Source: Maridesulfovibrio sp. (GTDB taxonomy: Bacteria > Desulfobacterota > Desulfovibrionia > Desulfovibrionales > Desulfovibrionaceae). From it: a stretch of 64,000 bases of DNA. The stretch covers positions 62,001 through 126,000 of the forward strand of contig NZ_OY763930.1 of assembly GCF_963667685.1 (NCBI RefSeq). The letters run 5' to 3'. The notes under the pieces were generated by a model that did not search any database, was not told the origin of the DNA, and saw nothing but the letters and a program-made list of their open reading frames with translations. A program made the position numbers and the translations under genes. Positions 1 to 64,000 of the stretch are shown in pieces. Position 1 is the stretch's first letter; every line of letters begins with the position of its first letter.

Positions 1-1070
1 TTCTTTTGACCGAGTTCTGCGTACATAGGCAGCGAAAGAATAGTCCCCTGCATTTCATAAGCGACGGGGAAATCATCCGGAGTATGTCCGTAACTGCTGT
101 ACGCTTCCATAAACGGAAGAGCCACCGGATAATGAAGTCCTGTTGCGATTCCACTTTCGGTAAGGAAATTTTGCAATTGATCCCGGCGGTCACAGCGAAT
201 TACATACAAGTGGTATACATGCCCTGCCCGGCTTTCAGAATTCGGTAATGTCAGCCCTTCGATACTACTTAGCTCACGCTTGTAAATTTCTGCAACAGCC
301 CTGCGGTCGGCTGTCCACTGGGTCAGGTATTTTAATTTCACAGAAAGAACTGCACCCTGAATTCCGTCCAAACGAGAATTAACCCCTTCAAACTGATGAT
401 CGTATTTGCCTTTACGTCCGTGATTGGCGAATTTCCGCATATATTCAGCCAAAGCGGTATTCTGAGTTACAATTGCTCCTGCATCCCCGTAGGCACCCAG
501 ATTTTTACCGGGATAAAAACTGTAGCAGACACAGTCCCCGAAAGCAGAAAGAGCCTTTCCATCAAAGGTCGCGCCGTGGGCCTGAGCTGCATCCTGAATT
601 AAAAACAGATCATTATCACAGGCAATTTTCCCTATGGAATTTAAGTCAGCAGGGCATCCGTACAGGTGAACAGCAATGACAGCTTTTGAGGCAGGGGTGA
701 TCTTTTTACACAGGTCCTCAGCACTCATTATCCCGGTCAGCGGGTCAACATCGACAAAAACCGGTTTTGCTCCGGCCATGCTGACCGCCTCGCCCGTTGC
801 TACAAAAGTCATTGCCGGAACCAGCACTTCATCACCGGGACCGATCCCGAGAGCACGTAAAGCAATAAAAAGAGCATCAGTTCCATTGCCGACCCCGACG
901 CAGTACTCAGCAGCACAAAAATCGGCAAAGGATTCCTCAAACTCACGGGCAAAAGGCCCCCCGATGAAGGCAGATGCCTCAATCACCTTTTTAATAGCCG
1001 CATCTATTTCAGGCTGAATTTTCCGGTACTGCCCTTTTAAATCCCCAAAAGGAATATCGTATTTAGCCAT
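1..1070 (-). CDS. DegT/DnrJ/EryC1-family sugar aminotransferase, WbpE-like (3' end beyond window)
   Basis: PLP-dependent nucleotide-sugar aminotransferase. Translating the minus strand from the ATG at 1068-1070 gives a start reading MAKYDIPFGDLKGQY, a phosphate-binding GNGTDAL motif, the DAAQAHGA segment, and the PLP lysine in SFYPGKNLGA, all hallmarks of the family. The C-terminus runs off the left edge. The start overlaps the stop of the upstream acetyltransferase by 8 nt (ATGGCTAA), so translation is probably coupled. With the oxidoreductase and acetyltransferase beside it, the likely job is the transamination step that makes a 2,3-diacetamido-2,3-dideoxy uronic acid nucleotide sugar (Wbp pathway). 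The family call is firm; the exact substrate is inference from context. Confidence 0.9.
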   Translation of the reverse strand, partial: MAKYDIPFGDLKGQYRKIQPEIDAAIKKVIEASAFIGGPFAREFEESFADFCAAEYCVGVGNGTDALFIALRALGIGPGDEVLVPAMTFVATGEAVSMAGAKPVFVDVDPLTGIMSAEDLCKKITPASKAVIAVHLYGCPADLNSIGKIACDNDLFLIQDAAQAHGATFDGKALSAFGDCVCYSFYPGKNLGAYGDAGAIVTQNTALAEYMRKFANHGRKGKYDHQFEGVNSRLDGIQGAVLSVKLKYLTQWTADRRAVAEIYKRELSSIEGLTLPNSESRAGHVYHLYVIRCDRRDQLQNFLTESGIATGLHYPVALPFMEAYSSYGHTPDDFPVAYEMQGTILSLPMYAELGQK

Positions 1071-1680
1071 AAGGAAGCTCATCCTTTTTACTAATAAAGA
1101 CAGCCGGGTTGCCCGCTACAACAGAGTGGGGAGCCACATCCTTTACCACAACACTTCCAGCCCCGATCAGGCTGTCAGTGCCAACTGTAACTCCCGGCAG
1201 AATGGTGGCATTGGCACCGACAATTGCGCCCTTCCCAAGCTTTACAGGCAAAGGTTCGGCCTTAGCTTCAGGGGAAAGCGGATATTTGGTATTGGTCAAA
1301 ACAGCATTCGGCCCGATCCAGACCCCATCTTCAAGTTCACAATATTCCGGGACAAAAGACTGACTGTGGAGGCGTACATTATCACCCATCAGCACATGGT
1401 GCTCCACCACGGCCATGGTCCCGATACTTACATTATTCCCTATGGTATTCAGCTCACGGATGTTGGCCTTGTTTCCGGTGGAAAAATTTTCACCGATAAG
1501 GTTTCCGGCATAGATCACTGTGTGGGACCGCAGCACGGCCCCGTCTCCGATGACCGTTTCAGGCTGTTCATCATATCCGGCGATAGGTGCTCCGATGATG
1601 CACCCGTCCTCAACTCTGGCACTGCCCCGAAAAACAACGCCGGGATGGATAACCGCCGTTGCTGAAATATCAATTTCCAT
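1063..1680 (-). CDS. Left-handed beta-helix (hexapeptide) N-acetyltransferase, WbpD-like
   Basis: 205-residue acyltransferase. Repeated hexapeptide units are visible through most of the length (VIHPGV, IGAPIA, IGDGAV, IGENFS, IGNNVS, IGPNAV, VGANAT, LPGVTV, IGAGSV). The C-terminus has the usual VVAGNPAVFI turn. This fold transfers acetyl groups from acetyl-CoA to a sugar amine. It overlaps the oxidoreductase upstream by 11 nt and the aminotransferase downstream by 8 nt, forming a tight three-gene operon. The neighbours suggest it acetylates the 3-amino group made by the aminotransferase, as WbpD does. A related UDP-3-amino-sugar acyltransferase is the main alternative. Confidence 0.85.
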   Translation of the reverse strand: MEIDISATAVIHPGVVFRGSARVEDGCIIGAPIAGYDEQPETVIGDGAVLRSHTVIYAGNLIGENFSTGNKANIRELNTIGNNVSIGTMAVVEHHVLMGDNVRLHSQSFVPEYCELEDGVWIGPNAVLTNTKYPLSPEAKAEPLPVKLGKGAIVGANATILPGVTVGTDSLIGAGSVVVKDVAPHSVVAGNPAVFISKKDELPYG

Positions 1681-2743
1681 TTACATGCCCCAGCTTGCAG
1701 CGTTGCGGCTGGAAACGAAGCTGCACTTCTTTCCCGGTCTCAATTGATTCATAAATCGCATTGATAAGCTCCAAGGATTTGCGTCCTTCAAGACCGTCCA
1801 CCAGAGAGGGACTTCCTTTTTCAATGCAATTTACAACATGCTCAAGATAAGCAATATGTCCGAATCCATAAACATCCGGCGGGTTGGTTTTATAGCGGGA
1901 AAGAACATCTTCATCACCGGGAGCAGGGGTTTCAAAATTCCATGTCTTCATTTCATTGACAGCAAACCCTCCAATCTCAACCGCCCCCTTTTCACCGAGG
2001 ATCGATATAGAACCTTCCAGATCTTTTGGACGCGTTGCGTTGGTTGCCTCAACTACCCCGATGGCCCCGCTTGCAAAAGTGATCACAGCAACTCCTGTAT
2101 CCTCAACTTCGATATCAACAAGGGCTGTACGGCTTTTTGCATAAACAGATACAGGCTCTCCGAGCATCCACTCCAGCATATCAACATGATGGCTGGCCTG
2201 ATTGGCGAATACCCCGCCATCCATGCCCCATGTTCCTCGCCATGCGTCCTGATCATAATAGGCCTGAGGACGGCACCAGCGAACCCTGACCGTACCCATG
2301 ACTATTTTGCCGAAACGGCCTTCTTCCAGAGCCTCACGCATTTTAACCACCGGGTAATTAAACCGGTTCTGCTTCACGACGAACAGCTTGATTTTAGCCC
2401 TGTCGCAAACATGGATCATAGCATCTGCATCTTCAAGCCGCAGAGCCATAGGCTTTTCAACCACAAGATGTTTGCCGTACCGGGCCATTTCAATCGCATG
2501 CTTTGCATGCAGCCCGCTCTCGGTCAAAATGGCAATGACATCAATGTCATCCTTCATTTCAGATAACATTTCATGTGCATCGGTATACCAAGGACGGTTA
2601 TATTTCTCGCCGAGATTTTTGGCCCGCTCTTCTTTAATATCACAAACGGCAACGATATTGCCCCCCTGCACCTGCTTGTCCGCAAGGATTTGAGCGTAAC
2701 GCTGCGCTATGCGACCACAACCCATCAAGGCAAAATTCTGCAC
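1670..2743 (-). CDS. Gfo/Idh/MocA-family NAD-dependent sugar oxidoreductase, WbpB-like
   Basis: 357-residue oxidoreductase. The N-terminal Rossmann motif is GCGRIAQ, the family signature EKPMAL is near residue 95, and the C-terminal alpha/beta domain contains WGMDGGVFANQASHHVDML with the usual active-site histidines. The start is a GTG (2741-2743) behind a clear AAGGAG; no ATG lies as close. First gene of an overlapping operon with the acetyltransferase and aminotransferase. In the Wbp pathway this enzyme oxidises C3 of a UDP-N-acetyl uronic acid before transamination. The family is certain; the pathway assignment rests on the three-gene context. Confidence 0.88.
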   Translation of the reverse strand: MQNFALMGCGRIAQRYAQILADKQVQGGNIVAVCDIKEERAKNLGEKYNRPWYTDAHEMLSEMKDDIDVIAILTESGLHAKHAIEMARYGKHLVVEKPMALRLEDADAMIHVCDRAKIKLFVVKQNRFNYPVVKMREALEEGRFGKIVMGTVRVRWCRPQAYYDQDAWRGTWGMDGGVFANQASHHVDMLEWMLGEPVSVYAKSRTALVDIEVEDTGVAVITFASGAIGVVEATNATRPKDLEGSISILGEKGAVEIGGFAVNEMKTWNFETPAPGDEDVLSRYKTNPPDVYGFGHIAYLEHVVNCIEKGSPSLVDGLEGRKSLELINAIYESIETGKEVQLRFQPQRCKLGHVNGN

Positions 2744-3179
2744 AATAAACTCCTTGCTTATTTGTCTGAGCCGGACAGAGGAAAATTTCTAATATTTTTA
2801 AGTAAATCAAAGGCAACACAAACTTTTTAACATAATCATTTCTTCTGCTGCAAGATCACTTTTTGCAATATATAACTGTGCCTGTAGCTTCCTCAAAAGT
2901 CACTGTCACCACAGCTGCAAAGCCACTCACCTTTTGACCAACTAAGCCTATTGAGCCAAACATAACCTAAATAACATATTGATTAAACAGATAAAATACA
3001 AGTCTCAATCAAACTAAACCACAAAATACCAATTCCACAATCTGGCCTGTTTTTTTGTTTTCAACCCCTTGTTATATGACCATTTCTTGACCGTTTACTG
3101 CTGGCATGGCAACGTTAAAACCAGCAACAACGCAATCTCACATTCCCGAAGACTGAGCAGAAATCCAAAAGGAGATCTC
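2744..3179. other. Intergenic region without a recognised gene
   Basis: AT-rich 436-base gap between the divergent oxidoreductase and the GT2/CDP-glycerol-transferase gene. An open frame extends upstream of the latter to 3069, but it has no ribosome binding site and its extra N-terminus does not look like the GT2 fold. I see no convincing promoter, repeat or RNA; both divergent promoters must lie here. Confidence 0.5.
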
Positions 3180-5693
3180 ATGCAGAAGACTGGTGTCGCT
3201 CCAAAATTCACCTACAGTATTGTCCTTGTTACCCGTAATACTGAGGACTGTATAAATACCACTTTAAATGTGCTTGATCAGCAGTCTGTAAATTTCAACT
3301 CAGGCATACAAGTGATTGTGGTGGATCAGGATTCCTGCGACGACACAAAAAATATCATCAGCCGCTGGATTGAAAAATATCCGGACAACATCTCCTGCAT
3401 AGAAATGGAAAACGTCAGTACCGCCGCCGCCCGCAACAGAGGGTTAAAAGAAGTACGGGGAGAATGGTTTGCCTTTTTTGACTGCGATGCACTTATTGAC
3501 CCAGACTATTTTCAAAAAATTTCACAATTTATAGAACGAACATCCTACGAAGGACCTGTCCTTGTTACCAACTGGATGCTTCACGGCAATGGCAGGGAGC
3601 TTGGCGAGGCGAAACTATCCATGCGCTGCAATGAGTCCGGCCTTATAAATATACTGCAAAACCCTGAATGTTTTCTTTCTGACTCAGCCGGTTGTTTTTT
3701 CAGCCACAGTGCAGTGCAGAAATCAGGATTACTTTTTAATGAAAAAATATCGACATCATTTATCGGCGCACATTTTGCCAATCTACTTTTGCTGAAAACC
3801 GGATCTTTTGTAGTCGGGTGCATTAAAGAAGCCCACTACCTGCAACAATTTCAAGGCCGGAAAATGAATCTGGCTGCAAAAGAATGGAATGACTCAGCCC
3901 GATACAGGAAGCTGTTTCTGTTTGGATATCTGGATCTTATCCAGCAATATCAAAAAGAAATGCGGCAAACACCTGACTTTCTACAAAATCTTCTGCTCAG
4001 CGAAATAAATGAGTACATGCAGCGGATGCTTGATGACGATCTGCCTTACGATATCGGTGCAGATATTGATTCCTTCTTTGAATTGGCCCTGTTAGTCATC
4101 AGCCGGGTGGAGCCCCACCGGATTCTGGTTTCCCCGCTGCCAAACCTTGATTTAAGGACCCGCGTTGCCATTCTCGGCAGCTTTGCCGGGAAACATTTTT
4201 CAGGAATGCCGTTTGTAATTGAAGAAATCGCACCCGGCGGCAAAGAGATGCGGATAAAACACTGGTCCACCCATGAAACCAGATATGAACTGTATCAGGA
4301 TTCAGGTCCGCAGCCCATAGCATGGCAAAAACGGCGCACACTTTCATTTATGGGCAAAAAACTGTGTTATGAATATCAATGCTGGGTTCCTTTGGAAAAC
4401 AATGTTGAACGCTGGGTGAACGTTGACGGGGAAAAAGTCTCCACCCTCTGCAAATACGATATGGTTGATAACTTTGAACGCAATGAAGTGCTCCAACTGT
4501 ATTATGCTCCCCAAAGTCAATGCCCGGAACAGTTCCAAAAATTTCTTAACGCTTCCACCGAAAAGTCACCGGAGAATATTGAACACCACTGGATATTCAT
4601 GGACAGGGTAGATAAGGCCGACGACAATGCCGAACATTTATGCCGCTGGACCATGCAAAACCATCCTGAGCTGAAAATCCACTATGTACTTTCGCCCAGG
4701 TCGAGCGACTGGCCCCGTTTGCAGCGGGAAGGTTTCCCTCTGCTTCCATACGGCAGCGCCGCCCATTTGCAGGCCTTGTCACAGGCGCAGTGGCTCATTT
4801 CATCACATGTGGATGATCCGGTCATTGATCCCATGGGCACCCGTAAAGAATTTGGACAGCCGGCATATAAAACGGCCTTCTTGCAGCACGGCATCACCAT
4901 GGCAAATATATCCCGCTGGCTTAATAATATTTCACTGGACTGCATGGTGACCAGCGCAAAACCGGAGCATGAATATTTGCAGCAGGAGCATTTCAAGCTG
5001 ACAGAACGGGAACTGGTCTTAGCAGGATTTCCCCGACACGATGCCCTGCTCCGTAAGGCTCAGGCCAGAAAAAGAACAGGCCGGACCATTTTGGTCTGCC
5101 CCACATGGAGGGAATCCCTTATGCGGGGAGCCTTTCAAACCAAAGATGCAGACAGTGCCAAGGAAGGATTTTTTAAAAGCGACTATTTCCGGGGCTGGAA
5201 TGAGTTTCTCGGCAGCATAAAAATTTCAGAATTATTGCAGGAAAAAGGATACCGCATACTTTTTCTGCCACATCCTGAAACGGATCCATTCCTTTCCATG
5301 TTTACCCCAGCCAAGACCACTTCAATACTACGCTGGACCGACGTAAAATCTGTACAGGACCTGCTGGTTAACTGCGCTTTTGCTATAACAGATTATTCAT
5401 CTCTGGTTCTTGATCTGGGATTCATCGGTACTCCGACTGTATATTATCAATTCAAGGAAACACCGGGATACTACCAGCAGCAGGGCAGAAAACCCGGATA
5501 TTTTGATTATGAACGAGACGGAATGGGTCCGGTAGTACAGACGTTCGCAGAGCTGGAAACGTGGATAACCGAAACTATAGACGCAAAATGCAAACGACCA
5601 GCTTTATACGACAAACGGGCTGATGATTTTTATTCCCTTCGGGACGGGGAAAACTGCCGCCGGACCTATGAAGCAATTATCAGCCGGAGCTGA
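3180..5693 (+). CDS. GT2 glycosyltransferase fused to CDP-glycerol glycerophosphotransferase-like domain
   Basis: About 837 residues using the ATG at 3180, chosen because GGAG lies 5 bases upstream at 3171-3174. Residues about 10-250 form a GT-A family 2 domain: FTYSIVLVTRN, VVDQDS and the acidic FFDCDA that would bind the nucleotide-sugar metal. The last 350 residues match the TagF/CDP-glycerol transferase fold: HGITMA, CPTWRESL, LPHPETDP and ITDYSSLVLDLGFIGTP. The product probably adds a sugar and a polyol-phosphate (or similar nucleotide-linked unit) to a surface glycan. Such fusions occur in Gram-negative capsule and O-antigen loci. The substrates cannot be read from the sequence. Confidence 0.85.
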   Translation: MQKTGVAPKFTYSIVLVTRNTEDCINTTLNVLDQQSVNFNSGIQVIVVDQDSCDDTKNIISRWIEKYPDNISCIEMENVSTAAARNRGLKEVRGEWFAFFDCDALIDPDYFQKISQFIERTSYEGPVLVTNWMLHGNGRELGEAKLSMRCNESGLINILQNPECFLSDSAGCFFSHSAVQKSGLLFNEKISTSFIGAHFANLLLLKTGSFVVGCIKEAHYLQQFQGRKMNLAAKEWNDSARYRKLFLFGYLDLIQQYQKEMRQTPDFLQNLLLSEINEYMQRMLDDDLPYDIGADIDSFFELALLVISRVEPHRILVSPLPNLDLRTRVAILGSFAGKHFSGMPFVIEEIAPGGKEMRIKHWSTHETRYELYQDSGPQPIAWQKRRTLSFMGKKLCYEYQCWVPLENNVERWVNVDGEKVSTLCKYDMVDNFERNEVLQLYYAPQSQCPEQFQKFLNASTEKSPENIEHHWIFMDRVDKADDNAEHLCRWTMQNHPELKIHYVLSPRSSDWPRLQREGFPLLPYGSAAHLQALSQAQWLISSHVDDPVIDPMGTRKEFGQPAYKTAFLQHGITMANISRWLNNISLDCMVTSAKPEHEYLQQEHFKLTERELVLAGFPRHDALLRKAQARKRTGRTILVCPTWRESLMRGAFQTKDADSAKEGFFKSDYFRGWNEFLGSIKISELLQEKGYRILFLPHPETDPFLSMFTPAKTTSILRWTDVKSVQDLLVNCAFAITDYSSLVLDLGFIGTPTVYYQFKETPGYYQQQGRKPGYFDYERDGMGPVVQTFAELETWITETIDAKCKRPALYDKRADDFYSLRDGENCRRTYEAIISRS

Positions 5694-5722
5694 ATAGCAA
5701 TCAGGGTAAACACAGAAAAAGA

Positions 5723-6688
5723 CTAAGACAAACCTTCAAGCGGATCGGTGGGAGAAAAATCAACTTCCTGTTTTACTATACCTTCCTGCTCAATCTTCAA
5801 CGCAAGAGTAAGGCACTCATGAGCGTTTACAGCCAGTTCTGTACCCTTTGCCAATTTTACTGCATGGGTGAACAGACGCTTACTTCTCCAGCTGTCTGTC
5901 AATTCCACAAAACGCATTCCCAGCTTAAGGCAGGCAATCGCCTCCGCCAGATGTGTCGGCAATCGATCCCAGCTGACATCCGGGCAGGCACGTTTTAAGC
6001 CAATCCTGAGGATAAGCCTTGCTGAAATTTCTGATTCATAAGGGCTTAAATCCGTATCTGCTGCACGCCCGTTGTTATGAATACGCCAAAGCTGCATATC
6101 CGCGTCAGTCCTGCGGATTTTGATTTTGTCGACAACCCGTGAAAACCACTCATAATCCTGACAAACCTTAAACTCAGGGTCATATCCGCCATAACGGGAA
6201 TAAAGCTCCCTGCGAACTAGAGTACCGCCGTCGGAAATCCAGTTTTTAAAAATCATTCCCGAGATCAAAGATTCCGGCTGTTCTATCCACTCAGGAACAC
6301 TGCGCCTCTCATAGGGTTGCAGCAGATGATTGGTCACCAGAATAGAGCCGGTAAAAACATCAAATGGCTGGTGGTTTTTAATTTTGTCCAGATAATGAGC
6401 CAGAATACGGGGAGCAAGCTGATCATCGGACCCGATCCAGATAATATAGTCCCCTTTCGCCAATTCAAGGCACTTGTTGCGGGCTGCCGGGCGACCTTGA
6501 TTTTCCTGCCAGAAATAACGGACTCCCTCCAGCTGACAAATCGAATCCGTCCCGTCTGTTGATCCGTCGTCTACAATGATAAATTCACACTCATCTGTAA
6601 TCTGGCTCAAAACGGAAGTTATGAGGTCAGTGATTAAATGCTTGCGATTATAGCAGAAAGTGCAAATAGAGATAAGGGGAGAAGACAT
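5723..6688 (-). CDS. Family 2 glycosyltransferase
   Basis: 321 residues. The N-terminal GT-A fold is clear: ISICTFCYNR, IIVDDGSTDGT, GRPAARNKCL and the metal-binding acidic stretch WIGSDDQLAP near residue 100. The C-terminal third is family-variable. It is convergent with the GT2/CDP-glycerol fusion (29-base gap) and sits among other surface-glycan genes. Donor and acceptor are unknown. A TGGAG site precedes the ATG. Confidence 0.9.
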   Translation of the reverse strand: MSSPLISICTFCYNRKHLITDLITSVLSQITDECEFIIVDDGSTDGTDSICQLEGVRYFWQENQGRPAARNKCLELAKGDYIIWIGSDDQLAPRILAHYLDKIKNHQPFDVFTGSILVTNHLLQPYERRSVPEWIEQPESLISGMIFKNWISDGGTLVRRELYSRYGGYDPEFKVCQDYEWFSRVVDKIKIRRTDADMQLWRIHNNGRAADTDLSPYESEISARLILRIGLKRACPDVSWDRLPTHLAEAIACLKLGMRFVELTDSWRSKRLFTHAVKLAKGTELAVNAHECLTLALKIEQEGIVKQEVDFSPTDPLEGLS

Positions 6689-6877
6689 GCAGGAACTCCA
6701 GCCTGATTAAAAAAAATCATCTAAAAAAAGGTAATGTACTAAGGAGAATCTCATTACAACGGAACAACTCGTCAGGGTGACTATCACAGAACAAATAACG
6801 GCAGCGCAACAAACCTGCCTCGCTATTCAAATCGTCAAAGGAAACTTCCCGTTTCCAACCTTCTTTACGCACTTTTT

Positions 6878-7915
6878 TTAATTATTATTATTTTTTAATT
6901 CCTTAAAGCGGGTATGGGCTTGCACCAGCCTGGTTATTGCAGACGGATCTTTACTTTGCAAAACATCCCAAAGCTGGAACAGCCCGACATTACCCATGAT
7001 ATTTTTCTGAATATTTTCAATATTGCGTGAAATCACACGATAAATAGTATTGATTCTGGCCATTTGAATAACAAAGTCCTGAGCATCCTCTTCATCATTA
7101 TTTTCATCACAGATACTGTTAAGCAGGTTGGGAATATATGTGGACAGGTACTCATTAAAAAACATGTCTGCAATTCTCAACTGCCCGGCTTTCGCAGCCT
7201 CTTCATAAAAGACCTCACAGCACTGTAAATAATTAACATAATGTTCAGCTGAATAAACAGTGGAGGAAAGAGAATCGCTGCGTTTTACCCAATAGTAAAC
7301 AGTATCAGGAATCCAGACCATACGGGGGATATGAAAAAAAAGACGTGCAAGAAAGACAATATCCTCGGCGGTCCGCATATTTAAGCCGTTAAAAATCTTT
7401 TTACGGCGCAATAAGTCGGTAGGGAAAAGCCATGCCCAGTGGGCACAAAAAAAAAGTCCCACAGTAGAATGCTTAACATAATCCACCGGTTTACAAATAT
7501 CCGGAAACCGCTCCGGTCTTGTTTCCTGATTTAAGAGTATGCCATCATTTGTAAATTCGCCATGACAGGCCCGGACAATAGCATTATGCTTCTTGTAAGC
7601 ATTGTAACGGACCTCAAGTGAATTTTCCGGCAGTTGATCATCAGGATCTGCAAAACAAAGGGTTTCCCCGGCAGCTTCCATTATCCCCCTGTTGCGGGCA
7701 GGGCCTGCGCCCATATTCTCAGGCTGGGGTAAAAGCTTAAAACGGGGATCAAACCCGGACATTTCCCTGATCATGGCTACACTTCCATCTGTGGAGCAAT
7801 CATCAACCAAAAGCACTTCAAAATCTTTCAAGGTCTGCTTCTGCAAACAAGCAAAAAAATGCGGCAGCCACTGCTGTGCATTATAAACAGCAACAACAAC
7901 GGAAACTTTAGGCAT
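6878..7915 (-). CDS. Family 2 glycosyltransferase
   Basis: 345 residues from the ATG at 7913-7915. An ATG two codons earlier (7921) is only 3 bases from the GGAG, whereas this one is 9 bases away, so it is preferred. The GT2 signature is strong: KVSVVVAVYNA, LLVDDCSTDGS, GAGPARNRGI and the DxD-like FADPDDQLP. The C-terminal half, rich in charged helices, resembles the extensions of enzymes that build repeat-unit surface glycans. Alone on the minus strand between two gaps. Specific sugar unknown. Confidence 0.9.
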   Translation of the reverse strand: MPKVSVVVAVYNAQQWLPHFFACLQKQTLKDFEVLLVDDCSTDGSVAMIREMSGFDPRFKLLPQPENMGAGPARNRGIMEAAGETLCFADPDDQLPENSLEVRYNAYKKHNAIVRACHGEFTNDGILLNQETRPERFPDICKPVDYVKHSTVGLFFCAHWAWLFPTDLLRRKKIFNGLNMRTAEDIVFLARLFFHIPRMVWIPDTVYYWVKRSDSLSSTVYSAEHYVNYLQCCEVFYEEAAKAGQLRIADMFFNEYLSTYIPNLLNSICDENNDEEDAQDFVIQMARINTIYRVISRNIENIQKNIMGNVGLFQLWDVLQSKDPSAITRLVQAHTRFKELKNNNN

Positions 7916-7939
7916 GTTCATCTACTCCGTAAAACTATC

Positions 7940-8193
7940 TTATATTCTCCAAACTCTAAGAAGCCTCAATATATATTTGATTGCATTCGCATCCCTGCCC
8001 AAAGATCCGCGTATAAAAGCATGAACAATAAGTTCAGCGGTCTTTTCAGGAGCCTCACTAAAACTGATTACCAAGTGGCAAAAAGGGGGTCAAGATCAAT
8101 ACACGCCATGACATCTTCATATATAACAATACCCTTCCTGCACCAGAGGATAATGTTTCCAGCTGAATTGACGAAAAAACTTTTGAAACAAGG
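7940..8193 (-). pseudogene. Frameshifted gene remnant downstream of the methyltransferase
   Basis: The minus strand has two adjoining open frames that read as one protein if a single base is gained or lost in an A5G5 tract at 8080-8089. The first (8193 to about 8089) contains GIVIYEDVMACIDLDP; the second (about 8089 to the TAA at 7940) contains VISFSEAPEKTAELIV and AIKYILRLLRV. Neither has a plausible start. The first is in frame with, and directly after, the TAA stop of the upstream methyltransferase. The product is not recognised. Composition and protein-like sequence support a decayed 3' end rather than chance. Confidence 0.5.
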
Positions 8194-9150
8194 TTACCTT
8201 GCTACACATCTCATTTTTAAAGTTGTTGTTGTTAGATTTTCCTCTCCATATTTTGCTAACAGAGTTGCAGGGGGAATGTTTGATATAATCAGCGGATGTT
8301 CCAACACAATATCAAAACCGCATCTGTCTAATATAGCGCGAAGTTCTTGAATAGTTATTTTATTCAGGCAGTCTCTGTGCCAGGTTCCAAACAACGAATC
8401 AAATTCATCGGGGTATAAAAGATGTGCCCATAGTTGAGATCTTTTATAGTAAGGACAATCTGTGCACCTCACATAGTCTCCTATGGAGATATCCAGACTT
8501 TCAGGAGGTGAATCAAGATCTGTCGGATGGTAGATCTGTGAACCTAAATATTCCCGTGTTTCTTTAGACGAAGGGCAGAACCCGTCATTCCAGCATTCTT
8601 CGCCCTTAGGAATGATTGTTTTGTAATTCTCCTTTGAGTGCATTACTGCAACATCATGTGCCCCCATTGGGCTGTAATAATTATCATGGTTTATAAACAG
8701 GATACCGCCTTTGGTGAGGCGTTGATGGATCAACTGTAAGCTCTGTTCCAGTATTTCTACGGCTATATGCTCAGAGGAGGTGTTGGAAAAGCATAAATCG
8801 AAAAGCAGATTTTTGGGCAGATCTTCCAAGGCATGAGGCAAGCTTAGTCCACGATATGTAAAGTGGTTTTGCGCAATTGAGAATATCTGAGGATTTTCCC
8901 ACATTGGATAACTATCTGTTGCCACAACATGTTTTGCGCCTGAGAAGACGAAAAGAGACGCATGGGCGGCAGTACCACACTCCCAATCGAGTATATTTTT
9001 TCCAATAATATCATCTTCTAAAGAAATTAATCGATGAGCAGAAAGACGCTGAAACTGCTCTTGCACCAAGCTTGCCCTGTGGAGCAGGTAGTCTGTAATT
9101 TCTTCTTCTGGAAAAACTGAAAGAAGTATTTCTTTGGGGGTAGCTATCAT
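8194..9150 (-). CDS. SAM-dependent methyltransferase-like protein
   Basis: 318 residues. A class I methyltransferase core is suggested by the first motif ILDWECGTAAHASLFVF, the acidic end of strand 2 in VVATDSYP, and LFDLCFSNTSSEH followed by LTKGGILFINHDN, as in Methyltransf_11-like proteins. Two Cys-rich spots (CTDCPYY) are unusual. It lies next to glycosyltransferases and probably modifies a surface sugar. It is divergent from the radical SAM operon, with a shared 331-base gap. The AAGGAGAG before the ATG fixes the start. Substrate unknown; the motif I match is imperfect (ECG for GCG). Confidence 0.65.
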   Translation of the reverse strand: MIATPKEILLSVFPEEEITDYLLHRASLVQEQFQRLSAHRLISLEDDIIGKNILDWECGTAAHASLFVFSGAKHVVATDSYPMWENPQIFSIAQNHFTYRGLSLPHALEDLPKNLLFDLCFSNTSSEHIAVEILEQSLQLIHQRLTKGGILFINHDNYYSPMGAHDVAVMHSKENYKTIIPKGEECWNDGFCPSSKETREYLGSQIYHPTDLDSPPESLDISIGDYVRCTDCPYYKRSQLWAHLLYPDEFDSLFGTWHRDCLNKITIQELRAILDRCGFDIVLEHPLIISNIPPATLLAKYGEENLTTTTLKMRCVAR

Positions 9151-9182
9151 CGTGAAAGCTCTCCTTCTATTGAGTTGTTTAT

Positions 9183-9199
9183 CTGTTATACGATAACAG
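9183..9199. promoter_or_regulatory. Palindromic operator candidate
   Basis: Perfect 7-3-7 inverted repeat CTGTTATACGATAACAG, about 33 bases upstream of the methyltransferase ATG. Position and symmetry fit a dimeric repressor site or part of a promoter region; the binding protein is unknown. Confidence 0.35.
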
Positions 9200-9387
9200 C
9201 CTAAAAAAGCGAGTCAAAACAATGACTATCAAAAAATAATGGAATTGTGAAAAATTGTAATTCCCCTAAAAAACTGAATAGTTGTTAGAATTACGTCAAG
9301 AATAGACTTCTCATTACATTCTTATTTCTATATTAAGTTACGCATTGTTAGGGGTAAAAATAAACCTCGCGCTCAAGAAGAGACTAT

Positions 9388-9405
9388 TTGGCACTTTTCG
9401 TGCTT
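9388..9405 (+). promoter_or_regulatory. Sigma-54 (RpoN) promoter candidate
   Basis: TTGGCACTTTTCGTGCTT matches the -24/-12 pattern: TGGCAC, then GC with exactly ten bases between the GG (9390-9391) and the GC (9402-9403). The expected transcript start is near 9415, about 70 bases before the radical SAM ATG. The -12 half is GTGC rather than TTGC. No activator site could be identified. Confidence 0.55.
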
Positions 9406-9482
9406 AAAAGCATATTGTCATCAGAGATGACATTGCCAACAAAAAAATAAATCCTGGCAAATTGACATATAAGAGGCCCTCT

Positions 9483-10781
9483 ATGAAAAAAACATTTAAA
9501 GGCATTGATCTTGTAAACCTTTCCATTACTAACAAATGCATATTGCAATGCCCAAGTTGCCCTACGGGAAGACAAAATTTTATTTCACAAAAAGCTTTAA
9601 AATATACTCCCCTAGACACATGTGTAAAAATATTCCGTAAAGTTTTAGATATTTATGGTAAACAAATGTTTTACCTCCATATATGGAATGAACCACTCAT
9701 TCATCCACAGCTTCATGAAATCCTTGCTGCTTTAAACAACTTTGGACATACAGCCTTTGCCAGTTCTAATCTTAATCTTAAACAGGATTGGGAAAAACTT
9801 TTGAATGCTACGGCACTAAAGGTGCTTGTCGTTTCTATGTCGGGCTATCATCAAGAGACGTACGAACGTGGACATCGAGGGGGGAATGTAGAGCTTGTCC
9901 TTAATAACCTGAAAGAGATTGGCAAATATACAAGGGATTCGCGTACTCAGGTTGTTCTTAATTTTCACCAATACAAAGATAATGCAGAAGATGCTGCCAT
10001 TCTGGAATCACTTTGCAATGAATATGGCATTATTTTTAAACCATACCTTGCTTCTCTCCTGCAAGACCACATCCATGAAGACGTAGTATCAGGTTCTCCC
10101 CGCTGGAAACAAAATTCTGACGCTATGGAGCTGGTCCTTCCGCGTCTTAAGTTTCAGCCTTTTCCTTTTACAAACATAGACAATGTCGCGCCAGTTCCGT
10201 GTCATTCGCAAAATCATGTTCTGGTTCTTGACTATGAAGGTAATATCTGCACCTGCACCCATAAAGGGCCGGAAGACCCCAATCGCCTTGGTAATTTTCT
10301 TGCTATGACCAAAGAGGACATCGACAAAGCCAAGAAGGTGGCTCCTGTTTGTGTTGAGTGCAGGAAGTTGGGACTTCACCTCGAATATGCGTTTGCCTGC
10401 TTCTTTGAGCGTCCCAGCAAGGACAGTTCGGAAACCATTGCCCTGCTCAAAGGCTCTGCTCTTTCTGCGGACTTTGCTAACAAAAAAATCTTTGTATTCG
10501 GAGCAGGCATGTCCGGTGGAGCAGTCGCTCCTTTTCTCAAGCATAGGGGATATCTGGTACAGGGCTTTATAGATGATGATGCCAGAAAGATTGGCACTCT
10601 TATTCATGGACTTCCTGTGTACGCTTTTTCTGAAGTGCTCGCCAATTACCCCGAAGCCATCATTATCGATACTATCAGGTCGTCTCCAGCGCGAAAATAT
10701 GTTGAAGATAACCCAAAAAATACGGGTGTTTCAGTGTATTCGGCAGAAGATTTTCTTTATACAATCGTAAAAAATGCTTGA
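9483..10781 (+). CDS. Radical SAM enzyme with SPASM-like cysteines and C-terminal nucleotide-sugar-type Rossmann domain
   Basis: 432 residues from the ATG at 9483, which has AGAGG seven bases upstream; an earlier TTG frame start lacks this. The radical SAM cluster motif is CILQCPSC near residue 20. A second cysteine group follows in the C-terminal part (CTCTHKG and CVECRKLG), resembling a SPASM/auxiliary-cluster region. The last 100 residues contain KIFVFGAGMSGGAVAPFL and GFIDDD, like the small Rossmann domain of PglD-type enzymes. It probably performs radical chemistry on a sugar or sugar-linked residue. First gene of the six-gene operon; its stop nearly meets the next paralogue. Reaction unknown. 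Confidence 0.8.
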   Translation: MKKTFKGIDLVNLSITNKCILQCPSCPTGRQNFISQKALKYTPLDTCVKIFRKVLDIYGKQMFYLHIWNEPLIHPQLHEILAALNNFGHTAFASSNLNLKQDWEKLLNATALKVLVVSMSGYHQETYERGHRGGNVELVLNNLKEIGKYTRDSRTQVVLNFHQYKDNAEDAAILESLCNEYGIIFKPYLASLLQDHIHEDVVSGSPRWKQNSDAMELVLPRLKFQPFPFTNIDNVAPVPCHSQNHVLVLDYEGNICTCTHKGPEDPNRLGNFLAMTKEDIDKAKKVAPVCVECRKLGLHLEYAFACFFERPSKDSSETIALLKGSALSADFANKKIFVFGAGMSGGAVAPFLKHRGYLVQGFIDDDARKIGTLIHGLPVYAFSEVLANYPEAIIIDTIRSSPARKYVEDNPKNTGVSVYSAEDFLYTIVKNA

Positions 10782-10792
10782 GGGCTGGAAAT

Positions 10793-12139
10793 ATGATTAC
10801 CGCAAGGTTTGAAATAACGAATAGGTGCAATCTTAAGTGCCCTAGCTGCTATTCTGGTCGGGCAAATTATCTTAATCAGCATCCGGTATTCAAATATGCA
10901 AGCTTAGAATTGTGTGAAAAGATTTATAAAAAGCTTAAATCTTTTGATAAAAATATTGAAATGAAATTGTATCAGCTCAATGAACCTCTTTTGCATCCAG
11001 ATCTGAATGGTGTTCTTGACCTCAATGATAAGTATGATCTTCCATGTTGCATAAGCAGCAATATAATTATCAAAAAAGATTGGGTACAATTGCTTGCCCA
11101 CAAATCTTTGAGACGATTTATTATTTCAACTTCCGGTTGTTTCTCAAATTCTTACCCACTAGGACACAGAGGGGGAGATACTGCACTTTTCCTGAAGCAT
11201 CTGAACGAGCTAGCACTGGCTGCAAAAACATCCAGTACGGAAATCGAGGTTATTTTTCATCAATACAATGATAACGAAAAAGATGAAAAATATCTTTCCT
11301 CTTTCTGCTATGAAAATGGATTTACATTTACACCAATCCCCGCTTTCATCATGTACTCCCCATGGGATAACGCTTGCAAATACAGAGGAAAAGAAAAGGA
11401 ACAGCTAGACATCGCTACCAATGTAATTCCTCGTATAATATTGCAAAAAAATTTCCTTATCGAAAATATTCCCGGTCTTGGCATGCTCCCTTGTATGAAT
11501 GAGTCAAAGAACGATATTGCTATTGATACAGAAGGATATGTTCAACATAATTGCTGCATGGTCCCTTTTTCAGAAGAACACAGGGCTGGACATATTTTGG
11601 ATCTTTCTTTCGAAGAGACACAACAAATTCAGAAAAAGCTGTCTATCTGCCTTGATTGCAAAAAGAAAGGCTACCATATGCAATACGGACTCATACCGCA
11701 CATAGAATATACATATTTGGCTCGTACTAGAGCCTCATCCCACTCCGAGGTGAATATAAACGAATCTATTCGCTCTTTTTTACGCTCCCCGCTTCCTCCC
11801 AAAAAAATCCAAAATACACCCATATATGTATACGGACTGATTGGTGGTGAGAGAATTATTCGCTTGTTACAAGCGAAGGGATGTATTGTTGCTGGCATAA
11901 TCGATGACAACCCAAGGTTGACAGGGGTTGAATGTGAAGGCTACCCAGTGCTGAATATGGAGCAGGCCAGCTCCACTGACAGCTTTAGAAAAGGCACTGT
12001 AATAATTTGCTTTATTCGTTCCCCTGAACAAATCAAAGTAATAAAAAACAACCTACTGGAGAAAGGAGTAGCTCAGGCCCTCAGCCTATACGAACTTTTT
12101 GTTTCCGCAAAAGACGATCGGGTTACGCAACAAGCATAG
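10793..12139 (+). CDS. Radical SAM enzyme, paralogue of the preceding gene
   Basis: 448 residues from the ATG at 10793 (GAGGG eight bases upstream). It has the same plan as its neighbour: CNLKCPSC near residue 15, a later cysteine set (CMNESKND, HNCCMVPF, CLDCKKKGYH) and a C-terminal VYGLIGGERIIRLL...GIIDDNP Rossmann-like domain. The GHRGG segment after a serine-rich strand is shared by both paralogues. Retention of both suggests two steps or two substrates, or a heteromeric pair. Function is inferred only to the level of radical SAM chemistry in a glycan operon. Confidence 0.8.
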   Translation: MITARFEITNRCNLKCPSCYSGRANYLNQHPVFKYASLELCEKIYKKLKSFDKNIEMKLYQLNEPLLHPDLNGVLDLNDKYDLPCCISSNIIIKKDWVQLLAHKSLRRFIISTSGCFSNSYPLGHRGGDTALFLKHLNELALAAKTSSTEIEVIFHQYNDNEKDEKYLSSFCYENGFTFTPIPAFIMYSPWDNACKYRGKEKEQLDIATNVIPRIILQKNFLIENIPGLGMLPCMNESKNDIAIDTEGYVQHNCCMVPFSEEHRAGHILDLSFEETQQIQKKLSICLDCKKKGYHMQYGLIPHIEYTYLARTRASSHSEVNINESIRSFLRSPLPPKKIQNTPIYVYGLIGGERIIRLLQAKGCIVAGIIDDNPRLTGVECEGYPVLNMEQASSTDSFRKGTVIICFIRSPEQIKVIKNNLLEKGVAQALSLYELFVSAKDDRVTQQA

Positions 12140-12158
12140 TTAACATGGAAAATATGTA

Positions 12159-13508
12159 ATGAAAATTTTTTTAGGCACAGTAAATATTGCTTCGCTGTAT
12201 GATGATTTAAAAGCAGGATTCGAGAGTTTGGGGCATGAGGTAATTACCATGCAAAAAATACCCCCCAATCCGATACAAACTCCGGTTGATATAAATACGT
12301 ATTCTGAGGCAGAAAAAATGCTCTCCAAGATAACACGCAAGCACCCTCAACCGCCTCATAAACAGCAGGAGTATCTAGAACAATTTAAAGCTTTAACATT
12401 AAACAAAGCTTTTAAAGAAGCATGTACAGCCGATTTATGTATATTTTTATGGTCAACCTTTGCCCCTGATCTGTCTGATGTCATTGCCTTGAAACAAATG
12501 GGTGTAAAAGTTGCAATTTTATTTTGCGGTTCAGAATCACGAGTAGTTCCAGTAGAAAACCATTACCGCAGGCTTACTGAAGCACCGCAAGTAGGAAACC
12601 CATCCGACTTCACTTTCCAAAGAATTTTATCCGTACTCACTTATGTACGACTTGCAGAAAAATATGCGGACGCTTTGCTCGGAGCTACCATCGCAGGCTT
12701 GAGGCCTTCATATAATCTGATAACGACAATCCTTGATTATGAAAAGATTCCTTGTGTGGTGCGAAAAAGAGATGAACCTATTATTCTTCATGCACCATCT
12801 AACAGGAGTACAAAGGGAACCGAAATTTGGCAGCAGATATTTTCTGATTTGAAAGCAGAAGGATTGAAATTTAAGGTTCGCCTTTTGGAAAACATATCAC
12901 ACGCCGAAATGTTACAGGTTTTCCAGCACATGGATATTTATTGCGGATCACTTAAGCATGGCGGAAAAATGGATAGAGAGGCCATGGCGGGAGGGTGTGC
13001 GTCCCTGTCTTCCTATTTAAAAAATACAGACCTGGTTTTTTCTTTGATGAACAAAGATAGGGAGATACTTACGGAACGTTATAAAATACAGCCCGGATCA
13101 AATCAGGATAACTACCTGTTTGAGCAACACAGTCGACAGGGTTGGTACTACACCAAAGAGCAGAACCCCTGTATTCACGTTGATTCTCAAACAGCAAAAG
13201 ATGAGCTTAGAAAAATAATTAAAGACAAGGATTTGCGCTTCAGATTAGGAGAATCAGGACGAAAAGCCACTGAAAAAAATTGTTCGCCGACACTAATGGC
13301 TCAAGATATTCTGGACATGGTAGAAAATCCTGAAAGTTTTGAAACGCAGGCTAAACTTTCAGGTCACTATTCATTTCTTCGCGAGATGTATTCACCAGAT
13401 TCACAAGCAGAAGTCGAATTATTGAACGCGACAACGGAAGTAGTTAAGGAATGCAATTGGTATTTTCCACAGGTAAAATCACTAGTAAGAGAAGGGTTAC
13501 GCTTTTAG
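12159..13508 (+). CDS. GT-B-fold glycosyltransferase-like protein
   Basis: 449 residues. The N-terminus (KIFLGTVNIASLYDDL) and the C-terminal ILHAPSNRSTKGTEI and EAMAGGCASLSS segments match group 1 (GT4-like) glycosyltransferases; the EX7E-type region is degenerate (GGKMDREAMAGG). The long HPQPPHKQQEYLEQF insertion near residue 60 is uncommon. Third gene of the operon, 19 bases after the second radical SAM gene. The Shine-Dalgarno site is weak (GGAAA ten bases upstream), and no better start exists. Sugar specificity unknown. Confidence 0.7.
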   Translation: MKIFLGTVNIASLYDDLKAGFESLGHEVITMQKIPPNPIQTPVDINTYSEAEKMLSKITRKHPQPPHKQQEYLEQFKALTLNKAFKEACTADLCIFLWSTFAPDLSDVIALKQMGVKVAILFCGSESRVVPVENHYRRLTEAPQVGNPSDFTFQRILSVLTYVRLAEKYADALLGATIAGLRPSYNLITTILDYEKIPCVVRKRDEPIILHAPSNRSTKGTEIWQQIFSDLKAEGLKFKVRLLENISHAEMLQVFQHMDIYCGSLKHGGKMDREAMAGGCASLSSYLKNTDLVFSLMNKDREILTERYKIQPGSNQDNYLFEQHSRQGWYYTKEQNPCIHVDSQTAKDELRKIIKDKDLRFRLGESGRKATEKNCSPTLMAQDILDMVENPESFETQAKLSGHYSFLREMYSPDSQAEVELLNATTEVVKECNWYFPQVKSLVREGLRF

Positions 13509-13522
13509 TAAAGGATAGATAG

Positions 13523-14845
13523 ATGAACTTATTATTTAGAAATGACGACATTAGCGCAGACAACAATGCTGTAGACCTAAAAGAACTCTGCAATATTTTT
13601 CATCAATATGGTTTTACTCAATTGCATGGTGTTACTTTGTACGGATGGACTCAAGAACACAGCATTGAAAATGGAATTCCCAAAGTTTATCCTGAGCATG
13701 ATGAAATTACCAACCTTTCCAATAAGCAAATTAAAGAACTTTCCCAGGACAAATTTGTTGGGGACAACAAAGAACTCGTTGCCTACATAAACAGCATTCC
13801 AGATCCGATCGCACTTCATGGTCTCTATCATTACGACTATTCGCAAATGACCAAGGAAGAACAAGAGGCTGACATTCTTTGCGGACTTGAATTACTGACG
13901 AAGCTTTTTCCTAAAAAAATTGTTAAAGATTTTATAGCTCCCTATAACAAAGCAAATGAACACACTCATGCTGTGTGCGAGAAACTTGGACTTAAACTTC
14001 ATACAGCCAACGGAACGCATCTGGAAGCTCTTATACACTATGGTAATAATTGGAAACTAGTTGAAGGCGAGACATACCGTTACCACCACCACAGATTTTA
14101 TAAAGATTCACTCTTTGATAATTACAAGCTGTCAACTGAACGTCTTTATCGTTTTTTCATGCACACCACTGTGCGTCCTTTAATGAGTATTGACGAATAT
14201 AAAGATTGTATTCAAAAGGCTGACGCACAAACCTGGTACGGCTATGCATATGAAAAATACGAAGAGTTAAAGCAGTGCTATCTTCCATATATGTGGATAA
14301 GAAACAATATTGCCAGAGATTATAAAATTTTGGAAACAGGATGCGGAGCTGGCGGGGTACTGCACTTCCTCTGGCACGAAGGATTTTGCAATCTATACGG
14401 ACACGATTACGACGCCAAGGCCATTGATGCAGCGAAGAGAATTGCTCAAAAGCATGGCGCTGAGATGAACTTCGAAATTGTTGATTGTACAACTCCTAAC
14501 GATATTGGGACATTTGATGTTCTTTTAGGAATGAATTGGTTCTATCTTATCGATGGGTATGATCTGGCGCAATTTATTCGTCAATACAGCCCTCATGTAG
14601 CTGGTGAAGGTTACTTGATTTTTGATGTTATCGATTCATCCTATAATAAAAATCCTCTGAACATGTATCATACGCAGGACTGGAAAATAGAGGACGGAGA
14701 AAGAAGGCCCAGCGAATATAAGGTACGTTACTCAACTGAAGAGGTGATTGAGATAGCCAAAGAGAACAATCTTTCTTTGGTAGAAAATTGGTACGTTGAT
14801 TACACGATCCCCCGTAGGGTTTTCGTTTTTCAAGCCCAAAAATAG
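13523..14845 (+). CDS. Polysaccharide-deacetylase-like domain fused to SAM methyltransferase
   Basis: 440 residues. Residues 1 to about 180 resemble a carbohydrate esterase 4/NodB-type deacetylase: FRNDDIS gives the paired aspartates, ALHGLYHYDY gives an HxxxH metal motif, and DFIAPYNKAN fits the later family motif. Residues about 245-440 form a class I methyltransferase: ILETGCGAGGVLHFLW, GHDYDAKAID and LLGMNWFYLIDG. The fusion suggests N-deacetylation and methylation of the same glycan. It sits 14 bases after the GT-B gene in the operon. Both domain calls come from motifs; the deacetylase half is the less certain. Confidence 0.7.
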   Translation: MNLLFRNDDISADNNAVDLKELCNIFHQYGFTQLHGVTLYGWTQEHSIENGIPKVYPEHDEITNLSNKQIKELSQDKFVGDNKELVAYINSIPDPIALHGLYHYDYSQMTKEEQEADILCGLELLTKLFPKKIVKDFIAPYNKANEHTHAVCEKLGLKLHTANGTHLEALIHYGNNWKLVEGETYRYHHHRFYKDSLFDNYKLSTERLYRFFMHTTVRPLMSIDEYKDCIQKADAQTWYGYAYEKYEELKQCYLPYMWIRNNIARDYKILETGCGAGGVLHFLWHEGFCNLYGHDYDAKAIDAAKRIAQKHGAEMNFEIVDCTTPNDIGTFDVLLGMNWFYLIDGYDLAQFIRQYSPHVAGEGYLIFDVIDSSYNKNPLNMYHTQDWKIEDGERRPSEYKVRYSTEEVIEIAKENNLSLVENWYVDYTIPRRVFVFQAQK

Positions 14846-14859
14846 CATGAACTCTTAGC

Positions 14860-15966
14860 ATGTCACGTAGCTCTACAAAAGGAATCTGCCTCATAATCCC
14901 CACAATAACTTGGGGCGGAGCTGAAAAAGTAATGGTGCACCTTGCGGAATGGTGGGCAGAGAACAAAGGGCATGTTGATTTAATCACTTTTTCCCGCATG
15001 GCAGATGAAATTCCCATCTCAAAAAACGTAAACAGAGTGTTTTTAGAAGACCTGCCATGCCCTGACAATTTGCCGGTTAATTTGGAATGGGAGGAAGAAA
15101 CAGAGAATATTTATAAACTGGCTTCAGCAATCCAACAAACGCAGAAGAAGTATATAGTAAGCTTTCTTTCACGCATGAATGTTCGAACCCTTATCGCTGC
15201 TCCCAGGGAAAGCAAGGTTGTAGTTAGTGAGCATTCATACCCTCCCTTGCGAGAGATGCCCCCCTCTTTTGAGGAGCTTCGCAAGAAGTGGTACCAACAA
15301 GCCCACAGGGTAATCTTGCTTACACAGCGAGCCCGCGTTGACTGGGCGGATACATTTTTGCCCCGTCAAAAGACAGAAGTTATCCAGAATCCGTTCTTGC
15401 CAGTTGAAAATTCCAATGACGATGTAAGCCACATTTTACCGCCCAATTACTTTCTTGCAGTGGGAAGGCTGGCAAAAGGAAAAGGACACGACATATTAAT
15501 CAAAGCTTTTTCATTGTTTTTGCAAAGACATGAAGGAGTAAAGCTTGTTTTAATTGGTGAGGGTCCCGAATATAACTCGATCATGGCGCTTGTAGAAAAA
15601 TTAGAGCTGGAAGACCATGTCCTTTTCCTGAAACATCGCAATCGGGTAGATATTGCCATGCAAAAGGCACTGGCGTTAATACTTTCTTCATTTTTTGAAG
15701 GTTTTCCAAATGTTCTTGTGGAGGCCATGGCCTATGGTACAGCGTGTATTGCCTCAGATTGTAAAACAGGTCCATCTGAACTTATCAAATCGAATCATTC
15801 GGGAATACTATTCCCCCCAGGCAATATTCACTGCTTGCATAGGGCAATGGAAATAATCTACACCAAACAAGATTTACGAAACAAATTAATTAACAATGCG
15901 AGGCAAAAGATCGCTTTGTTAACAAAAGACAAAATCTTTCCTCAATGGAGCGGTTTGTTTTTCTAG
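14860..15966 (+). CDS. GT4-family glycosyltransferase
   Basis: 368 residues. A clear GT-B enzyme: ICLIIPTITWGGAEKVMVHLA at the N-terminus, YFLAVGRLAKGKGHDILIKAF in the hinge, VLIGEGPEYN, and the retaining-enzyme motif SFFEGFPNVLVEAMAYG with the paired glutamates. The end (FPQWSGLFF) looks slightly short compared with GT4 enzymes of about 380-400 residues but complete. Fifth gene of the island operon, 14 bases after the fusion gene. It shares the GGAEKVM/GGGAERVM start with the GT4 at 19116 on the other strand, so the two are probably related in role. Confidence 0.9.
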   Translation: MSRSSTKGICLIIPTITWGGAEKVMVHLAEWWAENKGHVDLITFSRMADEIPISKNVNRVFLEDLPCPDNLPVNLEWEEETENIYKLASAIQQTQKKYIVSFLSRMNVRTLIAAPRESKVVVSEHSYPPLREMPPSFEELRKKWYQQAHRVILLTQRARVDWADTFLPRQKTEVIQNPFLPVENSNDDVSHILPPNYFLAVGRLAKGKGHDILIKAFSLFLQRHEGVKLVLIGEGPEYNSIMALVEKLELEDHVLFLKHRNRVDIAMQKALALILSSFFEGFPNVLVEAMAYGTACIASDCKTGPSELIKSNHSGILFPPGNIHCLHRAMEIIYTKQDLRNKLINNARQKIALLTKDKIFPQWSGLFF

Positions 15967-16010
15967 CCAGCTCTTAATTAATAATCGCGCATAAATCGGA
16001 ACCCACTCTT

Positions 16011-16976
16011 ATGAAGAATTCTGACATTACACTCGAGCAAATTTGCTGTCCTGTTTGTTCGACTGAATCAGCTAAGGAAATTTTCCGCCGCCCCGATCAT
16101 GCTTTTCAAGTCAGTTCTTATGCATTTCCTGTTGTAAAGTGCATTAATTGTGGCATGGGATATGTGAAGACAAGGCCCTCTGCACAGTCTCTTCACGCAT
16201 TTTATCCTGCTGAGTTTTATAAAAAAAACCATACAGAAGCCGCTCCAGTACTACACAAAAAACTAAACTTGCTTAATAAATTCACCACAGAAGGAACACT
16301 GTTGGATATTGGATGTGCTGGTGGAGAGTTTATTCATCATGCATCCCAAAATGGATGGGAAGCGTATGGATATGAGTGGTCATCTACTCCCCCTAACCAT
16401 TTTTCCGGGCGAATTGCCTATGGCGAATCGCCCCTTGAAGCATATGAAGGGAAAAGATTTTCCGCCATTACAGCATGGGCGGTAATGGAACATGCACACA
16501 ACTTACAATCCCTTACTAAAGATATAAGCAAGTTGCTTGCACCTGGTGGAATCTTTGTATGTTTAGTGACTAATTTCAATAGCTTGCCTGCCAGATTTAT
16601 GCAACGGGATGATATCCCGCGTCATCTGAATTTATTTACCAAGTCATCCCTTACCAGACTATTGAAAGAACATCGCATGTCTCCTATCCATTGGGATTTT
16701 GGTAATGAAATCTTCAGCGGCAGCCACCTTGGTCTTTTAGTCTTTCTTGCTAAACGATTTGCAGGAGAATCCATAGAGACTATTGTCGAGCAGCACCGGG
16801 CTCCAGGACAAAGATCGTTATTTTGCAACACTCTTTACGGAAGCCCCTCAAGAATGATAAAAGCTCTCTGTAGATTAGATAAAGCCCTGACTCCAGGCAT
16901 CGACTTTTTGGCTTCAAAATTAAATGCAGGGCTAACTATGACAGTGATAGCAAAGAAGAATAGCGCGGATAGTTAA
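16011..16976 (+). CDS. Zinc-ribbon class I methyltransferase (Methyltransf_23-like)
   Basis: 321 residues. The N-terminal CPVC and CINCG pairs form a zinc ribbon typical of sugar C- or O-methyltransferases. The SAM site is LLDIGCAGGEFIHHA near residue 100, followed by AITAWAVMEHAHNL and LLAPGGIFVCLV. Last gene of the operon; its final codons lie inside the 16959-16989 hairpin. The last 25 codons are duplicated about 1.5 kb away (18473-18540). Substrate probably a sugar of the surface glycan. Confidence 0.85.
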   Translation: MKNSDITLEQICCPVCSTESAKEIFRRPDHAFQVSSYAFPVVKCINCGMGYVKTRPSAQSLHAFYPAEFYKKNHTEAAPVLHKKLNLLNKFTTEGTLLDIGCAGGEFIHHASQNGWEAYGYEWSSTPPNHFSGRIAYGESPLEAYEGKRFSAITAWAVMEHAHNLQSLTKDISKLLAPGGIFVCLVTNFNSLPARFMQRDDIPRHLNLFTKSSLTRLLKEHRMSPIHWDFGNEIFSGSHLGLLVFLAKRFAGESIETIVEQHRAPGQRSLFCNTLYGSPSRMIKALCRLDKALTPGIDFLASKLNAGLTMTVIAKKNSADS

Positions 16977-16989
16977 GGTCCGCGCTATT
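16902..16989. repeat. Direct repeat R1, copy 1 (methyltransferase tail plus terminator)
   Basis: The last codons of the methyltransferase and the hairpin after them. The second copy is at 18473-18562 in the same orientation; the shared block includes TTCAAAATTAAATGCAGG and the ACTATGACAGT segment. The hairpin stems differ in sequence yet both stay palindromic. Confidence 0.8.
16959..16989. terminator. Hairpin terminator between convergent genes
   Basis: AATAGCGCGGA pairs with TCCGCGCTATT around a nine-base loop, followed by a T-rich run on the plus strand. It overlaps the methyltransferase stop and ends five bases before the stop of the opposing gene, so it can serve both. Confidence 0.7.
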
Positions 16990-16993
16990 GATT

Positions 16994-18316
16994 TTAAATA
17001 TTGTCGCCTTCATGAAATACTAGAGGGAGTGGTATGGGAGCTCCTTCAGGAAAGATAGAGACCAGATATTCTCGAATATGATCGGGGATCGCATTGGCAC
17101 CCGGTAACGTTGTTGATTTCCACCATTCCCGCCAATCCTGAGCACTGCTCCAGTCTCCGCTGACATAGCGTCTCTCAAAACTTGTCCAGTAGCTACGGTC
17201 TTCAGCAAATGCTAACGCTTTGATAGAGTCTAACAATATCTCAAAGCTTTTTCCAACGCCCAACACTTCAGACTCGCGTTGTTTTAATATTTCTTTTTGC
17301 ATTAGCGAGCTGTTAGAATAACATTCTCGCAATGTTTTCTCCAATTCAAGCTGACTTCTTACAAGAAATCCAAAGCGAGCAATCTCCCCTCCCTTATGCG
17401 GCTTATACATAATGTTGGGTATATCTGTCGCTATTGAAAACGTTATTCTGCCAGCTGAACCATTAGTTAAGTAGACTTTTGCACGTGTAAACGAAGGTAT
17501 TGTAGAGGGATTGGTATCAAAGACCACACGGTCTAGCCCGGAGAACTCCTCCATAAATTTTTTAACTAGCCTGTCTTCCCAATTAAAAGGATGAAAACGG
17601 AAAATAATTTTAGCATCAGGCAATGAATTTAAAGCACTTTGTAACATTACATACCAGCTATTTTGATGCTGTTCCTCTGTAAAATTTCGCATACTTAGAG
17701 AAGTTGGGGCAATTAAAACAATATCTTTTTCTACTTGTTCGGCCTCTACTCTTTCTCGCACCAGATCTGCTTTTAGGTACCCACCTTTTATTAAAGTAAA
17801 CAGACCTTCTCTACGTTGGCCCGCGGCAGGGAGTACGTTATTAAACAGTTTTTCGCACTCCTCATAATTAAGATTACCAAGTTCTGCTTGCGCCACGAAT
17901 AAAGCATCACAATGCGGCAACAACCTTGTTACTAATCTTAACCTATTAAGTGTAATATTATCATCGGAAGCCATGTATTCTGAAAAATAATGAGGGCATG
18001 CAATGACTTTCGTTTTATAAGAGAAAGTCGGCCTGTCATAGTCAATATCAGAAACAACCGCGACGGAGATGGTGTCTATGCTTGAAAAATCAACTGTATC
18101 AGAAACAAAGACAGGAATGGAATCTAGCTTTCCATTTGCAAAATTGCGTGAAAGTCTAGCACGACTTTCCGTTAACACAACAACGGGATTAAACTCTGTT
18201 TGGTCAATCTTAAGTGCAACTGCAAATAAAACATCTTCAAGTAGTCCATGCTCGACTAGTATTACAACAACAGGTAAATCTGATTTATCGCAAAACAACT
18301 TGAAATCATTTATCAT
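16994..18316 (-). CDS. CDP-glycerol-glycerophosphotransferase-like surface-glycan transferase
   Basis: 440 residues. The central and C-terminal parts look like the GT-B fold of TagF-type or capsule-type transferases: VLIAPTSLSMRNF, IIFRFHPFNWEDRLV and VYLTNGSAGRITFSIATDIP (the HP and S/T-GSAG positions correspond to the HP and TDYSS motifs). The N-terminus (VVVILVEHGLLEDVLFAVAL) is a Rossmann-like half. A GAGGT site fixes the ATG at 18316. It is the intact cargo between the R1 and R2 repeats and may be a transferred cassette. The specific donor is not readable. Confidence 0.6.
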   Translation of the reverse strand: MINDFKLFCDKSDLPVVVILVEHGLLEDVLFAVALKIDQTEFNPVVVLTESRARLSRNFANGKLDSIPVFVSDTVDFSSIDTISVAVVSDIDYDRPTFSYKTKVIACPHYFSEYMASDDNITLNRLRLVTRLLPHCDALFVAQAELGNLNYEECEKLFNNVLPAAGQRREGLFTLIKGGYLKADLVRERVEAEQVEKDIVLIAPTSLSMRNFTEEQHQNSWYVMLQSALNSLPDAKIIFRFHPFNWEDRLVKKFMEEFSGLDRVVFDTNPSTIPSFTRAKVYLTNGSAGRITFSIATDIPNIMYKPHKGGEIARFGFLVRSQLELEKTLRECYSNSSLMQKEILKQRESEVLGVGKSFEILLDSIKALAFAEDRSYWTSFERRYVSGDWSSAQDWREWWKSTTLPGANAIPDHIREYLVSIFPEGAPIPLPLVFHEGDNI

Positions 18317-18386
18317 GTAAAGACCTCAACAAATATACTAGTGCTACTTCTATCTAAGTCTATATCACAAAAAAAGCAAAGGGTCT

Positions 18387-18470
18387 CTTCAAATCAGCAG
18401 GATGCTGTGAAGAAAGGATAAATTTCGCAAGCAAAAACTACCAGGTCGAATCAGTCTGATATATTTCTGA
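18387..18470. repeat. Direct repeat R2, copy 1 (glycosyltransferase tail scar)
   Basis: Matches 19066-19148, which contains the last codons of the GT4 at 19116 and its downstream bases. Shared blocks are TTCAAATCAGCAGG and TCGAATCAGTCTGATATATT. This copy is a scar: no gene continues from it, and it abuts the second copy of R1. Confidence 0.8.
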
Positions 18471-18472
18471 AA

Positions 18473-18562
18473 GATTTTTCGATTCAAAATTAAATGCAGG
18501 ACGAACTATGACAGTAATAGCAAAGAGAAATAGCGTGTAAAATAATTTTACACGCTATTTCT
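18473..18562. repeat. Direct repeat R1, copy 2 (methyltransferase tail scar plus terminator)
   Basis: Encodes FFDSKLNAGRTMTVIAKRNSV and a stop, parallel to the C-terminus of the methyltransferase at 16976, with no upstream gene. AAATAGCGTGTAAAAT (18528-18543) pairs with its complement ending at 18560 to form a terminator hairpin. Confidence 0.8.
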
Positions 18563-18609
18563 TTTAATGTTTTTACTTTTATTTGCAATATAAAATTAAA
18601 GCTTAATCA

Positions 18610-18831
18610 TTATTTACTAAGATCGATCAAATCTATTCTGGATGGTAGAGCTGTACGCAACTCTCTCACTTTGTTTTTAGTATTTTTTGTATTTGCTACA
18701 ACAAGAACACAGTCTGTTTCGCGGGCAAATCTTTTACTTCTACTACGGGATAAAAAAAGATATTTTTTGTGGATAATCCATTCGTACGAATAAATCCAGC
18801 TATTTGCTCTTCCCGTAACCCCAAATGGTTT
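18610..18831 (-). pseudogene. 3' remnant of an unrecognised gene
   Basis: 73 sense codons with no start codon after an upstream in-frame stop, ending at the TAA 18610-18612. The protein is well behaved, with segments RANSWIYSYEWIIHKKYLFL, ETDCVLVVANTKN and ALPSRIDLIDLSK, so it is probably the C-terminus of a lost glycan gene. It occupies the place in the second R1-R2 unit that the intact transferase holds in the first. It has no sequence match to that gene that I can see. Confidence 0.5.
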
Positions 18832-18994
18832 TTATAATAAAGAAAAAAGCTGCATTTTCATTGTCATCCAGTGTTTCTGAAAATTTCCCGCCATCCACAA
18901 TGCCTGCCAATATATTCCCGCTTTGTTTGCTTCGGTAATGGCTTTTTTTTGCATTTGGTGAGTATTGCAACTTTTTTTGGATAAATTTCTCTTA

Positions 18995-19048
18995 CAGCGT
19001 GGCGCTGCTCATTCCGTATTCACGGCGAAGCTCCGCAACTTGAACACC
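18995..19048 (-). mobile_element. Remnant of an IS3-family OrfA transposase
   Basis: The minus strand reads GVQVAELRREYGMSSATL, then stops. This is the helix-turn-helix core of IS3-group OrfA proteins (the family usually reads GVPVAELCREHGMS with YKWR following). Only 18 codons are preserved, and no inverted ends or OrfB were seen. A fossil insertion. Confidence 0.6.
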
Positions 19049-19065
19049 ATTTTAGGAGGATTACC

Positions 19066-19148
19066 CTTCAAATCAGCAGGGCACTGTTAACAAGTGGTAT
19101 ATTTAGTAAACAAAACTACCTAGTCGAATCAGTCTGATATATTTCTGA
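19066..19148. repeat. Direct repeat R2, copy 2 (at the 3' end of the GT4 gene)
   Basis: Covers the last 11 codons of the GT4 gene (SEIYQTDSTR) and about 50 bases beyond its stop. It pairs with 18387-18470. A few small indels separate the copies. Confidence 0.8.
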
Positions 19149-20306
19149 GAGAATCGTGCTATCCAATTGACGCACAGTCCCTTTCCCTTTTGTTTTTAAT
19201 GCACTATCTCCCTGTAGATCTTCCAGCAAAGAGGTCCATAGTTGCATAACTTTTTCAGGGTGGCATTTCTCTTGAACTTTTTTAGCTGCCTCACCTAACC
19301 TCTTTCGTTCTTCAGGATTTCCAAGTAATTCCATGATTGCCTGCTCAAGAGCTACAGGATCTTCAGGCGGGAGCAAAAGTCCATTTTTACCGGGTTCGAT
19401 AAGAGATGCAGGTCCAGATGGACAGTCAAAACTAACAACAGAAATCCCCAATGCCATAGCTTCTACCAAAGCATTGGGAAAGCCTTCGAAGCGAGAAGGA
19501 AAAACAAAAAGTGATGCCTTTTCCATTATTGAATGTGGATTCTTAATAAACCCAGGCATTATTACCTTGTCCTCAACCTTTAATTCTCGGCATTGCATTT
19601 CCAGCTTATCACGATCCTCTCCTTCACCTAAAATAACTAGAGTATAGTCGGGGTAATGCTTAAATATTTCAGGAAGACGATCTAACAGGATATCAAATCC
19701 TTTTTGATAATGCAGCCGCCCCATACAACATATGAATTTCTCTGGTAACCACTCAGGCACCTCTTCAGGGCGCACCTCCAAAGGGAGTACGGGATTATGA
19801 ACTACATGAACTTTTTGGGATGGCACAAAGTGGGCAGCCCATTCTTCTTTTACATTTTCTGTTAGAACGGTAACAGCATCGGCTCGCGGATAGCAAAATC
19901 TCATAAACGTTCGCTTGCATATCCCATAGTTCTGAGTACGTGGATCAATTCTTTCAGCGACAACTACTTTCACATTCAAGCCACGGGTTGCTAGAATAAC
20001 CGGAATGTTTGAACGGTCCATAAAACTGATAATTAACTTGTTACCTTCTTCTCGAATAGTGTCCTTAAGCTTTCTGGTGCTCCATGGAAAATTGAAAAAA
20101 GAGCCGAAAGATACACTAGGAGGTTTTAACCAGATCCTTTTTACTCTTGAGTCAAGAGTATATGCATCCGTATCTGGAGGAACAGAAGTTATGATTGAGA
20201 CTGACACACCTCGGGCTACCCAATAGTTAGCCATTGTTGTCATCACTCTTTCTGCCCCCCCTCCCATAAGGGAGCGGATTATCATGGTTATCCCTTCAAT
20301 TTGCAT
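19116..20306 (-). CDS. GT4-family glycosyltransferase
   Basis: About 396 residues from the ATG at 20306, chosen because GAGAGGG lies five bases upstream. The open frame reaches 20420 without a better start. Clear GT4 features: ITMIIRSLMGGGAERVMTTMA, FICCMGRLHYQKGFDILLDRL, LVILGEGEDRDKLE and ASLFVFPSRFEGFPNALVEAMALG. It probably transfers a sugar from a nucleotide donor onto a lipid-linked surface glycan. Its 3' end lies in repeat R2. Confidence 0.92.
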   Translation of the reverse strand: MQIEGITMIIRSLMGGGAERVMTTMANYWVARGVSVSIITSVPPDTDAYTLDSRVKRIWLKPPSVSFGSFFNFPWSTRKLKDTIREEGNKLIISFMDRSNIPVILATRGLNVKVVVAERIDPRTQNYGICKRTFMRFCYPRADAVTVLTENVKEEWAAHFVPSQKVHVVHNPVLPLEVRPEEVPEWLPEKFICCMGRLHYQKGFDILLDRLPEIFKHYPDYTLVILGEGEDRDKLEMQCRELKVEDKVIMPGFIKNPHSIMEKASLFVFPSRFEGFPNALVEAMALGISVVSFDCPSGPASLIEPGKNGLLLPPEDPVALEQAIMELLGNPEERKRLGEAAKKVQEKCHPEKVMQLWTSLLEDLQGDSALKTKGKGTVRQLDSTILSEIYQTDSTR

Positions 20307-20761
20307 AGCAACCCTCTCAAAAAGAACATTTAATTTATTTAATTCAAAATACTCGCTTGCATAATTACCTACAAGTCCAAGAGCTACATAGTTACAGTTG
20401 GCGACTATTGATATACTCACGACAAGCTGTGGGCAGAAAATACCACTGACTCAAAAGATCTAGTTCAGCGGAAGAATCTTTCTAGATAAAATTTGTCATA
20501 ACTGGCAAGAGACTCCCTAACAATAAAAAAACAGCCAGCTCATTTCTGTTTATGCAAAAAAAGAGCCAAACACATCATCACTGATGATTCTTCTCGAATG
20601 TAATTTTTGGCAAACCAACCTAATGCTCCAGCAAGGAGTTTGCCGAGAAAAGAATAATTCCAGCGATGGCATATTTCTGATGCGCAGCAAGACTCTACAG
20701 GATTAAAATGGTTCAAGAAAAAAACGTTGCCGGATTCGAGCTAGTTGCTTTCGTAAGCCTG
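20307..20761. other. Intergenic region holding a gene remnant
   Basis: 455 bases between the GT4 and the sensor protein, both on the minus strand. The segment next to the GT4 is its untranslated leader. The remnant at 20540-20740 is described separately. The rest shows no recognisable feature. Confidence 0.5.
20540..20740 (-). pseudogene. 3' remnant of an unrecognised gene
   Basis: An open minus-strand frame of 66 sense codons between two stops, without a start codon. It encodes protein-like sequence (NHFNPVES, RWNYSFLGKLLAGALGWFAK, MCLALFLHKQK). It looks like the C-terminal part of an enzyme, perhaps a methyltransferase or transferase of the glycan region, but I cannot name it. Confidence 0.45.
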
Positions 20762-22978
20762 CTATTGGACCTCACTTTCCATCAATAATTTACGCAATTC
20801 AGCAACGCAGGAAGGTGTTGGAGCTGTTAGGTCGGCCCCGGAGACTTCTTCATCACCAAGAACAACGACAAAAGGTGTACGCGGCAAAATATCAAGGCTT
20901 TTTATGGACGAAATTGCCTCCTCAAAAGAATCTCCACCTAAATCTTCTCCAAGGAAAACAACTTCAGGCCTTAGTAACTGCAAGGCCCTCATTCCTTTCT
21001 CAACAGTCTTGCGGACAATCAGAGAACAACCTGCGCACTCTGAAAAAAGCTGCCGCATATCATCAATATTTTTGCTGTTTGCCTCTATGAATAAAACAGA
21101 ATGAGCTTCTTCAACTTCATCTTTATCCATGCACGAATCAGTATTTTCGGTTGCCACTTGCCCATGGTCAAAAACGCTGAAAATATCTTTTTTGCCGCCA
21201 TTGTCCCCGAAATCAATTTTTCCTGATGTGGAAATATCCAGAACACTATCAATCATTTTCAACAGCTTGCGCCCGGATTCGGAAATGTGTTCGACATGCG
21301 CTTGGTTATTGCTCGCAAACGTCTCCTGCCCATCAGCCAAAATCCTATCTGAAAAGCCCGCAATATCTTTGATCGGGGGCCGCAACTCATGGCACATACG
21401 GGAAATGAATTCAGATTTGGCCCGACTTAAAACTTCCGCAGCATGCAGATCTTCTTTCAGCTGTTTCTCCGTCTGCACCCTGTCAGTAATATCCACAAAA
21501 CTTTCCAGCAGATAGGAAGCATCCCCTCTCTTGAATGGCACTACACTTTTAAGAACAGACTTACCGTTAGATAGCTTGCGCACGGCATGGTCTATTTCCT
21601 GCCCAAGATCTGTAACCGGACATTTGTTCACCTCAGCTGGACATATATATTCATGGCAGACAGCCCCTAGAGCCTCATCCCTGTTCACTCCAATGATTTT
21701 AGCTGCAGTTTCATTCATATCCAAAATGGTATGCGTCTCCTCCTCGATAACAACCACCCCGGCCTGAACCCCCTGCAGAACGGCGTGTGTGTAGTCCTGC
21801 TGGCTTTTAAGCCGTTTTTCCATTTCAATTCGATCCGTGATATCCATAAAAGCTTCAAGGAGAACCCGTTCTCCAGCAAAATTAATTTCGGTCGCCTTTT
21901 TCAGTACTGTTATTTTTCGGCCGGAAATGGTTCGTACAACAACTTCATTGGCAGATGATCCAACCTTGCTATTTATGAAAGGACAATATTCATCCGCGGA
22001 AAAACAAAAAATATTTTCGCAACTCTGACCGATGACAGATTCTCCCTGCGGGACATCAAAAATCATCAATGCTTCAGAATTCACGCGCATAATTTCACGC
22101 TTTTCATTGATTATTGCCATACCGACCGGAATAGAATCCACAATATTCTCAATAACCCGGTTTGCCTGTTCAAGATTGTTGGATTTCCTTTCCCGGTCAG
22201 CAAGAATAGTACTTATATTGAACAGGATGCGGAAAAAGAGGAAGAGGAATAACGGCAGGGTGCAAACCATAATTCCAAGCCTAACATTATCCATATCAAC
22301 GGTGACATCTTCTTTGAGCTTGTTCAGACGGTTTATATCCACCTGCGTTTCAAAAAATATTTTACTTGCAGATTCCCGCGCACGAAGAATAAGCGCGTCA
22401 ATCTGCATTGTCCGAAATCTCAGGGAATGGTGAACCTTCTCAAGAGTTAAAGTATCCTGTTTTTGCAACAACTCCCGCATGTTGGATGCGATATTTGCCA
22501 CCGCTTCGCCAAGCTCAAAAATTTTTGGGTTAAGATCAATAACTTCCATGGCATAACCGTCATTATTCCCACGGCGAAAAGTTATCTGCTCCTGAACTTC
22601 ATCGGTATCATAAAAATTTGCCGGAAAAGTATTTACAAAAGTTCCCCCGTTCTGAAGGACTGTCAATATTGTCCCCAGCTTATCAAGGCTGTGGTTGATA
22701 TCGGCAAGCAACAGATCAACCATGCGCGGATCAGCAGAATCGACAATCTTTGCCACCCCCAATTCAACCAGAAGCAACCGGTGCATTAAAGCCATGCCAA
22801 GCTTCGACCTTGTTTCCTGATTATAAATTTCCTGATCATAACCAGACAGAATATTGAGCTTTACCCTGTCCACAACAAAATTAACCGTAAAGGTCAGTAG
22901 GAAAATAAGACAGAGAAACAGAATCCTGGAGGTGACCTGTTCTTTAAATATCCCGGGTAACTTTCTATCTAACATCAT
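20762..22978 (-). CDS. Membrane PAS sensor with HisKA-like helix and degenerate receiver, no ATPase domain
   Basis: About 738 residues from the ATG at 22978, which overlaps the upstream binding-protein gene by 14 bases. Order: one TM (ILFLCLIFLLTFTVNFVV), a periplasmic four-helix-type domain, a second TM (LGIMVCTLPLFLFLFFRILF), two PAS domains each with a Cys-rich loop (CENIFCFSADEYC, CHEYICPAEVNKC) and each ending in DITDR, then a HisKA-like segment (MCHELRPPIKD) and a receiver-like domain. No HATPase_c motifs (N, G1, G2 boxes) follow the histidine. In the receiver the usual aspartate before the hydrophobic strand end is replaced (FLGEDLGG). Probably a signalling partner of the ModA-like lipoprotein. 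Confidence 0.7.
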   Translation of the reverse strand: MMLDRKLPGIFKEQVTSRILFLCLIFLLTFTVNFVVDRVKLNILSGYDQEIYNQETRSKLGMALMHRLLLVELGVAKIVDSADPRMVDLLLADINHSLDKLGTILTVLQNGGTFVNTFPANFYDTDEVQEQITFRRGNNDGYAMEVIDLNPKIFELGEAVANIASNMRELLQKQDTLTLEKVHHSLRFRTMQIDALILRARESASKIFFETQVDINRLNKLKEDVTVDMDNVRLGIMVCTLPLFLFLFFRILFNISTILADRERKSNNLEQANRVIENIVDSIPVGMAIINEKREIMRVNSEALMIFDVPQGESVIGQSCENIFCFSADEYCPFINSKVGSSANEVVVRTISGRKITVLKKATEINFAGERVLLEAFMDITDRIEMEKRLKSQQDYTHAVLQGVQAGVVVIEEETHTILDMNETAAKIIGVNRDEALGAVCHEYICPAEVNKCPVTDLGQEIDHAVRKLSNGKSVLKSVVPFKRGDASYLLESFVDITDRVQTEKQLKEDLHAAEVLSRAKSEFISRMCHELRPPIKDIAGFSDRILADGQETFASNNQAHVEHISESGRKLLKMIDSVLDISTSGKIDFGDNGGKKDIFSVFDHGQVATENTDSCMDKDEVEEAHSVLFIEANSKNIDDMRQLFSECAGCSLIVRKTVEKGMRALQLLRPEVVFLGEDLGGDSFEEAISSIKSLDILPRTPFVVVLGDEEVSGADLTAPTPSCVAELRKLLMESEVQ

Positions 22979-23753
22979 ATAATCCGTATTTATTGAAAAT
23001 AGCCTTCCCCTTTTCACTGGCGGCATAATCCATAAAGGCTCTGGCTAGTTCCGGGTAGCGGGAAAACCTCAATAATCCGATTATCAGTTTCTTTTTCTCG
23101 GCGTATTCATCACTAATAGGCAGTACCGTAATGCTGTCTTCATTCTCCGCCCATGTAGCAGTAGCATACCAGTTCACAACAAGATCAGCTTCTTCCCCTT
23201 TCAGAAAACGGATAAGATCCTTGGAATCAGTCGTCATTATCTGCACATTGTTTGCTACTTTTGAGAAAATAGATTTTTTATCCAAAATCTTCTTTGTTTC
23301 CCGGCCGATGCTGCCACTTTCAGGATTACCGATAGCCACCAGAAAACGCTTATCAGCCAGACTATCCAAAGAGGCAGGAATATTCTTAGGATTGCCCTTT
23401 TTTACCATCATTGCAGCCTTGTTATAGCCCACATGGACAGTATCGGTCACCAGCCCCTGTTCGAGTGTTGTCTGAATGTACGCGCCCGAGCCAGGCAGAT
23501 AAAGATCACCTATTTTATTGGCTTTGATCGATTTGAGCAGATTGCCGGACCCGCCCTTAGTAATCAATATTTTGCAATCATAATCCCGCTCAATTATCCC
23601 GGCAATTTCAGCCATTGGTTTTATCATGGTAATCCCGCAATAAATCAGCAATTCTTTCTTATGTTCCACCTTGTCCGCATGACAACCGGATAATCCGAGT
23701 GCAAAAAGCAGTACAATGATCTTCGCAAATATGCTGATTCGGCAAGAGTTCAT
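22965..23753 (-). CDS. ModA-like periplasmic substrate-binding lipoprotein
   Basis: 262 residues. The N-terminal signal peptide ends in the lipobox LSGC, so the mature protein is lipid-anchored. The fold is that of oxyanion-binding proteins: LLIYCGITMIKPMAEI, KGGSGNLLKSI, GDLYLPGSGAYI, GYNKAAMMVKKGNP and AIGNPESGSIGRET, as in molybdate/tungstate-binding ModA homologues. There is no ABC permease or ATPase beside it. Instead its 3' end overlaps a membrane sensor, so it may sense rather than import. GGAGGT precedes the ATG. The ligand is uncertain. Confidence 0.8.
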   Translation of the reverse strand: MNSCRISIFAKIIVLLFALGLSGCHADKVEHKKELLIYCGITMIKPMAEIAGIIERDYDCKILITKGGSGNLLKSIKANKIGDLYLPGSGAYIQTTLEQGLVTDTVHVGYNKAAMMVKKGNPKNIPASLDSLADKRFLVAIGNPESGSIGRETKKILDKKSIFSKVANNVQIMTTDSKDLIRFLKGEEADLVVNWYATATWAENEDSITVLPISDEYAEKKKLIIGLLRFSRYPELARAFMDYAASEKGKAIFNKYGLYDVR

Positions 23754-23906
23754 CTGTTTACCTCCATTAAATTCATACTATAACAAAAATATAATATAAT
23801 CTGACATAGGCATGCGCACAACGAAATTAATTATTATGGTTATTTAACCAATATACACAAATAAAGTAAACTATTCCAAGCACCATATTTCTATTTTGGG
23901 CAGAAG

Positions 23907-26063
23907 ATGAAAAAAACACATACCCTATACGTAAATATTCTCAGCATTTTTATCACCCTCATAAGTGCTGTCGTATTATGCGTTGTGTTTTACGGTTACA
24001 TTCAAAATTCCAGCATCGCCCTCTTCTCAGCAAAACAGCTTGTCCGGCAGACAGGCTCAGCAATTGGAGAACGTACTGAAAATATATTCGATTCAGCATT
24101 TATGACTGTAAATACATATATCGGTTTCAATGAGATCGAAGAAAAACCTTCCATTCATTCCCATCCGATGAGCAACGCATTTTTCAAATGCCTGCAAGAA
24201 CATAAAGACTTTACGTCCATTTTTATAGGCTTTTCCGACGGGGATTTCTATCTGGTTTCATCTCTGCGCAACAGGGATAAGATGAAAAAAGAAAAGAATA
24301 TCCCGCCAGAAGCTCAGTGGTATACCCAAACCATAGGACATCTTCCAAACGGCGAAAGGTACGAGCTGACAAGATATCTGAATGAAGGTTTTGTGACCAT
24401 CGGTTCAAGCTCCAGCGTAGAGGCTGACTACGACCCCAGAAAGCGAAACTGGTTTATAGAAGCCCAAAAAACAGACCGGGCCATATTGAGTGACATCTAT
24501 ATCTTTGCCCTATCAGGGGAGCCCGGGATTACTGTTTCCAGACGCTTTGATGCCCATGTTCCGGGAACTCTGGGAGTTGATCTTTCCTTGGCAAATTTAT
24601 CCGAATTCATGAAACGCCAACTCGTTGGAGAGGGGTGTGAAATCATGATATACGAGCCATCAGGTGACCTCTACGGCTACCATGATATGGAAAAGCTCAG
24701 CTCCAGTCTTTTTTGGAATGCTGACCGTAGTATAGCCAGGCCAAAGGTTACCGGGCTGAAAAGCAAAGTTCTGAACACCCTTGTCGCCAACCATGAAAAA
24801 AACACCGGCGACCATCTGCGTATCCACCAATTAATAGTAGATGGTAAAAGATATATTTCCCTCATCGATCCGCTTCCTAAAGAGTACGGCAAAGAACTTT
24901 TTGTTGCCATAACAGTCCCTGAATCCTTCTTCACCGGTCCAATCGCAAAAATCGGAACCAACAATCTGTTGGTCTCACTCGGAATATTCATGCTCTTCCT
25001 TCCTGTAATCCATCTGGTGGCCAAACAACTGAGTAAGCCGCTGATAGACCTGACCAGCAGCGTAAACAACATCAAACAGTTCAATCTTGAAATTCCAGTT
25101 GATATCAAATCAAATATTATTGAAGTGCGTGACCTTTCGAAAGCCACAGAAACAATGCGCAAGACTCTAAACTCCTTCGGTAAATATGTCCCGCGGCCTT
25201 TGGTCCAATCGATGATGGTCAACAAGATTACCCCCAGGCTCGGTGGGGGGCGCAAACAACTGACCTTCATGTTTACGGATATAAAAGATTTCACCAGTAT
25301 TTCTGAAACCATGTCTCCGGAACAGCTGACCAGAACGATAACATCATACCTAAAGTGTATGAGCCGGGTCATCCTTAAGAACAAAGGAACTATCGATAAA
25401 TATATCGGTGATGGGATCATGGCCTTCTGGAATGCTCCTGTAGCAGACAAAAACCATGCCCGGAACGGTTGTATGGCCGCACTCTATTGCCGAGAAGCTC
25501 TCAAAAAATTCAACAAACATTGCCGGGACAACAACAAACCGGAAATGATTACCCGTATGGGTGTCCACACCGGAGAAGCCGTCGTCGGGAATATCGGTTC
25601 AGCGGACCGCATGGACTATACGGCTATGGGGGCGGCTGTGAACCTTGCTTCGCGCCTTGAGGGCCTGAATAAATATCTGGGTACTGAAATTCTGGTAAGC
25701 GATGCCACCAAAGAACTTGCCGGAGCTGATTTCCTGTTCCGCTATGCCGGACGGGTATTACCGAAAGGAACAATCCATAGTTCAGGAGTTTACGAACTGC
25801 TGGGGCTCAAGACCGGAACGGATAACGGAGACAGAAATCTGACAGTAAGCACGCAACAGGAATCGATGGTTAAACAGTGGGCAGAAGCACTCGGCATACT
25901 GATGGATTGTGATTACGAAAAAGCGGCAGCAGCCTTTGAATCATATATTCAGACATACGGCCCTGACCCTCTGGCCGATTACTACAGAGAATTAAGCCGT
26001 AAATTCGTTTTAAATCCTCCAGCGGAGAACTGGCAGGGGGAGATAGTTTTCAATGCCAAATAA
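23907..26063 (+). CDS. Cache-HAMP class III adenylate/guanylate cyclase
   Basis: 718 residues. An N-terminal TM (ILSIFITLISAVVLCVVF), a periplasmic double-Cache region (YDPRKRNWFIEA and DIYIFALSGEPGITVSRRF are typical), a second TM near residue 360, HAMP, and a class III cyclase catalytic domain at about 440-620. Metal aspartates sit in FTDIKDFT and YIGDGIMAFW; the purine-selecting pair is Lys in DKYIGD and Asp in DYTAMG, which suggests ATP. It would make cAMP in response to a periplasmic ligand. The 3' end overlaps the next gene by 11 bases. ATP specificity is inference. Confidence 0.88.
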   Translation: MKKTHTLYVNILSIFITLISAVVLCVVFYGYIQNSSIALFSAKQLVRQTGSAIGERTENIFDSAFMTVNTYIGFNEIEEKPSIHSHPMSNAFFKCLQEHKDFTSIFIGFSDGDFYLVSSLRNRDKMKKEKNIPPEAQWYTQTIGHLPNGERYELTRYLNEGFVTIGSSSSVEADYDPRKRNWFIEAQKTDRAILSDIYIFALSGEPGITVSRRFDAHVPGTLGVDLSLANLSEFMKRQLVGEGCEIMIYEPSGDLYGYHDMEKLSSSLFWNADRSIARPKVTGLKSKVLNTLVANHEKNTGDHLRIHQLIVDGKRYISLIDPLPKEYGKELFVAITVPESFFTGPIAKIGTNNLLVSLGIFMLFLPVIHLVAKQLSKPLIDLTSSVNNIKQFNLEIPVDIKSNIIEVRDLSKATETMRKTLNSFGKYVPRPLVQSMMVNKITPRLGGGRKQLTFMFTDIKDFTSISETMSPEQLTRTITSYLKCMSRVILKNKGTIDKYIGDGIMAFWNAPVADKNHARNGCMAALYCREALKKFNKHCRDNNKPEMITRMGVHTGEAVVGNIGSADRMDYTAMGAAVNLASRLEGLNKYLGTEILVSDATKELAGADFLFRYAGRVLPKGTIHSSGVYELLGLKTGTDNGDRNLTVSTQQESMVKQWAEALGILMDCDYEKAAAAFESYIQTYGPDPLADYYRELSRKFVLNPPAENWQGEIVFNAK

Positions 26064-27402
26064 ATTATTAAAAATGCTTCCGGTCTTGCTGCTCTGCCTA
26101 CTCTGCGGCAATGCATATGCAAAAACCCAGATCCATTTCTGGACTACCGAGGTGGCACCGGACAGGCAGGCTGTCATAGAATATCTTGTCCGGGCTTTCG
26201 AAATACACCACCCGGACATTGAGATATTTGTGAAGGGAGTGGAAGAAAATCAAATAGCAACGGAACTCACAAAGTATCTGGCCAACGGTACCGGGCCGGA
26301 CGTAATAAGCTGTTCCTCGGATCTATTGGTTGCATTTAACCAGAAAGGTTGGATCGACTACTACGCAACCCAAAAAGTTCTGGACCATGCAGGTAAGGAG
26401 AACTTCTTTTCCGGCCCGTTGAGCAAGTTCAAAATTGCTAAAGACAAATATTGTGGGCTGCCGTTTAACGGCTGGGTGCAGGGTATCTGGTATCGTAAAG
26501 ACTGGTTCGATCAAAAAGGACTGGCCCCGCCGAACAGCTGGGAGAACATCCTTAAGGCGGCAAAAGTTTTTCACGACCCACAGAACGGCCGCTATGGAAT
26601 ATTAATCGGAACCCGCAATGATGCATACGCCGAACAGGTCTTCAGTCATCTGGCCCTAGCTGCCGGGGTTACTCCTTTCAACAAAAACGGGGAGATCCAG
26701 TTTGAATCCCCGCAAACAATCGCGACACTTGAATTTTATAAAAAACTTGCCGCATACACCCCGCCGGGACCGCAATGGTGGCGTGGAAGGGATTTTTACA
26801 TGCAGGGCAGGCTGGCCATGATGTTCTATTCCACTTTCATTATGGATGACCTTGCTATTCCGGCCATTGCTGCCGATTCACTGGGATCAAGAAATTTCGC
26901 TGAGCTTAAAGGTGCTGAATATGATTCCTCCCTGCTTAAAAACACGGGCATGGTTTCAAGTATTTCAAAAACCACTAAAGCCGCTTACGGGGTCATCCAC
27001 GCCCTTGGACTACTCAAAACAGTAGATGAAACGAAGCAAAGGGCGGCAATCAAGTTTGCCAGCTTCCTATTTCAGGACGATGTCTACATAACATGGCTGC
27101 ATATGGTTCCCGGCGGAATGCTCCCCGTGCTCAAACACATAACTTCCAATCCGGAATTTTACCGTGATGCGCAGGGAGTAATCCAGAAATATTCCCGCCA
27201 ACGGATAAAGGAAATAGTTTCCGGTTTCGAATACATCAAAAACTTCAGCATTATCGATGGAGTGCTGATCCCGCAGGCAGCACAGGCATCGGAACAGGGC
27301 ATAATTCCAGAAATGATAAAAGAAGTACTGCAATTAAACACCCCACCTGCGGCGGCAGTTCATAATGCAGCTCAGAAAATGCGGAAAATTCCGCCGCAAT
27401 GA
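26053..27402 (+). CDS. Family 1 (sugar-type) extracellular solute-binding protein
   Basis: 449 residues. The signal peptide MLPVLLLCLLCGNAYA is followed by the family 1 fold: IHFWTTEV, FEIHHPDIEIFVKGVEEN, LANGTGPDVISCSSD, GLPFNGWVQGIWYRKDWF and MMFYSTF. Such proteins deliver sugars or polyols to ABC importers, but no permease or ATPase is adjacent. The gene overlaps the cyclase by 11 bases and is read from GGGGGAG nine bases upstream, so the product likely feeds ligand information to the cyclase. Ligand unknown. Confidence 0.85.
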   Translation: MPNKLLKMLPVLLLCLLCGNAYAKTQIHFWTTEVAPDRQAVIEYLVRAFEIHHPDIEIFVKGVEENQIATELTKYLANGTGPDVISCSSDLLVAFNQKGWIDYYATQKVLDHAGKENFFSGPLSKFKIAKDKYCGLPFNGWVQGIWYRKDWFDQKGLAPPNSWENILKAAKVFHDPQNGRYGILIGTRNDAYAEQVFSHLALAAGVTPFNKNGEIQFESPQTIATLEFYKKLAAYTPPGPQWWRGRDFYMQGRLAMMFYSTFIMDDLAIPAIAADSLGSRNFAELKGAEYDSSLLKNTGMVSSISKTTKAAYGVIHALGLLKTVDETKQRAAIKFASFLFQDDVYITWLHMVPGGMLPVLKHITSNPEFYRDAQGVIQKYSRQRIKEIVSGFEYIKNFSIIDGVLIPQAAQASEQGIIPEMIKEVLQLNTPPAAAVHNAAQKMRKIPPQ

Positions 27403-27566
27403 TTCTATTCCCAATAGCCAAGTAGCCCCGGTATAAACCTTTAGTACTCACATTCCTGCACAAAAAAACTTGCAATTATCCCATCCGTAAGGCACTCAAC
27501 CCGCGGCGTCTATGCACGATGCCCGATCCACGCAAACATAAACATCTCACCTCGAGGCCGATCACC

Positions 27567-27872
27567 ATGGACAAAAATCCTAAGGACTGGCGATTCGCGC
27601 AGGCCAACAAAGAGGCCCTGCTTACTCTGGGCGTTTACGCCCTCTACTTCATCTGGTGGTACGTGTGTGCCTACGGCATAGGCAGCGGCGATCCAGAACA
27701 ATACGAATACGTCTTCGGACTTCCGGAATGGTTTTTCTATAGCTGCATTGTCGGCTACCCGCTGATTACTATCCTGCTCTGGGCACTGGTCCGTTTTAAA
27801 TTCAAAGACATTCCCTTGGACGAAGAAATGGAAACCGCATTTGATTCCGAAACCGGAGATAAACAGTCATGA
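27567..27872 (+). CDS. YhdT/DUF997-family small membrane protein
   Basis: 101 residues from the ATG at 27567 (GAGG nine bases upstream); an in-frame ATG at 27519 has no such site. Two hydrophobic helices (LLTLGVYALYFIWWYVCAYG and FFYSCIVGYPLITILLWALV) with a charged C-tail. This family is found directly before sodium/pantothenate symporter genes and is thought to be a small partner. Its stop overlaps the next start (ATGA). Confidence 0.85.
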   Translation: MDKNPKDWRFAQANKEALLTLGVYALYFIWWYVCAYGIGSGDPEQYEYVFGLPEWFFYSCIVGYPLITILLWALVRFKFKDIPLDEEMETAFDSETGDKQS

Positions 27873-29338
27873 GCAATACTCTGCTGACCATAATTCCGGT
27901 AATTATCTATCTCGCAATGTCCTTCGGCGTGGCTCTCTGGGCACGTAAAAAGGCCGAATCCACCAAATCATCCAAGGGATTCATTGAAGACTATTTCATC
28001 GGCGGCCGTTCAATGGGCGGCATGGTTCTGGCTATGACCATAATTGCCAGCTATACAAGTGCCAGCAGCTTTGTTGGCGGCCCGGGAGTGGCTTATAAAC
28101 TCGGACTGAGCTGGGTTCTATTAGCAATGATTCAGGTTCCGACTACTTTTCTGACGCTGGGTATCCTCGGTAAAAGATTCGCAATCGTAGCCCGCCAGAC
28201 CGATTCCGTAACCATCACCGATTTCCTGCGTGCCCGCTATAAAAGCGACGCCGTAGTAATTCTCTGTTCCGTGGCTCTAATCTTGTTTTTCATGGCCGCT
28301 ATGCTGGCCCAGTTCATTGGCGGGGCAAGACTTTTCCAGACCGTAACCGGTTATCCTTATATTGTAGGCCTCGCACTCTTTGGAATAAGCGTGGTGCTCT
28401 ACACAGCCATAGGCGGATTCCGGGCCGTGGTGCTCACCGACGCCATTCAGGGGATCGTCATGGTCGTGGCTGTTGTAGTTATCCTGCTGGCAGTCATCAA
28501 TGCAGGAGGAGGCATGGAAAAATGCATCCAGTCCCTGAAAGCAATCGATCCCGGCCTGATCACACCCACCGGCCCGAAAGATGCTGTCCCGCAGCCGTTC
28601 ACCCTTTCCTTCTGGGTACTGGTCGGTATCGGCATTCTAGGACTGCCCCAAACCACCCAGCGCTGCATGGGATACCGGGATTCCAAAGCCATGCATGATG
28701 CAATGATCATCGGAACCCTGCTCATCGGTTTCATGATTCTTTGCGCACACCTTGCAGGAACACTGGGCCGGGCTATCCTGCCCGAACTCCCCGCCGGCGA
28801 CCTTGCCATGCCATCGCTGATCGTTGAACTGCTCTCCCCGGTCTGGGCCGGTGTTTTCATCGCCGGACCGCTGGCCGCAATCATGTCCACAGTGGACTCC
28901 ATGCTTCTGCTCGTCTCCGCCGCCATTATCAAAGACCTCTACATCCATTACCGTTTGAAAGGTGATGCTTCGCGCATGACTCTGGTCAGCATCAAAAAAA
29001 TGAGTCTGATCTGTACTGTTGTTGTCGGACTGATGGTTTTTGTGGCCGCTATCGAGCCGCCGGACCTGCTGGTCTGGATCAACCTTTTCGCCTTCGGCGG
29101 ACTGGAAGCGGCATTCCTCTGCCCCATTGTCCTCGGGCTGTACTGGGATAAAGGAAACAGCACCGGGGCGATATCTTCCATCATCATCGGAGTAGGAACA
29201 TTCATAGCGCTGACCATCATGAAACCGGCTATGGGCGGTGTCCATGCCATTGTTCCGACCACTCTGGCCTCGCTGCTTGCCTTCGTGCTCGGATCATATG
29301 CCGGACTTTCCCGAAACAAAGGCGGGATAACCGTTTAG
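27869..29338 (+). CDS. panF: Sodium/pantothenate symporter
   Basis: 489 residues with about 13 hydrophobic helices, the usual number for the SSS family. The PanF match is visible in YFIGGRSMGGMVLAMTIIAS, ASSFVGGPGVAYKLGLSWV, GIGILGLPQTTQRCMGYRDSK and STVDSMLLLVSAAI. It takes up pantothenate with sodium at the inner membrane. Translationally coupled to the YhdT-like gene (4-base overlap). Codon use is GC-rich and core-like. Confidence 0.93.
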   Translation: MSNTLLTIIPVIIYLAMSFGVALWARKKAESTKSSKGFIEDYFIGGRSMGGMVLAMTIIASYTSASSFVGGPGVAYKLGLSWVLLAMIQVPTTFLTLGILGKRFAIVARQTDSVTITDFLRARYKSDAVVILCSVALILFFMAAMLAQFIGGARLFQTVTGYPYIVGLALFGISVVLYTAIGGFRAVVLTDAIQGIVMVVAVVVILLAVINAGGGMEKCIQSLKAIDPGLITPTGPKDAVPQPFTLSFWVLVGIGILGLPQTTQRCMGYRDSKAMHDAMIIGTLLIGFMILCAHLAGTLGRAILPELPAGDLAMPSLIVELLSPVWAGVFIAGPLAAIMSTVDSMLLLVSAAIIKDLYIHYRLKGDASRMTLVSIKKMSLICTVVVGLMVFVAAIEPPDLLVWINLFAFGGLEAAFLCPIVLGLYWDKGNSTGAISSIIIGVGTFIALTIMKPAMGGVHAIVPTTLASLLAFVLGSYAGLSRNKGGITV

Positions 29339-29471
29339 TAGACTGCGCCGGCGATATCCACTCTCCTGCAACAGTGACGACATGCTTTCGTAACAATAAT
29401 AACGTAATTGCTAACTGTGAAACATGTTAAGAAATTAACCGCCACTGAATATAAAAACAGGAGTAGATTAT

Positions 29472-30140
29472 ATGGATATGCACCACCCCTTGAAGGTATA
29501 CGAAGAAGAACTTGCTGACCTTCAGGGATTAGTTCTTGAACTAGGCAATATGGCATTGCAGCAATTGAGCAAGGCTATTGAAACCTTTGCAGAGAATAAT
29601 GCGGAAAAAGCGCAAGCCATCATCGATGGAGATGAAAAAATAAATGACCTCGAACATGAGGTGGACAAAATGTCCTTGATGATCATCACCAAGATGGAAC
29701 CAAAGGCTGGGGATCTGCGTTATGTGCTTACCGCAAGCAAAATCGCTTCCGACCTCGAACGTATTGCCGACTATGCTAAAAGCATCGCCAAGAAGGGCAA
29801 ACGCGGTTTTGCCGAAGAACATGCCCAGCATCTTGGCTATGTACAGCATATGGGACAGGAGCTGACCGCAATGCTCTCCAGCGTTCTGGAAGCATTCAAG
29901 AATTTGAGTGTGGAAAAAGCCCTTGATGTCTGGCACAGCGACAGCAACGTTGATGCGCTGTTCAAGGAAGGCGTAACCGAAATGAAGGACTGCGTTTCCT
30001 CTGAAGAACTGGAAGGTACGGGCTTCATCTCCCTGCTCTTCACCATGCGCTGCCTAGAGCGTGTCGGCGACCATATAACCAACATCTCCGAGCATATATA
30101 TTTCATCAAGTATGCTGAATACTTCTCAGGTAGAAAGTAA
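29472..30140 (+). CDS. phoU: Phosphate signalling protein PhoU
   Basis: 222 residues, normal length for PhoU, with two PhoU helical repeats: the E/D-rich LEHEVDKMSLMIITKMEPKA and DLRYVLTASKIASDLERIAD in the first, and FTMRCLERVGDHITNISEHI in the second. These acidic motifs bind metal clusters and link the Pst transporter to PhoR. No pst or pho genes are in the window, so it is solitary here. A plausible Shine-Dalgarno (CAGGAG) precedes the ATG. Confidence 0.93.
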   Translation: MDMHHPLKVYEEELADLQGLVLELGNMALQQLSKAIETFAENNAEKAQAIIDGDEKINDLEHEVDKMSLMIITKMEPKAGDLRYVLTASKIASDLERIADYAKSIAKKGKRGFAEEHAQHLGYVQHMGQELTAMLSSVLEAFKNLSVEKALDVWHSDSNVDALFKEGVTEMKDCVSSEELEGTGFISLLFTMRCLERVGDHITNISEHIYFIKYAEYFSGRK

Positions 30141-30156
30141 GTTATAATACCCAAAA

Positions 30157-30195
30157 GAAAAAGGCCGGAAGCACTCAGTGTTTCCGGCCTTTTGG
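30157..30195. terminator. Bidirectional terminator between phoU and the lipoprotein gene
   Basis: AAAGGCCGGAA pairs with TTCCGGCCTTT, with an additional CAC/GTG inner pairing, and T-rich sequence on both strands. It ends just before the stop of the convergent gene. Confidence 0.85.
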
Positions 30196-30197
30196 TT

Positions 30198-31133
30198 TTA
30201 ATAGTAAAGATCAACAACCTCTTTAATCTTTTCCTTTTCATAATCTTGGGAGTTTTTTACCGAATCCATAAATTTGCGTGAAGCTTCGCAATCCATATCC
30301 CCGATGGATTTCAAAGCCATAAATTTCTGCGTGTCATCATGCTCCTGATAGAATTGAATCAGGAACGGCAGTTCATCTTTAGCCTGCAACATGCCCAGCG
30401 CACTGACCGCACAGGCAACGACCATGGTGTCATCATGCTTAGTAAGCTCGAGCAACGGAGCAACTGCCTTTTGGCTATTGGTATAGCCCAGTTCCAGGAC
30501 TTTCATGTAAACAAGTTTCTGATCATACCCAGCCCTAATTTCATGAACCAGCCGTTCCACTTCCACATCTGGAGCCACATATTTAAGCGCATACCTGTTG
30601 ATCTTGGTTGCGACTTCCTTAACCATCAAGCTAATCGGGATATTATAACAAGGATTTTCAACTTCCCGGAATGCCCAGACCGGAACTTTACCATTCTTAA
30701 AATAGCTGGTGATGCGGTGTTTTTGTCCCCCATCGTATAAATCAGCACTGAAGGTCATGAAAGTAAAATATGGTGAGAACCCGCTAGTTCGCTGATTGCG
30801 TATGCGGTATTTATGAATCTTAAGAGTCAAAGGATGTGCCGCAGTTACATCTTTGCTAAATTTAATCCCGCGCATCTTTAATTCCCGCTCAAGATAATTC
30901 TGCAAAAAAGCGACTTCGTTATCTATATCAAGATAAGCGGTCAAAGTTCCAACCGAAAACTGCTTGTCTTCGCTGCTACGCTCATCATCTAAACTGAAAG
31001 ACACCTTGTCATTGACAGTCCCAGAATATTCAACGCTGGATACAGCAGGAGGGGCAACATTAAACGACTTGGAACAACCTCCCAGCGCCAGCATCGACAC
31101 CGCAAGGCACAAAAACAATCCTCTCAACTTCAT
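30198..31133 (-). CDS. Lipoprotein with HEAT-repeat C-terminus
   Basis: 311 residues. A lipoprotein signal peptide ends in LALGGC. The first 190 residues resemble a YajG-like outer-membrane lipoprotein domain (long beta strands, FTFMTFSADLYDGG). Residues about 200-310 form HEAT-like helical pairs (AVAPLLELTKHDDTMVVACAVSALG, LPFLIQFYQEHDDTQKFMALKSIG). Probably periplasmic or outer-membrane and used for protein binding. No function assigned. Confidence 0.7.
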   Translation of the reverse strand: MKLRGLFLCLAVSMLALGGCSKSFNVAPPAVSSVEYSGTVNDKVSFSLDDERSSEDKQFSVGTLTAYLDIDNEVAFLQNYLERELKMRGIKFSKDVTAAHPLTLKIHKYRIRNQRTSGFSPYFTFMTFSADLYDGGQKHRITSYFKNGKVPVWAFREVENPCYNIPISLMVKEVATKINRYALKYVAPDVEVERLVHEIRAGYDQKLVYMKVLELGYTNSQKAVAPLLELTKHDDTMVVACAVSALGMLQAKDELPFLIQFYQEHDDTQKFMALKSIGDMDCEASRKFMDSVKNSQDYEKEKIKEVVDLYY

Positions 31134-31290
31134 AATTCCATTTCCTTTGTTGCAAATTATTCAAGTATAAATTTTGCGTACTTACTATTTTACATTTATT
31201 TTAAATTCAAGATAAATGTATCACTTTTATGTTTGAAAAACCTAGTTTAAATCTTTTTCCCTTTACACCAGCCCACTAATTTCATAACTT

Positions 31291-31380
31291 CTTCCCTAGC
31301 TAGGGGTGCCTTCTATGGCTGAGATGGCGTGTTTCGCCTGTCCCTTTGAACCTGATGCGGGTAATCCCGCCGTAGGGAAG
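31291..31380 (+). ncRNA. TPP riboswitch (THI element)
   Basis: The conserved cores GGGGTGCC, GGCTGAGAT, CCCTTTGAACCTGAT and GCGGGTAATCCCGC are all present. The closing helix pairs CTTCCCTA (31291-31298) with TAGGGAAG (31373-31380). It lies just upstream of an attenuator and the thi operon. Binding of thiamine pyrophosphate is expected to lower expression. Confidence 0.95.
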
Positions 31381-31415
31381 CTTACATAGATTAACATTGT
31401 TCCATCTATTGTTAT

Positions 31416-31444
31416 GCTCACCCTACGCGGTGAGCTTTTTTTTT
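31416..31444 (+). terminator. Riboswitch-controlled intrinsic terminator
   Basis: GCTCACC pairs with GGTGAGC around CTACGC, followed by nine Ts, three bases before the thiS Shine-Dalgarno. It provides transcriptional attenuation by the TPP riboswitch. Confidence 0.85.
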
Positions 31445-31455
31445 ATGGAGTGAAA

Positions 31456-31656
31456 ATGAAAGTTAAGCTGAATGGTAAGGAATCCGAACTGGCCGGGGAA
31501 GCAACAATCCTTGAACTGTTGGAGTCAAAGAGTCTTACAGCGGACAGCGTTGTTGTTGAACTGAACATGGAAATCATCCCGGCGGAAAGTTACGGCTCCA
31601 CTAAAATAAATGACGGGGACCACCTCGAAATACTGCGCTTTGTAGGCGGAGGCTGA
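31456..31656 (+). CDS. thiS: Sulfur carrier protein ThiS
   Basis: 66 residues. The beta-grasp ubiquitin-like fold and the C-terminal glycine tail (FVGGG) match ThiS, whose terminal glycine carries the thiocarboxylate used to build the thiazole ring. The ATG at 31456 has GGAG five bases upstream; the longer frame starting at 31414 lies inside the attenuator hairpin and is rejected. It ends in three glycines rather than the usual two. Confidence 0.92.
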
Positions 31657-31661
31657 TTAAA

Positions 31662-32438
31662 ATGAACAATGATATTTTTAAACTTGGCGGCCTTGAATTC
31701 AACAGCCGCCTGCTCACCGGAACAGGCAAATACGCCGATGATTCCGTAATCCCGGATGTCTGTGAAGCTTCCGGCTCCCAGATCATCACCGTGGCCCTGC
31801 GCCGGGTGGATCTTGAATCCGAGACCGGAAACGTCATGGATTTCATCCCCAAACACATGCAGCTGCTGCCCAATACTTCCGGTGCGCGAACAGCTGACGA
31901 AGCAGTCCGCATCGCCCGCCTTGCAAAAGCCATGGGTTGCGGCAACTGGATCAAGATCGAAGTTATTTCCGACAACAAATACCTACTGCCCGACGGCTAC
32001 GAAACCGCCAAGGCTACCGAAATTCTCGCCAATGAAGGATTCGTGGTTCTGCCTTACGTGAACGCGGACCTGTACATTGCCCGTTCTCTGGTTGATGCCG
32101 GGGCTGCTGCTGTAATGCCGCTCGGCGCCCCCATTGGAACCAACCGTGGCCTGAAGACTCGTGAAATGGTCCGCATCCTGATTGACGAAATCGAGCTGCC
32201 GATCATTGTTGATGCCGGAATCGGACGCCCGTCCGAAGCATGCGAAGCCATGGAAATGGGCGCGGATGCATGTCTGGTCAACACCGCCATCGCTACCGCC
32301 AGCGATCCCGCACTTATGGGCAGGGCTTTTGGCCGCGCTGTACAGGCCGGACGCGAAGCCTACCTCTCCGGTCCCGGAGCAAAACACAGCCATGCCAAGG
32401 CATCCTCACCCCTTACCGGATTCCTGCACGAAGGATAA
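31662..32438 (+). CDS. thiG: Thiazole synthase
   Basis: 258 residues, standard length. Family motifs include [35 protein letters not shown] and [20 protein letters not shown]. ThiG forms the thiazole phosphate from deoxyxylulose phosphate, dehydroglycine and ThiS thiocarboxylate. The gene is five bases after thiS, in the order S-G-H-F-E. Confidence 0.96.
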
Positions 32439-32444
32439 AATAAA

Positions 32445-33566
32445 ATGAGCTTCTATCCCATCTGCGCCGAATACAACGACGCCCCCCTTGCCGAGCAATT
32501 CGGCTCCGTAACTGAACATGATGTCAGGCGCGCACTTAACAAGGCTACCTTAAGCCCTGAAGACTTTCTTGCCCTGTTAAGCCCCGCAGCTATTCCCATG
32601 CTCGAAGAAATGGCGGCCAAAGCCAGCCAGCTGACTTTACAGCACTTCGGCAGGACTATTCAGCTCTTCACTCCGCTCTACATGGCAAACTTCTGCACCA
32701 ATAAATGTGTGTACTGCGGTTTCAATACCAAGAACAAAATCCCCCGCTCCCAGCTGGGACCGGAAGAACTGGAAAAAGAAGCCAAGGCAATCGCTGCCAC
32801 CGGACTGAAACACCTGCTCATCCTTACCGGTGATGCACGGGCTAAATCCTCACCGGAATACATAGAATCCGCGGTAGAAATCCTGCGTAAGCATTTTCCG
32901 TCCGTGTCCATCGAAATATATGCCATGACCGAAGAAGAATACGCACGTCAGGTCGCTGCCGGGGTCGACGGAATGACTATGTTTCAGGAAACCTACAACG
33001 AAGAACTTTACCCTGAACTGCATCCGGCAGGCCCCAAAAATGATTACCGCTTCCGCCTTGATGCCCCAGAAAGGGCCTGTAAAGCCGGAATGCGTGTGGT
33101 CAACATCGGCGCCCTGCTCGGTCTTGACGAATGGCGCCACGATGCCCTGAAAACAGGTATCCACGCCGCTTACCTGCAAAACAAGTATCCGCAAGTGGAT
33201 ATCGCCGTATCACTGCCGCGCATACGCACCCATGTAGGCGATGCATTCACCCCTAAATCTCTGGTCAGTGATGTAGACCTTGTGCAGAACATGCTTGCCC
33301 TGCGCATCTTCCTGCCCCGCTGCGGAATTACTATTTCCACCCGTGAAGCCCCTGATTTCCGCGAAAACATCCTTCCGCTGGGAGTGACACGCATGTCAGC
33401 CGGAGTTTCCACCGAAGTTGGCGGCCACACCTGCGAAGAGGAAGAAAAAGTAGGCCAGTTCGATATCAGCGATGGGCGAAGCGTTGAAGAAATGTGCGCG
33501 GTGCTCAGGAAACACGGCTATCAGCCTGTTTTCAAAGACTGGCACCCCTTGCAGGAAGCATCGTGA
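32445..33566 (+). CDS. thiH: 2-iminoacetate synthase (tyrosine lyase) ThiH
   Basis: 373 residues. The radical SAM motif CTNKCVYCGF and family segments LLILTGDARAKSSPEYI, MTMFQETYNEELY and VSLPRIRTHVGD identify ThiH, which makes dehydroglycine from tyrosine by radical chemistry. Presence of ThiH rather than ThiO fits an anaerobe. The stop overlaps the thiF start by three bases (GTGA). Confidence 0.95.
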   Translation: MSFYPICAEYNDAPLAEQFGSVTEHDVRRALNKATLSPEDFLALLSPAAIPMLEEMAAKASQLTLQHFGRTIQLFTPLYMANFCTNKCVYCGFNTKNKIPRSQLGPEELEKEAKAIAATGLKHLLILTGDARAKSSPEYIESAVEILRKHFPSVSIEIYAMTEEEYARQVAAGVDGMTMFQETYNEELYPELHPAGPKNDYRFRLDAPERACKAGMRVVNIGALLGLDEWRHDALKTGIHAAYLQNKYPQVDIAVSLPRIRTHVGDAFTPKSLVSDVDLVQNMLALRIFLPRCGITISTREAPDFRENILPLGVTRMSAGVSTEVGGHTCEEEEKVGQFDISDGRSVEEMCAVLRKHGYQPVFKDWHPLQEAS

Positions 33567-34216
33567 ACCGCACGGAACAAGGCATAGCCAAATACCTCGG
33601 CGAAGACTGTCTGCACTTCCTGCAAAAGGTACGCATTGGAATAGCCGGGGCAGGTGGACTGGGTTCTAACTGCGCCATGCACCTAGTGCGCAGCGGATTC
33701 AAGCAATTCACCATTGCCGACTTTGACCGCATCGAGGAATCCAACCTCAACCGCCAGTTCTATTTCATGGAGCAGGTCGGTATGAGTAAAGTCGAAGCTC
33801 TCTGCGAAAATCTGCGCAACATCAACCCGGACCTCGACACCATCAAACATGTACAAACCGTAAGCCGGGAAAACATGTTGGAACTGTTCGGGGAATGTGA
33901 TGTGATCATTGAAGCCTTCGATGATGCCGCTAGCAAAAAGGCTTTAGTTGAAACATTTCTGCCCACGGACAAACTGCTGGTCAGTGCGTCCGGCATGGGC
34001 GGCGCGGGTAATAGCGACGAAATTAAAACCCGCAGGGTCCGTGACAATTTCTATATTGTCGGGGATATGAAGACCGAGTGTAATGCTGAGAACCCGCCCT
34101 TTTCACCGAGGGTGGCAATCTGCGCGGCCAAGCAGGCCGACATTGTGCTCAGCCATTATTTGAATAAATTTAATTCTGAACAAACCCAAACTAATAGGGA
34201 TTCCAAAGGCCTGTAG
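33563..34216 (+). CDS. thiF: ThiS adenylyltransferase ThiF
   Basis: 217 residues from the GTG at 33563, which has AGGAAG close upstream and overlaps the thiH stop; the in-frame ATG at 33494 lies within thiH. The E1-like fold shows GIAGAGGLGSN, ADFDRIEESNLNRQ and DVIIEAFDDAASK. It adenylates the ThiS C-terminus. It is the shorter ThiF type, without an extra rhodanese. Confidence 0.92.
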   Translation: MNRTEQGIAKYLGEDCLHFLQKVRIGIAGAGGLGSNCAMHLVRSGFKQFTIADFDRIEESNLNRQFYFMEQVGMSKVEALCENLRNINPDLDTIKHVQTVSRENMLELFGECDVIIEAFDDAASKKALVETFLPTDKLLVSASGMGGAGNSDEIKTRRVRDNFYIVGDMKTECNAENPPFSPRVAICAAKQADIVLSHYLNKFNSEQTQTNRDSKGL

Positions 34217-34358
34217 CCGTTAGGCGAGAAGCTTTACTTCGAGTCTTACGGATACTGAGAGCGGAGCGGCTTAGCTCCTTTGGCCGTCGGAGACGAAATC
34301 ACCTATCGAAAACGCGAAGCGTATCAAAATCAGCCCCGCAGGGCTTAAGGAACAAACC

Positions 34359-35009
34359 ATGAGCGACAAAAAAATCACCCGCCAGAACATTCTTGATACC
34401 GATATCTACTGCCTGACCGCCCTGAAATTTTCCAAGGGCCGTTCCAATATCGAAGTCGTCCGCGAGATGCTCGATAGCGGAATCAAGCTGATCCAGTACC
34501 GGGAAAAAGAAATCAAATCCGGCCAGAAATACAAAGAATGCATGGAAATACGCAAAATGACCCGTGAAGCCGGGGCCGCTTTCATCGTCAATGACGATAT
34601 CGATCTGGCAATGATGGTCGGGGCGGACGGAATCCATATCGGGCAGGAAGATTTTCCGGTACATGCTGTGCGCAAGCTCATCGGTGAAGAAATGGCCATC
34701 GGTCTTTCCACTCACACCCCGGAAGAAGCCCGCGCCGCAGTTGAAGCCGGAGCTGATTATATCGGCGTAGGCCCGATCTTCAAGACATACACCAAAGAGG
34801 ATGTTGTTGATCCCGTTGGATTTGAATACATGGACTGGGTCGTCAAAAACATCGATATTCCTTTTGTAGCCATCGGCGGCATCAAGGAGCACAACATTGC
34901 CGATGTCATGAACAGGGGCGCAAAATGCGTGGCCATCGTCACCGAGATTGTCGGTGCGGACGATATCGGTGCTATGGTCGGAAACCTGCGCGCAGCAATA
35001 GCGAAATAG
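34359..35009 (+). CDS. thiE: Thiamine-phosphate synthase
   Basis: 216 residues. ThiE motifs: LIQYREKEIKSGQ, FIVNDDIDLAMMVGADGIHIGQED, GLSTHTPEEA, YIGVGPIFKTYTK and FVAIGGIKEHN. It joins the pyrimidine and thiazole parts. An AAGGA site precedes the ATG. The 142-base gap from thiF shows no second promoter that I can name; it is probably still in the operon. Confidence 0.95.
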   Translation: MSDKKITRQNILDTDIYCLTALKFSKGRSNIEVVREMLDSGIKLIQYREKEIKSGQKYKECMEIRKMTREAGAAFIVNDDIDLAMMVGADGIHIGQEDFPVHAVRKLIGEEMAIGLSTHTPEEARAAVEAGADYIGVGPIFKTYTKEDVVDPVGFEYMDWVVKNIDIPFVAIGGIKEHNIADVMNRGAKCVAIVTEIVGADDIGAMVGNLRAAIAK

Positions 35010-35038
35010 ATTTCAAATCGGAACCACTCACAAGACAA

Positions 35039-35104
35039 CACCCCTGAACCAAAGTTACGTTCATTCTTAGCCTATGGACGTAGCAGAAGTCCGGTTCAGG
35101 GGTG
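35039..35104. repeat. 12-bp inverted repeat at the start of the GIY-YIG gene
   Basis: CACCCCTGAACC (35039-35050) and GGTTCAGGGGTG (35093-35104) are perfect inverse copies with 42 bases between them. The right arm covers the region just ahead of the proposed GTG. No T run follows, so a terminator is not obvious. Confidence 0.6.
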
Positions 35105-35105
35105 G

Positions 35106-35459
35106 GTGGACAACAAACACATGTTCAAGCAAAAAGATTGGTTTTTCCAAGGCAAATCCGGGACAGAATATAAATTCGGAATCTACGCCAAAACCCGCCC
35201 TATACCTGAATCCGGCGGAATTTACATTCTCGCCTATACCCATCCGCGCGGACACCGATCCGGATTCGAGGTCAATATGCTTTATGCTGGTGAAACTGAA
35301 AACTTCCGCCAGAGACTGGTAGATCCTCCGCAACCAGAATGCTTATGGGACGGCAACTGGAATTGCATTTACCTTCTTCACGTTGAAAGTGCCCAGGAGA
35401 AACGGAAGATTCTAGCTGACTTGACCGCGGGCAATGACTTATCCTGCATGCAATCCTAA
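35106..35459 (+). CDS. GIY-YIG-like domain protein
   Basis: 117 residues from a GTG; an ATG at 35121 is an alternative. GGIYILA and MLYAGETENFRQRL match the GIY...YIG core of this nuclease superfamily (YAG in place of YIG; the following arginine is retained). The C-terminal part is short (NWNCIYLLHVES, AQEKRKILADL) and lacks a recognised specificity domain. The role, nuclease or binding, is not certain. It stands alone after thiE. Confidence 0.55.
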   Translation: MDNKHMFKQKDWFFQGKSGTEYKFGIYAKTRPIPESGGIYILAYTHPRGHRSGFEVNMLYAGETENFRQRLVDPPQPECLWDGNWNCIYLLHVESAQEKRKILADLTAGNDLSCMQS

Positions 35460-35548
35460 CACGCATCGTCCCATCACTTCATAATTACGCGGGTAAGCGT
35501 TTTAATTTATCATAATTTGAGGTATACACTATTAAAGTGAGGACTCAA

Positions 35549-36304
35549 ATGGTTATACGCTTACTTAGCTGCAGCTTATTGCTGCTTTTACTTTACAGCA
35601 CTGCCTTTGCGCAGTCTTTGAACGAAACTGTTTTCATCACCGAACATCTCCCCCCATACAACTATCTCGAAAACAAAAAAATACAGGGAATCAGTGTCGA
35701 TATTTTACGCGAAGCTCTTGCCGCTGTCGGTATAAAACTAAATGAATCAGCACTACATATTTACCCATGGGCCAGAGGATACAAGACGGTTTTACAAACT
35801 CCGAACACCTGTCTCTTCAGCACAGCCAGAAACAATTTCAGGGAAAAACATTTTAAGTGGGTAGGTCCCATAATAGAAGCAACATACTCTTTTTATTCTC
35901 AAAACAAAAACATAAAAGCCGACTCCATAAAGGATTTGGAAAAGTATTACATAACCACGTCCAGACAAGGAATAGGCGATCATATCCTGCAAAAAAACAA
36001 ATTTCCTAAAAACAAAATAGACTTATCCAACGATGCGTTAACGATGGTAAAAAAATTAAAAAAAGGCAGAATCGATATCATCTTGGAAAATGAAAATGTA
36101 TTGCGCTATACAGTAAGAAAAGAAGGCATGGACTGGTCGAAGTTCATAAATATTTACACTGAAAACCTTACCGAATTATACTTTGCCTTCAACAAGCAGA
36201 CGCCGGATCACATAATCAAACAACTCCAAAAAGGGATAGATATAATTAGAGAAAATGGAAAGATGGCTGATATTCTAAATAGACTGCGTCCCCTTCCAGA
36301 ATAG
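35549..36304 (+). CDS. Family 3 periplasmic solute-binding protein
   Basis: 251 residues from the ATG at 35549 (GAGGA six bases upstream). The signal peptide (LLSCSLLLLLLYSTAFA) is followed by a family 3 fold: LPPYNYLENKKIQGISVDIL, STARNNFREKHFKWVGPI, YITTSRQGIGD and the closing RENGKMADIL. Usually these bind polar amino acids. No ABC partners adjoin; many such stand-alone proteins in this group act as sensors or are orphan. Ligand unknown. Confidence 0.82.
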   Translation: MVIRLLSCSLLLLLLYSTAFAQSLNETVFITEHLPPYNYLENKKIQGISVDILREALAAVGIKLNESALHIYPWARGYKTVLQTPNTCLFSTARNNFREKHFKWVGPIIEATYSFYSQNKNIKADSIKDLEKYYITTSRQGIGDHILQKNKFPKNKIDLSNDALTMVKKLKKGRIDIILENENVLRYTVRKEGMDWSKFINIYTENLTELYFAFNKQTPDHIIKQLQKGIDIIRENGKMADILNRLRPLPE

Positions 36305-36375
36305 CATATATCCAGCCAGAGAAATATTAAAAAGCCGTAAACAGACAAACTACAGCACCCCGGCCCAACAAGCAG

Positions 36376-37350
36376 TTACGCTTTGTACTGATCCATCAAT
36401 TCCTTTGTCCCATCCACATATTCTAAAATATCCCCTTCGTCCTTGATCATTGTTTTACTGTTGAACTTCTTGAACTGTTCCATTTTCTTGTAGCCGTTCT
36501 GATAGCCCTTTTTGAACTTCTCAATCTTATCCACATAATCCTCTTTGGACTTTGTGTAATAATGGTTTAGGGCCAGAACCTCTTCATCCTGCTTAAATTT
36601 CTTGCAGCTCAATCTGTAGTTAAAATCATGGGCAGTGCTGTACTTGGCAGGCAGGATGCAATCAGTGCGGGCAATAGTCTTGTAGGACATCGGTTCAGCC
36701 ACACGCTTATCGTAGCTTGCGATAACTATATCGTCAGGTGCTTCATCGTGACCGGAATCACCGAAATAACGGCTGGGAACTTTCAACCCGGAAATATTCT
36801 CAAGGGACACGAGGTATTCCTTAATTGTTCTGAAGCCAGAGCCCTTGCGGGGATATACGAACTCATCAATATCGACCTTGATAACCCAGTCCATGTTGTG
36901 GGCATAGCGCACAAGAAAATCGCCATAAGCCAGATATTGTATACATTTATATTTGTTTTTTTCCTTACGGTCGTAATTCAGTCCTTCCAAATCCGGAAAC
37001 GGAATCAGCGTTACCGATCCCTCGTCTATGAAAGGAGCGAGTAGACGTTTTGACTCCTCCACATCGCCGTTATCGTAAAGATAGAAATGATCTACACCCA
37101 TCAATTTATGATAGCAGATCCATTCGGTAATAAATTTATCCTCAGCGCGCATAATAGCAACCGCGCCAACTTCAACCCTACGGGGAAGATCCACCCTGCT
37201 ATCAGAAAAATTATATTTTTCGCGCAACTTACCTGCTTTGAAATTGGTGAAAAGTAGACTGCCGGGATATCTGCGAACGTTGACTTTTATGTATTCAAGC
37301 AGGTTCTTACAAAAATACTTGGAAGGGAGAAATCTATCAAAAACAAACAT
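36376..37350 (-). CDS. GT92-type glycosyltransferase
   Basis: 324 residues. Family 92 (DUF23) features: RAEDKFITEWICYHKLMGVD then HFYLYDNGD, the metal-binding DWVIKVDIDEFVYP, and LNHYYTKSKEDY. Likely transfers a hexose such as galactose to a surface glycan. A paralogue is divergent at 37720 and keeps the same order of motifs. No secretion signal; cytoplasmic. Confidence 0.88.
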   Translation of the reverse strand: MFVFDRFLPSKYFCKNLLEYIKVNVRRYPGSLLFTNFKAGKLREKYNFSDSRVDLPRRVEVGAVAIMRAEDKFITEWICYHKLMGVDHFYLYDNGDVEESKRLLAPFIDEGSVTLIPFPDLEGLNYDRKEKNKYKCIQYLAYGDFLVRYAHNMDWVIKVDIDEFVYPRKGSGFRTIKEYLVSLENISGLKVPSRYFGDSGHDEAPDDIVIASYDKRVAEPMSYKTIARTDCILPAKYSTAHDFNYRLSCKKFKQDEEVLALNHYYTKSKEDYVDKIEKFKKGYQNGYKKMEQFKKFNSKTMIKDEGDILEYVDGTKELMDQYKA

Positions 37351-37719
37351 TTAAAATCCTTAGACGAAATGTAAGTGCTAATAAGCATACGTAATTAAAT
37401 CGAGCTGTAGGACATGGTTTAATCAACCATCTCCCCCTGAAAGAATTCTAAAAAATTTCACAATAACAAACAGCAGTCAATAGCCGCAGCTAGAATCGAA
37501 GATTAACATTTTTTTGCATGTTGAATTATTTTTGGTGAAAAAAGAATATTGTTAAAAACATAAATCCAGCCAATGAAGCTCCCGGTAGTATAAAAAAAAC
37601 ACATAGAAAATTTATAATACAGCCGTCATACATTGACGCAAGAGCACTTAATCAATATAAATAAAAAAGTATATAAGTATTAACAATCTTGACGCAATAG
37701 ATTGCGTTCAAAGGTAAAA
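37351..37719. other. Divergent AT-rich regulatory gap between paired GT92 genes
   Basis: 369 bases without a gene. It contains two direct TTGACGCAA copies (37633-37641 and 37689-37697) on the plus-strand gene's side. The second is part of the inverted repeat CGCAATAGATTGCG just before the ribosome binding site. No other feature was recognised. Confidence 0.45.
37633..37711 (+). promoter_or_regulatory. TTGACGCAA direct repeats and start-site hairpin
   Basis: Two TTGACGCAA sites, 56 bases apart, upstream of the GT92 gene. CGCAAT AG ATTGCG (37693-37706) forms a short hairpin, and flanking TTGA/TTCAA extends its symmetry. It could be a protein site or could mask the leader. Confidence 0.35.
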
Positions 37720-38709
37720 ATGAACAATAAATTATTTTCAGACATGCCTGTTACGCACCCACTTATTTACAACGCACTAAGGTTGGTACAGATAAATTTG
37801 CGTAGGTATCCAGGATATTTCATCTATACCAACTACAAATCAGGTATGATACGTAAGAAATATCATTTTTCCGATGCAAAGGTGGACCTGCCACGCAAAG
37901 CAAAACTCGGAATGCTGGCCATCATGCGTGCGGAAGATAAATTCATATGTGAGTGGATCTGTTACTACAAACTTATGGGAGTAGATCACTTTTACTTATA
38001 TGACAATGGTGACTATGAAAAATCATGTAATATTTTAGATCCGTTTATCAAAGAAGGATCAGTAACTGTCATCCCCTTCCCTGAAATAAAAGGTCTTGTA
38101 TATAACGGCACAGAGAAAAATAAAGAGCAATGCATGCAATATCTCGCATACGGAGATTTCTTAGTCCGTTATATGCATAATGTTGAATGGATAATTAAAG
38201 TAGACATTGATGAATTTGTATATCCAAAACAAATTTCAGGATTCAATTCTATATTAGAATACATCAACTCAATTCCTGATGTCGGCAATATCCGTATCCC
38301 CAGCTATTACTTTGGATCATCTGGTCATATTTCTGCTCCTGATGATCTTGTAATCTCCAGTTACGGCATGCGGATGGCTGAACCTACAACTTATAAGTCA
38401 ATGGCCAGATCTGAATGCATTCTCCGCCAGAACTATAGTACAGCGCACGACTTCAATGTCAAAATAACAAATAAAAAGAATTTATTTAATGAAGAAGTAC
38501 TAGTTCTGAACCATTACTACACAAAATCCAGAGAAGACTTCATCAATAAAGTCAAGAACTACAATAACGGATACATGGATGGGTTCAAGGATTTAGATCT
38601 TTTCAACAATTTCAATAGCCAACCAATGGTACAAGACTCCGGAGAAATACTCCGCTATTCAAAAGAGACTAAAGACCTGCTGAAAAAATACAATAGACTC
38701 GACTGTTGA
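37720..38709 (+). CDS. GT92-type glycosyltransferase, paralogue of the minus-strand gene
   Basis: 329 residues from the ATG at 37720; AAAGG is five bases upstream, and the TTG at 37702 is a poorer start. It shares the motif order with its neighbour: RAEDKFICEWICYYKLMGVD, HFYLYDNGD, EWIIKVDIDEFVYP and LNHYYTKSREDF. The N-terminus also matches (LRRYPGYFIYTNYKSG against VRRYPGSLLFTNFKAG). The pair probably arose by local duplication with inversion. Confidence 0.88.
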   Translation: MNNKLFSDMPVTHPLIYNALRLVQINLRRYPGYFIYTNYKSGMIRKKYHFSDAKVDLPRKAKLGMLAIMRAEDKFICEWICYYKLMGVDHFYLYDNGDYEKSCNILDPFIKEGSVTVIPFPEIKGLVYNGTEKNKEQCMQYLAYGDFLVRYMHNVEWIIKVDIDEFVYPKQISGFNSILEYINSIPDVGNIRIPSYYFGSSGHISAPDDLVISSYGMRMAEPTTYKSMARSECILRQNYSTAHDFNVKITNKKNLFNEEVLVLNHYYTKSREDFINKVKNYNNGYMDGFKDLDLFNNFNSQPMVQDSGEILRYSKETKDLLKKYNRLDC

Positions 38710-38734
38710 TACAGTCATTATTCATACACCAATA

Positions 38735-38770
38735 AAATGCCCTGAAAAAAGTATTTTTTTCAGGGCATTT
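38735..38770. terminator. Bidirectional terminator between GT92 gene and fdhE
   Basis: AAATGCCCTGAAAAAA pairs with TTTTTTCAGGGCATTT around a short loop, giving A and T runs on each side that serve either strand. Confidence 0.85.
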
Positions 38771-38790
38771 CTAATAACACTAGTAGCAAT

Positions 38791-39696
38791 CTACAAAACA
38801 TTCCAAGGAGTTTCAGCCATAGGAAGGAAATTCTCTTCCTGAGCTTTAATATCCAGATGGACAAGGCCCAGCGGAGCAACACGCGGGTCCGGCTGTTCTG
38901 CCAGCTCGCGGGTATCAATGGTGACAAAATAATGATTACATGACTTGCAGACATCTACACGCTCATTATTACGTTCTTCGGCTTGTAGGTAACGCAGTTT
39001 TTCATGGTCCTCGTTCTCGCACCATGGGCAGGTATTACGCTTAAAGCGCCATTCGTGGCCACAGCATGAGCAATGCAGCCAGCGCTGACCGCCATGAGAT
39101 TTCAAATAGGCATTGTCATCGCCTGATTTACGCAGCAAAGCCAAGTCTGGAAAAGTTCCGCATACAGGACAGTAACCTTTATGCCACTGCATATTCTTAA
39201 CAGCCTCGGCCGCTTCCGGTTCCATCCGCGTCATGAAAGATTTTAGCGAAAGTGTACCCAAAAAAGCCAGCACCTGATCGTCAACTTTCCACTCTTCGAT
39301 TAAAGCATGCAGCAGGTTTTCGTCCTCTTCCCAAATTGCCCTGGGCAGATCATTAAAATTTTCAACGTCTCCTACAGCGTTAACGATCTCATCCACCTGC
39401 ACGGCAACAGTAGGAATTCCCTCGGAAACAGCTTCCGCCACCAGCATGAAAACCTCACGGTACTTTTCGCCAAGGTCCGGTAATTCCATATCAGCAAGCA
39501 GATGGACACCCTGCTCAAAACGCGGGGCATAAGATTCAGGAATCCTGTAGCCGTCCCAATCAGCCAGAATCCCTTCCGCTTTTTCCAGAGCAATAAGCAG
39601 CGGCCCGAAGGCATCGAAAATATTTTCCAAAGCAGGCATTCTCTTACGCAAAGTAAGAAGACCAGCCTGAACATCATGTTTCTTTTTATTACTCAT
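38791..39696 (-). CDS. fdhE: Formate dehydrogenase accessory protein FdhE
   Basis: 301 residues from the ATG at 39696 (AGGAG eight bases upstream); a TTG one codon earlier is unlikely. Four paired-cysteine groups (CPVCG, CSCCGHEW, CPWCENED, CKSCNHY) bind iron or zinc as in FdhE, a cytoplasmic chaperone needed for assembly of exported formate dehydrogenases. It lies downstream of fdhA-fdhB with a 319-base gap containing two hairpin elements. Confidence 0.93.
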   Translation of the reverse strand: MSNKKKHDVQAGLLTLRKRMPALENIFDAFGPLLIALEKAEGILADWDGYRIPESYAPRFEQGVHLLADMELPDLGEKYREVFMLVAEAVSEGIPTVAVQVDEIVNAVGDVENFNDLPRAIWEEDENLLHALIEEWKVDDQVLAFLGTLSLKSFMTRMEPEAAEAVKNMQWHKGYCPVCGTFPDLALLRKSGDDNAYLKSHGGQRWLHCSCCGHEWRFKRNTCPWCENEDHEKLRYLQAEERNNERVDVCKSCNHYFVTIDTRELAEQPDPRVAPLGLVHLDIKAQEENFLPMAETPWNVL

Positions 39697-39756
39697 CAAT
39701 ATTGCTCCTGAAGAAATATTCTGATGCGCTATGCGCTTTTTTATATGAAAAATTTT

Positions 39757-39812
39757 GCCTCCGGCGGCTTAAACCCTTTGAAAAGGGTTTAAGAATCCCA
39801 AACTTTTTTAAT
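39757..39812 (+). repeat. GCCTCCGGCGGC-hairpin repeat element (left)
   Basis: GCCTCCGGCGGC (39757-39768) is followed by the 11-2-11 hairpin TTAAACCCTTT/AAAGGGTTTAA (39769-39792) and AAGAATCCCAAAC. REP-like: a short GC motif joined to a hairpin. Confidence 0.6.
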
Positions 39813-39962
39813 AAGCTTCGCGTCCGTTAGCCCGAATCTACAAAATTTATCATACAGACTTCCCGTACAACCTCACACGGGAAAGAAAATATTTTATTTA
39901 CCCCCACAGTATTGTCCCCAACGGCGAAGCCCTAATAAAAGGTTCTGAAGGGGTGGGGTCTA

Positions 39963-40010
39963 GGGAGGGGAAACTCTTGCAAGAGTTTCCCCTCCCCAGC
40001 CGCCGGAGGC
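39963..40010 (-). repeat. GCCTCCGGCGGC-hairpin repeat element (right, inverted)
   Basis: On the minus strand GCCTCCGGCGGC is followed by a 16-bp perfect stem of the GGGAGGGG...CCCCTCCC kind (39963-39996). The stem sequence differs from that of the left element, but the layout is the same. It can also terminate the fdhB transcript. Confidence 0.6.
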
Positions 40011-40015
40011 ATTTC

Positions 40016-40750
40016 TTATCCAAATATCCGCTTAGCGGGTTTGGCGAGATTAGCTAGGAACTCTTTGCGCGTTACGCCGTTGCCGACGCCGGAGGCGTCT
40101 GCGGTAACGTACTCGTAGTAGAGTTCTGGTTTATCCTGCACAAGATAGATGACGTTAACTTCGTCAGCGTCGATAACCTGTGCATTGGGGTAGTCCTTCT
40201 TTACTCTTTCAAGAGCTTCTTCTGCAAGGGCTACCATTTCTTCACGTTCACCGAAGTTCATGGTTCCGGTAGGACAAGTCTTGACACACATGGGAATCAA
40301 TCCTGCCTGCTGGCGGTCAATACACATGTCGCACTTGGTCAGCATTCCAGTACCGGTATTACGGCGCGGAATATTGTAGGGACATGCTTCGGTAATTTCC
40401 TGACACTCGTCAGCGGCGAGACGTTTGCTCTGATCGGTGAAGATCACAGCTCCGGTCTCTTCATCTTTGATAACCGCGCCGGTGACGTAGGAATCAGCGA
40501 TATCCTTACAGGGGGGCACATCGCAATGGCGGCACTGGTCGGGGAAAAAATACCACTCGACCTTACCGTTGATGCGGTGCTCGCTGAAACGGACAAGTTT
40601 ATAGTTGAACGGGTTCAGGTCAGGGGGATTCTGATGCGAACCGCGCTGTTTGGTTTTTACTGCGGGCAGGCCGTGCCATTCCTTACAGGCAACCTGGCAA
40701 CCGCGGCAGGCAGTACATCTGGAGGTATCAACAAAGAACGCTTTAGACAT
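40016..40750 (-). CDS. fdhB: Formate dehydrogenase beta (iron-sulfur) subunit
   Basis: 244 residues with 13 cysteines placed as in the three-cluster beta subunits of Desulfovibrio tungsten/molybdenum formate dehydrogenases: C12-C15-C18-C22, C73-C76-C81, C116, C123, C140-C143 and C155-C159. It carries electrons from FdhA to a periplasmic acceptor, probably a cytochrome c. No own signal peptide, so it is expected to be co-exported with FdhA. AAGGAGT precedes the ATG; the gap from fdhA is 21 bases. Confidence 0.93.
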   Translation of the reverse strand: MSKAFFVDTSRCTACRGCQVACKEWHGLPAVKTKQRGSHQNPPDLNPFNYKLVRFSEHRINGKVEWYFFPDQCRHCDVPPCKDIADSYVTGAVIKDEETGAVIFTDQSKRLAADECQEITEACPYNIPRRNTGTGMLTKCDMCIDRQQAGLIPMCVKTCPTGTMNFGEREEMVALAEEALERVKKDYPNAQVIDADEVNVIYLVQDKPELYYEYVTADASGVGNGVTRKEFLANLAKPAKRIFG

Positions 40751-40771
40751 GTTTTACTCCTTGGTTGCAGG

Positions 40772-43700
40772 TTACTCTTCAATCTCGGTGAGCTTCTTCG
40801 CTTTGCGAACGTTCACCAGAGAGGCCTTGTACTCTGGGATAGTGGTGTTAGGATCACCGACCGACGGGGTAAGACGGTTGGTGGCATCCCCACATCCGGG
40901 TGTGGTCCAGCCGAAGCAGAAAGGCATACCGACCTCATGGACAGTGCGGCCTTTGATCTGGAACGGAGTCATACGCACGGTAACCATGGCAATGGCTTCA
41001 ACCCTGCCGCGGATACTCTCGACAATGACCGGATCGCCGTTTTCAATACCCTTCTCTTTAGCCAGCTCAGGGCTCATTTCCACATAAAGCTGAGGTTCAG
41101 CTTCGAGCAGTGGCGGGGTGTTACGGGTATCGCCGCCACCGCACCAGTGTTCGGTGAGGCTGTAGGTGGTCAGGACGATGGGATACCGTTCATCCGCAGG
41201 CTCGGCCAGTTTATCCAAGTCACTGTCAGTATACTTGTAAACCGGGCTGCTCAGCTGGCTGGAGAACGGATGACTGGTAATGGGAGTTTCCACCGGCTCG
41301 TAATGGTCGGGGAAAGGTCCATCCTGCAATCCAGGGCCATAGAGCTGTCCGTGGCCTTCCTTGCGCATGATGAAGGGATAACGTCCTTTTCCGGTAGCCA
41401 TCGGCGGCCAGCCGCCATCAGGCACGTCACCGATCCACTTGGAACCGTTCCACTCAATAACAGCCTTTTCAGGAGCGTAAGGCTTACCATTAAGGTCAAC
41501 GGAGGCACGGTTGTAAAGGATACGGCGGTTAACGGGCCAGCACCATGCGTAGTTGGGGTACAGGTTGATCTTCGCCTGCATGGGGGTCTGTTCCAGACTG
41601 CGGCGTTTAGCCTTGTTACCGGCTTCTTCAGTATAACTGCCTGCGTAGAGCCAGTTCAGGGAAGAAGTGGAGCCGTCATCAGCAAGGGCGACGAAGGAAG
41701 GAACCTGCTGACCCTTTTTGTATTTCTTGCCCTTGAATTCAACGTCCTTGGTGAAGCGGCCGTTGATACGCTGAGCCACATCCTCAGGATCGTAATAAGC
41801 AGGCCAGTCAAGGCTGAGCAGAGCTTCGGGGTAAACACCGTCTTCTTTATTGTAGAGGCGGCGCACGTGGTTGATTATATCCACATACATTTCACCCATG
41901 CTCTTGGACTCACCCATGGGACGGGTCGCTTCATAATGCCAGAGCAACCAGCGGCCGGAGGAACTGATGGAACCTGCTTTTTCCGCGCGCTGAGCGGAAG
42001 GCAGCATGAATACTTCAGTTTTCATGCTGGTGGGATCTACGCCGGGACGGTGCCAGTTCTCGGAGGTTTCGGTATGATGAATCTCACCTACGACCAGCCA
42101 GTCCAGATTGTCCAGAGCCTTACGGACCTTGTTGGAGTTAGGAACACTCATGGCAGGGTTGGTACCGAAAGCGAAACCACCCTTGATCTCACCACGGTAC
42201 ATGCGGTCGAAGATGAAGAGGTAGGAGTAATCTTCGCCGTCATCAGCCTTGGGCAGCATCTGGTAGCCGAAGCCATTATCTGCTGAGGCATTGTCACCGC
42301 GCCAGCCTTTAAGCAGTGAAGCCATATATTTGGGCTTATGCTGCCACCAGTTGGCACTCTGCGGATCATTAGAGACCGGAGTGGTTGCCTTGGTGTATTC
42401 TTCAAAGGAACCCATGCTTGCTTTAGGAACAGGCAGGTAACCGGGCAGGATGTGCCAGAGGATACAGTGGTCAGTGGACCCCTGTACGTTAGGTTCACCG
42501 CGCAGAGCGTTGATACCGCCGCCGGCCACACCGATGTTACCCAGCAGAAGTTGAAGGATGGCACTGGAACGGATATTCTGTACGCCGACTGTGTGCTGGG
42601 TCCAGCCCAGTGCGTACATAATGGTTCCGGCCTTATCTCGCTTACCTGTTCCGGCGTATTCCTTGTAGACCTTGAGCAGGTTGTCCTTGGATACACCTGT
42701 GGTCTTGGAAACGTTGGACAGGGAATAGCGGGAGTAGTGCTTCTTCAGCTGCTGAAATACACAGCGGGAATTCTTAAGCGATTCATCACGTTTGGGCACG
42801 CCGTTCTCATCCAGCTCAAAAGCCCATTTGGATTTATCATACTTGCGGGACTTCTTGTCATAACCGGTGAACAGCCCCCGAGAGAACTTGAAGTCTTTAC
42901 CGACGATGAATGCCGCGTTTGTGTAGTTGGTTACGTATTCCTTGAAATATAAGTCGTTTTCAATAACGTAATTGATCATACCGCCCATGAAAGCGATATC
43001 TGTACCTGATCTAAGCGGAACGTGGAAATCACTTCTCGCTGAGGTACGGGAGAATTTGGGGTCCACATGCATGACCTTGGCGCCTTTGTCCTTGGCCCTG
43101 AGTACCCATTTGAAGGAGATAGGATGGTGCTCTGCGGCGTTGCTACCGATAATCAGTATGGAATCCGCATTTTCAATATCGCACCAGTGGTTTGTCATCG
43201 CACCGCGCCCGAACGACTCTGCCAGAGCCGCAACTGTTGCGCTGTGTCAGATACGTGCCTGGTGATCAAAATGCACCAGGCCGAGGCCGCGCACACCCTG
43301 ATGGACGACTGCACACTCCTCGTTATCCATCTGTGATGTGCCGAGATGGAAAATTGATTCTACACGGTTGACTTCCTGTCCCTTATCATTGAACCGTTTG
43401 AAGTCTGCATCACGTGTTTCCTTTACGCGACGGGCAATGCGGTCAAGCACAAAGTCCCAGCTCTTTTCTTCCCATTTGGTGCTGTAAGGAGCACGATAAA
43501 GGGGCTTATCAATGCGATGGTGGCTGTTATGCATGGAAAGCATAGCCGCACCCTTAGCACAGAGAGCACCTTCACTTACGGGGTAATCCGGATCACCTTC
43601 AGTACTGACGATCTTGCCGTCCTTAACGTGGGCGATAAAATGGCAGCTGAGCGAACAGAAGGGACAAATGGAAATGACTTCCTTCGCTCCTTTGATCTTT

Positions 43701-43813
43701 AACCCTGCGGCATAAGCCTGCGTGGGAGATAGATCGAGTCCCAGCTGGCTCATACCGATACTTGCGACACCGACGCCCGCAAGTTTCATGAACCCTCGCC
43801 GTGAAATATTCAT
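40772..43813 (-). CDS. fdhA: Formate dehydrogenase alpha subunit, selenocysteine-containing
   Basis: 1,013 residues, read through an in-frame TGA (43247-43249) at codon 189 in HQARI-U-HSATV, exactly where family members have selenocysteine; without this the gene appears as two pieces. The Tat signal MNISRRGFMKLAG is at the N-terminus. One 4Fe-4S cluster is bound by C50, C53, C57 and C85. The bis-MGD segments (IIGSNAAEHHP, MYALGWTQHTVG, GGGINALRGEPNVQG) match formate dehydrogenases that use W or Mo. It oxidises formate in the periplasm. AGGAGG precedes the ATG. First gene of fdhAB(E). Confidence 0.96.
43214..43230 (-). promoter_or_regulatory. SECIS-type hairpin
   Basis: On the minus strand, CGGCTCT/AGAGTCG form a seven-base-pair stem (one G-T pair) with a GGC loop, 16 bases after the TGA. 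Position and size fit a bacterial SECIS that recruits SelB inside the coding sequence. The fold was judged by eye. Confidence 0.6.
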
Positions 43814-43905
43814 GGAACCTCCTCAGTTTAAATCAGGAGAACTAACAGTCTGTAATAACTTATTATTTTACAAACACCTCTCCTGAATATTACTTTAATA
43901 ATCCC

Positions 43906-43934
43906 ATAGAACATCAGACACATCATAAAGTCAA
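43906..43934 (-). promoter_or_regulatory. Candidate promoter of the fdh operon
   Basis: TTGACT (43929-43934) and TTCTAT (43906-43911) on the minus strand, 17 bases apart. The -10 is imperfect. About 93 bases precede the fdhA start. Confidence 0.35.
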
Positions 43935-43945
43935 TATTTTCAATA

Positions 43946-43959
43946 TGTTAGAAATAACA
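43946..43959. promoter_or_regulatory. Inverted repeat upstream of the fdh promoter
   Basis: TGTTAGAAATAACA, a 5-4-5 palindrome 11 bases upstream of the proposed -35. Position fits an activator site. No regulator was identified. Confidence 0.3.
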
Positions 43960-44242
43960 CATATAAATTTGGCCAGTCATCATGCAACTCCGTAATCTGT
44001 ACAATCCAATCAACTTTCAGAATCTGAATTCACTAAGGCGGCAGTTAATTATAAACTGCATACAACTTATTGAAAATAAAAATAACTACTCTAAATAGAC
44101 TGAAATGATTTGTTAAACTTAAAACAGGTATATTATAAGCTCAAAAACATATAGTTATTAAGAACGGTTTAGTGTATATTCATGTATATTTATATTTTTA
44201 GCTAGAATTTCAATGAGATCCACTTAAGGGGAGGAAAAGGGG

Positions 44243-44830
44243 ATGCTTAAAAAGACAACACAGCTTATGGCAGTGCTTTTGTTGATGCTTTGCTCAACAT
44301 CAGCTTTTGCGTCATATCTCGGCACCACCTACAATAATATCTTCATGAAAGGCTCCAATATTTCAGGAGATATCTCAAACTACCTGCAAACAACGTCCGG
44401 AACAGGCGTTTGGGATATTACCGCTGTCGTCAGCCAGGCCTCAATGAACAACAGATTCAACATGAATGACGGCTCCGACAACAAAATGCTTTTCTACAAC
44501 AAAGACAAAAGCAACTGGGACAATGCGGTTACTGTCGACCTTGAAAAGACTTTTTTTACTGACGGTTTCAAGACATACAACCTCGGTCTCAACGACCAAA
44601 GCACTAACGTCTATACCGCGAAAGTAATTAAAGAGTTCTCCTACAACAACATCGTCTTCGGTGTTAACGACCTTGTTATCATGCTCAACGACGCAGGGGG
44701 CGATAAGGACTATGACGACTACGTCCTCCACGGCAGAGCTTCAACAGCAGCAACCCCAATTCCCGCTGCTGTCTGGTTGCTCGGTTCCGGGCTGATCGGG
44801 CTGATCGGGCTGCGCAAAAAGCTCTCGTAA
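44243..44830 (+). CDS. Exported VPLPA/PEP-CTERM-type surface protein
   Basis: 195 residues. A signal peptide (MAVLLLMLCSTSAFA) starts the protein. The C-terminus is a sorting tripartite: TPIPAAVWLLGSGLIGLIGL and RKKLS, as in VPLPA-CTERM proteins handled by an exosortase. A middle acidic segment (MLNDAGGDKDYDDYV) resembles calcium-binding DUF4114-like loops. It is probably a secreted matrix or surface protein; the processing exosortase is not in the window. A strong GGGGAGG site precedes the ATG. Confidence 0.8.
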   Translation: MLKKTTQLMAVLLLMLCSTSAFASYLGTTYNNIFMKGSNISGDISNYLQTTSGTGVWDITAVVSQASMNNRFNMNDGSDNKMLFYNKDKSNWDNAVTVDLEKTFFTDGFKTYNLGLNDQSTNVYTAKVIKEFSYNNIVFGVNDLVIMLNDAGGDKDYDDYVLHGRASTAATPIPAAVWLLGSGLIGLIGLRKKLS

Positions 44831-44850
44831 ATTAATCTCAGTTATATGCT

Positions 44851-44882
44851 AAAGGCGCTCTTTTTAAGGGCGCCTTTTTTTA
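44851..44882 (+). terminator. Intrinsic terminator
   Basis: AAAGGCGC (44851-44858) pairs with GCGCCTTT (44870-44877), with a T run to 44881. Confidence 0.85.
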
Positions 44883-45032
44883 TTTCGCAAAACCAGCTGA
44901 TTTCAAAACTTCCAATATCCCCAGCAGACTTAAGTATTCTCAAATTGTCATAGACATGAATATTCCCAGATGGCAGACTGATAGTAACTATATTCATCTG
45001 CCTACCTTATTAATACAAAAGGGAGACGACTC

Positions 45033-46688
45033 ATGACACAGACAGTAATAGAGTACCTGCTTGCAAGACTTAAAGAAATTGGAATCAAAGATATTTTCGG
45101 TGTTCCGGGAGATTATGCCTTCCCGGTAAACGACGCTTTCTGCAATGATCCGGACTTCAAATGGATTGGCTGCTGCAATGAGTTGAACGCAGCTTATGCA
45201 GCTGATGGATATGCCCGCATTAAAGGCAAAAGCGCAGTCTGCACCACTTACGGTGTTGGCGAGCTAAGCGCTATCAACGGTATCGCCGGAAGCTATGCCG
45301 AGAACCTCCCCGTTTTTCACATTGTAGGAATTCCCAAATGCTCGGTACAGCGCAACGGTAATCTCATCCACCATTCGCTGGGCAATGGCGAATTCGACTT
45401 ATTTCACAAAATGACCCAACCAGTGGTCTGCGCCAGTACCATTCTCTCCGCAGAGAACGCCGTATCCGAGGTGGAGCGCTGCATCAATGCTGCCCTGACC
45501 AAAAAGCAACCGGTTTACATCGCCGTTCCAGCGGACGAGGCACTCAAAGAACTTGGCTGCACCAAACCGCATCCCCTGCCCACCCCCGCCAGCGATAAGG
45601 CCACACTCGATACAGTTATCGGGCTGATCATCGAAAGACTGGAGAAAGCCGAAACAGCCATCGCGATGGTCGGAGCTCTTATCGGGCGCTACGAACTTCA
45701 TAAACCCATGCTGAAATTCATTGACCTGTCCGGTATTCCATTCACTTCCCTGTTCATGGCCAAAGGTACACTTTCCGAAACGCACCCCAATTTCATCGGG
45801 GTATACAATGGACGCATACTTGATGAAAAAGTGCGCGAAACTGTTGAGTCATCTGATCTTGTCATTAGTTTCGGAACCATCCGCTCAGACATCAATACCG
45901 GGGCGTTCACTGTAAAGCTCGACCCCAACCACGAAATTAAGATCCATCCCGACCGGGTCTGTATAGGACATGCGGTCTACCACAATATAATGATGGAAGA
46001 AGTTCTACATGAACTCTGCAACCGTGTCGGCAAACGGTTCCTGCCCATGCCCATGGCACCACAGGGCCTCGGCGAAGTCGTAGGTGCTCCGGAAGGGGAA
46101 ATCACCGCCGCCTCACTATATCCACGCATTGAACGCTTTTTCGCAGCCGGAGATATAATTATGGGTGAAACCGGAACTCCCTCCATGGGGCTGGTTAATG
46201 CCCGTCTGCCGGAAGACGCTGTTTTCTTCAACCAAACACTTTGGGGTTCCATCGGCTGGGCAACTCCTGCCGCCTTCGGGGCCGCACTTGCCGCACCAAA
46301 ACGGCGCACACTGCTGATTACAGGAGAAGGCGCCCACCAGATGACCGTTCAGGAAATCTGCCAGTTCGCGCGCTTCGGGCTAAAGCCGATCATAATCTGC
46401 GTCAACAACGATGGTTATCTGATCGAGCGGTTGCTCTGTAAAGATCCCTACATCTATTACAATGATCTGGCGCAATGGAATTACAGCAAGCTGCCGGAAG
46501 CTCTTGGAATGGCTGGCTGGTTCAGCGCAAAGGTCACCACCAACCGCGAGCTTGATGCGGCTTTGGAAAAATCAGCCGAATCAGACTGCGGTTGTTACAT
46601 TGAAGTAGTCACCGGAATGATGGAAAGCCCTGAAATGGGCAAAGTCCTGAATGAAATAGTGGTGAAAGGACCGGGCTGGAAAGCTTGA
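45033..46688 (+). CDS. Pyruvate/indolepyruvate decarboxylase-type TPP enzyme
   Basis: 551 residues. Catalytic residues of the pyruvate decarboxylase group are conserved at the Zymomonas positions: D27 in GVPGDY, E50 in CCNELN, H113-H114 in IHHSLG, and the late glutamate in NNDGYLIE. The TPP-magnesium motif is GEGAHQMT, with E where family members have GDG. It would decarboxylate a 2-keto acid to an aldehyde. No alcohol dehydrogenase is beside it. GGGAG precedes the ATG. Substrate not fixed: pyruvate, indolepyruvate or a branched keto acid. Confidence 0.88.
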   Translation: MTQTVIEYLLARLKEIGIKDIFGVPGDYAFPVNDAFCNDPDFKWIGCCNELNAAYAADGYARIKGKSAVCTTYGVGELSAINGIAGSYAENLPVFHIVGIPKCSVQRNGNLIHHSLGNGEFDLFHKMTQPVVCASTILSAENAVSEVERCINAALTKKQPVYIAVPADEALKELGCTKPHPLPTPASDKATLDTVIGLIIERLEKAETAIAMVGALIGRYELHKPMLKFIDLSGIPFTSLFMAKGTLSETHPNFIGVYNGRILDEKVRETVESSDLVISFGTIRSDINTGAFTVKLDPNHEIKIHPDRVCIGHAVYHNIMMEEVLHELCNRVGKRFLPMPMAPQGLGEVVGAPEGEITAASLYPRIERFFAAGDIIMGETGTPSMGLVNARLPEDAVFFNQTLWGSIGWATPAAFGAALAAPKRRTLLITGEGAHQMTVQEICQFARFGLKPIIICVNNDGYLIERLLCKDPYIYYNDLAQWNYSKLPEALGMAGWFSAKVTTNRELDAALEKSAESDCGCYIEVVTGMMESPEMGKVLNEIVVKGPGWKA

Positions 46689-46730
46689 GCGGAGAGATAA
46701 TGCACTGCTATCGTCCCCTGGTTTTATTAA

Positions 46731-47573
46731 TCAGGAGGCATTCGATTTCGCAACCAAGATGTAACTCATGGGAATTTCAATACCAGCGGTCTGGTTACGA
46801 TTATGACTTTCTGAAATATCGTGGCTATATTCTATGAAGCGGGAAACATTGAACCCCTGCTCAATAACAGCCATGATAATGTCAGAAATTTTCCAGACAA
46901 ACCAGTATTGTGTAGTTGTTTGTTGGTCAGTTTTTCCTATATAATCCAAGCCGGTAGTTTCTGCGTATGGTTCTTTTTTAAAATAAGGTTCAATGATCTG
47001 AAGAGGATTCACATCATGGTTATCATCTGTGGGAAGCATTTCTATAACTGGGTGCAATTCATAAATAAAAATTGTACCTGAAGGCTTTAATAAAGCCTTC
47101 ACCTTCTCAAAGAAGCCTTTAATATCAGGAATCCAGCCCAGAGCACCAACAGTGATATAAGCTATGTCAAACTTAGAATTATATTCATCCGGAATAGCAA
47201 AGACATCGGTACGCACGAATTGGCATTCATTTCTTGAGGCAAGAGCTCTGCTCTTCGCTTCTTCTATAGCGACATCACAGATATCAAAACCTACGCATTC
47301 ACCTGCGCCTAAATTCTTTAAGGACATTAATTCAATGCCATTATTACAACATAAGTGTGCTATATCTTTATTTTTAAATCCGAGTAAATTCCATTCTTCT
47401 ATCTCAGGGCTGGAAATTACTGAATAGTTGTTATCTTTGAAAGCAGCATCGAGTCTTGCTTTATTTGCTTTTTGATGAGCAGGCATTATTTGATTCCACG
47501 CCGCCCTATTTGACTGGGTATAATCTTTAATACTACGCACCTTACGCCTCAGAACATCTTTAAAAATTTTCAT
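46731..47573 (-). CDS. Class I SAM-dependent methyltransferase
   Basis: 280 residues. SAM-binding motif IAHLCCNNGIELMSL (a CCNNG variant of GxGxG), ECVGFDICDVAIEEA, FDIAYITVGALGWIPD and LLKPSGTIFIYELHPV match the Methyltransf_11/25 fold. The C-terminus (IEIPMSYILVAK) is normal for the family. It stands alone and is convergent with the decarboxylase. Base composition is AT-rich relative to its neighbours, so recent transfer is possible. Substrate unknown. Confidence 0.8.
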   Translation of the reverse strand: MKIFKDVLRRKVRSIKDYTQSNRAAWNQIMPAHQKANKARLDAAFKDNNYSVISSPEIEEWNLLGFKNKDIAHLCCNNGIELMSLKNLGAGECVGFDICDVAIEEAKSRALASRNECQFVRTDVFAIPDEYNSKFDIAYITVGALGWIPDIKGFFEKVKALLKPSGTIFIYELHPVIEMLPTDDNHDVNPLQIIEPYFKKEPYAETTGLDYIGKTDQQTTTQYWFVWKISDIIMAVIEQGFNVSRFIEYSHDISESHNRNQTAGIEIPMSYILVAKSNAS

Positions 47574-47734
47574 TATACAAAAACATAGAACATAATTATA
47601 CGCATATCGCCAAAGAATCGGTACGTTATTTAAATTTTCTTAACAATATAAAAAGGAATCACATATCAAATAATTTTTGCAAACTCTAATTAAGTAAAAA
47701 TGTTAACATCTTGAACCAGAAGATAAACAGAAAA

Positions 47735-47766
47735 CAGCCCTTGCGCGGTCAATCGCGCAAGGGCTG
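47735..47766 (-). terminator. Terminator of the FmdE-MoeA/ModE operon
   Basis: CAGCCCTTGCGCG pairs with CGCGCAAGGGCTG over 13 bp around a six-base loop; TTTTCTGTTT follows on the minus strand. Confidence 0.85.
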
Positions 47767-47789
47767 ATGTTTGTTTATCCGTATCAGCT

Positions 47790-48209
47790 CTAACTATCCC
47801 CGAAACTCTTGGACTTCCATGGGAATATCTCTTCAGCTCGGACGCGAGCGTCATTCTCTACTTTATTGAACCATTCGAAATACTTATCACGGACAATACG
47901 TCCGGCTTCCGTTAGACGGTAACCGCTGCGTCTGCTACCCGCCCGTTCCATAAGCTGGAAACCTAAAACCTGCTCGGTCTGTTTGATCTTGCCCCACGCA
48001 GCGCGGTAGGACATGCCCAGTTCCTCGGATGCCTTTTTAAGCGAACCGCAGGCTTCGATACGGTCCAGCAGAAGGAGCCTGCCGTAACCGAAGAAGACCC
48101 CCTCACCTCCTTCCAGCCATAAATGCAGCCGGATTGTTGGATTATGGGAATCCATTTTCTCCAGTGCCGCTGTTGAACCCATTTCAGGGGGATCGAGATT
48201 TTTATTCAT
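47790..48209 (-). CDS. ModE-type (LysR-like HTH) regulator without TOBE domains
   Basis: 139 residues. The middle is the ModE N-terminal winged helix: FFGYGRLLLLDRIEACGSLK, ASEELGMSYRAAWGKIK and GSRRSGYRLTEAG. There is no C-terminal molybdate-binding (TOBE) domain, so it cannot bind the ligand in the classic way. AGGAGG precedes the ATG. It is nine bases downstream of the FmdE-MoeA-like gene. It probably regulates molybdenum or tungsten enzymes such as the formate dehydrogenase; targets unknown. Confidence 0.85.
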   Translation of the reverse strand: MNKNLDPPEMGSTAALEKMDSHNPTIRLHLWLEGGEGVFFGYGRLLLLDRIEACGSLKKASEELGMSYRAAWGKIKQTEQVLGFQLMERAGSRRSGYRLTEAGRIVRDKYFEWFNKVENDARVRAEEIFPWKSKSFGDS

Positions 48210-48218
48210 ACTCGCCTC

Positions 48219-49907
48219 CTATTTTCCAAAAGGACATTTGGGGAAAGTGCAGACCTTACATTCCATACAGTAACCGCCGTCAGCAAGTGCGGCTAAATCC
48301 CTGCGGGTAATTTCCTGTCCGGCTATCACCTTGGGCAAAACAAGGTCCAGACTTGTGGTTTTAAAAAAGAGTGCACATGCCGGGACACCGATCACCCTGG
48401 CATCGCCGGCCTTAGCCAGCAACAACATGGTGCCGGGGAGTACCGGAGCACCATAAAGGAGGTCGGATACTCCGGCATCCATCAGGCCGTGGCGGGTCAC
48501 GTCATCAGGATCAACAGACATCCCGGCGGTTGTGATAAGCAGGTCACAACCTTCTTTCATGAGAGAGAGAGCCGCGTCACGTATTTCCTCGCGGTTGTCC
48601 GGCTTAATGACAGAGCGGACAACTTCGCAACCCAGCGCCTGCACCTTTGCTGTGATGACAGACTCAAATTTATCGTCGATAAGACCGTTAAAAACTTCAT
48701 CCCCGGTAATAAGGATGCCGACCTTTTTCCGTTTCAGTGGCATTATTTTAAACAACGGCTCACCGTTCAATGCGGAAACAGCGCGGGAAAAATTTTCACG
48801 GGAAAGATAGAGAGGGATTGCGCGTGTTCCGGCAATCCGCGCCCCAGCTTTGACAAGGCTTCCGTTTTTACGGGCCGCAACCATTACATCAGGAACAAAA
48901 TTGAACTGTTCCATCATCTCCAGATCACTGACCAGCAAACCGTCATGCTCTGCCAGCAGGGTTGCCTTGCCTTCATTAGGATCGCCATCAAGACGAACTC
49001 CTTCCCCGGCCATGATCCTGCCGAAAGTCAGAGCCGCTTCATTTTCGTGCACCCATTCACCTTCGGGGATATCGCCTTCATCCACATAAATGTGGTTCTT
49101 GCCGATCATCTGCAACCTACAGATATCGTGTGCGGTGAAATCATGATTCTTCCGGAACTCGGGCCCCTTGCTTTCACCGGGAACTATGCGGGTCATATCA
49201 TGTAACGCAGTCTTACCCTCAGCTTCATCCACGGGGACAACCTTCAGCCCGGAAGGAACAGGGGCCATAGCCGCCTTCAGTCCGCTATTCCTGCTGACAT
49301 AGGGGCTTTCACCCTGACAGCTCCTACAGATTGCACCAAACGAACCGGGATAGGCATCACCGCAGATTGGACAGGTAGTAATACCGCCCTTGCTGCGCTT
49401 GGTCATAACTTCCGGCTTAACTTTTATAAATTCAACGGAACAAAATGAGGCACCGGCTTCCCTTATTTCAGCATGCAACCGCACAGAATCCTGCTCATGC
49501 TTGGGACGTTTTTTAAAGAACCACGATTCGGTCTCCGGCCATGCTTTCAACTTTTCAGGGTCAACCCTGATGCGCACTCCTTCGCCTGTATACTTATCGT
49601 AAAGAGAAAGAGCATACACGCCGAGATTCTTTACCCGCAGCCAACCGTTACCGGTACTGCACACAGTCAGCATCTGCACTGCATCCGGCAGACACCATGA
49701 AGTCTCTGAAATAGCATCAAAAATGGTTCCATCCGGGAGATATTTTCGGGCCTCTTCCATCATATAGGCACCGAGTACAAGTCCCGGCGCAGGGCTACCA
49801 TGAAAGTTGCGGGCAGCATCAATGAATTCTTCATATGTATAAGGACCGATGGAATCATCACGGACATGGCTTTCATTTTCCTGACTGATAGCGGCTTCCA
49901 GATTCAT
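48219..49907 (-). CDS. FmdE-like and MoeA/MobA-type molybdopterin-binding fusion protein
   Basis: 562 residues. The N-terminal 160 residues resemble FmdE (FHGSPAPGLVLGAYMMEEA, TSWCLPDAVQMLTVCSTGNG). A zinc ribbon CPICG...CRSC follows at about 180-200. The second half has a MoeA-like molybdopterin-binding fold: MIGKNHIYVDEG, VGILITGDEVFNG and TTAGMSVDPDDVTRHG. The C-terminus ends in a cysteine cluster (CMECKVCTFPKC). It likely handles metal insertion into pterin cofactors. The order is enzyme then ModE-like regulator. Known fusions of FmdE with MoeA occur in related bacteria. Confidence 0.8.
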   Translation of the reverse strand: MNLEAAISQENESHVRDDSIGPYTYEEFIDAARNFHGSPAPGLVLGAYMMEEARKYLPDGTIFDAISETSWCLPDAVQMLTVCSTGNGWLRVKNLGVYALSLYDKYTGEGVRIRVDPEKLKAWPETESWFFKKRPKHEQDSVRLHAEIREAGASFCSVEFIKVKPEVMTKRSKGGITTCPICGDAYPGSFGAICRSCQGESPYVSRNSGLKAAMAPVPSGLKVVPVDEAEGKTALHDMTRIVPGESKGPEFRKNHDFTAHDICRLQMIGKNHIYVDEGDIPEGEWVHENEAALTFGRIMAGEGVRLDGDPNEGKATLLAEHDGLLVSDLEMMEQFNFVPDVMVAARKNGSLVKAGARIAGTRAIPLYLSRENFSRAVSALNGEPLFKIMPLKRKKVGILITGDEVFNGLIDDKFESVITAKVQALGCEVVRSVIKPDNREEIRDAALSLMKEGCDLLITTAGMSVDPDDVTRHGLMDAGVSDLLYGAPVLPGTMLLLAKAGDARVIGVPACALFFKTTSLDLVLPKVIAGQEITRRDLAALADGGYCMECKVCTFPKCPFGK

Positions 49908-50277
49908 GTTATCTCCTGATTAAACATTAATTATGCCGTATAGGGCACAATTAAACAAAGTATAAGTAAACAGCAAAAGAAGCTGGATTGTGTACGGTTT
50001 GGAACAAAAATATTTTAATATTAAATATCAGTATATTAAGCTATAAATATTCATATCAATAAAGTATGAAATTAAAGGCATCCATTAAACAAATCAATAA
50101 AAATCAACCAAAAGCATCAGTCTAACATATTAACTAAACGGAATTTTCCGAGAGACTCAATTGAGTTTAGCTATATATGTTAAAATAAACCATTAACGAA
50201 CCTAATTGCTGTAATTTGCATTCTCTCGCACTCGGCACTATAAGGTCTGCAAACATTAACTCTAAATGGGAAATGAT
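49908..50277. other. Divergent AT-rich gap without a recognised gene
   Basis: 370 bases between the FmdE-MoeA-like gene and the YaiI gene. Very AT-rich with several short A/T runs, probably the promoter area for both strands. No repeat, RNA or ORF with support. Confidence 0.45.
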
Positions 50278-50733
50278 ATGCAGATCTGGGTCGATGCCGA
50301 TGCCTGCCCCAAGGCAGTGAAAGAAATTCTGTTTAAAACAGCAGTACGCCGAAAAGTAAAACTCACTCTTGTAGCCAACCAGTATATGAATATTCCCAGT
50401 TCTCCTTTCATAAATATGATCAAGGTCGGGGCTGGTTTTGATGTCGCGGATAATGAAATAGTTAAGCTCTGTCAAAGCGGAGACCTTGTAATCACCGCGG
50501 ATATCCCCTTAGCGGATAAAGTCGTCGACAAAGGAGCAACGGGACTCAACCCACGCGGGGAACTATATACCGAGGACAATATCAAAGGAATTCTCAGTAT
50601 GCGCAACCTGATGGAAGAATTGCGCAGTGCAGGAACTGTCTCCGGTGGACCGGCGGCGTTCAGCCCAAAAGACAAACAGAACTTTACCAATCAGCTGGAC
50701 AAATTTCTGACCCGTTCATTGAACGTCATTTAA
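50278..50733 (+). CDS. YaiI/YqxD (UPF0178) family protein
   Basis: 151 residues from the ATG at 50278; family members start with this [11 protein letters not shown] sequence, so the ATG four codons earlier is rejected. Other family segments are [12 protein letters not shown]-like ([12 protein letters not shown]), [28 protein letters not shown] and [14 protein letters not shown]. It has a PIN-like fold with acidic residues; biochemical role not established. No operon partner. Confidence 0.93.
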
Positions 50734-50787
50734 CTGTACTCATAATTTTTCCGGTATTTCTATACACAGCTTCCTGAATTCTGCTAA

Positions 50788-50805
50788 TATGGTTTTAAAA
50801 CCATA
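50788..50805. promoter_or_regulatory. Perfect 18-bp palindrome before the adenylating enzyme gene
   Basis: TATGGTTTTAAAACCATA, ending 34 bases before the ATG. The symmetry suggests a repressor or activator site; no binding protein is known. Confidence 0.4.
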
Positions 50806-50839
50806 GCTTGATGCATGCGCGCAAACACAGGAGGCACCG

Positions 50840-52117
50840 ATGACAGATCTCCACTTTTCCGACAAACAAACAGTTGAAATATACCAACTGGAAAAACTGA
50901 ACCAGATTCTGAAAGTTGCCGTCCAAGCAAGTTTTTACAATAAATTATACCGTGACATAGAACTGCCGCTTAAAAGCCTGGATGATTTAAGACGACTTCC
51001 CGTTATTGATAAACAGGCTCTATGCAGGGAAGGAGAAGTCTGCAAAAAGTCCATGTATACGAGGAAGACCGGCGGATTCTATGAGTTCTCTACCGGCGGC
51101 ACTTCCGGCAGGATGAGCTTTGTTCGATATGGTCTGGATGAGTTTCAGGAAATATGCAACGGCTCGGCTTATGGCCTGATGGCTTGCGGCATTACCCCGG
51201 ATGACGTGGTCGCCAACTGTGTCCGGGCGGGGGCTTTTTGGACCGGATTTTTATCCAGTTACCGTGCCCTTGAGATAATCGGCTGCAGCATTTTGCCTGT
51301 TACCGATAATCAGCCGGTGGAAAAAACACTGGAATATCTGAAAATGATGAGTCCTAACACTCTCTTCGGAATTTCCCCAACCCTTGTCCATATTGCGCAA
51401 GAGGCCTCCCGGAACAATCTCAAACTGGAAATTGAAAAAGTAGCATTCGCATCCACGCCACTGACTGCCGAACAGGAAAGCTATCTTTCATCCGTCTGGC
51501 CTGAAGCCACCTTCCACTCTGCCGGATACGGAGCGGCTGAAGCCGGCCCTATAGGTTTCCAATGCAAATATTGCACTGGAACTGAACATCATATCCTGCA
51601 GCCGCATTGCATTGTGGAGAAGAGTGATGAAGGAGCCATTATCGTCACATCACTGATCCGCGGCCTGCAACCCGCAATCCGCATGAAAATCGGTGACAAC
51701 ATCGAATGGATGGAAGGACAATGTGAATGTGGACGTACCAGTCCGCGCTTCCGGCTTCTGCAACGTTCAGATGAACTCATAGAGCTTCAGCATGACTCCA
51801 TTGCTCTTGAACAGATTGGCTCCTGCCTAGGCAAATTCAAGGAACTGGCTCCGGTTTTTCAGGTCCGGATCGATCTAAATGGTGAGGAAACGGAGATCAT
51901 AGTTCGTGTGGAAGCAGCTGACTGCGACGCAGTTGATGACTATCAGCTCAGCGCCAAGATCTGTGAATGTTTGAGAAATGAAATTCCGGCTGTTGGTGCC
52001 AACCGTCAAAAAAACAGAATCCACGCCTTCAAAATTCTGATAATCCCGTCAGGCGGCATTCCAAGGGTTCAAACCACCGGAAAGATCAGACGGGTCATTG
52101 ATAAGCGCTTTATTTAG
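50840..52117 (+). CDS. PaaK-like adenylate-forming enzyme (AMP-dependent CoA ligase family)
   Basis: 425 residues. ANL-family features: the ATP P-loop FSTGGTSGRMSF near residue 90, the FHSAGYGAAEAGPIGFQC adenylation segment, and RMKIGDNIEW. The C-terminal lysine-bearing hinge reads TTGKIRRVIDKRF. It resembles phenylacetate-CoA ligase, but the substrate pocket is not diagnostic. Alone on the plus strand, it is convergent with the phosphatase-YkgJ gene. Strong AGGAGG before the ATG. Acid substrate unknown. Confidence 0.82.
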   Translation: MTDLHFSDKQTVEIYQLEKLNQILKVAVQASFYNKLYRDIELPLKSLDDLRRLPVIDKQALCREGEVCKKSMYTRKTGGFYEFSTGGTSGRMSFVRYGLDEFQEICNGSAYGLMACGITPDDVVANCVRAGAFWTGFLSSYRALEIIGCSILPVTDNQPVEKTLEYLKMMSPNTLFGISPTLVHIAQEASRNNLKLEIEKVAFASTPLTAEQESYLSSVWPEATFHSAGYGAAEAGPIGFQCKYCTGTEHHILQPHCIVEKSDEGAIIVTSLIRGLQPAIRMKIGDNIEWMEGQCECGRTSPRFRLLQRSDELIELQHDSIALEQIGSCLGKFKELAPVFQVRIDLNGEETEIIVRVEAADCDAVDDYQLSAKICECLRNEIPAVGANRQKNRIHAFKILIIPSGGIPRVQTTGKIRRVIDKRFI

Positions 52118-52182
52118 ATATTTATTCAGCACCTTCCATACTTAAAGGACGGAAAGGGCTTATTTATAGAAAATATGCTGAG

Positions 52183-53265
52183 TTAGACTCCGGCTTCCAT
52201 CCCCTGCTCCATCATCATTTTAAAAAGAATCTCGATGAACTTGCCGGAGACAACATCAGTAAGAGGGAAATACGGTAGCCCGCTTTTCTGCATGTTTCCG
52301 GTACAGGCAAACCATATCTGGGTGGAAATACTCTCCAGCCCGGGACCGAGAATCTCACGCCAGAGCTGACCGTTTTCGGCCGCATCCATTCCGAAGGCCC
52401 GGCATTGCAACGGCCGGAACTCAAAGAGCCTGCACCTGCCCTCTGCAAGCAGCGGGCATTCAGAATCAACCCCCGAAAGACAGAACCCGGCTTCATTATC
52501 AGCTGCCAGCTCACGCATGGCCCGTTTTTCTATCCGCGCAGTGACCATTGCCTTTTCGATTACCTCCAGCCGAACTTCGTGGTCCAGTTCAAGATTCACA
52601 CAATGGCTCAAATGGAGGGCCTCAGCCAGAGTCATACTCAAAGGAGTACGGCAGCAGCGGTCATGGTCCAACCCGCACAGCCCCCGCCCAACCAATTTTG
52701 CGGCCCGCTGCTCCAGTTTCCCGACCAATTCGAGATAGTCATTAAAAAATGGAGAAAGATCTACCTTGCGAGTGAATTCCACAGTGGGGGTACGCGCGGT
52801 GAGCCTACCACTTTTGCGTCCGTATTTACGGATAGTCCACCACTGTGAAAAATTGGCGGGCTTGGAGCGCAGCCCCTTCATCTTACGTCCGGCCAACTTA
52901 TGACCCAGCCCACGGCGCAGCAGATAGGCGTTGAGAACTGTTCCGGTCCTGCCGATACCATGACGACAGTGAATCAGGACCTTCTTGCCAAGATAAATTG
53001 ACTCATCCAGCCACTCCAAAGCATTCTCAAGCTCCACAAGTTCGGGAGCCTCTTCATCATCAATGGGCAGGTAATATACTTCAAAGCCTGCTTTCTGTTC
53101 AATTTCATGCAGATCACAGAATTCACCACAAAGATTGATTATCCCGTCAATGCCCTGCTCTTTAAGCGATTCCAGTTGTGCATAGCTCATTGGTGCGCAA
53201 CCGACAGCCAGCTGATCGGTGACCCATGTTACATTATAAGCCTGCCCCTTGCACTGTTCAGACAT
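52183..53265 (-). CDS. Dual-specificity phosphatase fused to YkgJ cysteine-cluster domain
   Basis: 360 residues from the ATG at 53265, preceded by GGAGG and overlapping the upstream stop by 8 bases. Residues about 10-160 are a cysteine phosphatase (VLIHCRHGIGRTGTVL, the HCxxGxxRT loop). The C-terminal part from about 195 is YkgJ-like: CGLDHDRCCRTPLS, then C-rich pairs ending in CRLFEFRPLQCRAFGM, thought to bind Zn or Fe. Probably dephosphorylates a protein or small molecule with metal-linked recognition. Coupled to the phosphotransferase upstream. Confidence 0.82.
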   Translation of the reverse strand: MSEQCKGQAYNVTWVTDQLAVGCAPMSYAQLESLKEQGIDGIINLCGEFCDLHEIEQKAGFEVYYLPIDDEEAPELVELENALEWLDESIYLGKKVLIHCRHGIGRTGTVLNAYLLRRGLGHKLAGRKMKGLRSKPANFSQWWTIRKYGRKSGRLTARTPTVEFTRKVDLSPFFNDYLELVGKLEQRAAKLVGRGLCGLDHDRCCRTPLSMTLAEALHLSHCVNLELDHEVRLEVIEKAMVTARIEKRAMRELAADNEAGFCLSGVDSECPLLAEGRCRLFEFRPLQCRAFGMDAAENGQLWREILGPGLESISTQIWFACTGNMQKSGLPYFPLTDVVSGKFIEILFKMMMEQGMEAGV

Positions 53266-55702
53266 AAACCCCCTCCACGGCACTGATGAAAGCTTCCAAT
53301 TCTCTGGCTACGTCATCACTGCTATTCAGGCGCATATCCATCATCCTGGTAACCGCCATCAGGTATCCCAGAACAGCAAGCTGTTTTGCTGTGGAATCAT
53401 GATCCATCCGGGAGCTGAAAGCATCCAGCATGTCACCACGAGTTTCAGTTTCAAATCCATAATGAATAAGTACGCGGCTTATAAATTCCAATCTCAAAAT
53501 CCGGTTATCAAATCCAGCTCCCCCACCCTTAAACCTGAATTTAACATAGTTCTGGGTAGAGACATCACCGCAAAGGGAATCAATTTCTGAGAAATGATAG
53601 CCAAAACGAATCAAAAGATGGAGGTAATCTTCAGAAATAATACCATAACTTGCCAGTATTTTTGAATCTTTACTTAAAAAACCTGCTGACATGCGGTCAA
53701 ATTCTTCCCAATCCACATGGACCATGTCTTCAGGCCAGGTGATCCGTTCGTCAGTCAGTCCCTTCCAAAAGGCGTGCATGGGAACTGAACTGATATCAGC
53801 TGGGCTTATCTCTTTCTTCCGTCCAGCAGCTGACTCAAAGCCCCGGTCAAGATCAATCAGGTATACAACCAACGGCAACTCGGTCTGCAGGCGTTTTGAG
53901 CACCGCATTCCCAGTCCGCGCTTATCAACCAGTGAGAACATCTCCTGCACTGACATTTCATGGCAATATCGCACAAGATCATGAAAGGATCGACATCCGG
54001 CAGGATTAAAATTATCCCCTTGCGGATCGACCAGATTCAAATGCACCAGCGGCTCAACCATTTTACTGTAAAGTTCGAGGATCCGTGGTGATATGTGTAC
54101 ATCCAGACTTGATCTGGTCAGAACATCCTTAACACATCCTGCGTATATCGCCCCTGCCATGCCGTCGACAGTGACAAGCTGTCCTTGTTCCAAATGAGCG
54201 GACACCTCCCCAACCAGAACCGGAATCCCCATCTCTCTGGCTACTGAACTGAAATGGCTGGCCCGGCTTCCGGCAGAGGCTATCACCCCGTTCATTTTTG
54301 CGGCAAAACTCAGCAGTGAAGGCTTCAAGGTCGGAGTAACAACTATCGCCCCTTCCGGAATACGGGAGATTTCTGCACCTGTGGATGCAAAATAGATTTC
54401 ACCGCACCCGGCTCCACCGGCCGCCCTTTCAAGCCCTTCAACTATCGGCATTGCAGCAATAAGCCCGTGAACGGTTTCTTTTTCCTTTCCCTGCTGCAAG
54501 GGCCGGGTCTGCAAAATATGGAACTGACCTTCCGAATCCACAGCCCACTCCATATCCTGTGGGCATCCGAACTGTTCTTCCAGATTCAAAGCACACTTCG
54601 CCAGACGGATAAGCATCTTTTCGTCCGGTAAAGCAGAACGGTCAAAAGCGCACTCGCTGACCAGACGGGGATTCTTACCGCGTGACAAAGACCCCTTAAC
54701 CGGAACCACACTACCGTCCACCAAAGAAGCTCCAAGTCCGGAGACACCGTAAATACCGACACTGTCCCGGCTCATACAGTCCGGGTCCATAGAGTAAATC
54801 ACACCGGAGCTGCGGGCATCAATCATGGGCACGATGAGCGCGGCCATGGTAGTATCATTGTCGGTAAGACCATTTGAAATGCGGTAGGAAATAGCCCGGG
54901 GACAATACTTCCCGGCCAAAACCCGCTTATAGGCTTCCAGCACATCAGACCGGTTTACATTCAGCTCACTGGCATATTGCCCTGCAAAAGAAATTTCACT
55001 GTCCTCAGCCAGAGCGCTGGAACGCACAGCCAGCAATTCCGCCCCGTCGAGATAAGTACTCAAACCAATCTCTATATCTGCAACAACTCCCGGCGGCACC
55101 TCACCGCTTAGAAAAAGCTCCTGCAACTCAAGGCTCATTGCCGAAAGAACACTGATGTTGCCTACCTCCATACGACACAAGCGGCTTTCTATCTTGCTGC
55201 GTAAATTATTATGTTCCACAAAAGCATGGAAGGCATTTGCAGTGACAACAAACCCCGGCAACGCCTCGGTATATCCAAGAGCATGGACCCTACCGAGATT
55301 TGCAGCCTTGCCCCCGGAAAGATGAGGAAAATCACCGGCTGCGGCAAGAGGTATTGTAAACGGCGGCTCGCTCGTCACCTCCGCCGATTCTACGGACCGG
55401 GCAGCCTGTTCATTAATGCGCAAATACTCATCATACAGATTTTTAAACTTGCCGGGATGCATTTTTTCCAATTCACCGACCATCCCGGCAACAGCCAGGG
55501 ACAGCTGCCTATACATGCAGACAGCATGACTGCGATCCAGCAAACGCCTTCCGTAAAATAATTCTTCAAGATCAGCTACAAGCTCAAGTGCCTGAGAGTC
55601 ATACTCAAGCAACACTTTGAAAGCTTCATACTTCCTTTGCAGTAACCTTCGCGGCGAAAGCCAGGATTGAATCCAAAATTTAGCAATTTCCAGCGTCTGC
55701 AT
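53258..55702 (-). CDS. PEP-synthase-like phosphotransferase with ATP-grasp and swivelling His domain, no PEP barrel
   Basis: 814 residues. The first 120 residues are helical and unassigned. An ATP-binding PPDK_N domain follows: SGGKAANLGRV, LLAVRSSALAEDSEISFAGQ, GVIYSMDPDC and DMEWAVDSEGQFHILQTRPL. The phosphohistidine domain reads VIASAGSRASHFSSVAREMG (catalytic His in SH). The C-terminal 270 residues do not look like the PEP/pyruvate TIM barrel. So a phosphoryl group can be taken from ATP and passed on, but the acceptor is unknown. Coupled to the phosphatase gene. Confidence 0.82.
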   Translation of the reverse strand: MQTLEIAKFWIQSWLSPRRLLQRKYEAFKVLLEYDSQALELVADLEELFYGRRLLDRSHAVCMYRQLSLAVAGMVGELEKMHPGKFKNLYDEYLRINEQAARSVESAEVTSEPPFTIPLAAAGDFPHLSGGKAANLGRVHALGYTEALPGFVVTANAFHAFVEHNNLRSKIESRLCRMEVGNISVLSAMSLELQELFLSGEVPPGVVADIEIGLSTYLDGAELLAVRSSALAEDSEISFAGQYASELNVNRSDVLEAYKRVLAGKYCPRAISYRISNGLTDNDTTMAALIVPMIDARSSGVIYSMDPDCMSRDSVGIYGVSGLGASLVDGSVVPVKGSLSRGKNPRLVSECAFDRSALPDEKMLIRLAKCALNLEEQFGCPQDMEWAVDSEGQFHILQTRPLQQGKEKETVHGLIAAMPIVEGLERAAGGAGCGEIYFASTGAEISRIPEGAIVVTPTLKPSLLSFAAKMNGVIASAGSRASHFSSVAREMGIPVLVGEVSAHLEQGQLVTVDGMAGAIYAGCVKDVLTRSSLDVHISPRILELYSKMVEPLVHLNLVDPQGDNFNPAGCRSFHDLVRYCHEMSVQEMFSLVDKRGLGMRCSKRLQTELPLVVYLIDLDRGFESAAGRKKEISPADISSVPMHAFWKGLTDERITWPEDMVHVDWEEFDRMSAGFLSKDSKILASYGIISEDYLHLLIRFGYHFSEIDSLCGDVSTQNYVKFRFKGGGAGFDNRILRLEFISRVLIHYGFETETRGDMLDAFSSRMDHDSTAKQLAVLGYLMAVTRMMDMRLNSSDDVARELEAFISAVEGVYV

Positions 55703-55941
55703 TTATTCTCCAAAAGAAAATTATGATTAATAAAACCAATTGTAATAAGAAAATAGCCCATTACAACTGAAAGTGACAAGACGAGATTTCTATTTTTACC
55801 GTATCAGAAAACACTGCTTATTTTATCACGATCAATTGATTATATTCCTACTAAGATATATTGTCGGATTATGTATTTTTCGCGATGATGGCTAAGATTA
55901 AGCGCAGTCTGCCCACATAACGTAAGGAGAAATAAAGGATA

Positions 55942-58230
55942 ATGAATTACCTAAAAAAATGGTGGCTGGCACTTAGTTTCACCGCAATAACACTCATCCT
56001 TACGTCTTTCATAATCATCCCCCACTTCACTACGTCCAGAGACGCATTAACCGGTCTGGCCCATGAAATAATGCTCAACATATCGGCTTATACACTAGAT
56101 AAATCCGAAAGCTACCTGCTACCCGCCGAAAAAGCAGCAGAGCTTACCCGCTTTCTGGCAGACAGTAATATAGTCAATAGCACCCCCCCTGAAACTATGC
56201 TTCGTTATTTCGTAGAACAGTTAAGCCTTTATCAACAATTTACGGGAATATATTACGGCAATATCAAGGGTGAGTTTTTCATGGTTACCCGATCAGATGA
56301 AAAGATAAAAGGCGGACTACTTACCAAAACCATCAAAATTAAAGAAGGTATAAAAACCACTAGAATAATCTGGAGCACCCCGGACCTGAAGGTACTGGAA
56401 AATAAACTCGTTCCTCAGGACAACTATGATCCGCGTAACAGGCCATGGTACATTGATGCACTAAAGAACAATGATGTCATCTGGACAGCTCCTTATATTT
56501 TTTTCACTAACCAAAAGCCGGGGATTACCACCGCCAGCCCTGTCTTCACCTCCAAGGGAGAGCTACAGGGAGTTGTTGGAGTAGATATTACGATCGATAA
56601 GCTTTCAACATTCTTAAGCAAGCTTAATATCGGTAAAAACGGAAAAGCCTTCATAGTAGACACCTGCGGAAATGTCGTGGCCTTCCCGGATTTGAAAGCC
56701 CTGAAGCATATTACCCTGGATAACAAGACCAGGCTGAGCAAAATAAGTGAACTTCCGGACCATCTCTGTAGAAACGCATATGATTCATTAGGAATTCCTC
56801 CGGACCATCTTCCTGAAAAACCGGTATTTACAACCTTCGAATACAATGGAGAATGCTACAATGCCATGTTCACACCTTTTAAGAACATGCACTGGCCATG
56901 GCTCATAGGTCTGTATATGCCGGAAGGCGACTACCTGCAGGCAATTATAAATAGCTACAGACTCAGTTTGGCAACAGGGGCATTTGCCGTACTTTTGTCC
57001 GGTTTAATCGGCTGGATAGTAGCCCGCAAAATCAACAGCGCAAAAGAGGAGGCCGTTGCAGCAAGTCACGCCAAAAGCCAGTTTCTCGCAGTGATGAGCC
57101 ACGAGATCAGAACTCCTATGAATGTTATACTCGGGACCACAGGACTGCTTAAAGACTCAGCCCCACGCGATGACCAGAAGAAATATATCAAACTGCTTGA
57201 AAATGCAGGGGAAGGCCTTTTGGCTCTGATCAACGATATCCTAGACATGTCCAAAGTGGAAGCAGGTCTTCTGGATCTTGACAGCATTGAATTCAACCCG
57301 GCTAAAATCATGCATCAGGCATGCAGTGTTTTTGAACTTTCCGCCGCTCAAAAAAACATCAGACTATCATGTATTATTGACGGTAAATTGCCAGATCTGG
57401 TTATCGGTGACCCGGTACGGGTCAAACAGATACTGCTGAACCTCATCGGTAATGCAATCAAATTCACTGAATCGGGCGGGGTATACGTCAAGGCAGGCTG
57501 CTCCCGCATTTCCGAACGCAAAGTGGAGCTGGAATTTACTATCAAGGACACCGGTCCGGGCATCCCCAAGCAAAGACAGGACGCTATTTTCAATCATTTT
57601 ACCCAAGCCGACAGTTCCATTTCTCGTGAACATCAGGGAACAGGACTCGGCCTCGCAATCAGCAAGAAACTCTGCGAAATGATGCAGGGAGACATATCTC
57701 TTTCCAGCACTCCAGGAATAGGCAGTACCTTTGTCTTCTCAATTGTTATGGATGAAGTCACCGCAAATTCCTCGGGGGAAGATGAGGACCGCACCAATGA
57801 AAACAATGACAATGAAATAGTTGGCCGCAAGGTGCTGCTAATTGAAGACAATCAGAGCAACAAGCTTCTTTTCAAACACTTTGTATCAGGCTCTCCCCAT
57901 ATTTTAAAATGTGCCGACAACGGCGAGGAAGGAATAAAGTTATACAAGGAGTTTAAACCGGATATAATTTTTATGGACATCGAAATGCCGATTATGGACG
58001 GATTCAAGGCCACTGAAGAAATCCGTGACTGGGAAAGACTTGTAGGAATCCCCAAAGTTCCCATTATCGCGCTTTCCGCCCACGCAATTAAAGGAACCGC
58101 TGAAGCTGCGCGTGATGCTGGATGCTCCGGGTATCTGACCAAACCGGTGACCAAGCTGCAACTTCTTGAAAGAATTGAACGTGAATTTAAAAATAATCAC
58201 AAAAACAATAGCACCGCCTCAAGCCAATAA
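55942..58230 (+). CDS. Hybrid sensor histidine kinase with Cache sensor and receiver
   Basis: 762 residues. An N-terminal TM (LALSFTAITLILTSFIII), a periplasmic double-Cache region with YDPRNRPWYIDAL and the WTAPYIFF turn, a second TM near residue 345, HisKA (MSHEIRTPMN), HATPase_c with the N, G1 and G2 boxes (NLIGNAIKFT, DTGPGIP, GTGLGLAIS) and a receiver (VLLIEDNQSN, IIFMDIEMPIMDG) at the C-terminus. No Hpt domain, so it needs a separate phosphotransfer partner. AAGGAGA precedes the ATG. Ligand unknown. Confidence 0.93.
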   Translation: MNYLKKWWLALSFTAITLILTSFIIIPHFTTSRDALTGLAHEIMLNISAYTLDKSESYLLPAEKAAELTRFLADSNIVNSTPPETMLRYFVEQLSLYQQFTGIYYGNIKGEFFMVTRSDEKIKGGLLTKTIKIKEGIKTTRIIWSTPDLKVLENKLVPQDNYDPRNRPWYIDALKNNDVIWTAPYIFFTNQKPGITTASPVFTSKGELQGVVGVDITIDKLSTFLSKLNIGKNGKAFIVDTCGNVVAFPDLKALKHITLDNKTRLSKISELPDHLCRNAYDSLGIPPDHLPEKPVFTTFEYNGECYNAMFTPFKNMHWPWLIGLYMPEGDYLQAIINSYRLSLATGAFAVLLSGLIGWIVARKINSAKEEAVAASHAKSQFLAVMSHEIRTPMNVILGTTGLLKDSAPRDDQKKYIKLLENAGEGLLALINDILDMSKVEAGLLDLDSIEFNPAKIMHQACSVFELSAAQKNIRLSCIIDGKLPDLVIGDPVRVKQILLNLIGNAIKFTESGGVYVKAGCSRISERKVELEFTIKDTGPGIPKQRQDAIFNHFTQADSSISREHQGTGLGLAISKKLCEMMQGDISLSSTPGIGSTFVFSIVMDEVTANSSGEDEDRTNENNDNEIVGRKVLLIEDNQSNKLLFKHFVSGSPHILKCADNGEEGIKLYKEFKPDIIFMDIEMPIMDGFKATEEIRDWERLVGIPKVPIIALSAHAIKGTAEAARDAGCSGYLTKPVTKLQLLERIEREFKNNHKNNSTASSQ

Positions 58231-58352
58231 TAGTACTCAGTATTGACTGGTGAATTATTTTAAAGCATAAAATATTGTAAATTTTAATTCAGATGTACTA
58301 TAATCGCCAGAATATAGACAAATTAACGAGGGTAAAACCCTAGGAGAAGATT

Positions 58353-58766
58353 ATGAATTCCAGAAGAAAATTTATGGTTATGTCCGCAGCAGCAAGCGCG
58401 GCTGTATTTATGCCTGTAGCAAATGCGAGCGCAGAAACGGGCAGCAGTTATCCTTCAAACGTGATCTACACAAGCAAAGACCCCGGTGTGTGGGCGAAAA
58501 AAGCAGCAACCCACCTCCCGCAAGTTGAAGTCGAAAACGGCAAAGCCATTATCCGCACCCTGCATCCTATGACTAAAGAGCATTACATTGTCCGCCATAC
58601 CTTGATTGACGATAAGGGCAATGTTGTAGGTGCTAAAACATTTTCCAATACAGATGAAAAGGCTGTTTCAAGTTTTGATCTGCCAGCAGGAAGCAAGGGC
58701 AAAAAATATTTTGCAACCAGCTTCTGTAATAAGCACGATTTCTGGGTAAGCCCTGTAAAGTTATAG
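58353..58766 (+). CDS. Tat-exported superoxide reductase-like protein
   Basis: 137 residues. A Tat signal (MNSRRKFMVMSAAASAA) is followed by the neelaredoxin-type iron domain: THLPQVE, LHPMTKEHYIV and SFCNKHDFW supply the four His and one Cys of the Fe centre. It lacks the N-terminal desulforedoxin zinc site. The product should reduce superoxide in the periplasm. AGGAG lies close before the ATG. It leads the MBL-rhodanese gene by 72 bases. Confidence 0.88.
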   Translation: MNSRRKFMVMSAAASAAVFMPVANASAETGSSYPSNVIYTSKDPGVWAKKAATHLPQVEVENGKAIIRTLHPMTKEHYIVRHTLIDDKGNVVGAKTFSNTDEKAVSSFDLPAGSKGKKYFATSFCNKHDFWVSPVKL

Positions 58767-58838
58767 CTGGAGACTGCCCTAAGCGGACTCTCTAATCCTT
58801 ATGCATAACTGGAATCCTACCCAAAGGAGTACGCACTA

Positions 58839-60218
58839 ATGTATTTTAAACAATTAACAACTGAAGGACTCGGCTGTTATTCATATGTGATCGGTTGTCC
58901 TGCCGCCGGGGAAATGGTCATTGTAGATCCGCGCAGGGATGTTCAGGAATACCTTGATATTTCCCGCGAAGAAGGAATGAAAATCACCCGTGTTATTAAT
59001 ACTCATGTTCATGCTGACCATGTAGGCGGAGAGCAGGAGCTTAAATCCATCGTCGGCGCAGAACTTTTTATCCACGAAAACGCAAAAGTTGGTTACGAAC
59101 ATACTCCAATCAAAGAAGGCGACACCCTCACTGTGGGCGCGGCCAAACTTGACTTTCTGTTCACTCCCGGCCACACCCCCAACGCCATATCCATTCTGGT
59201 TACAGACATTATGCGCGGATCTGAGCCGTGGATGATTCTAACCGGAGATTTACTTTTTGTGGGTGATATTGGACGCCCGGACCTGCCCGGTGACGAAATT
59301 CTTGATGAACAGGTAGCTAATCTGTACAACAGCCTGTATGTGAAGCTTGGTAACTTACCGGATTATCTTGAAGTATACCCGGCTCACGGGCAGGGGTCCC
59401 TCTGCGGTAAGGGAATGAGCGCCAAGCCTAGCTCCACTCTCGGCTATGAGCGGCGTTATAATCCCATGCTGCAATTCGATAATTTTGAAGACTTTAAAGT
59501 TAAGGTACTGGAGTCTTTCCCCAGCCGACCGAAATCCTTCACTCACATCATCAACACTAACTTCAAAGGTGCTCCCTTACTCGAACGCTGCCCTCTGGAC
59601 CGGGCCATGAACCCGGAAAAATTCAAGCAGATGATAGATAAGGGGTGCATAGTTATTGATGTGCGCGATGCTGCCGGATTCGGAGGTTTTCACATTCCAG
59701 GGAGTATAAACATAGGCCTTGAAAAACAACTCGCCAACTGGGTAGGCATGGCAGTAGAACCTGATTCTGACCTCCTGCTGGTGGTCAACTCCAAAGAAGA
59801 TTATGACCGCATGTATATCGAGTTGCACCGTATCGGCTATGATCGTATCTTCGGGTATCTGCACGGTGGAATCTCCGCATGGCTGCTGGCCGGTTATCCG
59901 GTAAACAGCCTTGCCCAGAAATCAGCACGACAACTGCATGATGCCATTGAGGAAGGAAAGGAATTTACCCTGCTTGATGTCCGCACTCCCGCTGAAGTTG
60001 CCGGCGGTAAAATCAAGGGAGCGATTCATAAGCCGTTCAGCAAGGTTCTAGACGAAGGAATCGATGCCGATAAGGACAGCCCCATCATAGTCATGTGCGG
60101 CTCAGGTTACCGTTCAAACATTGCCGGGAGTTATCTGCAAAGCAGCGGATACTCGAAGGTCTGCTCACTGGCAGGTGGTGCCATAGCATGGAAAAGATCC
60201 GGTTTTGAAATGGAATAA
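58839..60218 (+). CDS. Metallo-beta-lactamase-fold hydrolase with two rhodanese domains
   Basis: 459 residues. The N-terminal MBL domain resembles persulfide dioxygenases and glyoxalase II-like enzymes: NTHVHADHVGGEQE, FTPGHTPNAISI and LTGDLLFVGDIGRPDL. Two rhodanese domains follow: the first (about 255-350) has no cysteine at its catalytic loop (LVVNSKEDYDR), the second (about 365-455) has MCGSGYRS with the catalytic Cys. Acts on sulfur compounds, possibly glutathione or coenzyme-type persulfides. The AAAGGAGT site fits the ATG. Confidence 0.88.
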   Translation: MYFKQLTTEGLGCYSYVIGCPAAGEMVIVDPRRDVQEYLDISREEGMKITRVINTHVHADHVGGEQELKSIVGAELFIHENAKVGYEHTPIKEGDTLTVGAAKLDFLFTPGHTPNAISILVTDIMRGSEPWMILTGDLLFVGDIGRPDLPGDEILDEQVANLYNSLYVKLGNLPDYLEVYPAHGQGSLCGKGMSAKPSSTLGYERRYNPMLQFDNFEDFKVKVLESFPSRPKSFTHIINTNFKGAPLLERCPLDRAMNPEKFKQMIDKGCIVIDVRDAAGFGGFHIPGSINIGLEKQLANWVGMAVEPDSDLLLVVNSKEDYDRMYIELHRIGYDRIFGYLHGGISAWLLAGYPVNSLAQKSARQLHDAIEEGKEFTLLDVRTPAEVAGGKIKGAIHKPFSKVLDEGIDADKDSPIIVMCGSGYRSNIAGSYLQSSGYSKVCSLAGGAIAWKRSGFEME

Positions 60219-60223
60219 TCACA

Positions 60224-60259
60224 AAAAAGATCCCGGAGAAAGCTCTTCGGGATCTTTTT
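60224..60259. terminator. Bidirectional terminator between MBL-rhodanese and HDOD genes
   Basis: AAAAAGATCCCG pairs with CGGGATCTTTTT around a 12-base loop; A and T runs serve both strands. Confidence 0.88.
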
Positions 60260-61322
60260 ATTCATCAAAAATATTAAAAACATCGTCAATCAAAATTCTG
60301 ATATCGGGCAGCATCTCAATTACTTTATCACCGGAAATCCCTAACTTTTTCCACGCCGTATCATCGATAAAGCCGATTACCGGCGAAATCCCCAGATCAT
60401 ACCCAAGAGCCTGTGCAATAAAATCAGCCACATGAGTTACCATGGCATCAGGATCGGTCTTGACTTTACGTGGATTATGGTGACCCCATGCAGCAGCAAC
60501 CAACTGCCGAGGGAAATTCCATTTGTTAAGCAGATATCCACCTACATCCGCATGGTTGAACCCAAGCAATTCCTTTTCAGCCTTGTATAAATCGTACCCG
60601 TCACGATTAGCCAGCCTGTAGAGTTCTACAGCCAGACCGTAATCACTCTCAAATATAATATGCAGACCGAGATCATGCATTAATCCGCCTGCAAAAAAAC
60701 GGTCATGGTCTCCATGTTTAGCGGCTTTTGCCAGTTCTTGGGCTATCACACCACAGGCTATTGAATGTTTCCAGAATTTTTCAAGATTAAGCACCGGATT
60801 CTCGTGCCTTTTGAACAGGCTAAGTGAAACTGTTCCCAGAGTCAGCGAACCGGCCTTTTCAAAACCAAGAATTTTAACCGCTTTTGCAGGAGTCTCTACC
60901 TTTTTATCCAACTGGTACAAACCGCAGTTGACCAGCCTCAGCACTGCTGCAGAAAGCTTAGGCTCATTGCTAATGATCTCAACTAGATCTTCTATAGTAC
61001 TATCAGGATCATCAAGAATCTCCTGCAACTGAATCTGTACCCGCGGAAGAGAAGGCAGCACAAGTGATCCGGACAAAAAGTGACTGGGGTCTTTGGGCCT
61101 CTCACCATTCCATGGTTTAATGTTATCAGGAAATACACGAGGCCGTAGATGGTCAGGATCACAGAGCAGCTGCTTGTAAACAGTCTTAAACGCTTCTTTT
61201 TTCAGCAATCGGACCAAATCAGAATTACCGGCATGCAAAAAAAGGCAGTGCACATGTTTAGCTGCTGCCGCTTTAATTTCCGGTCTTATTTTCAATGAAT
61301 TTGGGGGGATGCTGACTATCAT
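60258..61322 (-). CDS. HDOD-domain signalling protein
   Basis: 354 residues. An N-terminal segment (about 1-80) shared with its neighbour is followed by an HDOD domain: LPSLPRVQIQLQEI, KLSAAVLRLVNCGLYQL, ILGFEKAGSLTLGTVSLSLF, HSIACGVIAQELA and a conserved metal HD in MHDLGLHIIF. Members are usually regulatory; many lack phosphodiesterase activity, and whether this one is active is not known. Last of the pelG-epimerase-HDOD-HDOD string (5-base gap). Tandem paralogue of equal length. Confidence 0.88.
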   Translation of the reverse strand: MIVSIPPNSLKIRPEIKAAAAKHVHCLFLHAGNSDLVRLLKKEAFKTVYKQLLCDPDHLRPRVFPDNIKPWNGERPKDPSHFLSGSLVLPSLPRVQIQLQEILDDPDSTIEDLVEIISNEPKLSAAVLRLVNCGLYQLDKKVETPAKAVKILGFEKAGSLTLGTVSLSLFKRHENPVLNLEKFWKHSIACGVIAQELAKAAKHGDHDRFFAGGLMHDLGLHIIFESDYGLAVELYRLANRDGYDLYKAEKELLGFNHADVGGYLLNKWNFPRQLVAAAWGHHNPRKVKTDPDAMVTHVADFIAQALGYDLGISPVIGFIDDTAWKKLGISGDKVIEMLPDIRILIDDVFNIFDE

Positions 61323-61327
61323 AAAAT

Positions 61328-62392
61328 TTAAGTTTGGTTTAGAATTTCAAAAATTTCATCTATCAACTTTTGAACATTAGGAAGGATAGCAGCATACCGG
61401 TCAGTTGACAGACCGATTTTTTCAAGAGCCTCATCATCAATTCTTCCAATCACGGATGAAATCCCCAAATCATACCCTAAAGCCTGAGCAACAAAATCCG
61501 CGACATGAACAATAGCTGCATCAGGACCATTTTGGTCCCTCGCAGGGTTATGATGCCCATCTATGGCAGCAACCAAAGATTGGGGAAAACTCCAGTCCTT
61601 GATAATCACTCCGCCGAGGGTGGCATGATCAAAACCCAGAAACTCCATTTCCGCATCATAGAAACTGTGTCCATCACGGCTGGCGTATTCATAAAGTTCC
61701 ATAGCAAGGCTGCGGTCACCTTCGAATACAACATACAAACCTATGTCGTGCAACATTCCTGCAACAAAAAAACGTTCGACATCATTATGTCCCGCGGACG
61801 TGGCTATTTCCTGCGCAATCACTCCGCAAGCAATGCTGTGTTTCCAAAGTTTCTCAATCTGTAAAATTGAAGTCCCTGCCGTACGCTTAAAAAGACTCAG
61901 CGAGACAGTTCCCAGCGCTAAAGAACTGGCCTGCCTGAAACCCAGCAGAGCCACTGCTCTGGAAGTTGTTTCCACTTCGGAGCTAAAACTGAACATGGCA
62001 CTGTTCGCAAGACGCAAAATAGCAGCCACCAGTTTCGGATCTTTATTGATAACCGCAGCTAAATCGTCCGCTGAACTGTCAGGGTTCTTAATAACTTTCT
62101 GGATCTCGAGCAGAACTTGCGGAAGAGAAGGCAGCACGACCTTTGATTTAAGGAAATCCCTTGGTCCTCCGGGCTTTTGTCCACCCCACGGTTCAATATC
62201 GGCCGGGCGCGGCCTTTCCATAAAATCGTCCGGGTCGACAATCATTTTTTTATAGATATGCTTAAAAGACTCCTTCTTCAAAACACGAATGAGATCGGAG
62301 TCACCGGCCTGAATGAATTTATTCTTCACATGCTTAATGGCCGCTTCCTTAATCTGTGGATTAAGTGTTGTTGTCTGTTCTACTTCCTGCAT
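61328..62392 (-). CDS. HDOD-domain signalling protein, tandem paralogue
   Basis: 354 residues, same length and plan as its neighbour: VLPSLPQVLLEIQKV, VAAILRLANSAMFSF, LLGFRQASSLALGTVSLSLF, HSIACGVIAQEIATSAGHND, MLHDIGLYVVF and GHHNP. The HD metal residues are kept. A gap of 26 bases separates it from the epimerase. The two HDOD proteins likely act as dimeric signalling adaptors for the exopolysaccharide system. Confidence 0.88.
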   Translation of the reverse strand: MQEVEQTTTLNPQIKEAAIKHVKNKFIQAGDSDLIRVLKKESFKHIYKKMIVDPDDFMERPRPADIEPWGGQKPGGPRDFLKSKVVLPSLPQVLLEIQKVIKNPDSSADDLAAVINKDPKLVAAILRLANSAMFSFSSEVETTSRAVALLGFRQASSLALGTVSLSLFKRTAGTSILQIEKLWKHSIACGVIAQEIATSAGHNDVERFFVAGMLHDIGLYVVFEGDRSLAMELYEYASRDGHSFYDAEMEFLGFDHATLGGVIIKDWSFPQSLVAAIDGHHNPARDQNGPDAAIVHVADFVAQALGYDLGISSVIGRIDDEALEKIGLSTDRYAAILPNVQKLIDEIFEILNQT

Positions 62393-62418
62393 CTTTTCCC
62401 TTACGAAAATTATCTATA

Positions 62419-63366
62419 TTATTTCCCGGCCCATTCAACAGTCCGGGCCAGACCTAGATCAAAAGCTACTTCAGGTTTAAATCCAGCTTCGGTAATTTTA
62501 CTGACATCGGCACACGAATGTTTGATATCCCCGGCACGTTCCGGTCTGAAATCAATTTCCTGCGGCGCAGAGGTAAGCTTGCCCACAATGGACGCAAGTT
62601 CAAGGATAGACCTGTTTTTACCCGTGCCAACATTATAAATCCCGGCCAAAGGCCCCCGTCCCTCACTGTCCAGTCCGGCAGCAATGAGGTATGATGTTAC
62701 TACATCGGAAACATAAAGGAAATCGCGACTCTGATCTCCATCACCGAAAATAACCATATTTTTTCCGGCCAGTCCGAATTCAACAAAACGGGAGATAACC
62801 CCGCTGTACTGGCTGGTTGGGTCCTGCCGCGGCCCGAAGATATTAAAAAAACGTAAAGCACAGCCGTAGCCGGATTTTTCAATATATGACGAAGACAAGT
62901 ATTTGGCCACACCATATGGGCTGAGCTGTTGCGCATCATCAGCGTATTCTTCCTTTACCGGAAGCCGCTCTTCGTTTCCGTATTCTGCTGCTGAACCGGC
63001 AAAGATATAATTGGATAATCCCATTTCACGGGCCGAATCCAACATATTCCGGTTAGCCTCGAAATTTACCTGCATAGTCAGTTCCGGATTCTCTACAGAA
63101 TATGGAACGCTAACCACCGCTGCAAGCTGGAAAACAATATCCAGTTCGCGATGCTTTTGCTTCAATCTTTCAAGCAAATGAGGTTCAGTTATCGATTTTT
63201 CATAGAAAATGAAATCGTCGTTATCCTTAAATCCTTCCATATTATGGACGTAGCCACTTGCAAAATTATCCACTCCGACAACTGCATGCCCCTGATCAAG
63301 CAGGCTCTGCGTAAGGTGACTACCAATAAATCCGGCGCATCCGGTTACAAGACAAGTTTTTTTCAT
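62419..63366 (-). CDS. NAD-dependent UDP-sugar C4-epimerase, PelX/WbpP-like
   Basis: 315 residues. SDR fold: the NAD motif GCAGFIG (residues 9-15), and catalytic residues S125 in AGSAAEYG, Y151 and K155 in YGVAK. The C-terminus has NVGTGKNRSILEL, typical of UDP-glucose/GlcNAc 4-epimerases. Adjacent to pelG, so it is likely to supply UDP-GalNAc for Pel polymer, as PelX does in other Pel loci. Specificity is inference. A run of nine Gs directly precedes the ATG in place of a normal Shine-Dalgarno. Confidence 0.88.
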   Translation of the reverse strand: MKKTCLVTGCAGFIGSHLTQSLLDQGHAVVGVDNFASGYVHNMEGFKDNDDFIFYEKSITEPHLLERLKQKHRELDIVFQLAAVVSVPYSVENPELTMQVNFEANRNMLDSAREMGLSNYIFAGSAAEYGNEERLPVKEEYADDAQQLSPYGVAKYLSSSYIEKSGYGCALRFFNIFGPRQDPTSQYSGVISRFVEFGLAGKNMVIFGDGDQSRDFLYVSDVVTSYLIAAGLDSEGRGPLAGIYNVGTGKNRSILELASIVGKLTSAPQEIDFRPERAGDIKHSCADVSKITEAGFKPEVAFDLGLARTVEWAGK

Positions 63367-63380
63367 CCCCCCCCCGGAGA

Positions 63381-64000
63381 TTAAAATAAAGGCTGGCTCG
63401 AAAAAGTTATGTATTCCAGATCGCGAACACTTTTAGAAACTAGAAAGTAAGAAAACATCAAAGAAATAAAACAGGAATAGCAATATCCGTAACCGTAAAA
63501 AGTAAACCCCTGCTGCATGCTCAGCCAGGTCAACCCCATATTGCTGAGCAGAAAGACTATGGTCACAGCCAGAACTTCTTTACGCAGATCAAAATAAAAA
63601 AGAATAATAACAGCCACCGAAAGCATGACCTGCAGGAGTGACCCTACAAGGGCTATCTTCAGGAGCGGCTCCTGTAATGGTGAAAGGCCGACCATATCCA
63701 CAAAATCCTGCGCCATGAAAATACAAAGCAGTGTAATGGAGCCTTGAACAATGAGTATCTCACGCAGGCTTTCCTTAAGCATACTGATCATGCCTTTCTT
63801 TTCCAGCAGAATACTTGAAAGGTTCTGCTTGGAAATAATCTTCGCAAAGTAATCGTGATAATGCTCGTAGAACTTGGTCTCAACCTTAACCAGAAAAATC
63901 GCCAAAGTCGGGACGATAGTCAGGTATGCGAAAAATATCGGCCCTTCATACAGATCATGTGTCCGAAGATATGGAACAACCAATCTTGAATCCGGCGCGA
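63381..64000 (-). CDS. pelG: Pel exopolysaccharide transporter PelG (5' end beyond window)
   Basis: The visible C-terminal 205 codons run off the right edge with no start needed in frame (about codon 63983 is only an internal TTG). Matches the end of PelG: FFAYLTIVPTLAIFLVKVET, multiple hydrophobic helices (QVMLSVAVIILFYFDLRKEV, AVTIVFLLSNMGLTWLSM) and the closing RDLEYITFSSQPLF. PelG is the Wzx-like inner-membrane transporter that moves the Pel polymer. It shows that a pel operon extends to the right. Confidence 0.82.
   Translation of the reverse strand, partial: APDSRLVVPYLRTHDLYEGPIFFAYLTIVPTLAIFLVKVETKFYEHYHDYFAKIISKQNLSSILLEKKGMISMLKESLREILIVQGSITLLCIFMAQDFVDMVGLSPLQEPLLKIALVGSLLQVMLSVAVIILFYFDLRKEVLAVTIVFLLSNMGLTWLSMQQGFTFYGYGYCYSCFISLMFSYFLVSKSVRDLEYITFSSQPLF

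Follow-up and report, generated by a model that had tools for sequence, protein, structure and literature searches.

A six-gene operon carrying two radical SAM enzymes and preceded by a sigma-54-like promoter match was found within an accessory glycan island of about 34 kb in Maridesulfovibrio sp. A glycan role for the operon is well supported by its predicted enzyme families, and the block probably decorates some cell-surface structure, with flagellin as a plausible target. The fuller reading, a glycan-decoration operon of the accessory island that is timed by sigma-54 and acts on an exported protein, flagellin first, is put forward tentatively and falls somewhat short of an even chance.

Operon layout and surrounding island

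The features of the operon and its surroundings are listed below by position in the window, the whole 64,000-nucleotide stretch of DNA that was analysed.

3..9150, no strand assigned: left part of the island, with a DegT aminotransferase, a hexapeptide acyltransferase, a Gfo/Idh/MocA oxidoreductase, a GT2-glycerophosphotransferase fusion, two GT2 and a methyltransferase-like protein
9388..9403, + strand: sigma-54-like promoter TTGGCAC-N5-GTGC, 1 mismatch to TGGCAC-N5-TTGC
9462..10781 (better start 9483), + strand: rSAM1, radical SAM with a C-terminal PglD/NeuD-like Rossmann domain (PF04055 1.5e-07, PF02629 8.6e-05)
10479..10772, + strand: Rossmann domain of rSAM1, domain profile match
10778..12139, + strand: rSAM2, radical SAM with a Rossmann-like C-terminus (PF04055 5.7e-06, 27.0 bits, under the cut-off of 29.5)
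12159..13508, + strand: GT-B-like protein (gene 3), no Pfam family at 0.001
13523..14845, + strand: NodB-type deacetylase-methyltransferase fusion, PF01522 and PF13649 in one protein
14860..15966, + strand: GT4b glycosyltransferase (PF00534 4.8e-41)
16011..16976, + strand: zinc-ribbon methyltransferase (gene 6; PF13489 4.5e-20)
16959..16989, + strand: terminator-like hairpin of 12 pairs, the second longest stem among the sites found
16994..18316, - strand: convergent gene without a Pfam match, about 30% identical to homologues in G009 and in a second glycan island of the genome
19116..20420, - strand: GT4a glycosyltransferase, part of the conserved set (PF00534 1.5e-40)
20554..20568, - strand: second sigma-54-like site, intergenic, upstream of GT4a, 1 mismatch; by itself within chance expectation for the window

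The six open reading frames (9462/9483-16976) lie between the promoter match and the hairpin; the first two overlap by 4 bases, and the gaps that follow are 19, 14, 14 and 44 bases. The tightly spaced, one-strand block described in the first-pass annotation was borne out, and the spacing supports a single tight transcription unit. ATG 9483, with AAGAGG 6 bases upstream and the sigma-54-like match ending 79 bases before it, is the likelier start of rSAM1 than 9462. Terminator-like hairpins in the region numbered 12 against 10.1 expected. None of the six enzymes has a predicted membrane segment.

The operon is not self-contained, and the six-gene unit first proposed gave way to a larger one, the island of about 34 kb. 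The island is missing in six relatives read at the same site, and the sugar-building block is acquired and accessory. The GC content of the operon (40.5%) agreed with its earlier description as AT-rich, but to its left lie further glycan genes of this island and not the core genes that had been supposed. The GC content was 42.4% over window positions 1-20760 and 46.6% over 20761-64000, at the right end of which a PelG-type exopolysaccharide export gene was observed.

Other enzymes and conservation of the gene set

Three of the remaining enzyme assignments held. The deacetylase and methyltransferase domains are on one protein, with deacetylase residues D8/D9, H99 and H103 conserved in the G037 homologue; no match to the fusion was obtained in the genome-contig scan or the plasmid search. 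The GT4b protein matched its family strongly and has 32-36% identity to proteins of three relatives. Gene 6 has 48 and 50% identity to gut Desulfovibrio orthologues, and its zinc-ribbon cysteines (C13, C16, C44 and C47) are invariant in three aligned orthologues. The GT-B assignment of gene 3 was weaker: PF13524 gave an E-value of 0.2 for the protein itself and of 0.0005 and 0.014 for two homologues, and a PDB sequence search produced no match.

Conserved co-occurrence of the core genes, set beforehand as a test, was found in two gut Desulfovibrio MAGs, where five families (rSAM, GT-B-like, two GT4 and zinc-ribbon methyltransferase) cluster. Four of these five also cluster in a same-genus genome, and the gene set is partly present in G009. 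Across the order, rSAM occurred in three of the five other genomes carrying the GT-B-like protein (P 0.0005). GT4a, outside the six genes, has 47-56% identity to three relatives.

Proposed decoration and its target

In the proposed sequence of events, a nucleotide sugar or another shared ligand would be held by the PglD/NeuD-like Rossmann domain and be oxidised, epimerised or rearranged by the radical SAM domain. The glycosyltransferases would then build a short glycan in the cytosol, and the deacetylase and methyltransferases would trim and cap it. The acceptor would most likely be a protein that is exported afterwards, flagellin first, and an enhancer-binding protein with sigma-54 may time expression.

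Flagellin glycosylation islands of the Campylobacter, Aeromonas and Clostridium type hold genes for cytosolic sugar enzymes, glycosyltransferases and methyltransferases and none for a flippase. The present island resembles them in its cytosolic glycan genes and lack of a flippase, and sigma-54 control would fit; it differs in having two radical SAM enzymes, no flagellar linkage and no Maf-like gene. A hydropathy count of ORFs of at least 150 aa (L083 positions 6000-20000 and window positions 1-20760) gave at most two hydrophobic segments in every island ORF, so that no polytopic membrane protein, and hence no flippase, polymerase or exporter, is predicted there. The locus thus has none of the components (flippase, polymerase or ABC exporter) of a Wzy- or ABC-exported polysaccharide locus, as would be expected if decoration takes place in the cytosol, for instance as O-glycosylation of flagellin. 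A flagellar link is seen in distant relatives, whose Rossmann-rSAM arrays adjoin fliS in two Desulfobacterota genomes.

The glycan part of the flagellin- or surface-glycan decoration first suggested stands on the enzyme families and gene set; flagellin is a plausible target, but no flagellar gene lies near the operon. The nearest flagellin on the same contig is about 430 kb away and a Maf-like gene, the sole PF01973 match, 184 kb away. The presence of flagellin in all ten relatives tested was discarded as support, since flagellin is found in 215 of the 247 genomes of the order and is uninformative here.

There is a considerable chance, below even, that the operon instead makes or modifies a side chain of LPS, capsule or exopolysaccharide, with the flippase, polymerase, exporter or ligase encoded elsewhere in the genome. 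Genes of general surface-polysaccharide type lie next to it (DegT, acyltransferase, oxidoreductase and sugar dehydratase), and the PelG-type gene at the window's right end points the same way. Relatives of the rSAM proteins lie near export-type genes: one in G555 near an apparent ABC polysaccharide exporter, as its neighbourhood was read, and one on a Methylocystis plasmid beside a MurJ-type flippase and a protein with an O-antigen ligase domain. No paper on the operon gene set was found in the literature searched; the relevant match was capsule cluster VII of Campylobacter jejuni HS:19, in which, according to the part of the publication available, radical SAM, methyltransferase and glycosyltransferase genes stand together and are assigned to capsule (PMC8743553). 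The gene types are shared with the operon, as compared by description. On radical SAM enzymes in flagellin glycosylation, a single Rickettsia genome paper was listed. Against a polysaccharide side chain, no polytopic membrane protein was predicted in the counted island ORFs or in the gut Desulfovibrio cluster L101, and the stretch read of that cluster held no export genes in either MAG. Decoration of an exported protein remains the preferred reading.

Promoter and regulation

A sigma-54 promoter had been proposed from a GG-N10-GC match. That bare pattern was rejected as evidence, as it occurred 438 times in the window against 438.6 expected. The full element fared better: the sequence at 9388-9403, TTGGCACTTTTCGTGC, has the -24 GG and -12 GC elements with one mismatch to the consensus TGGCAC-N5-TTGC, and when the 311-base intergenic region was shuffled 2000 times, only 4 shuffles gave such a site with at most one mismatch on the correct strand. 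The core TTGGCAC-N5-GTGCTTAA is also present in another family of the order, upstream of the nearest homologous rSAM operon (L062, a Desulfomicrobium MAG), where the upstream stretch has 53% GC. A sigma-54-type promoter is moderately supported by these matches.

An ordinary sigma-70 promoter or none, with the sigma-54 match arising by chance, is rather unlikely. A sigma-70-like match (TTGGCA-17-CATATT, 9/12) does overlap the site, two of the four relative clusters (G203 and G009) lack a sigma-54-like site before the first gene even when one mismatch is allowed, and the window as a whole shows no enrichment of such sites (4 seen, 2.85 expected). However, sigma-70-like matches did not exceed the number in shuffled sequence (23 against 28.5), and the Desulfomicrobium operon, with its upstream stretch of 53% GC, has the sigma-54 core but, as read here, not the -10-like part.

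Under the favoured sigma-54 type, the closest comparison is the Desulfovibrio vulgaris regulon, where, in the parts of the sources available, flagella and the cell exterior account for 37 of 85 sigma-54 operons (PMC4641369; see also PMC3333781) and exopolysaccharide operons are also sigma-54-driven, which suits a side-chain role as well. The promoter type is alike and cell-exterior functions dominate there; the operon here differs in being accessory. Intergenic inverted repeats, which might serve an enhancer-binding protein, lie at 9183-9199 and 9416-9432. The latter approaches the yGTCA-N6-TGACr pattern with an N7 spacer, and as a site for a many-target regulator it was dropped, with a single other copy in the genome under the strict pattern. 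Reading of the intergenic sequence upstream of the operon revealed no FlbD-type GGCA-N4-TGCC site.

Radical SAM proteins and distant relatives

By their CxxxCxxC motif, rSAM1 and rSAM2 are members of the radical SAM superfamily, as the first-pass annotation had it; C26, C30 and C33 are invariant in five aligned proteins. The two share 30% identity, and rSAM1 reached 32.2 bits for PF04055 (cut-off 29.5), above which rSAM2 did not rise. C247, C265 and C297 are also invariant in the aligned rSAM proteins, yet PF13186 (SPASM/Twitch) gave no match. PHROGs returned generic radical SAM and methyltransferase families only.

The C-terminal domain of rSAM1 resembles the N-terminal Rossmann domain of the NeuD/PglD/VioB sugar acyltransferases, matching TIGR03570 NeuD (1.3e-06, only profile positions 1-80 of 202) and VioB 7txp (2e-4). 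Unlike these enzymes, rSAM1 has its Rossmann domain fused to radical SAM and has no Pfam match to a hexapeptide acyltransferase domain, which places it outside their class. The domain profile was built on four seeds with rSAM1 among them, and the Rossmann domain of rSAM2, which has no Pfam match of its own, is assigned by alignment with other proteins only. Action on protein or peptide and not on sugar, with the glycan genes adjoining by chance or as later-step partners, is very improbable: in NCBIfam both proteins score best with maturases (TIGR04317, NF050035), but all these matches lie far under cut-off (48.0 bits against 380), a PglD/NeuD-like domain is fused to the rSAM, and glycan genes stand beside such proteins in the clusters read.

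It is possible, though doubtful, that the Rossmann-radical SAM fusions form an unnamed family that makes radical-derived sugars on surface molecules, flagellin or others, the Rossmann module acting as if to steer modifiers to one ligand. The literature searched has little on radical enzymes that act on flagellin glycans or those of the surface; if the proposal is true, the family would gain a directly testable substrate class, and the operon would be a compact gene set whose promoter can be tested. The Rossmann profile was found in 10 genomes of the phylum, and only two of the eight neighbourhoods read were flagellar. In these two (G464 and G442, Desulfobacterota), arrays of remote relatives with an N-terminal Rossmann domain adjoin fliS, with flagellin 7-9 kb off. 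Tandem fusions numbered three in each of two genomes and four in a third, and at least five lie along one plasmid of a cockroach-gut bacterium. The same Rossmann module is also carried by glycan-type methyltransferases.

Operon organisation and surrounding island

Six closely spaced genes formed the operon, with one 4-base overlap followed by gaps of 19, 14, 14, and 44 bases. The products were two radical SAM proteins (rSAM1 and rSAM2, 30% identical), a GT-B-like protein, a NodB-type deacetylase-methyltransferase fusion, a GT4 (GT4b, 14860-15966), and a zinc-ribbon methyltransferase; strand, spacing, and families were as described in the first-pass annotation, and the GT-B label of gene 3 is tentative. 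Gene context strongly points to a glycan role for the operon.

9462 (better start ATG 9483) to 16976, + strand: six-gene operon (ORFs)
16959-16989: terminator-like hairpin, 12-pair

The glycan genes of the larger island ran for about 34 kb, from position 6034 of stretch L083 (C1:48,034) to GT4a, a separate glycosyltransferase gene (19116-20420, - strand; C1:82,420). No island ORF of at least 150 aa had more than two hydrophobic segments by a simple hydropathy count. The right-border kinase gene was matched in 7 further genomes of the genus, and the 20 kb next to it on the island side was read in six of these (all but G001); none of the six gave a BLAST match (1e-8) to the island glycan genes in that 20 kb. 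Two of the six (L150 and L153) carried a gene read as glucose-1-phosphate thymidylyltransferase-like about 16 kb away. In L151, three left-border ORFs of the island (78-90% identical) were separated from the kinase by about 7 kb that held genes read as fimbrial.

The bordering histidine kinase (20762-23026, - strand) showed PAS and HisKA with no HATPase_c match; its 872-aa relative in L145 seems, by reading, to keep the ATPase part. A 20-pair hairpin (18523-18565, both strands) lay in the long intergenic stretch that separates the 16994-18316 gene from the 19116-20420 gene. A GT2 domain and a CDP-glycerol glycerophosphotransferase-type domain were fused in one gene (3069-5693, + strand), and 63381-63983 (- strand) encoded the C-terminal portion of an exopolysaccharide export protein of PelG type, with an epimerase adjoining.

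Conservation of the gene set

Across 247 genomes of the order (E<=1e-15, own genome counted), rSAM1 was matched in 11 and GT-B in 6. With the own genome set aside, three of the five GT-B genomes also belonged to the 10 with rSAM (hypergeometric P 0.0005, kinship ignored); in G116, the two matches were on different contigs. Co-occurrence in relatives, one of the checks proposed by the first-pass annotation, was borne out: two gut Desulfovibrio MAGs (CALVGJ010000092.1 and NZ_CALUWS010000021.1) carried, in order, GT4a, GT4b, a B12-type rSAM, rSAM-Rossmann, GT-B, and methyltransferase, with identities to the window of 54 and 56% (GT4a), 36 and 32% (GT4b), 31 and 32% (GT-B), and 48 and 50% (methyltransferase), respectively. 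The set was partly present in the same-genus genome G009, where rSAM, GT-B, and both GT4s clustered with AsnB, a protein homologous to that of 16994-18316, and a different methyltransferase. The deacetylase-methyltransferase is rarer than the rest of the set; 22 of 247 genomes were matched (1e-10), and both domains were spanned only in the own genome and G037.

On a Lawsonia intracellularis plasmid (L158, NC_008013.1, 12772-26174), the gene for a protein related to the GT-B-like one (27% along its length) was accompanied by asnB, two radical SAM genes, and genes for a DegT-type aminotransferase and methyltransferases.

Promoter analysis

The GG-N10-GC pattern proposed earlier as the promoter occurred in the window as often as expected by chance (438 sites against 438.6), but the fuller TGGCAC-N5-TTGC-like element at the site held up, with a match as good on that strand in 4 of 2000 shuffles of the 311-base intergenic region.

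9388-9403: sigma-54-like site TTGGCACTTTTCGTGC, 1 mismatch to TGGCAC-N5-TTGC
20554-20568, - strand: second sigma-54-like site, upstream of GT4a

The closest rSAM1 homologue found, in Desulfomicrobium MAG JANJWV010000104.1 (50% over residues 9-298; cut by the contig end), was second in its operon after an epimerase, which TTGGCACGCCTGGTGCTTAA preceded with 68 bases between (equalled in 39 of 5000 shuffles of the 126 bases upstream). Both sites shared TTGGCAC-N5-GTGCTTAA, and this was the main block conserved between the upstream regions of the two operons. A site of at most 1 mismatch preceded the first gene in two of four relative clusters, that of Desulfomicrobium and that of E20_bin138 (where it lay some 196 bases before GT4a), and was absent there in G009 and in G203, a close relative of E20_bin138. 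Over the whole window, 4 sigma-54-like sites were seen and 2.85 expected. A sigma-70-like match overlapped the operon site, and such matches were not enriched. Sigma-54 control of the operon is moderately supported.

According to a part of PMC4641369, flagella and cell exterior make up 37 of 85 sigma-54 operons in D. vulgaris. The flagellar regulator motif, given in a portion of PMC3333781 as GGCA-N4-TGCC, was not seen on reading the intergenic sequence before the operon. The promoter lay between two inverted repeats (9183-9199 and 9416-9432), each with perfect 7-base arms and a 3-base spacer.

Rossmann domain of the radical SAM proteins

The C-terminal Rossmann domain of rSAM1 resembled the domain at the N-terminus of NeuD/PglD/VioB acyltransferases (1.3e-06 with the NeuD profile and 2e-4 with the VioB structure sequence). 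rSAM2 had no NeuD-type match of its own, and its predicted Rossmann domain was assigned by alignment with the others. The domain is C-terminal in the window proteins, whereas it is N-terminal in tandem rSAM arrays of relatives. A domain profile from four seeds, both window proteins among them, placed the module also on two FkbM methyltransferases (L067 and L126; FkbM from Pfam) and on an L124 protein read as a methyltransferase, and not in L090, L091, or L150-L155. Any substrate and chemistry assigned to the radical enzymes would be putative.

Target of the glycan

Flagellin, proposed earlier as a target, may be one by analogy with remote relatives only. The nearest flagellin match on the contig was about 430 kb away, and the only Maf-like match in the genome 184 kb away. 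Flagellin was present in all 10 relatives, which gives no information because 215 of the 247 genomes of the order have it too. When 395 genomes of the phylum were searched with a profile, 10 matched at 1e-30, the own genome among them; neighbourhoods were read in eight (all but G384 and G409). G464 and G442 had three tandem Rossmann-rSAM genes in an island adjoining fliS (Pfam) and a gene read as fliD; the distance from array to flagellin was 7-9 kb. G515 had four in tandem, with no flagellar genes recognised in the 40 kb read; G555 had a gene set read as an ABC polysaccharide exporter, and a relative on a Methylocystis plasmid had a MurJ-type flippase and a protein with an O-antigen ligase domain in its vicinity. 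PMC8743553 describes a Campylobacter jejuni capsule cluster that combines a radical SAM gene with genes for a methyltransferase and a glycosyltransferase.

At least 5 ORFs on a plasmid of Deltaproteobacteria bacterium Smac51 (L156, CP026658.1) were of the Rossmann-radical SAM type; the majority of those listed carried a hypothetical-protein annotation, and asnB and perosamine synthetase stood alongside. The genome from which the window comes also had a second glycan island (L066 and L067, G000:C1:2030001-2066000), in which several radical SAM genes accompanied FkbM methyltransferases bearing a PglD_N-like domain and sugar genes of NeuB-like and CDP-glucose type (names partly by reading).
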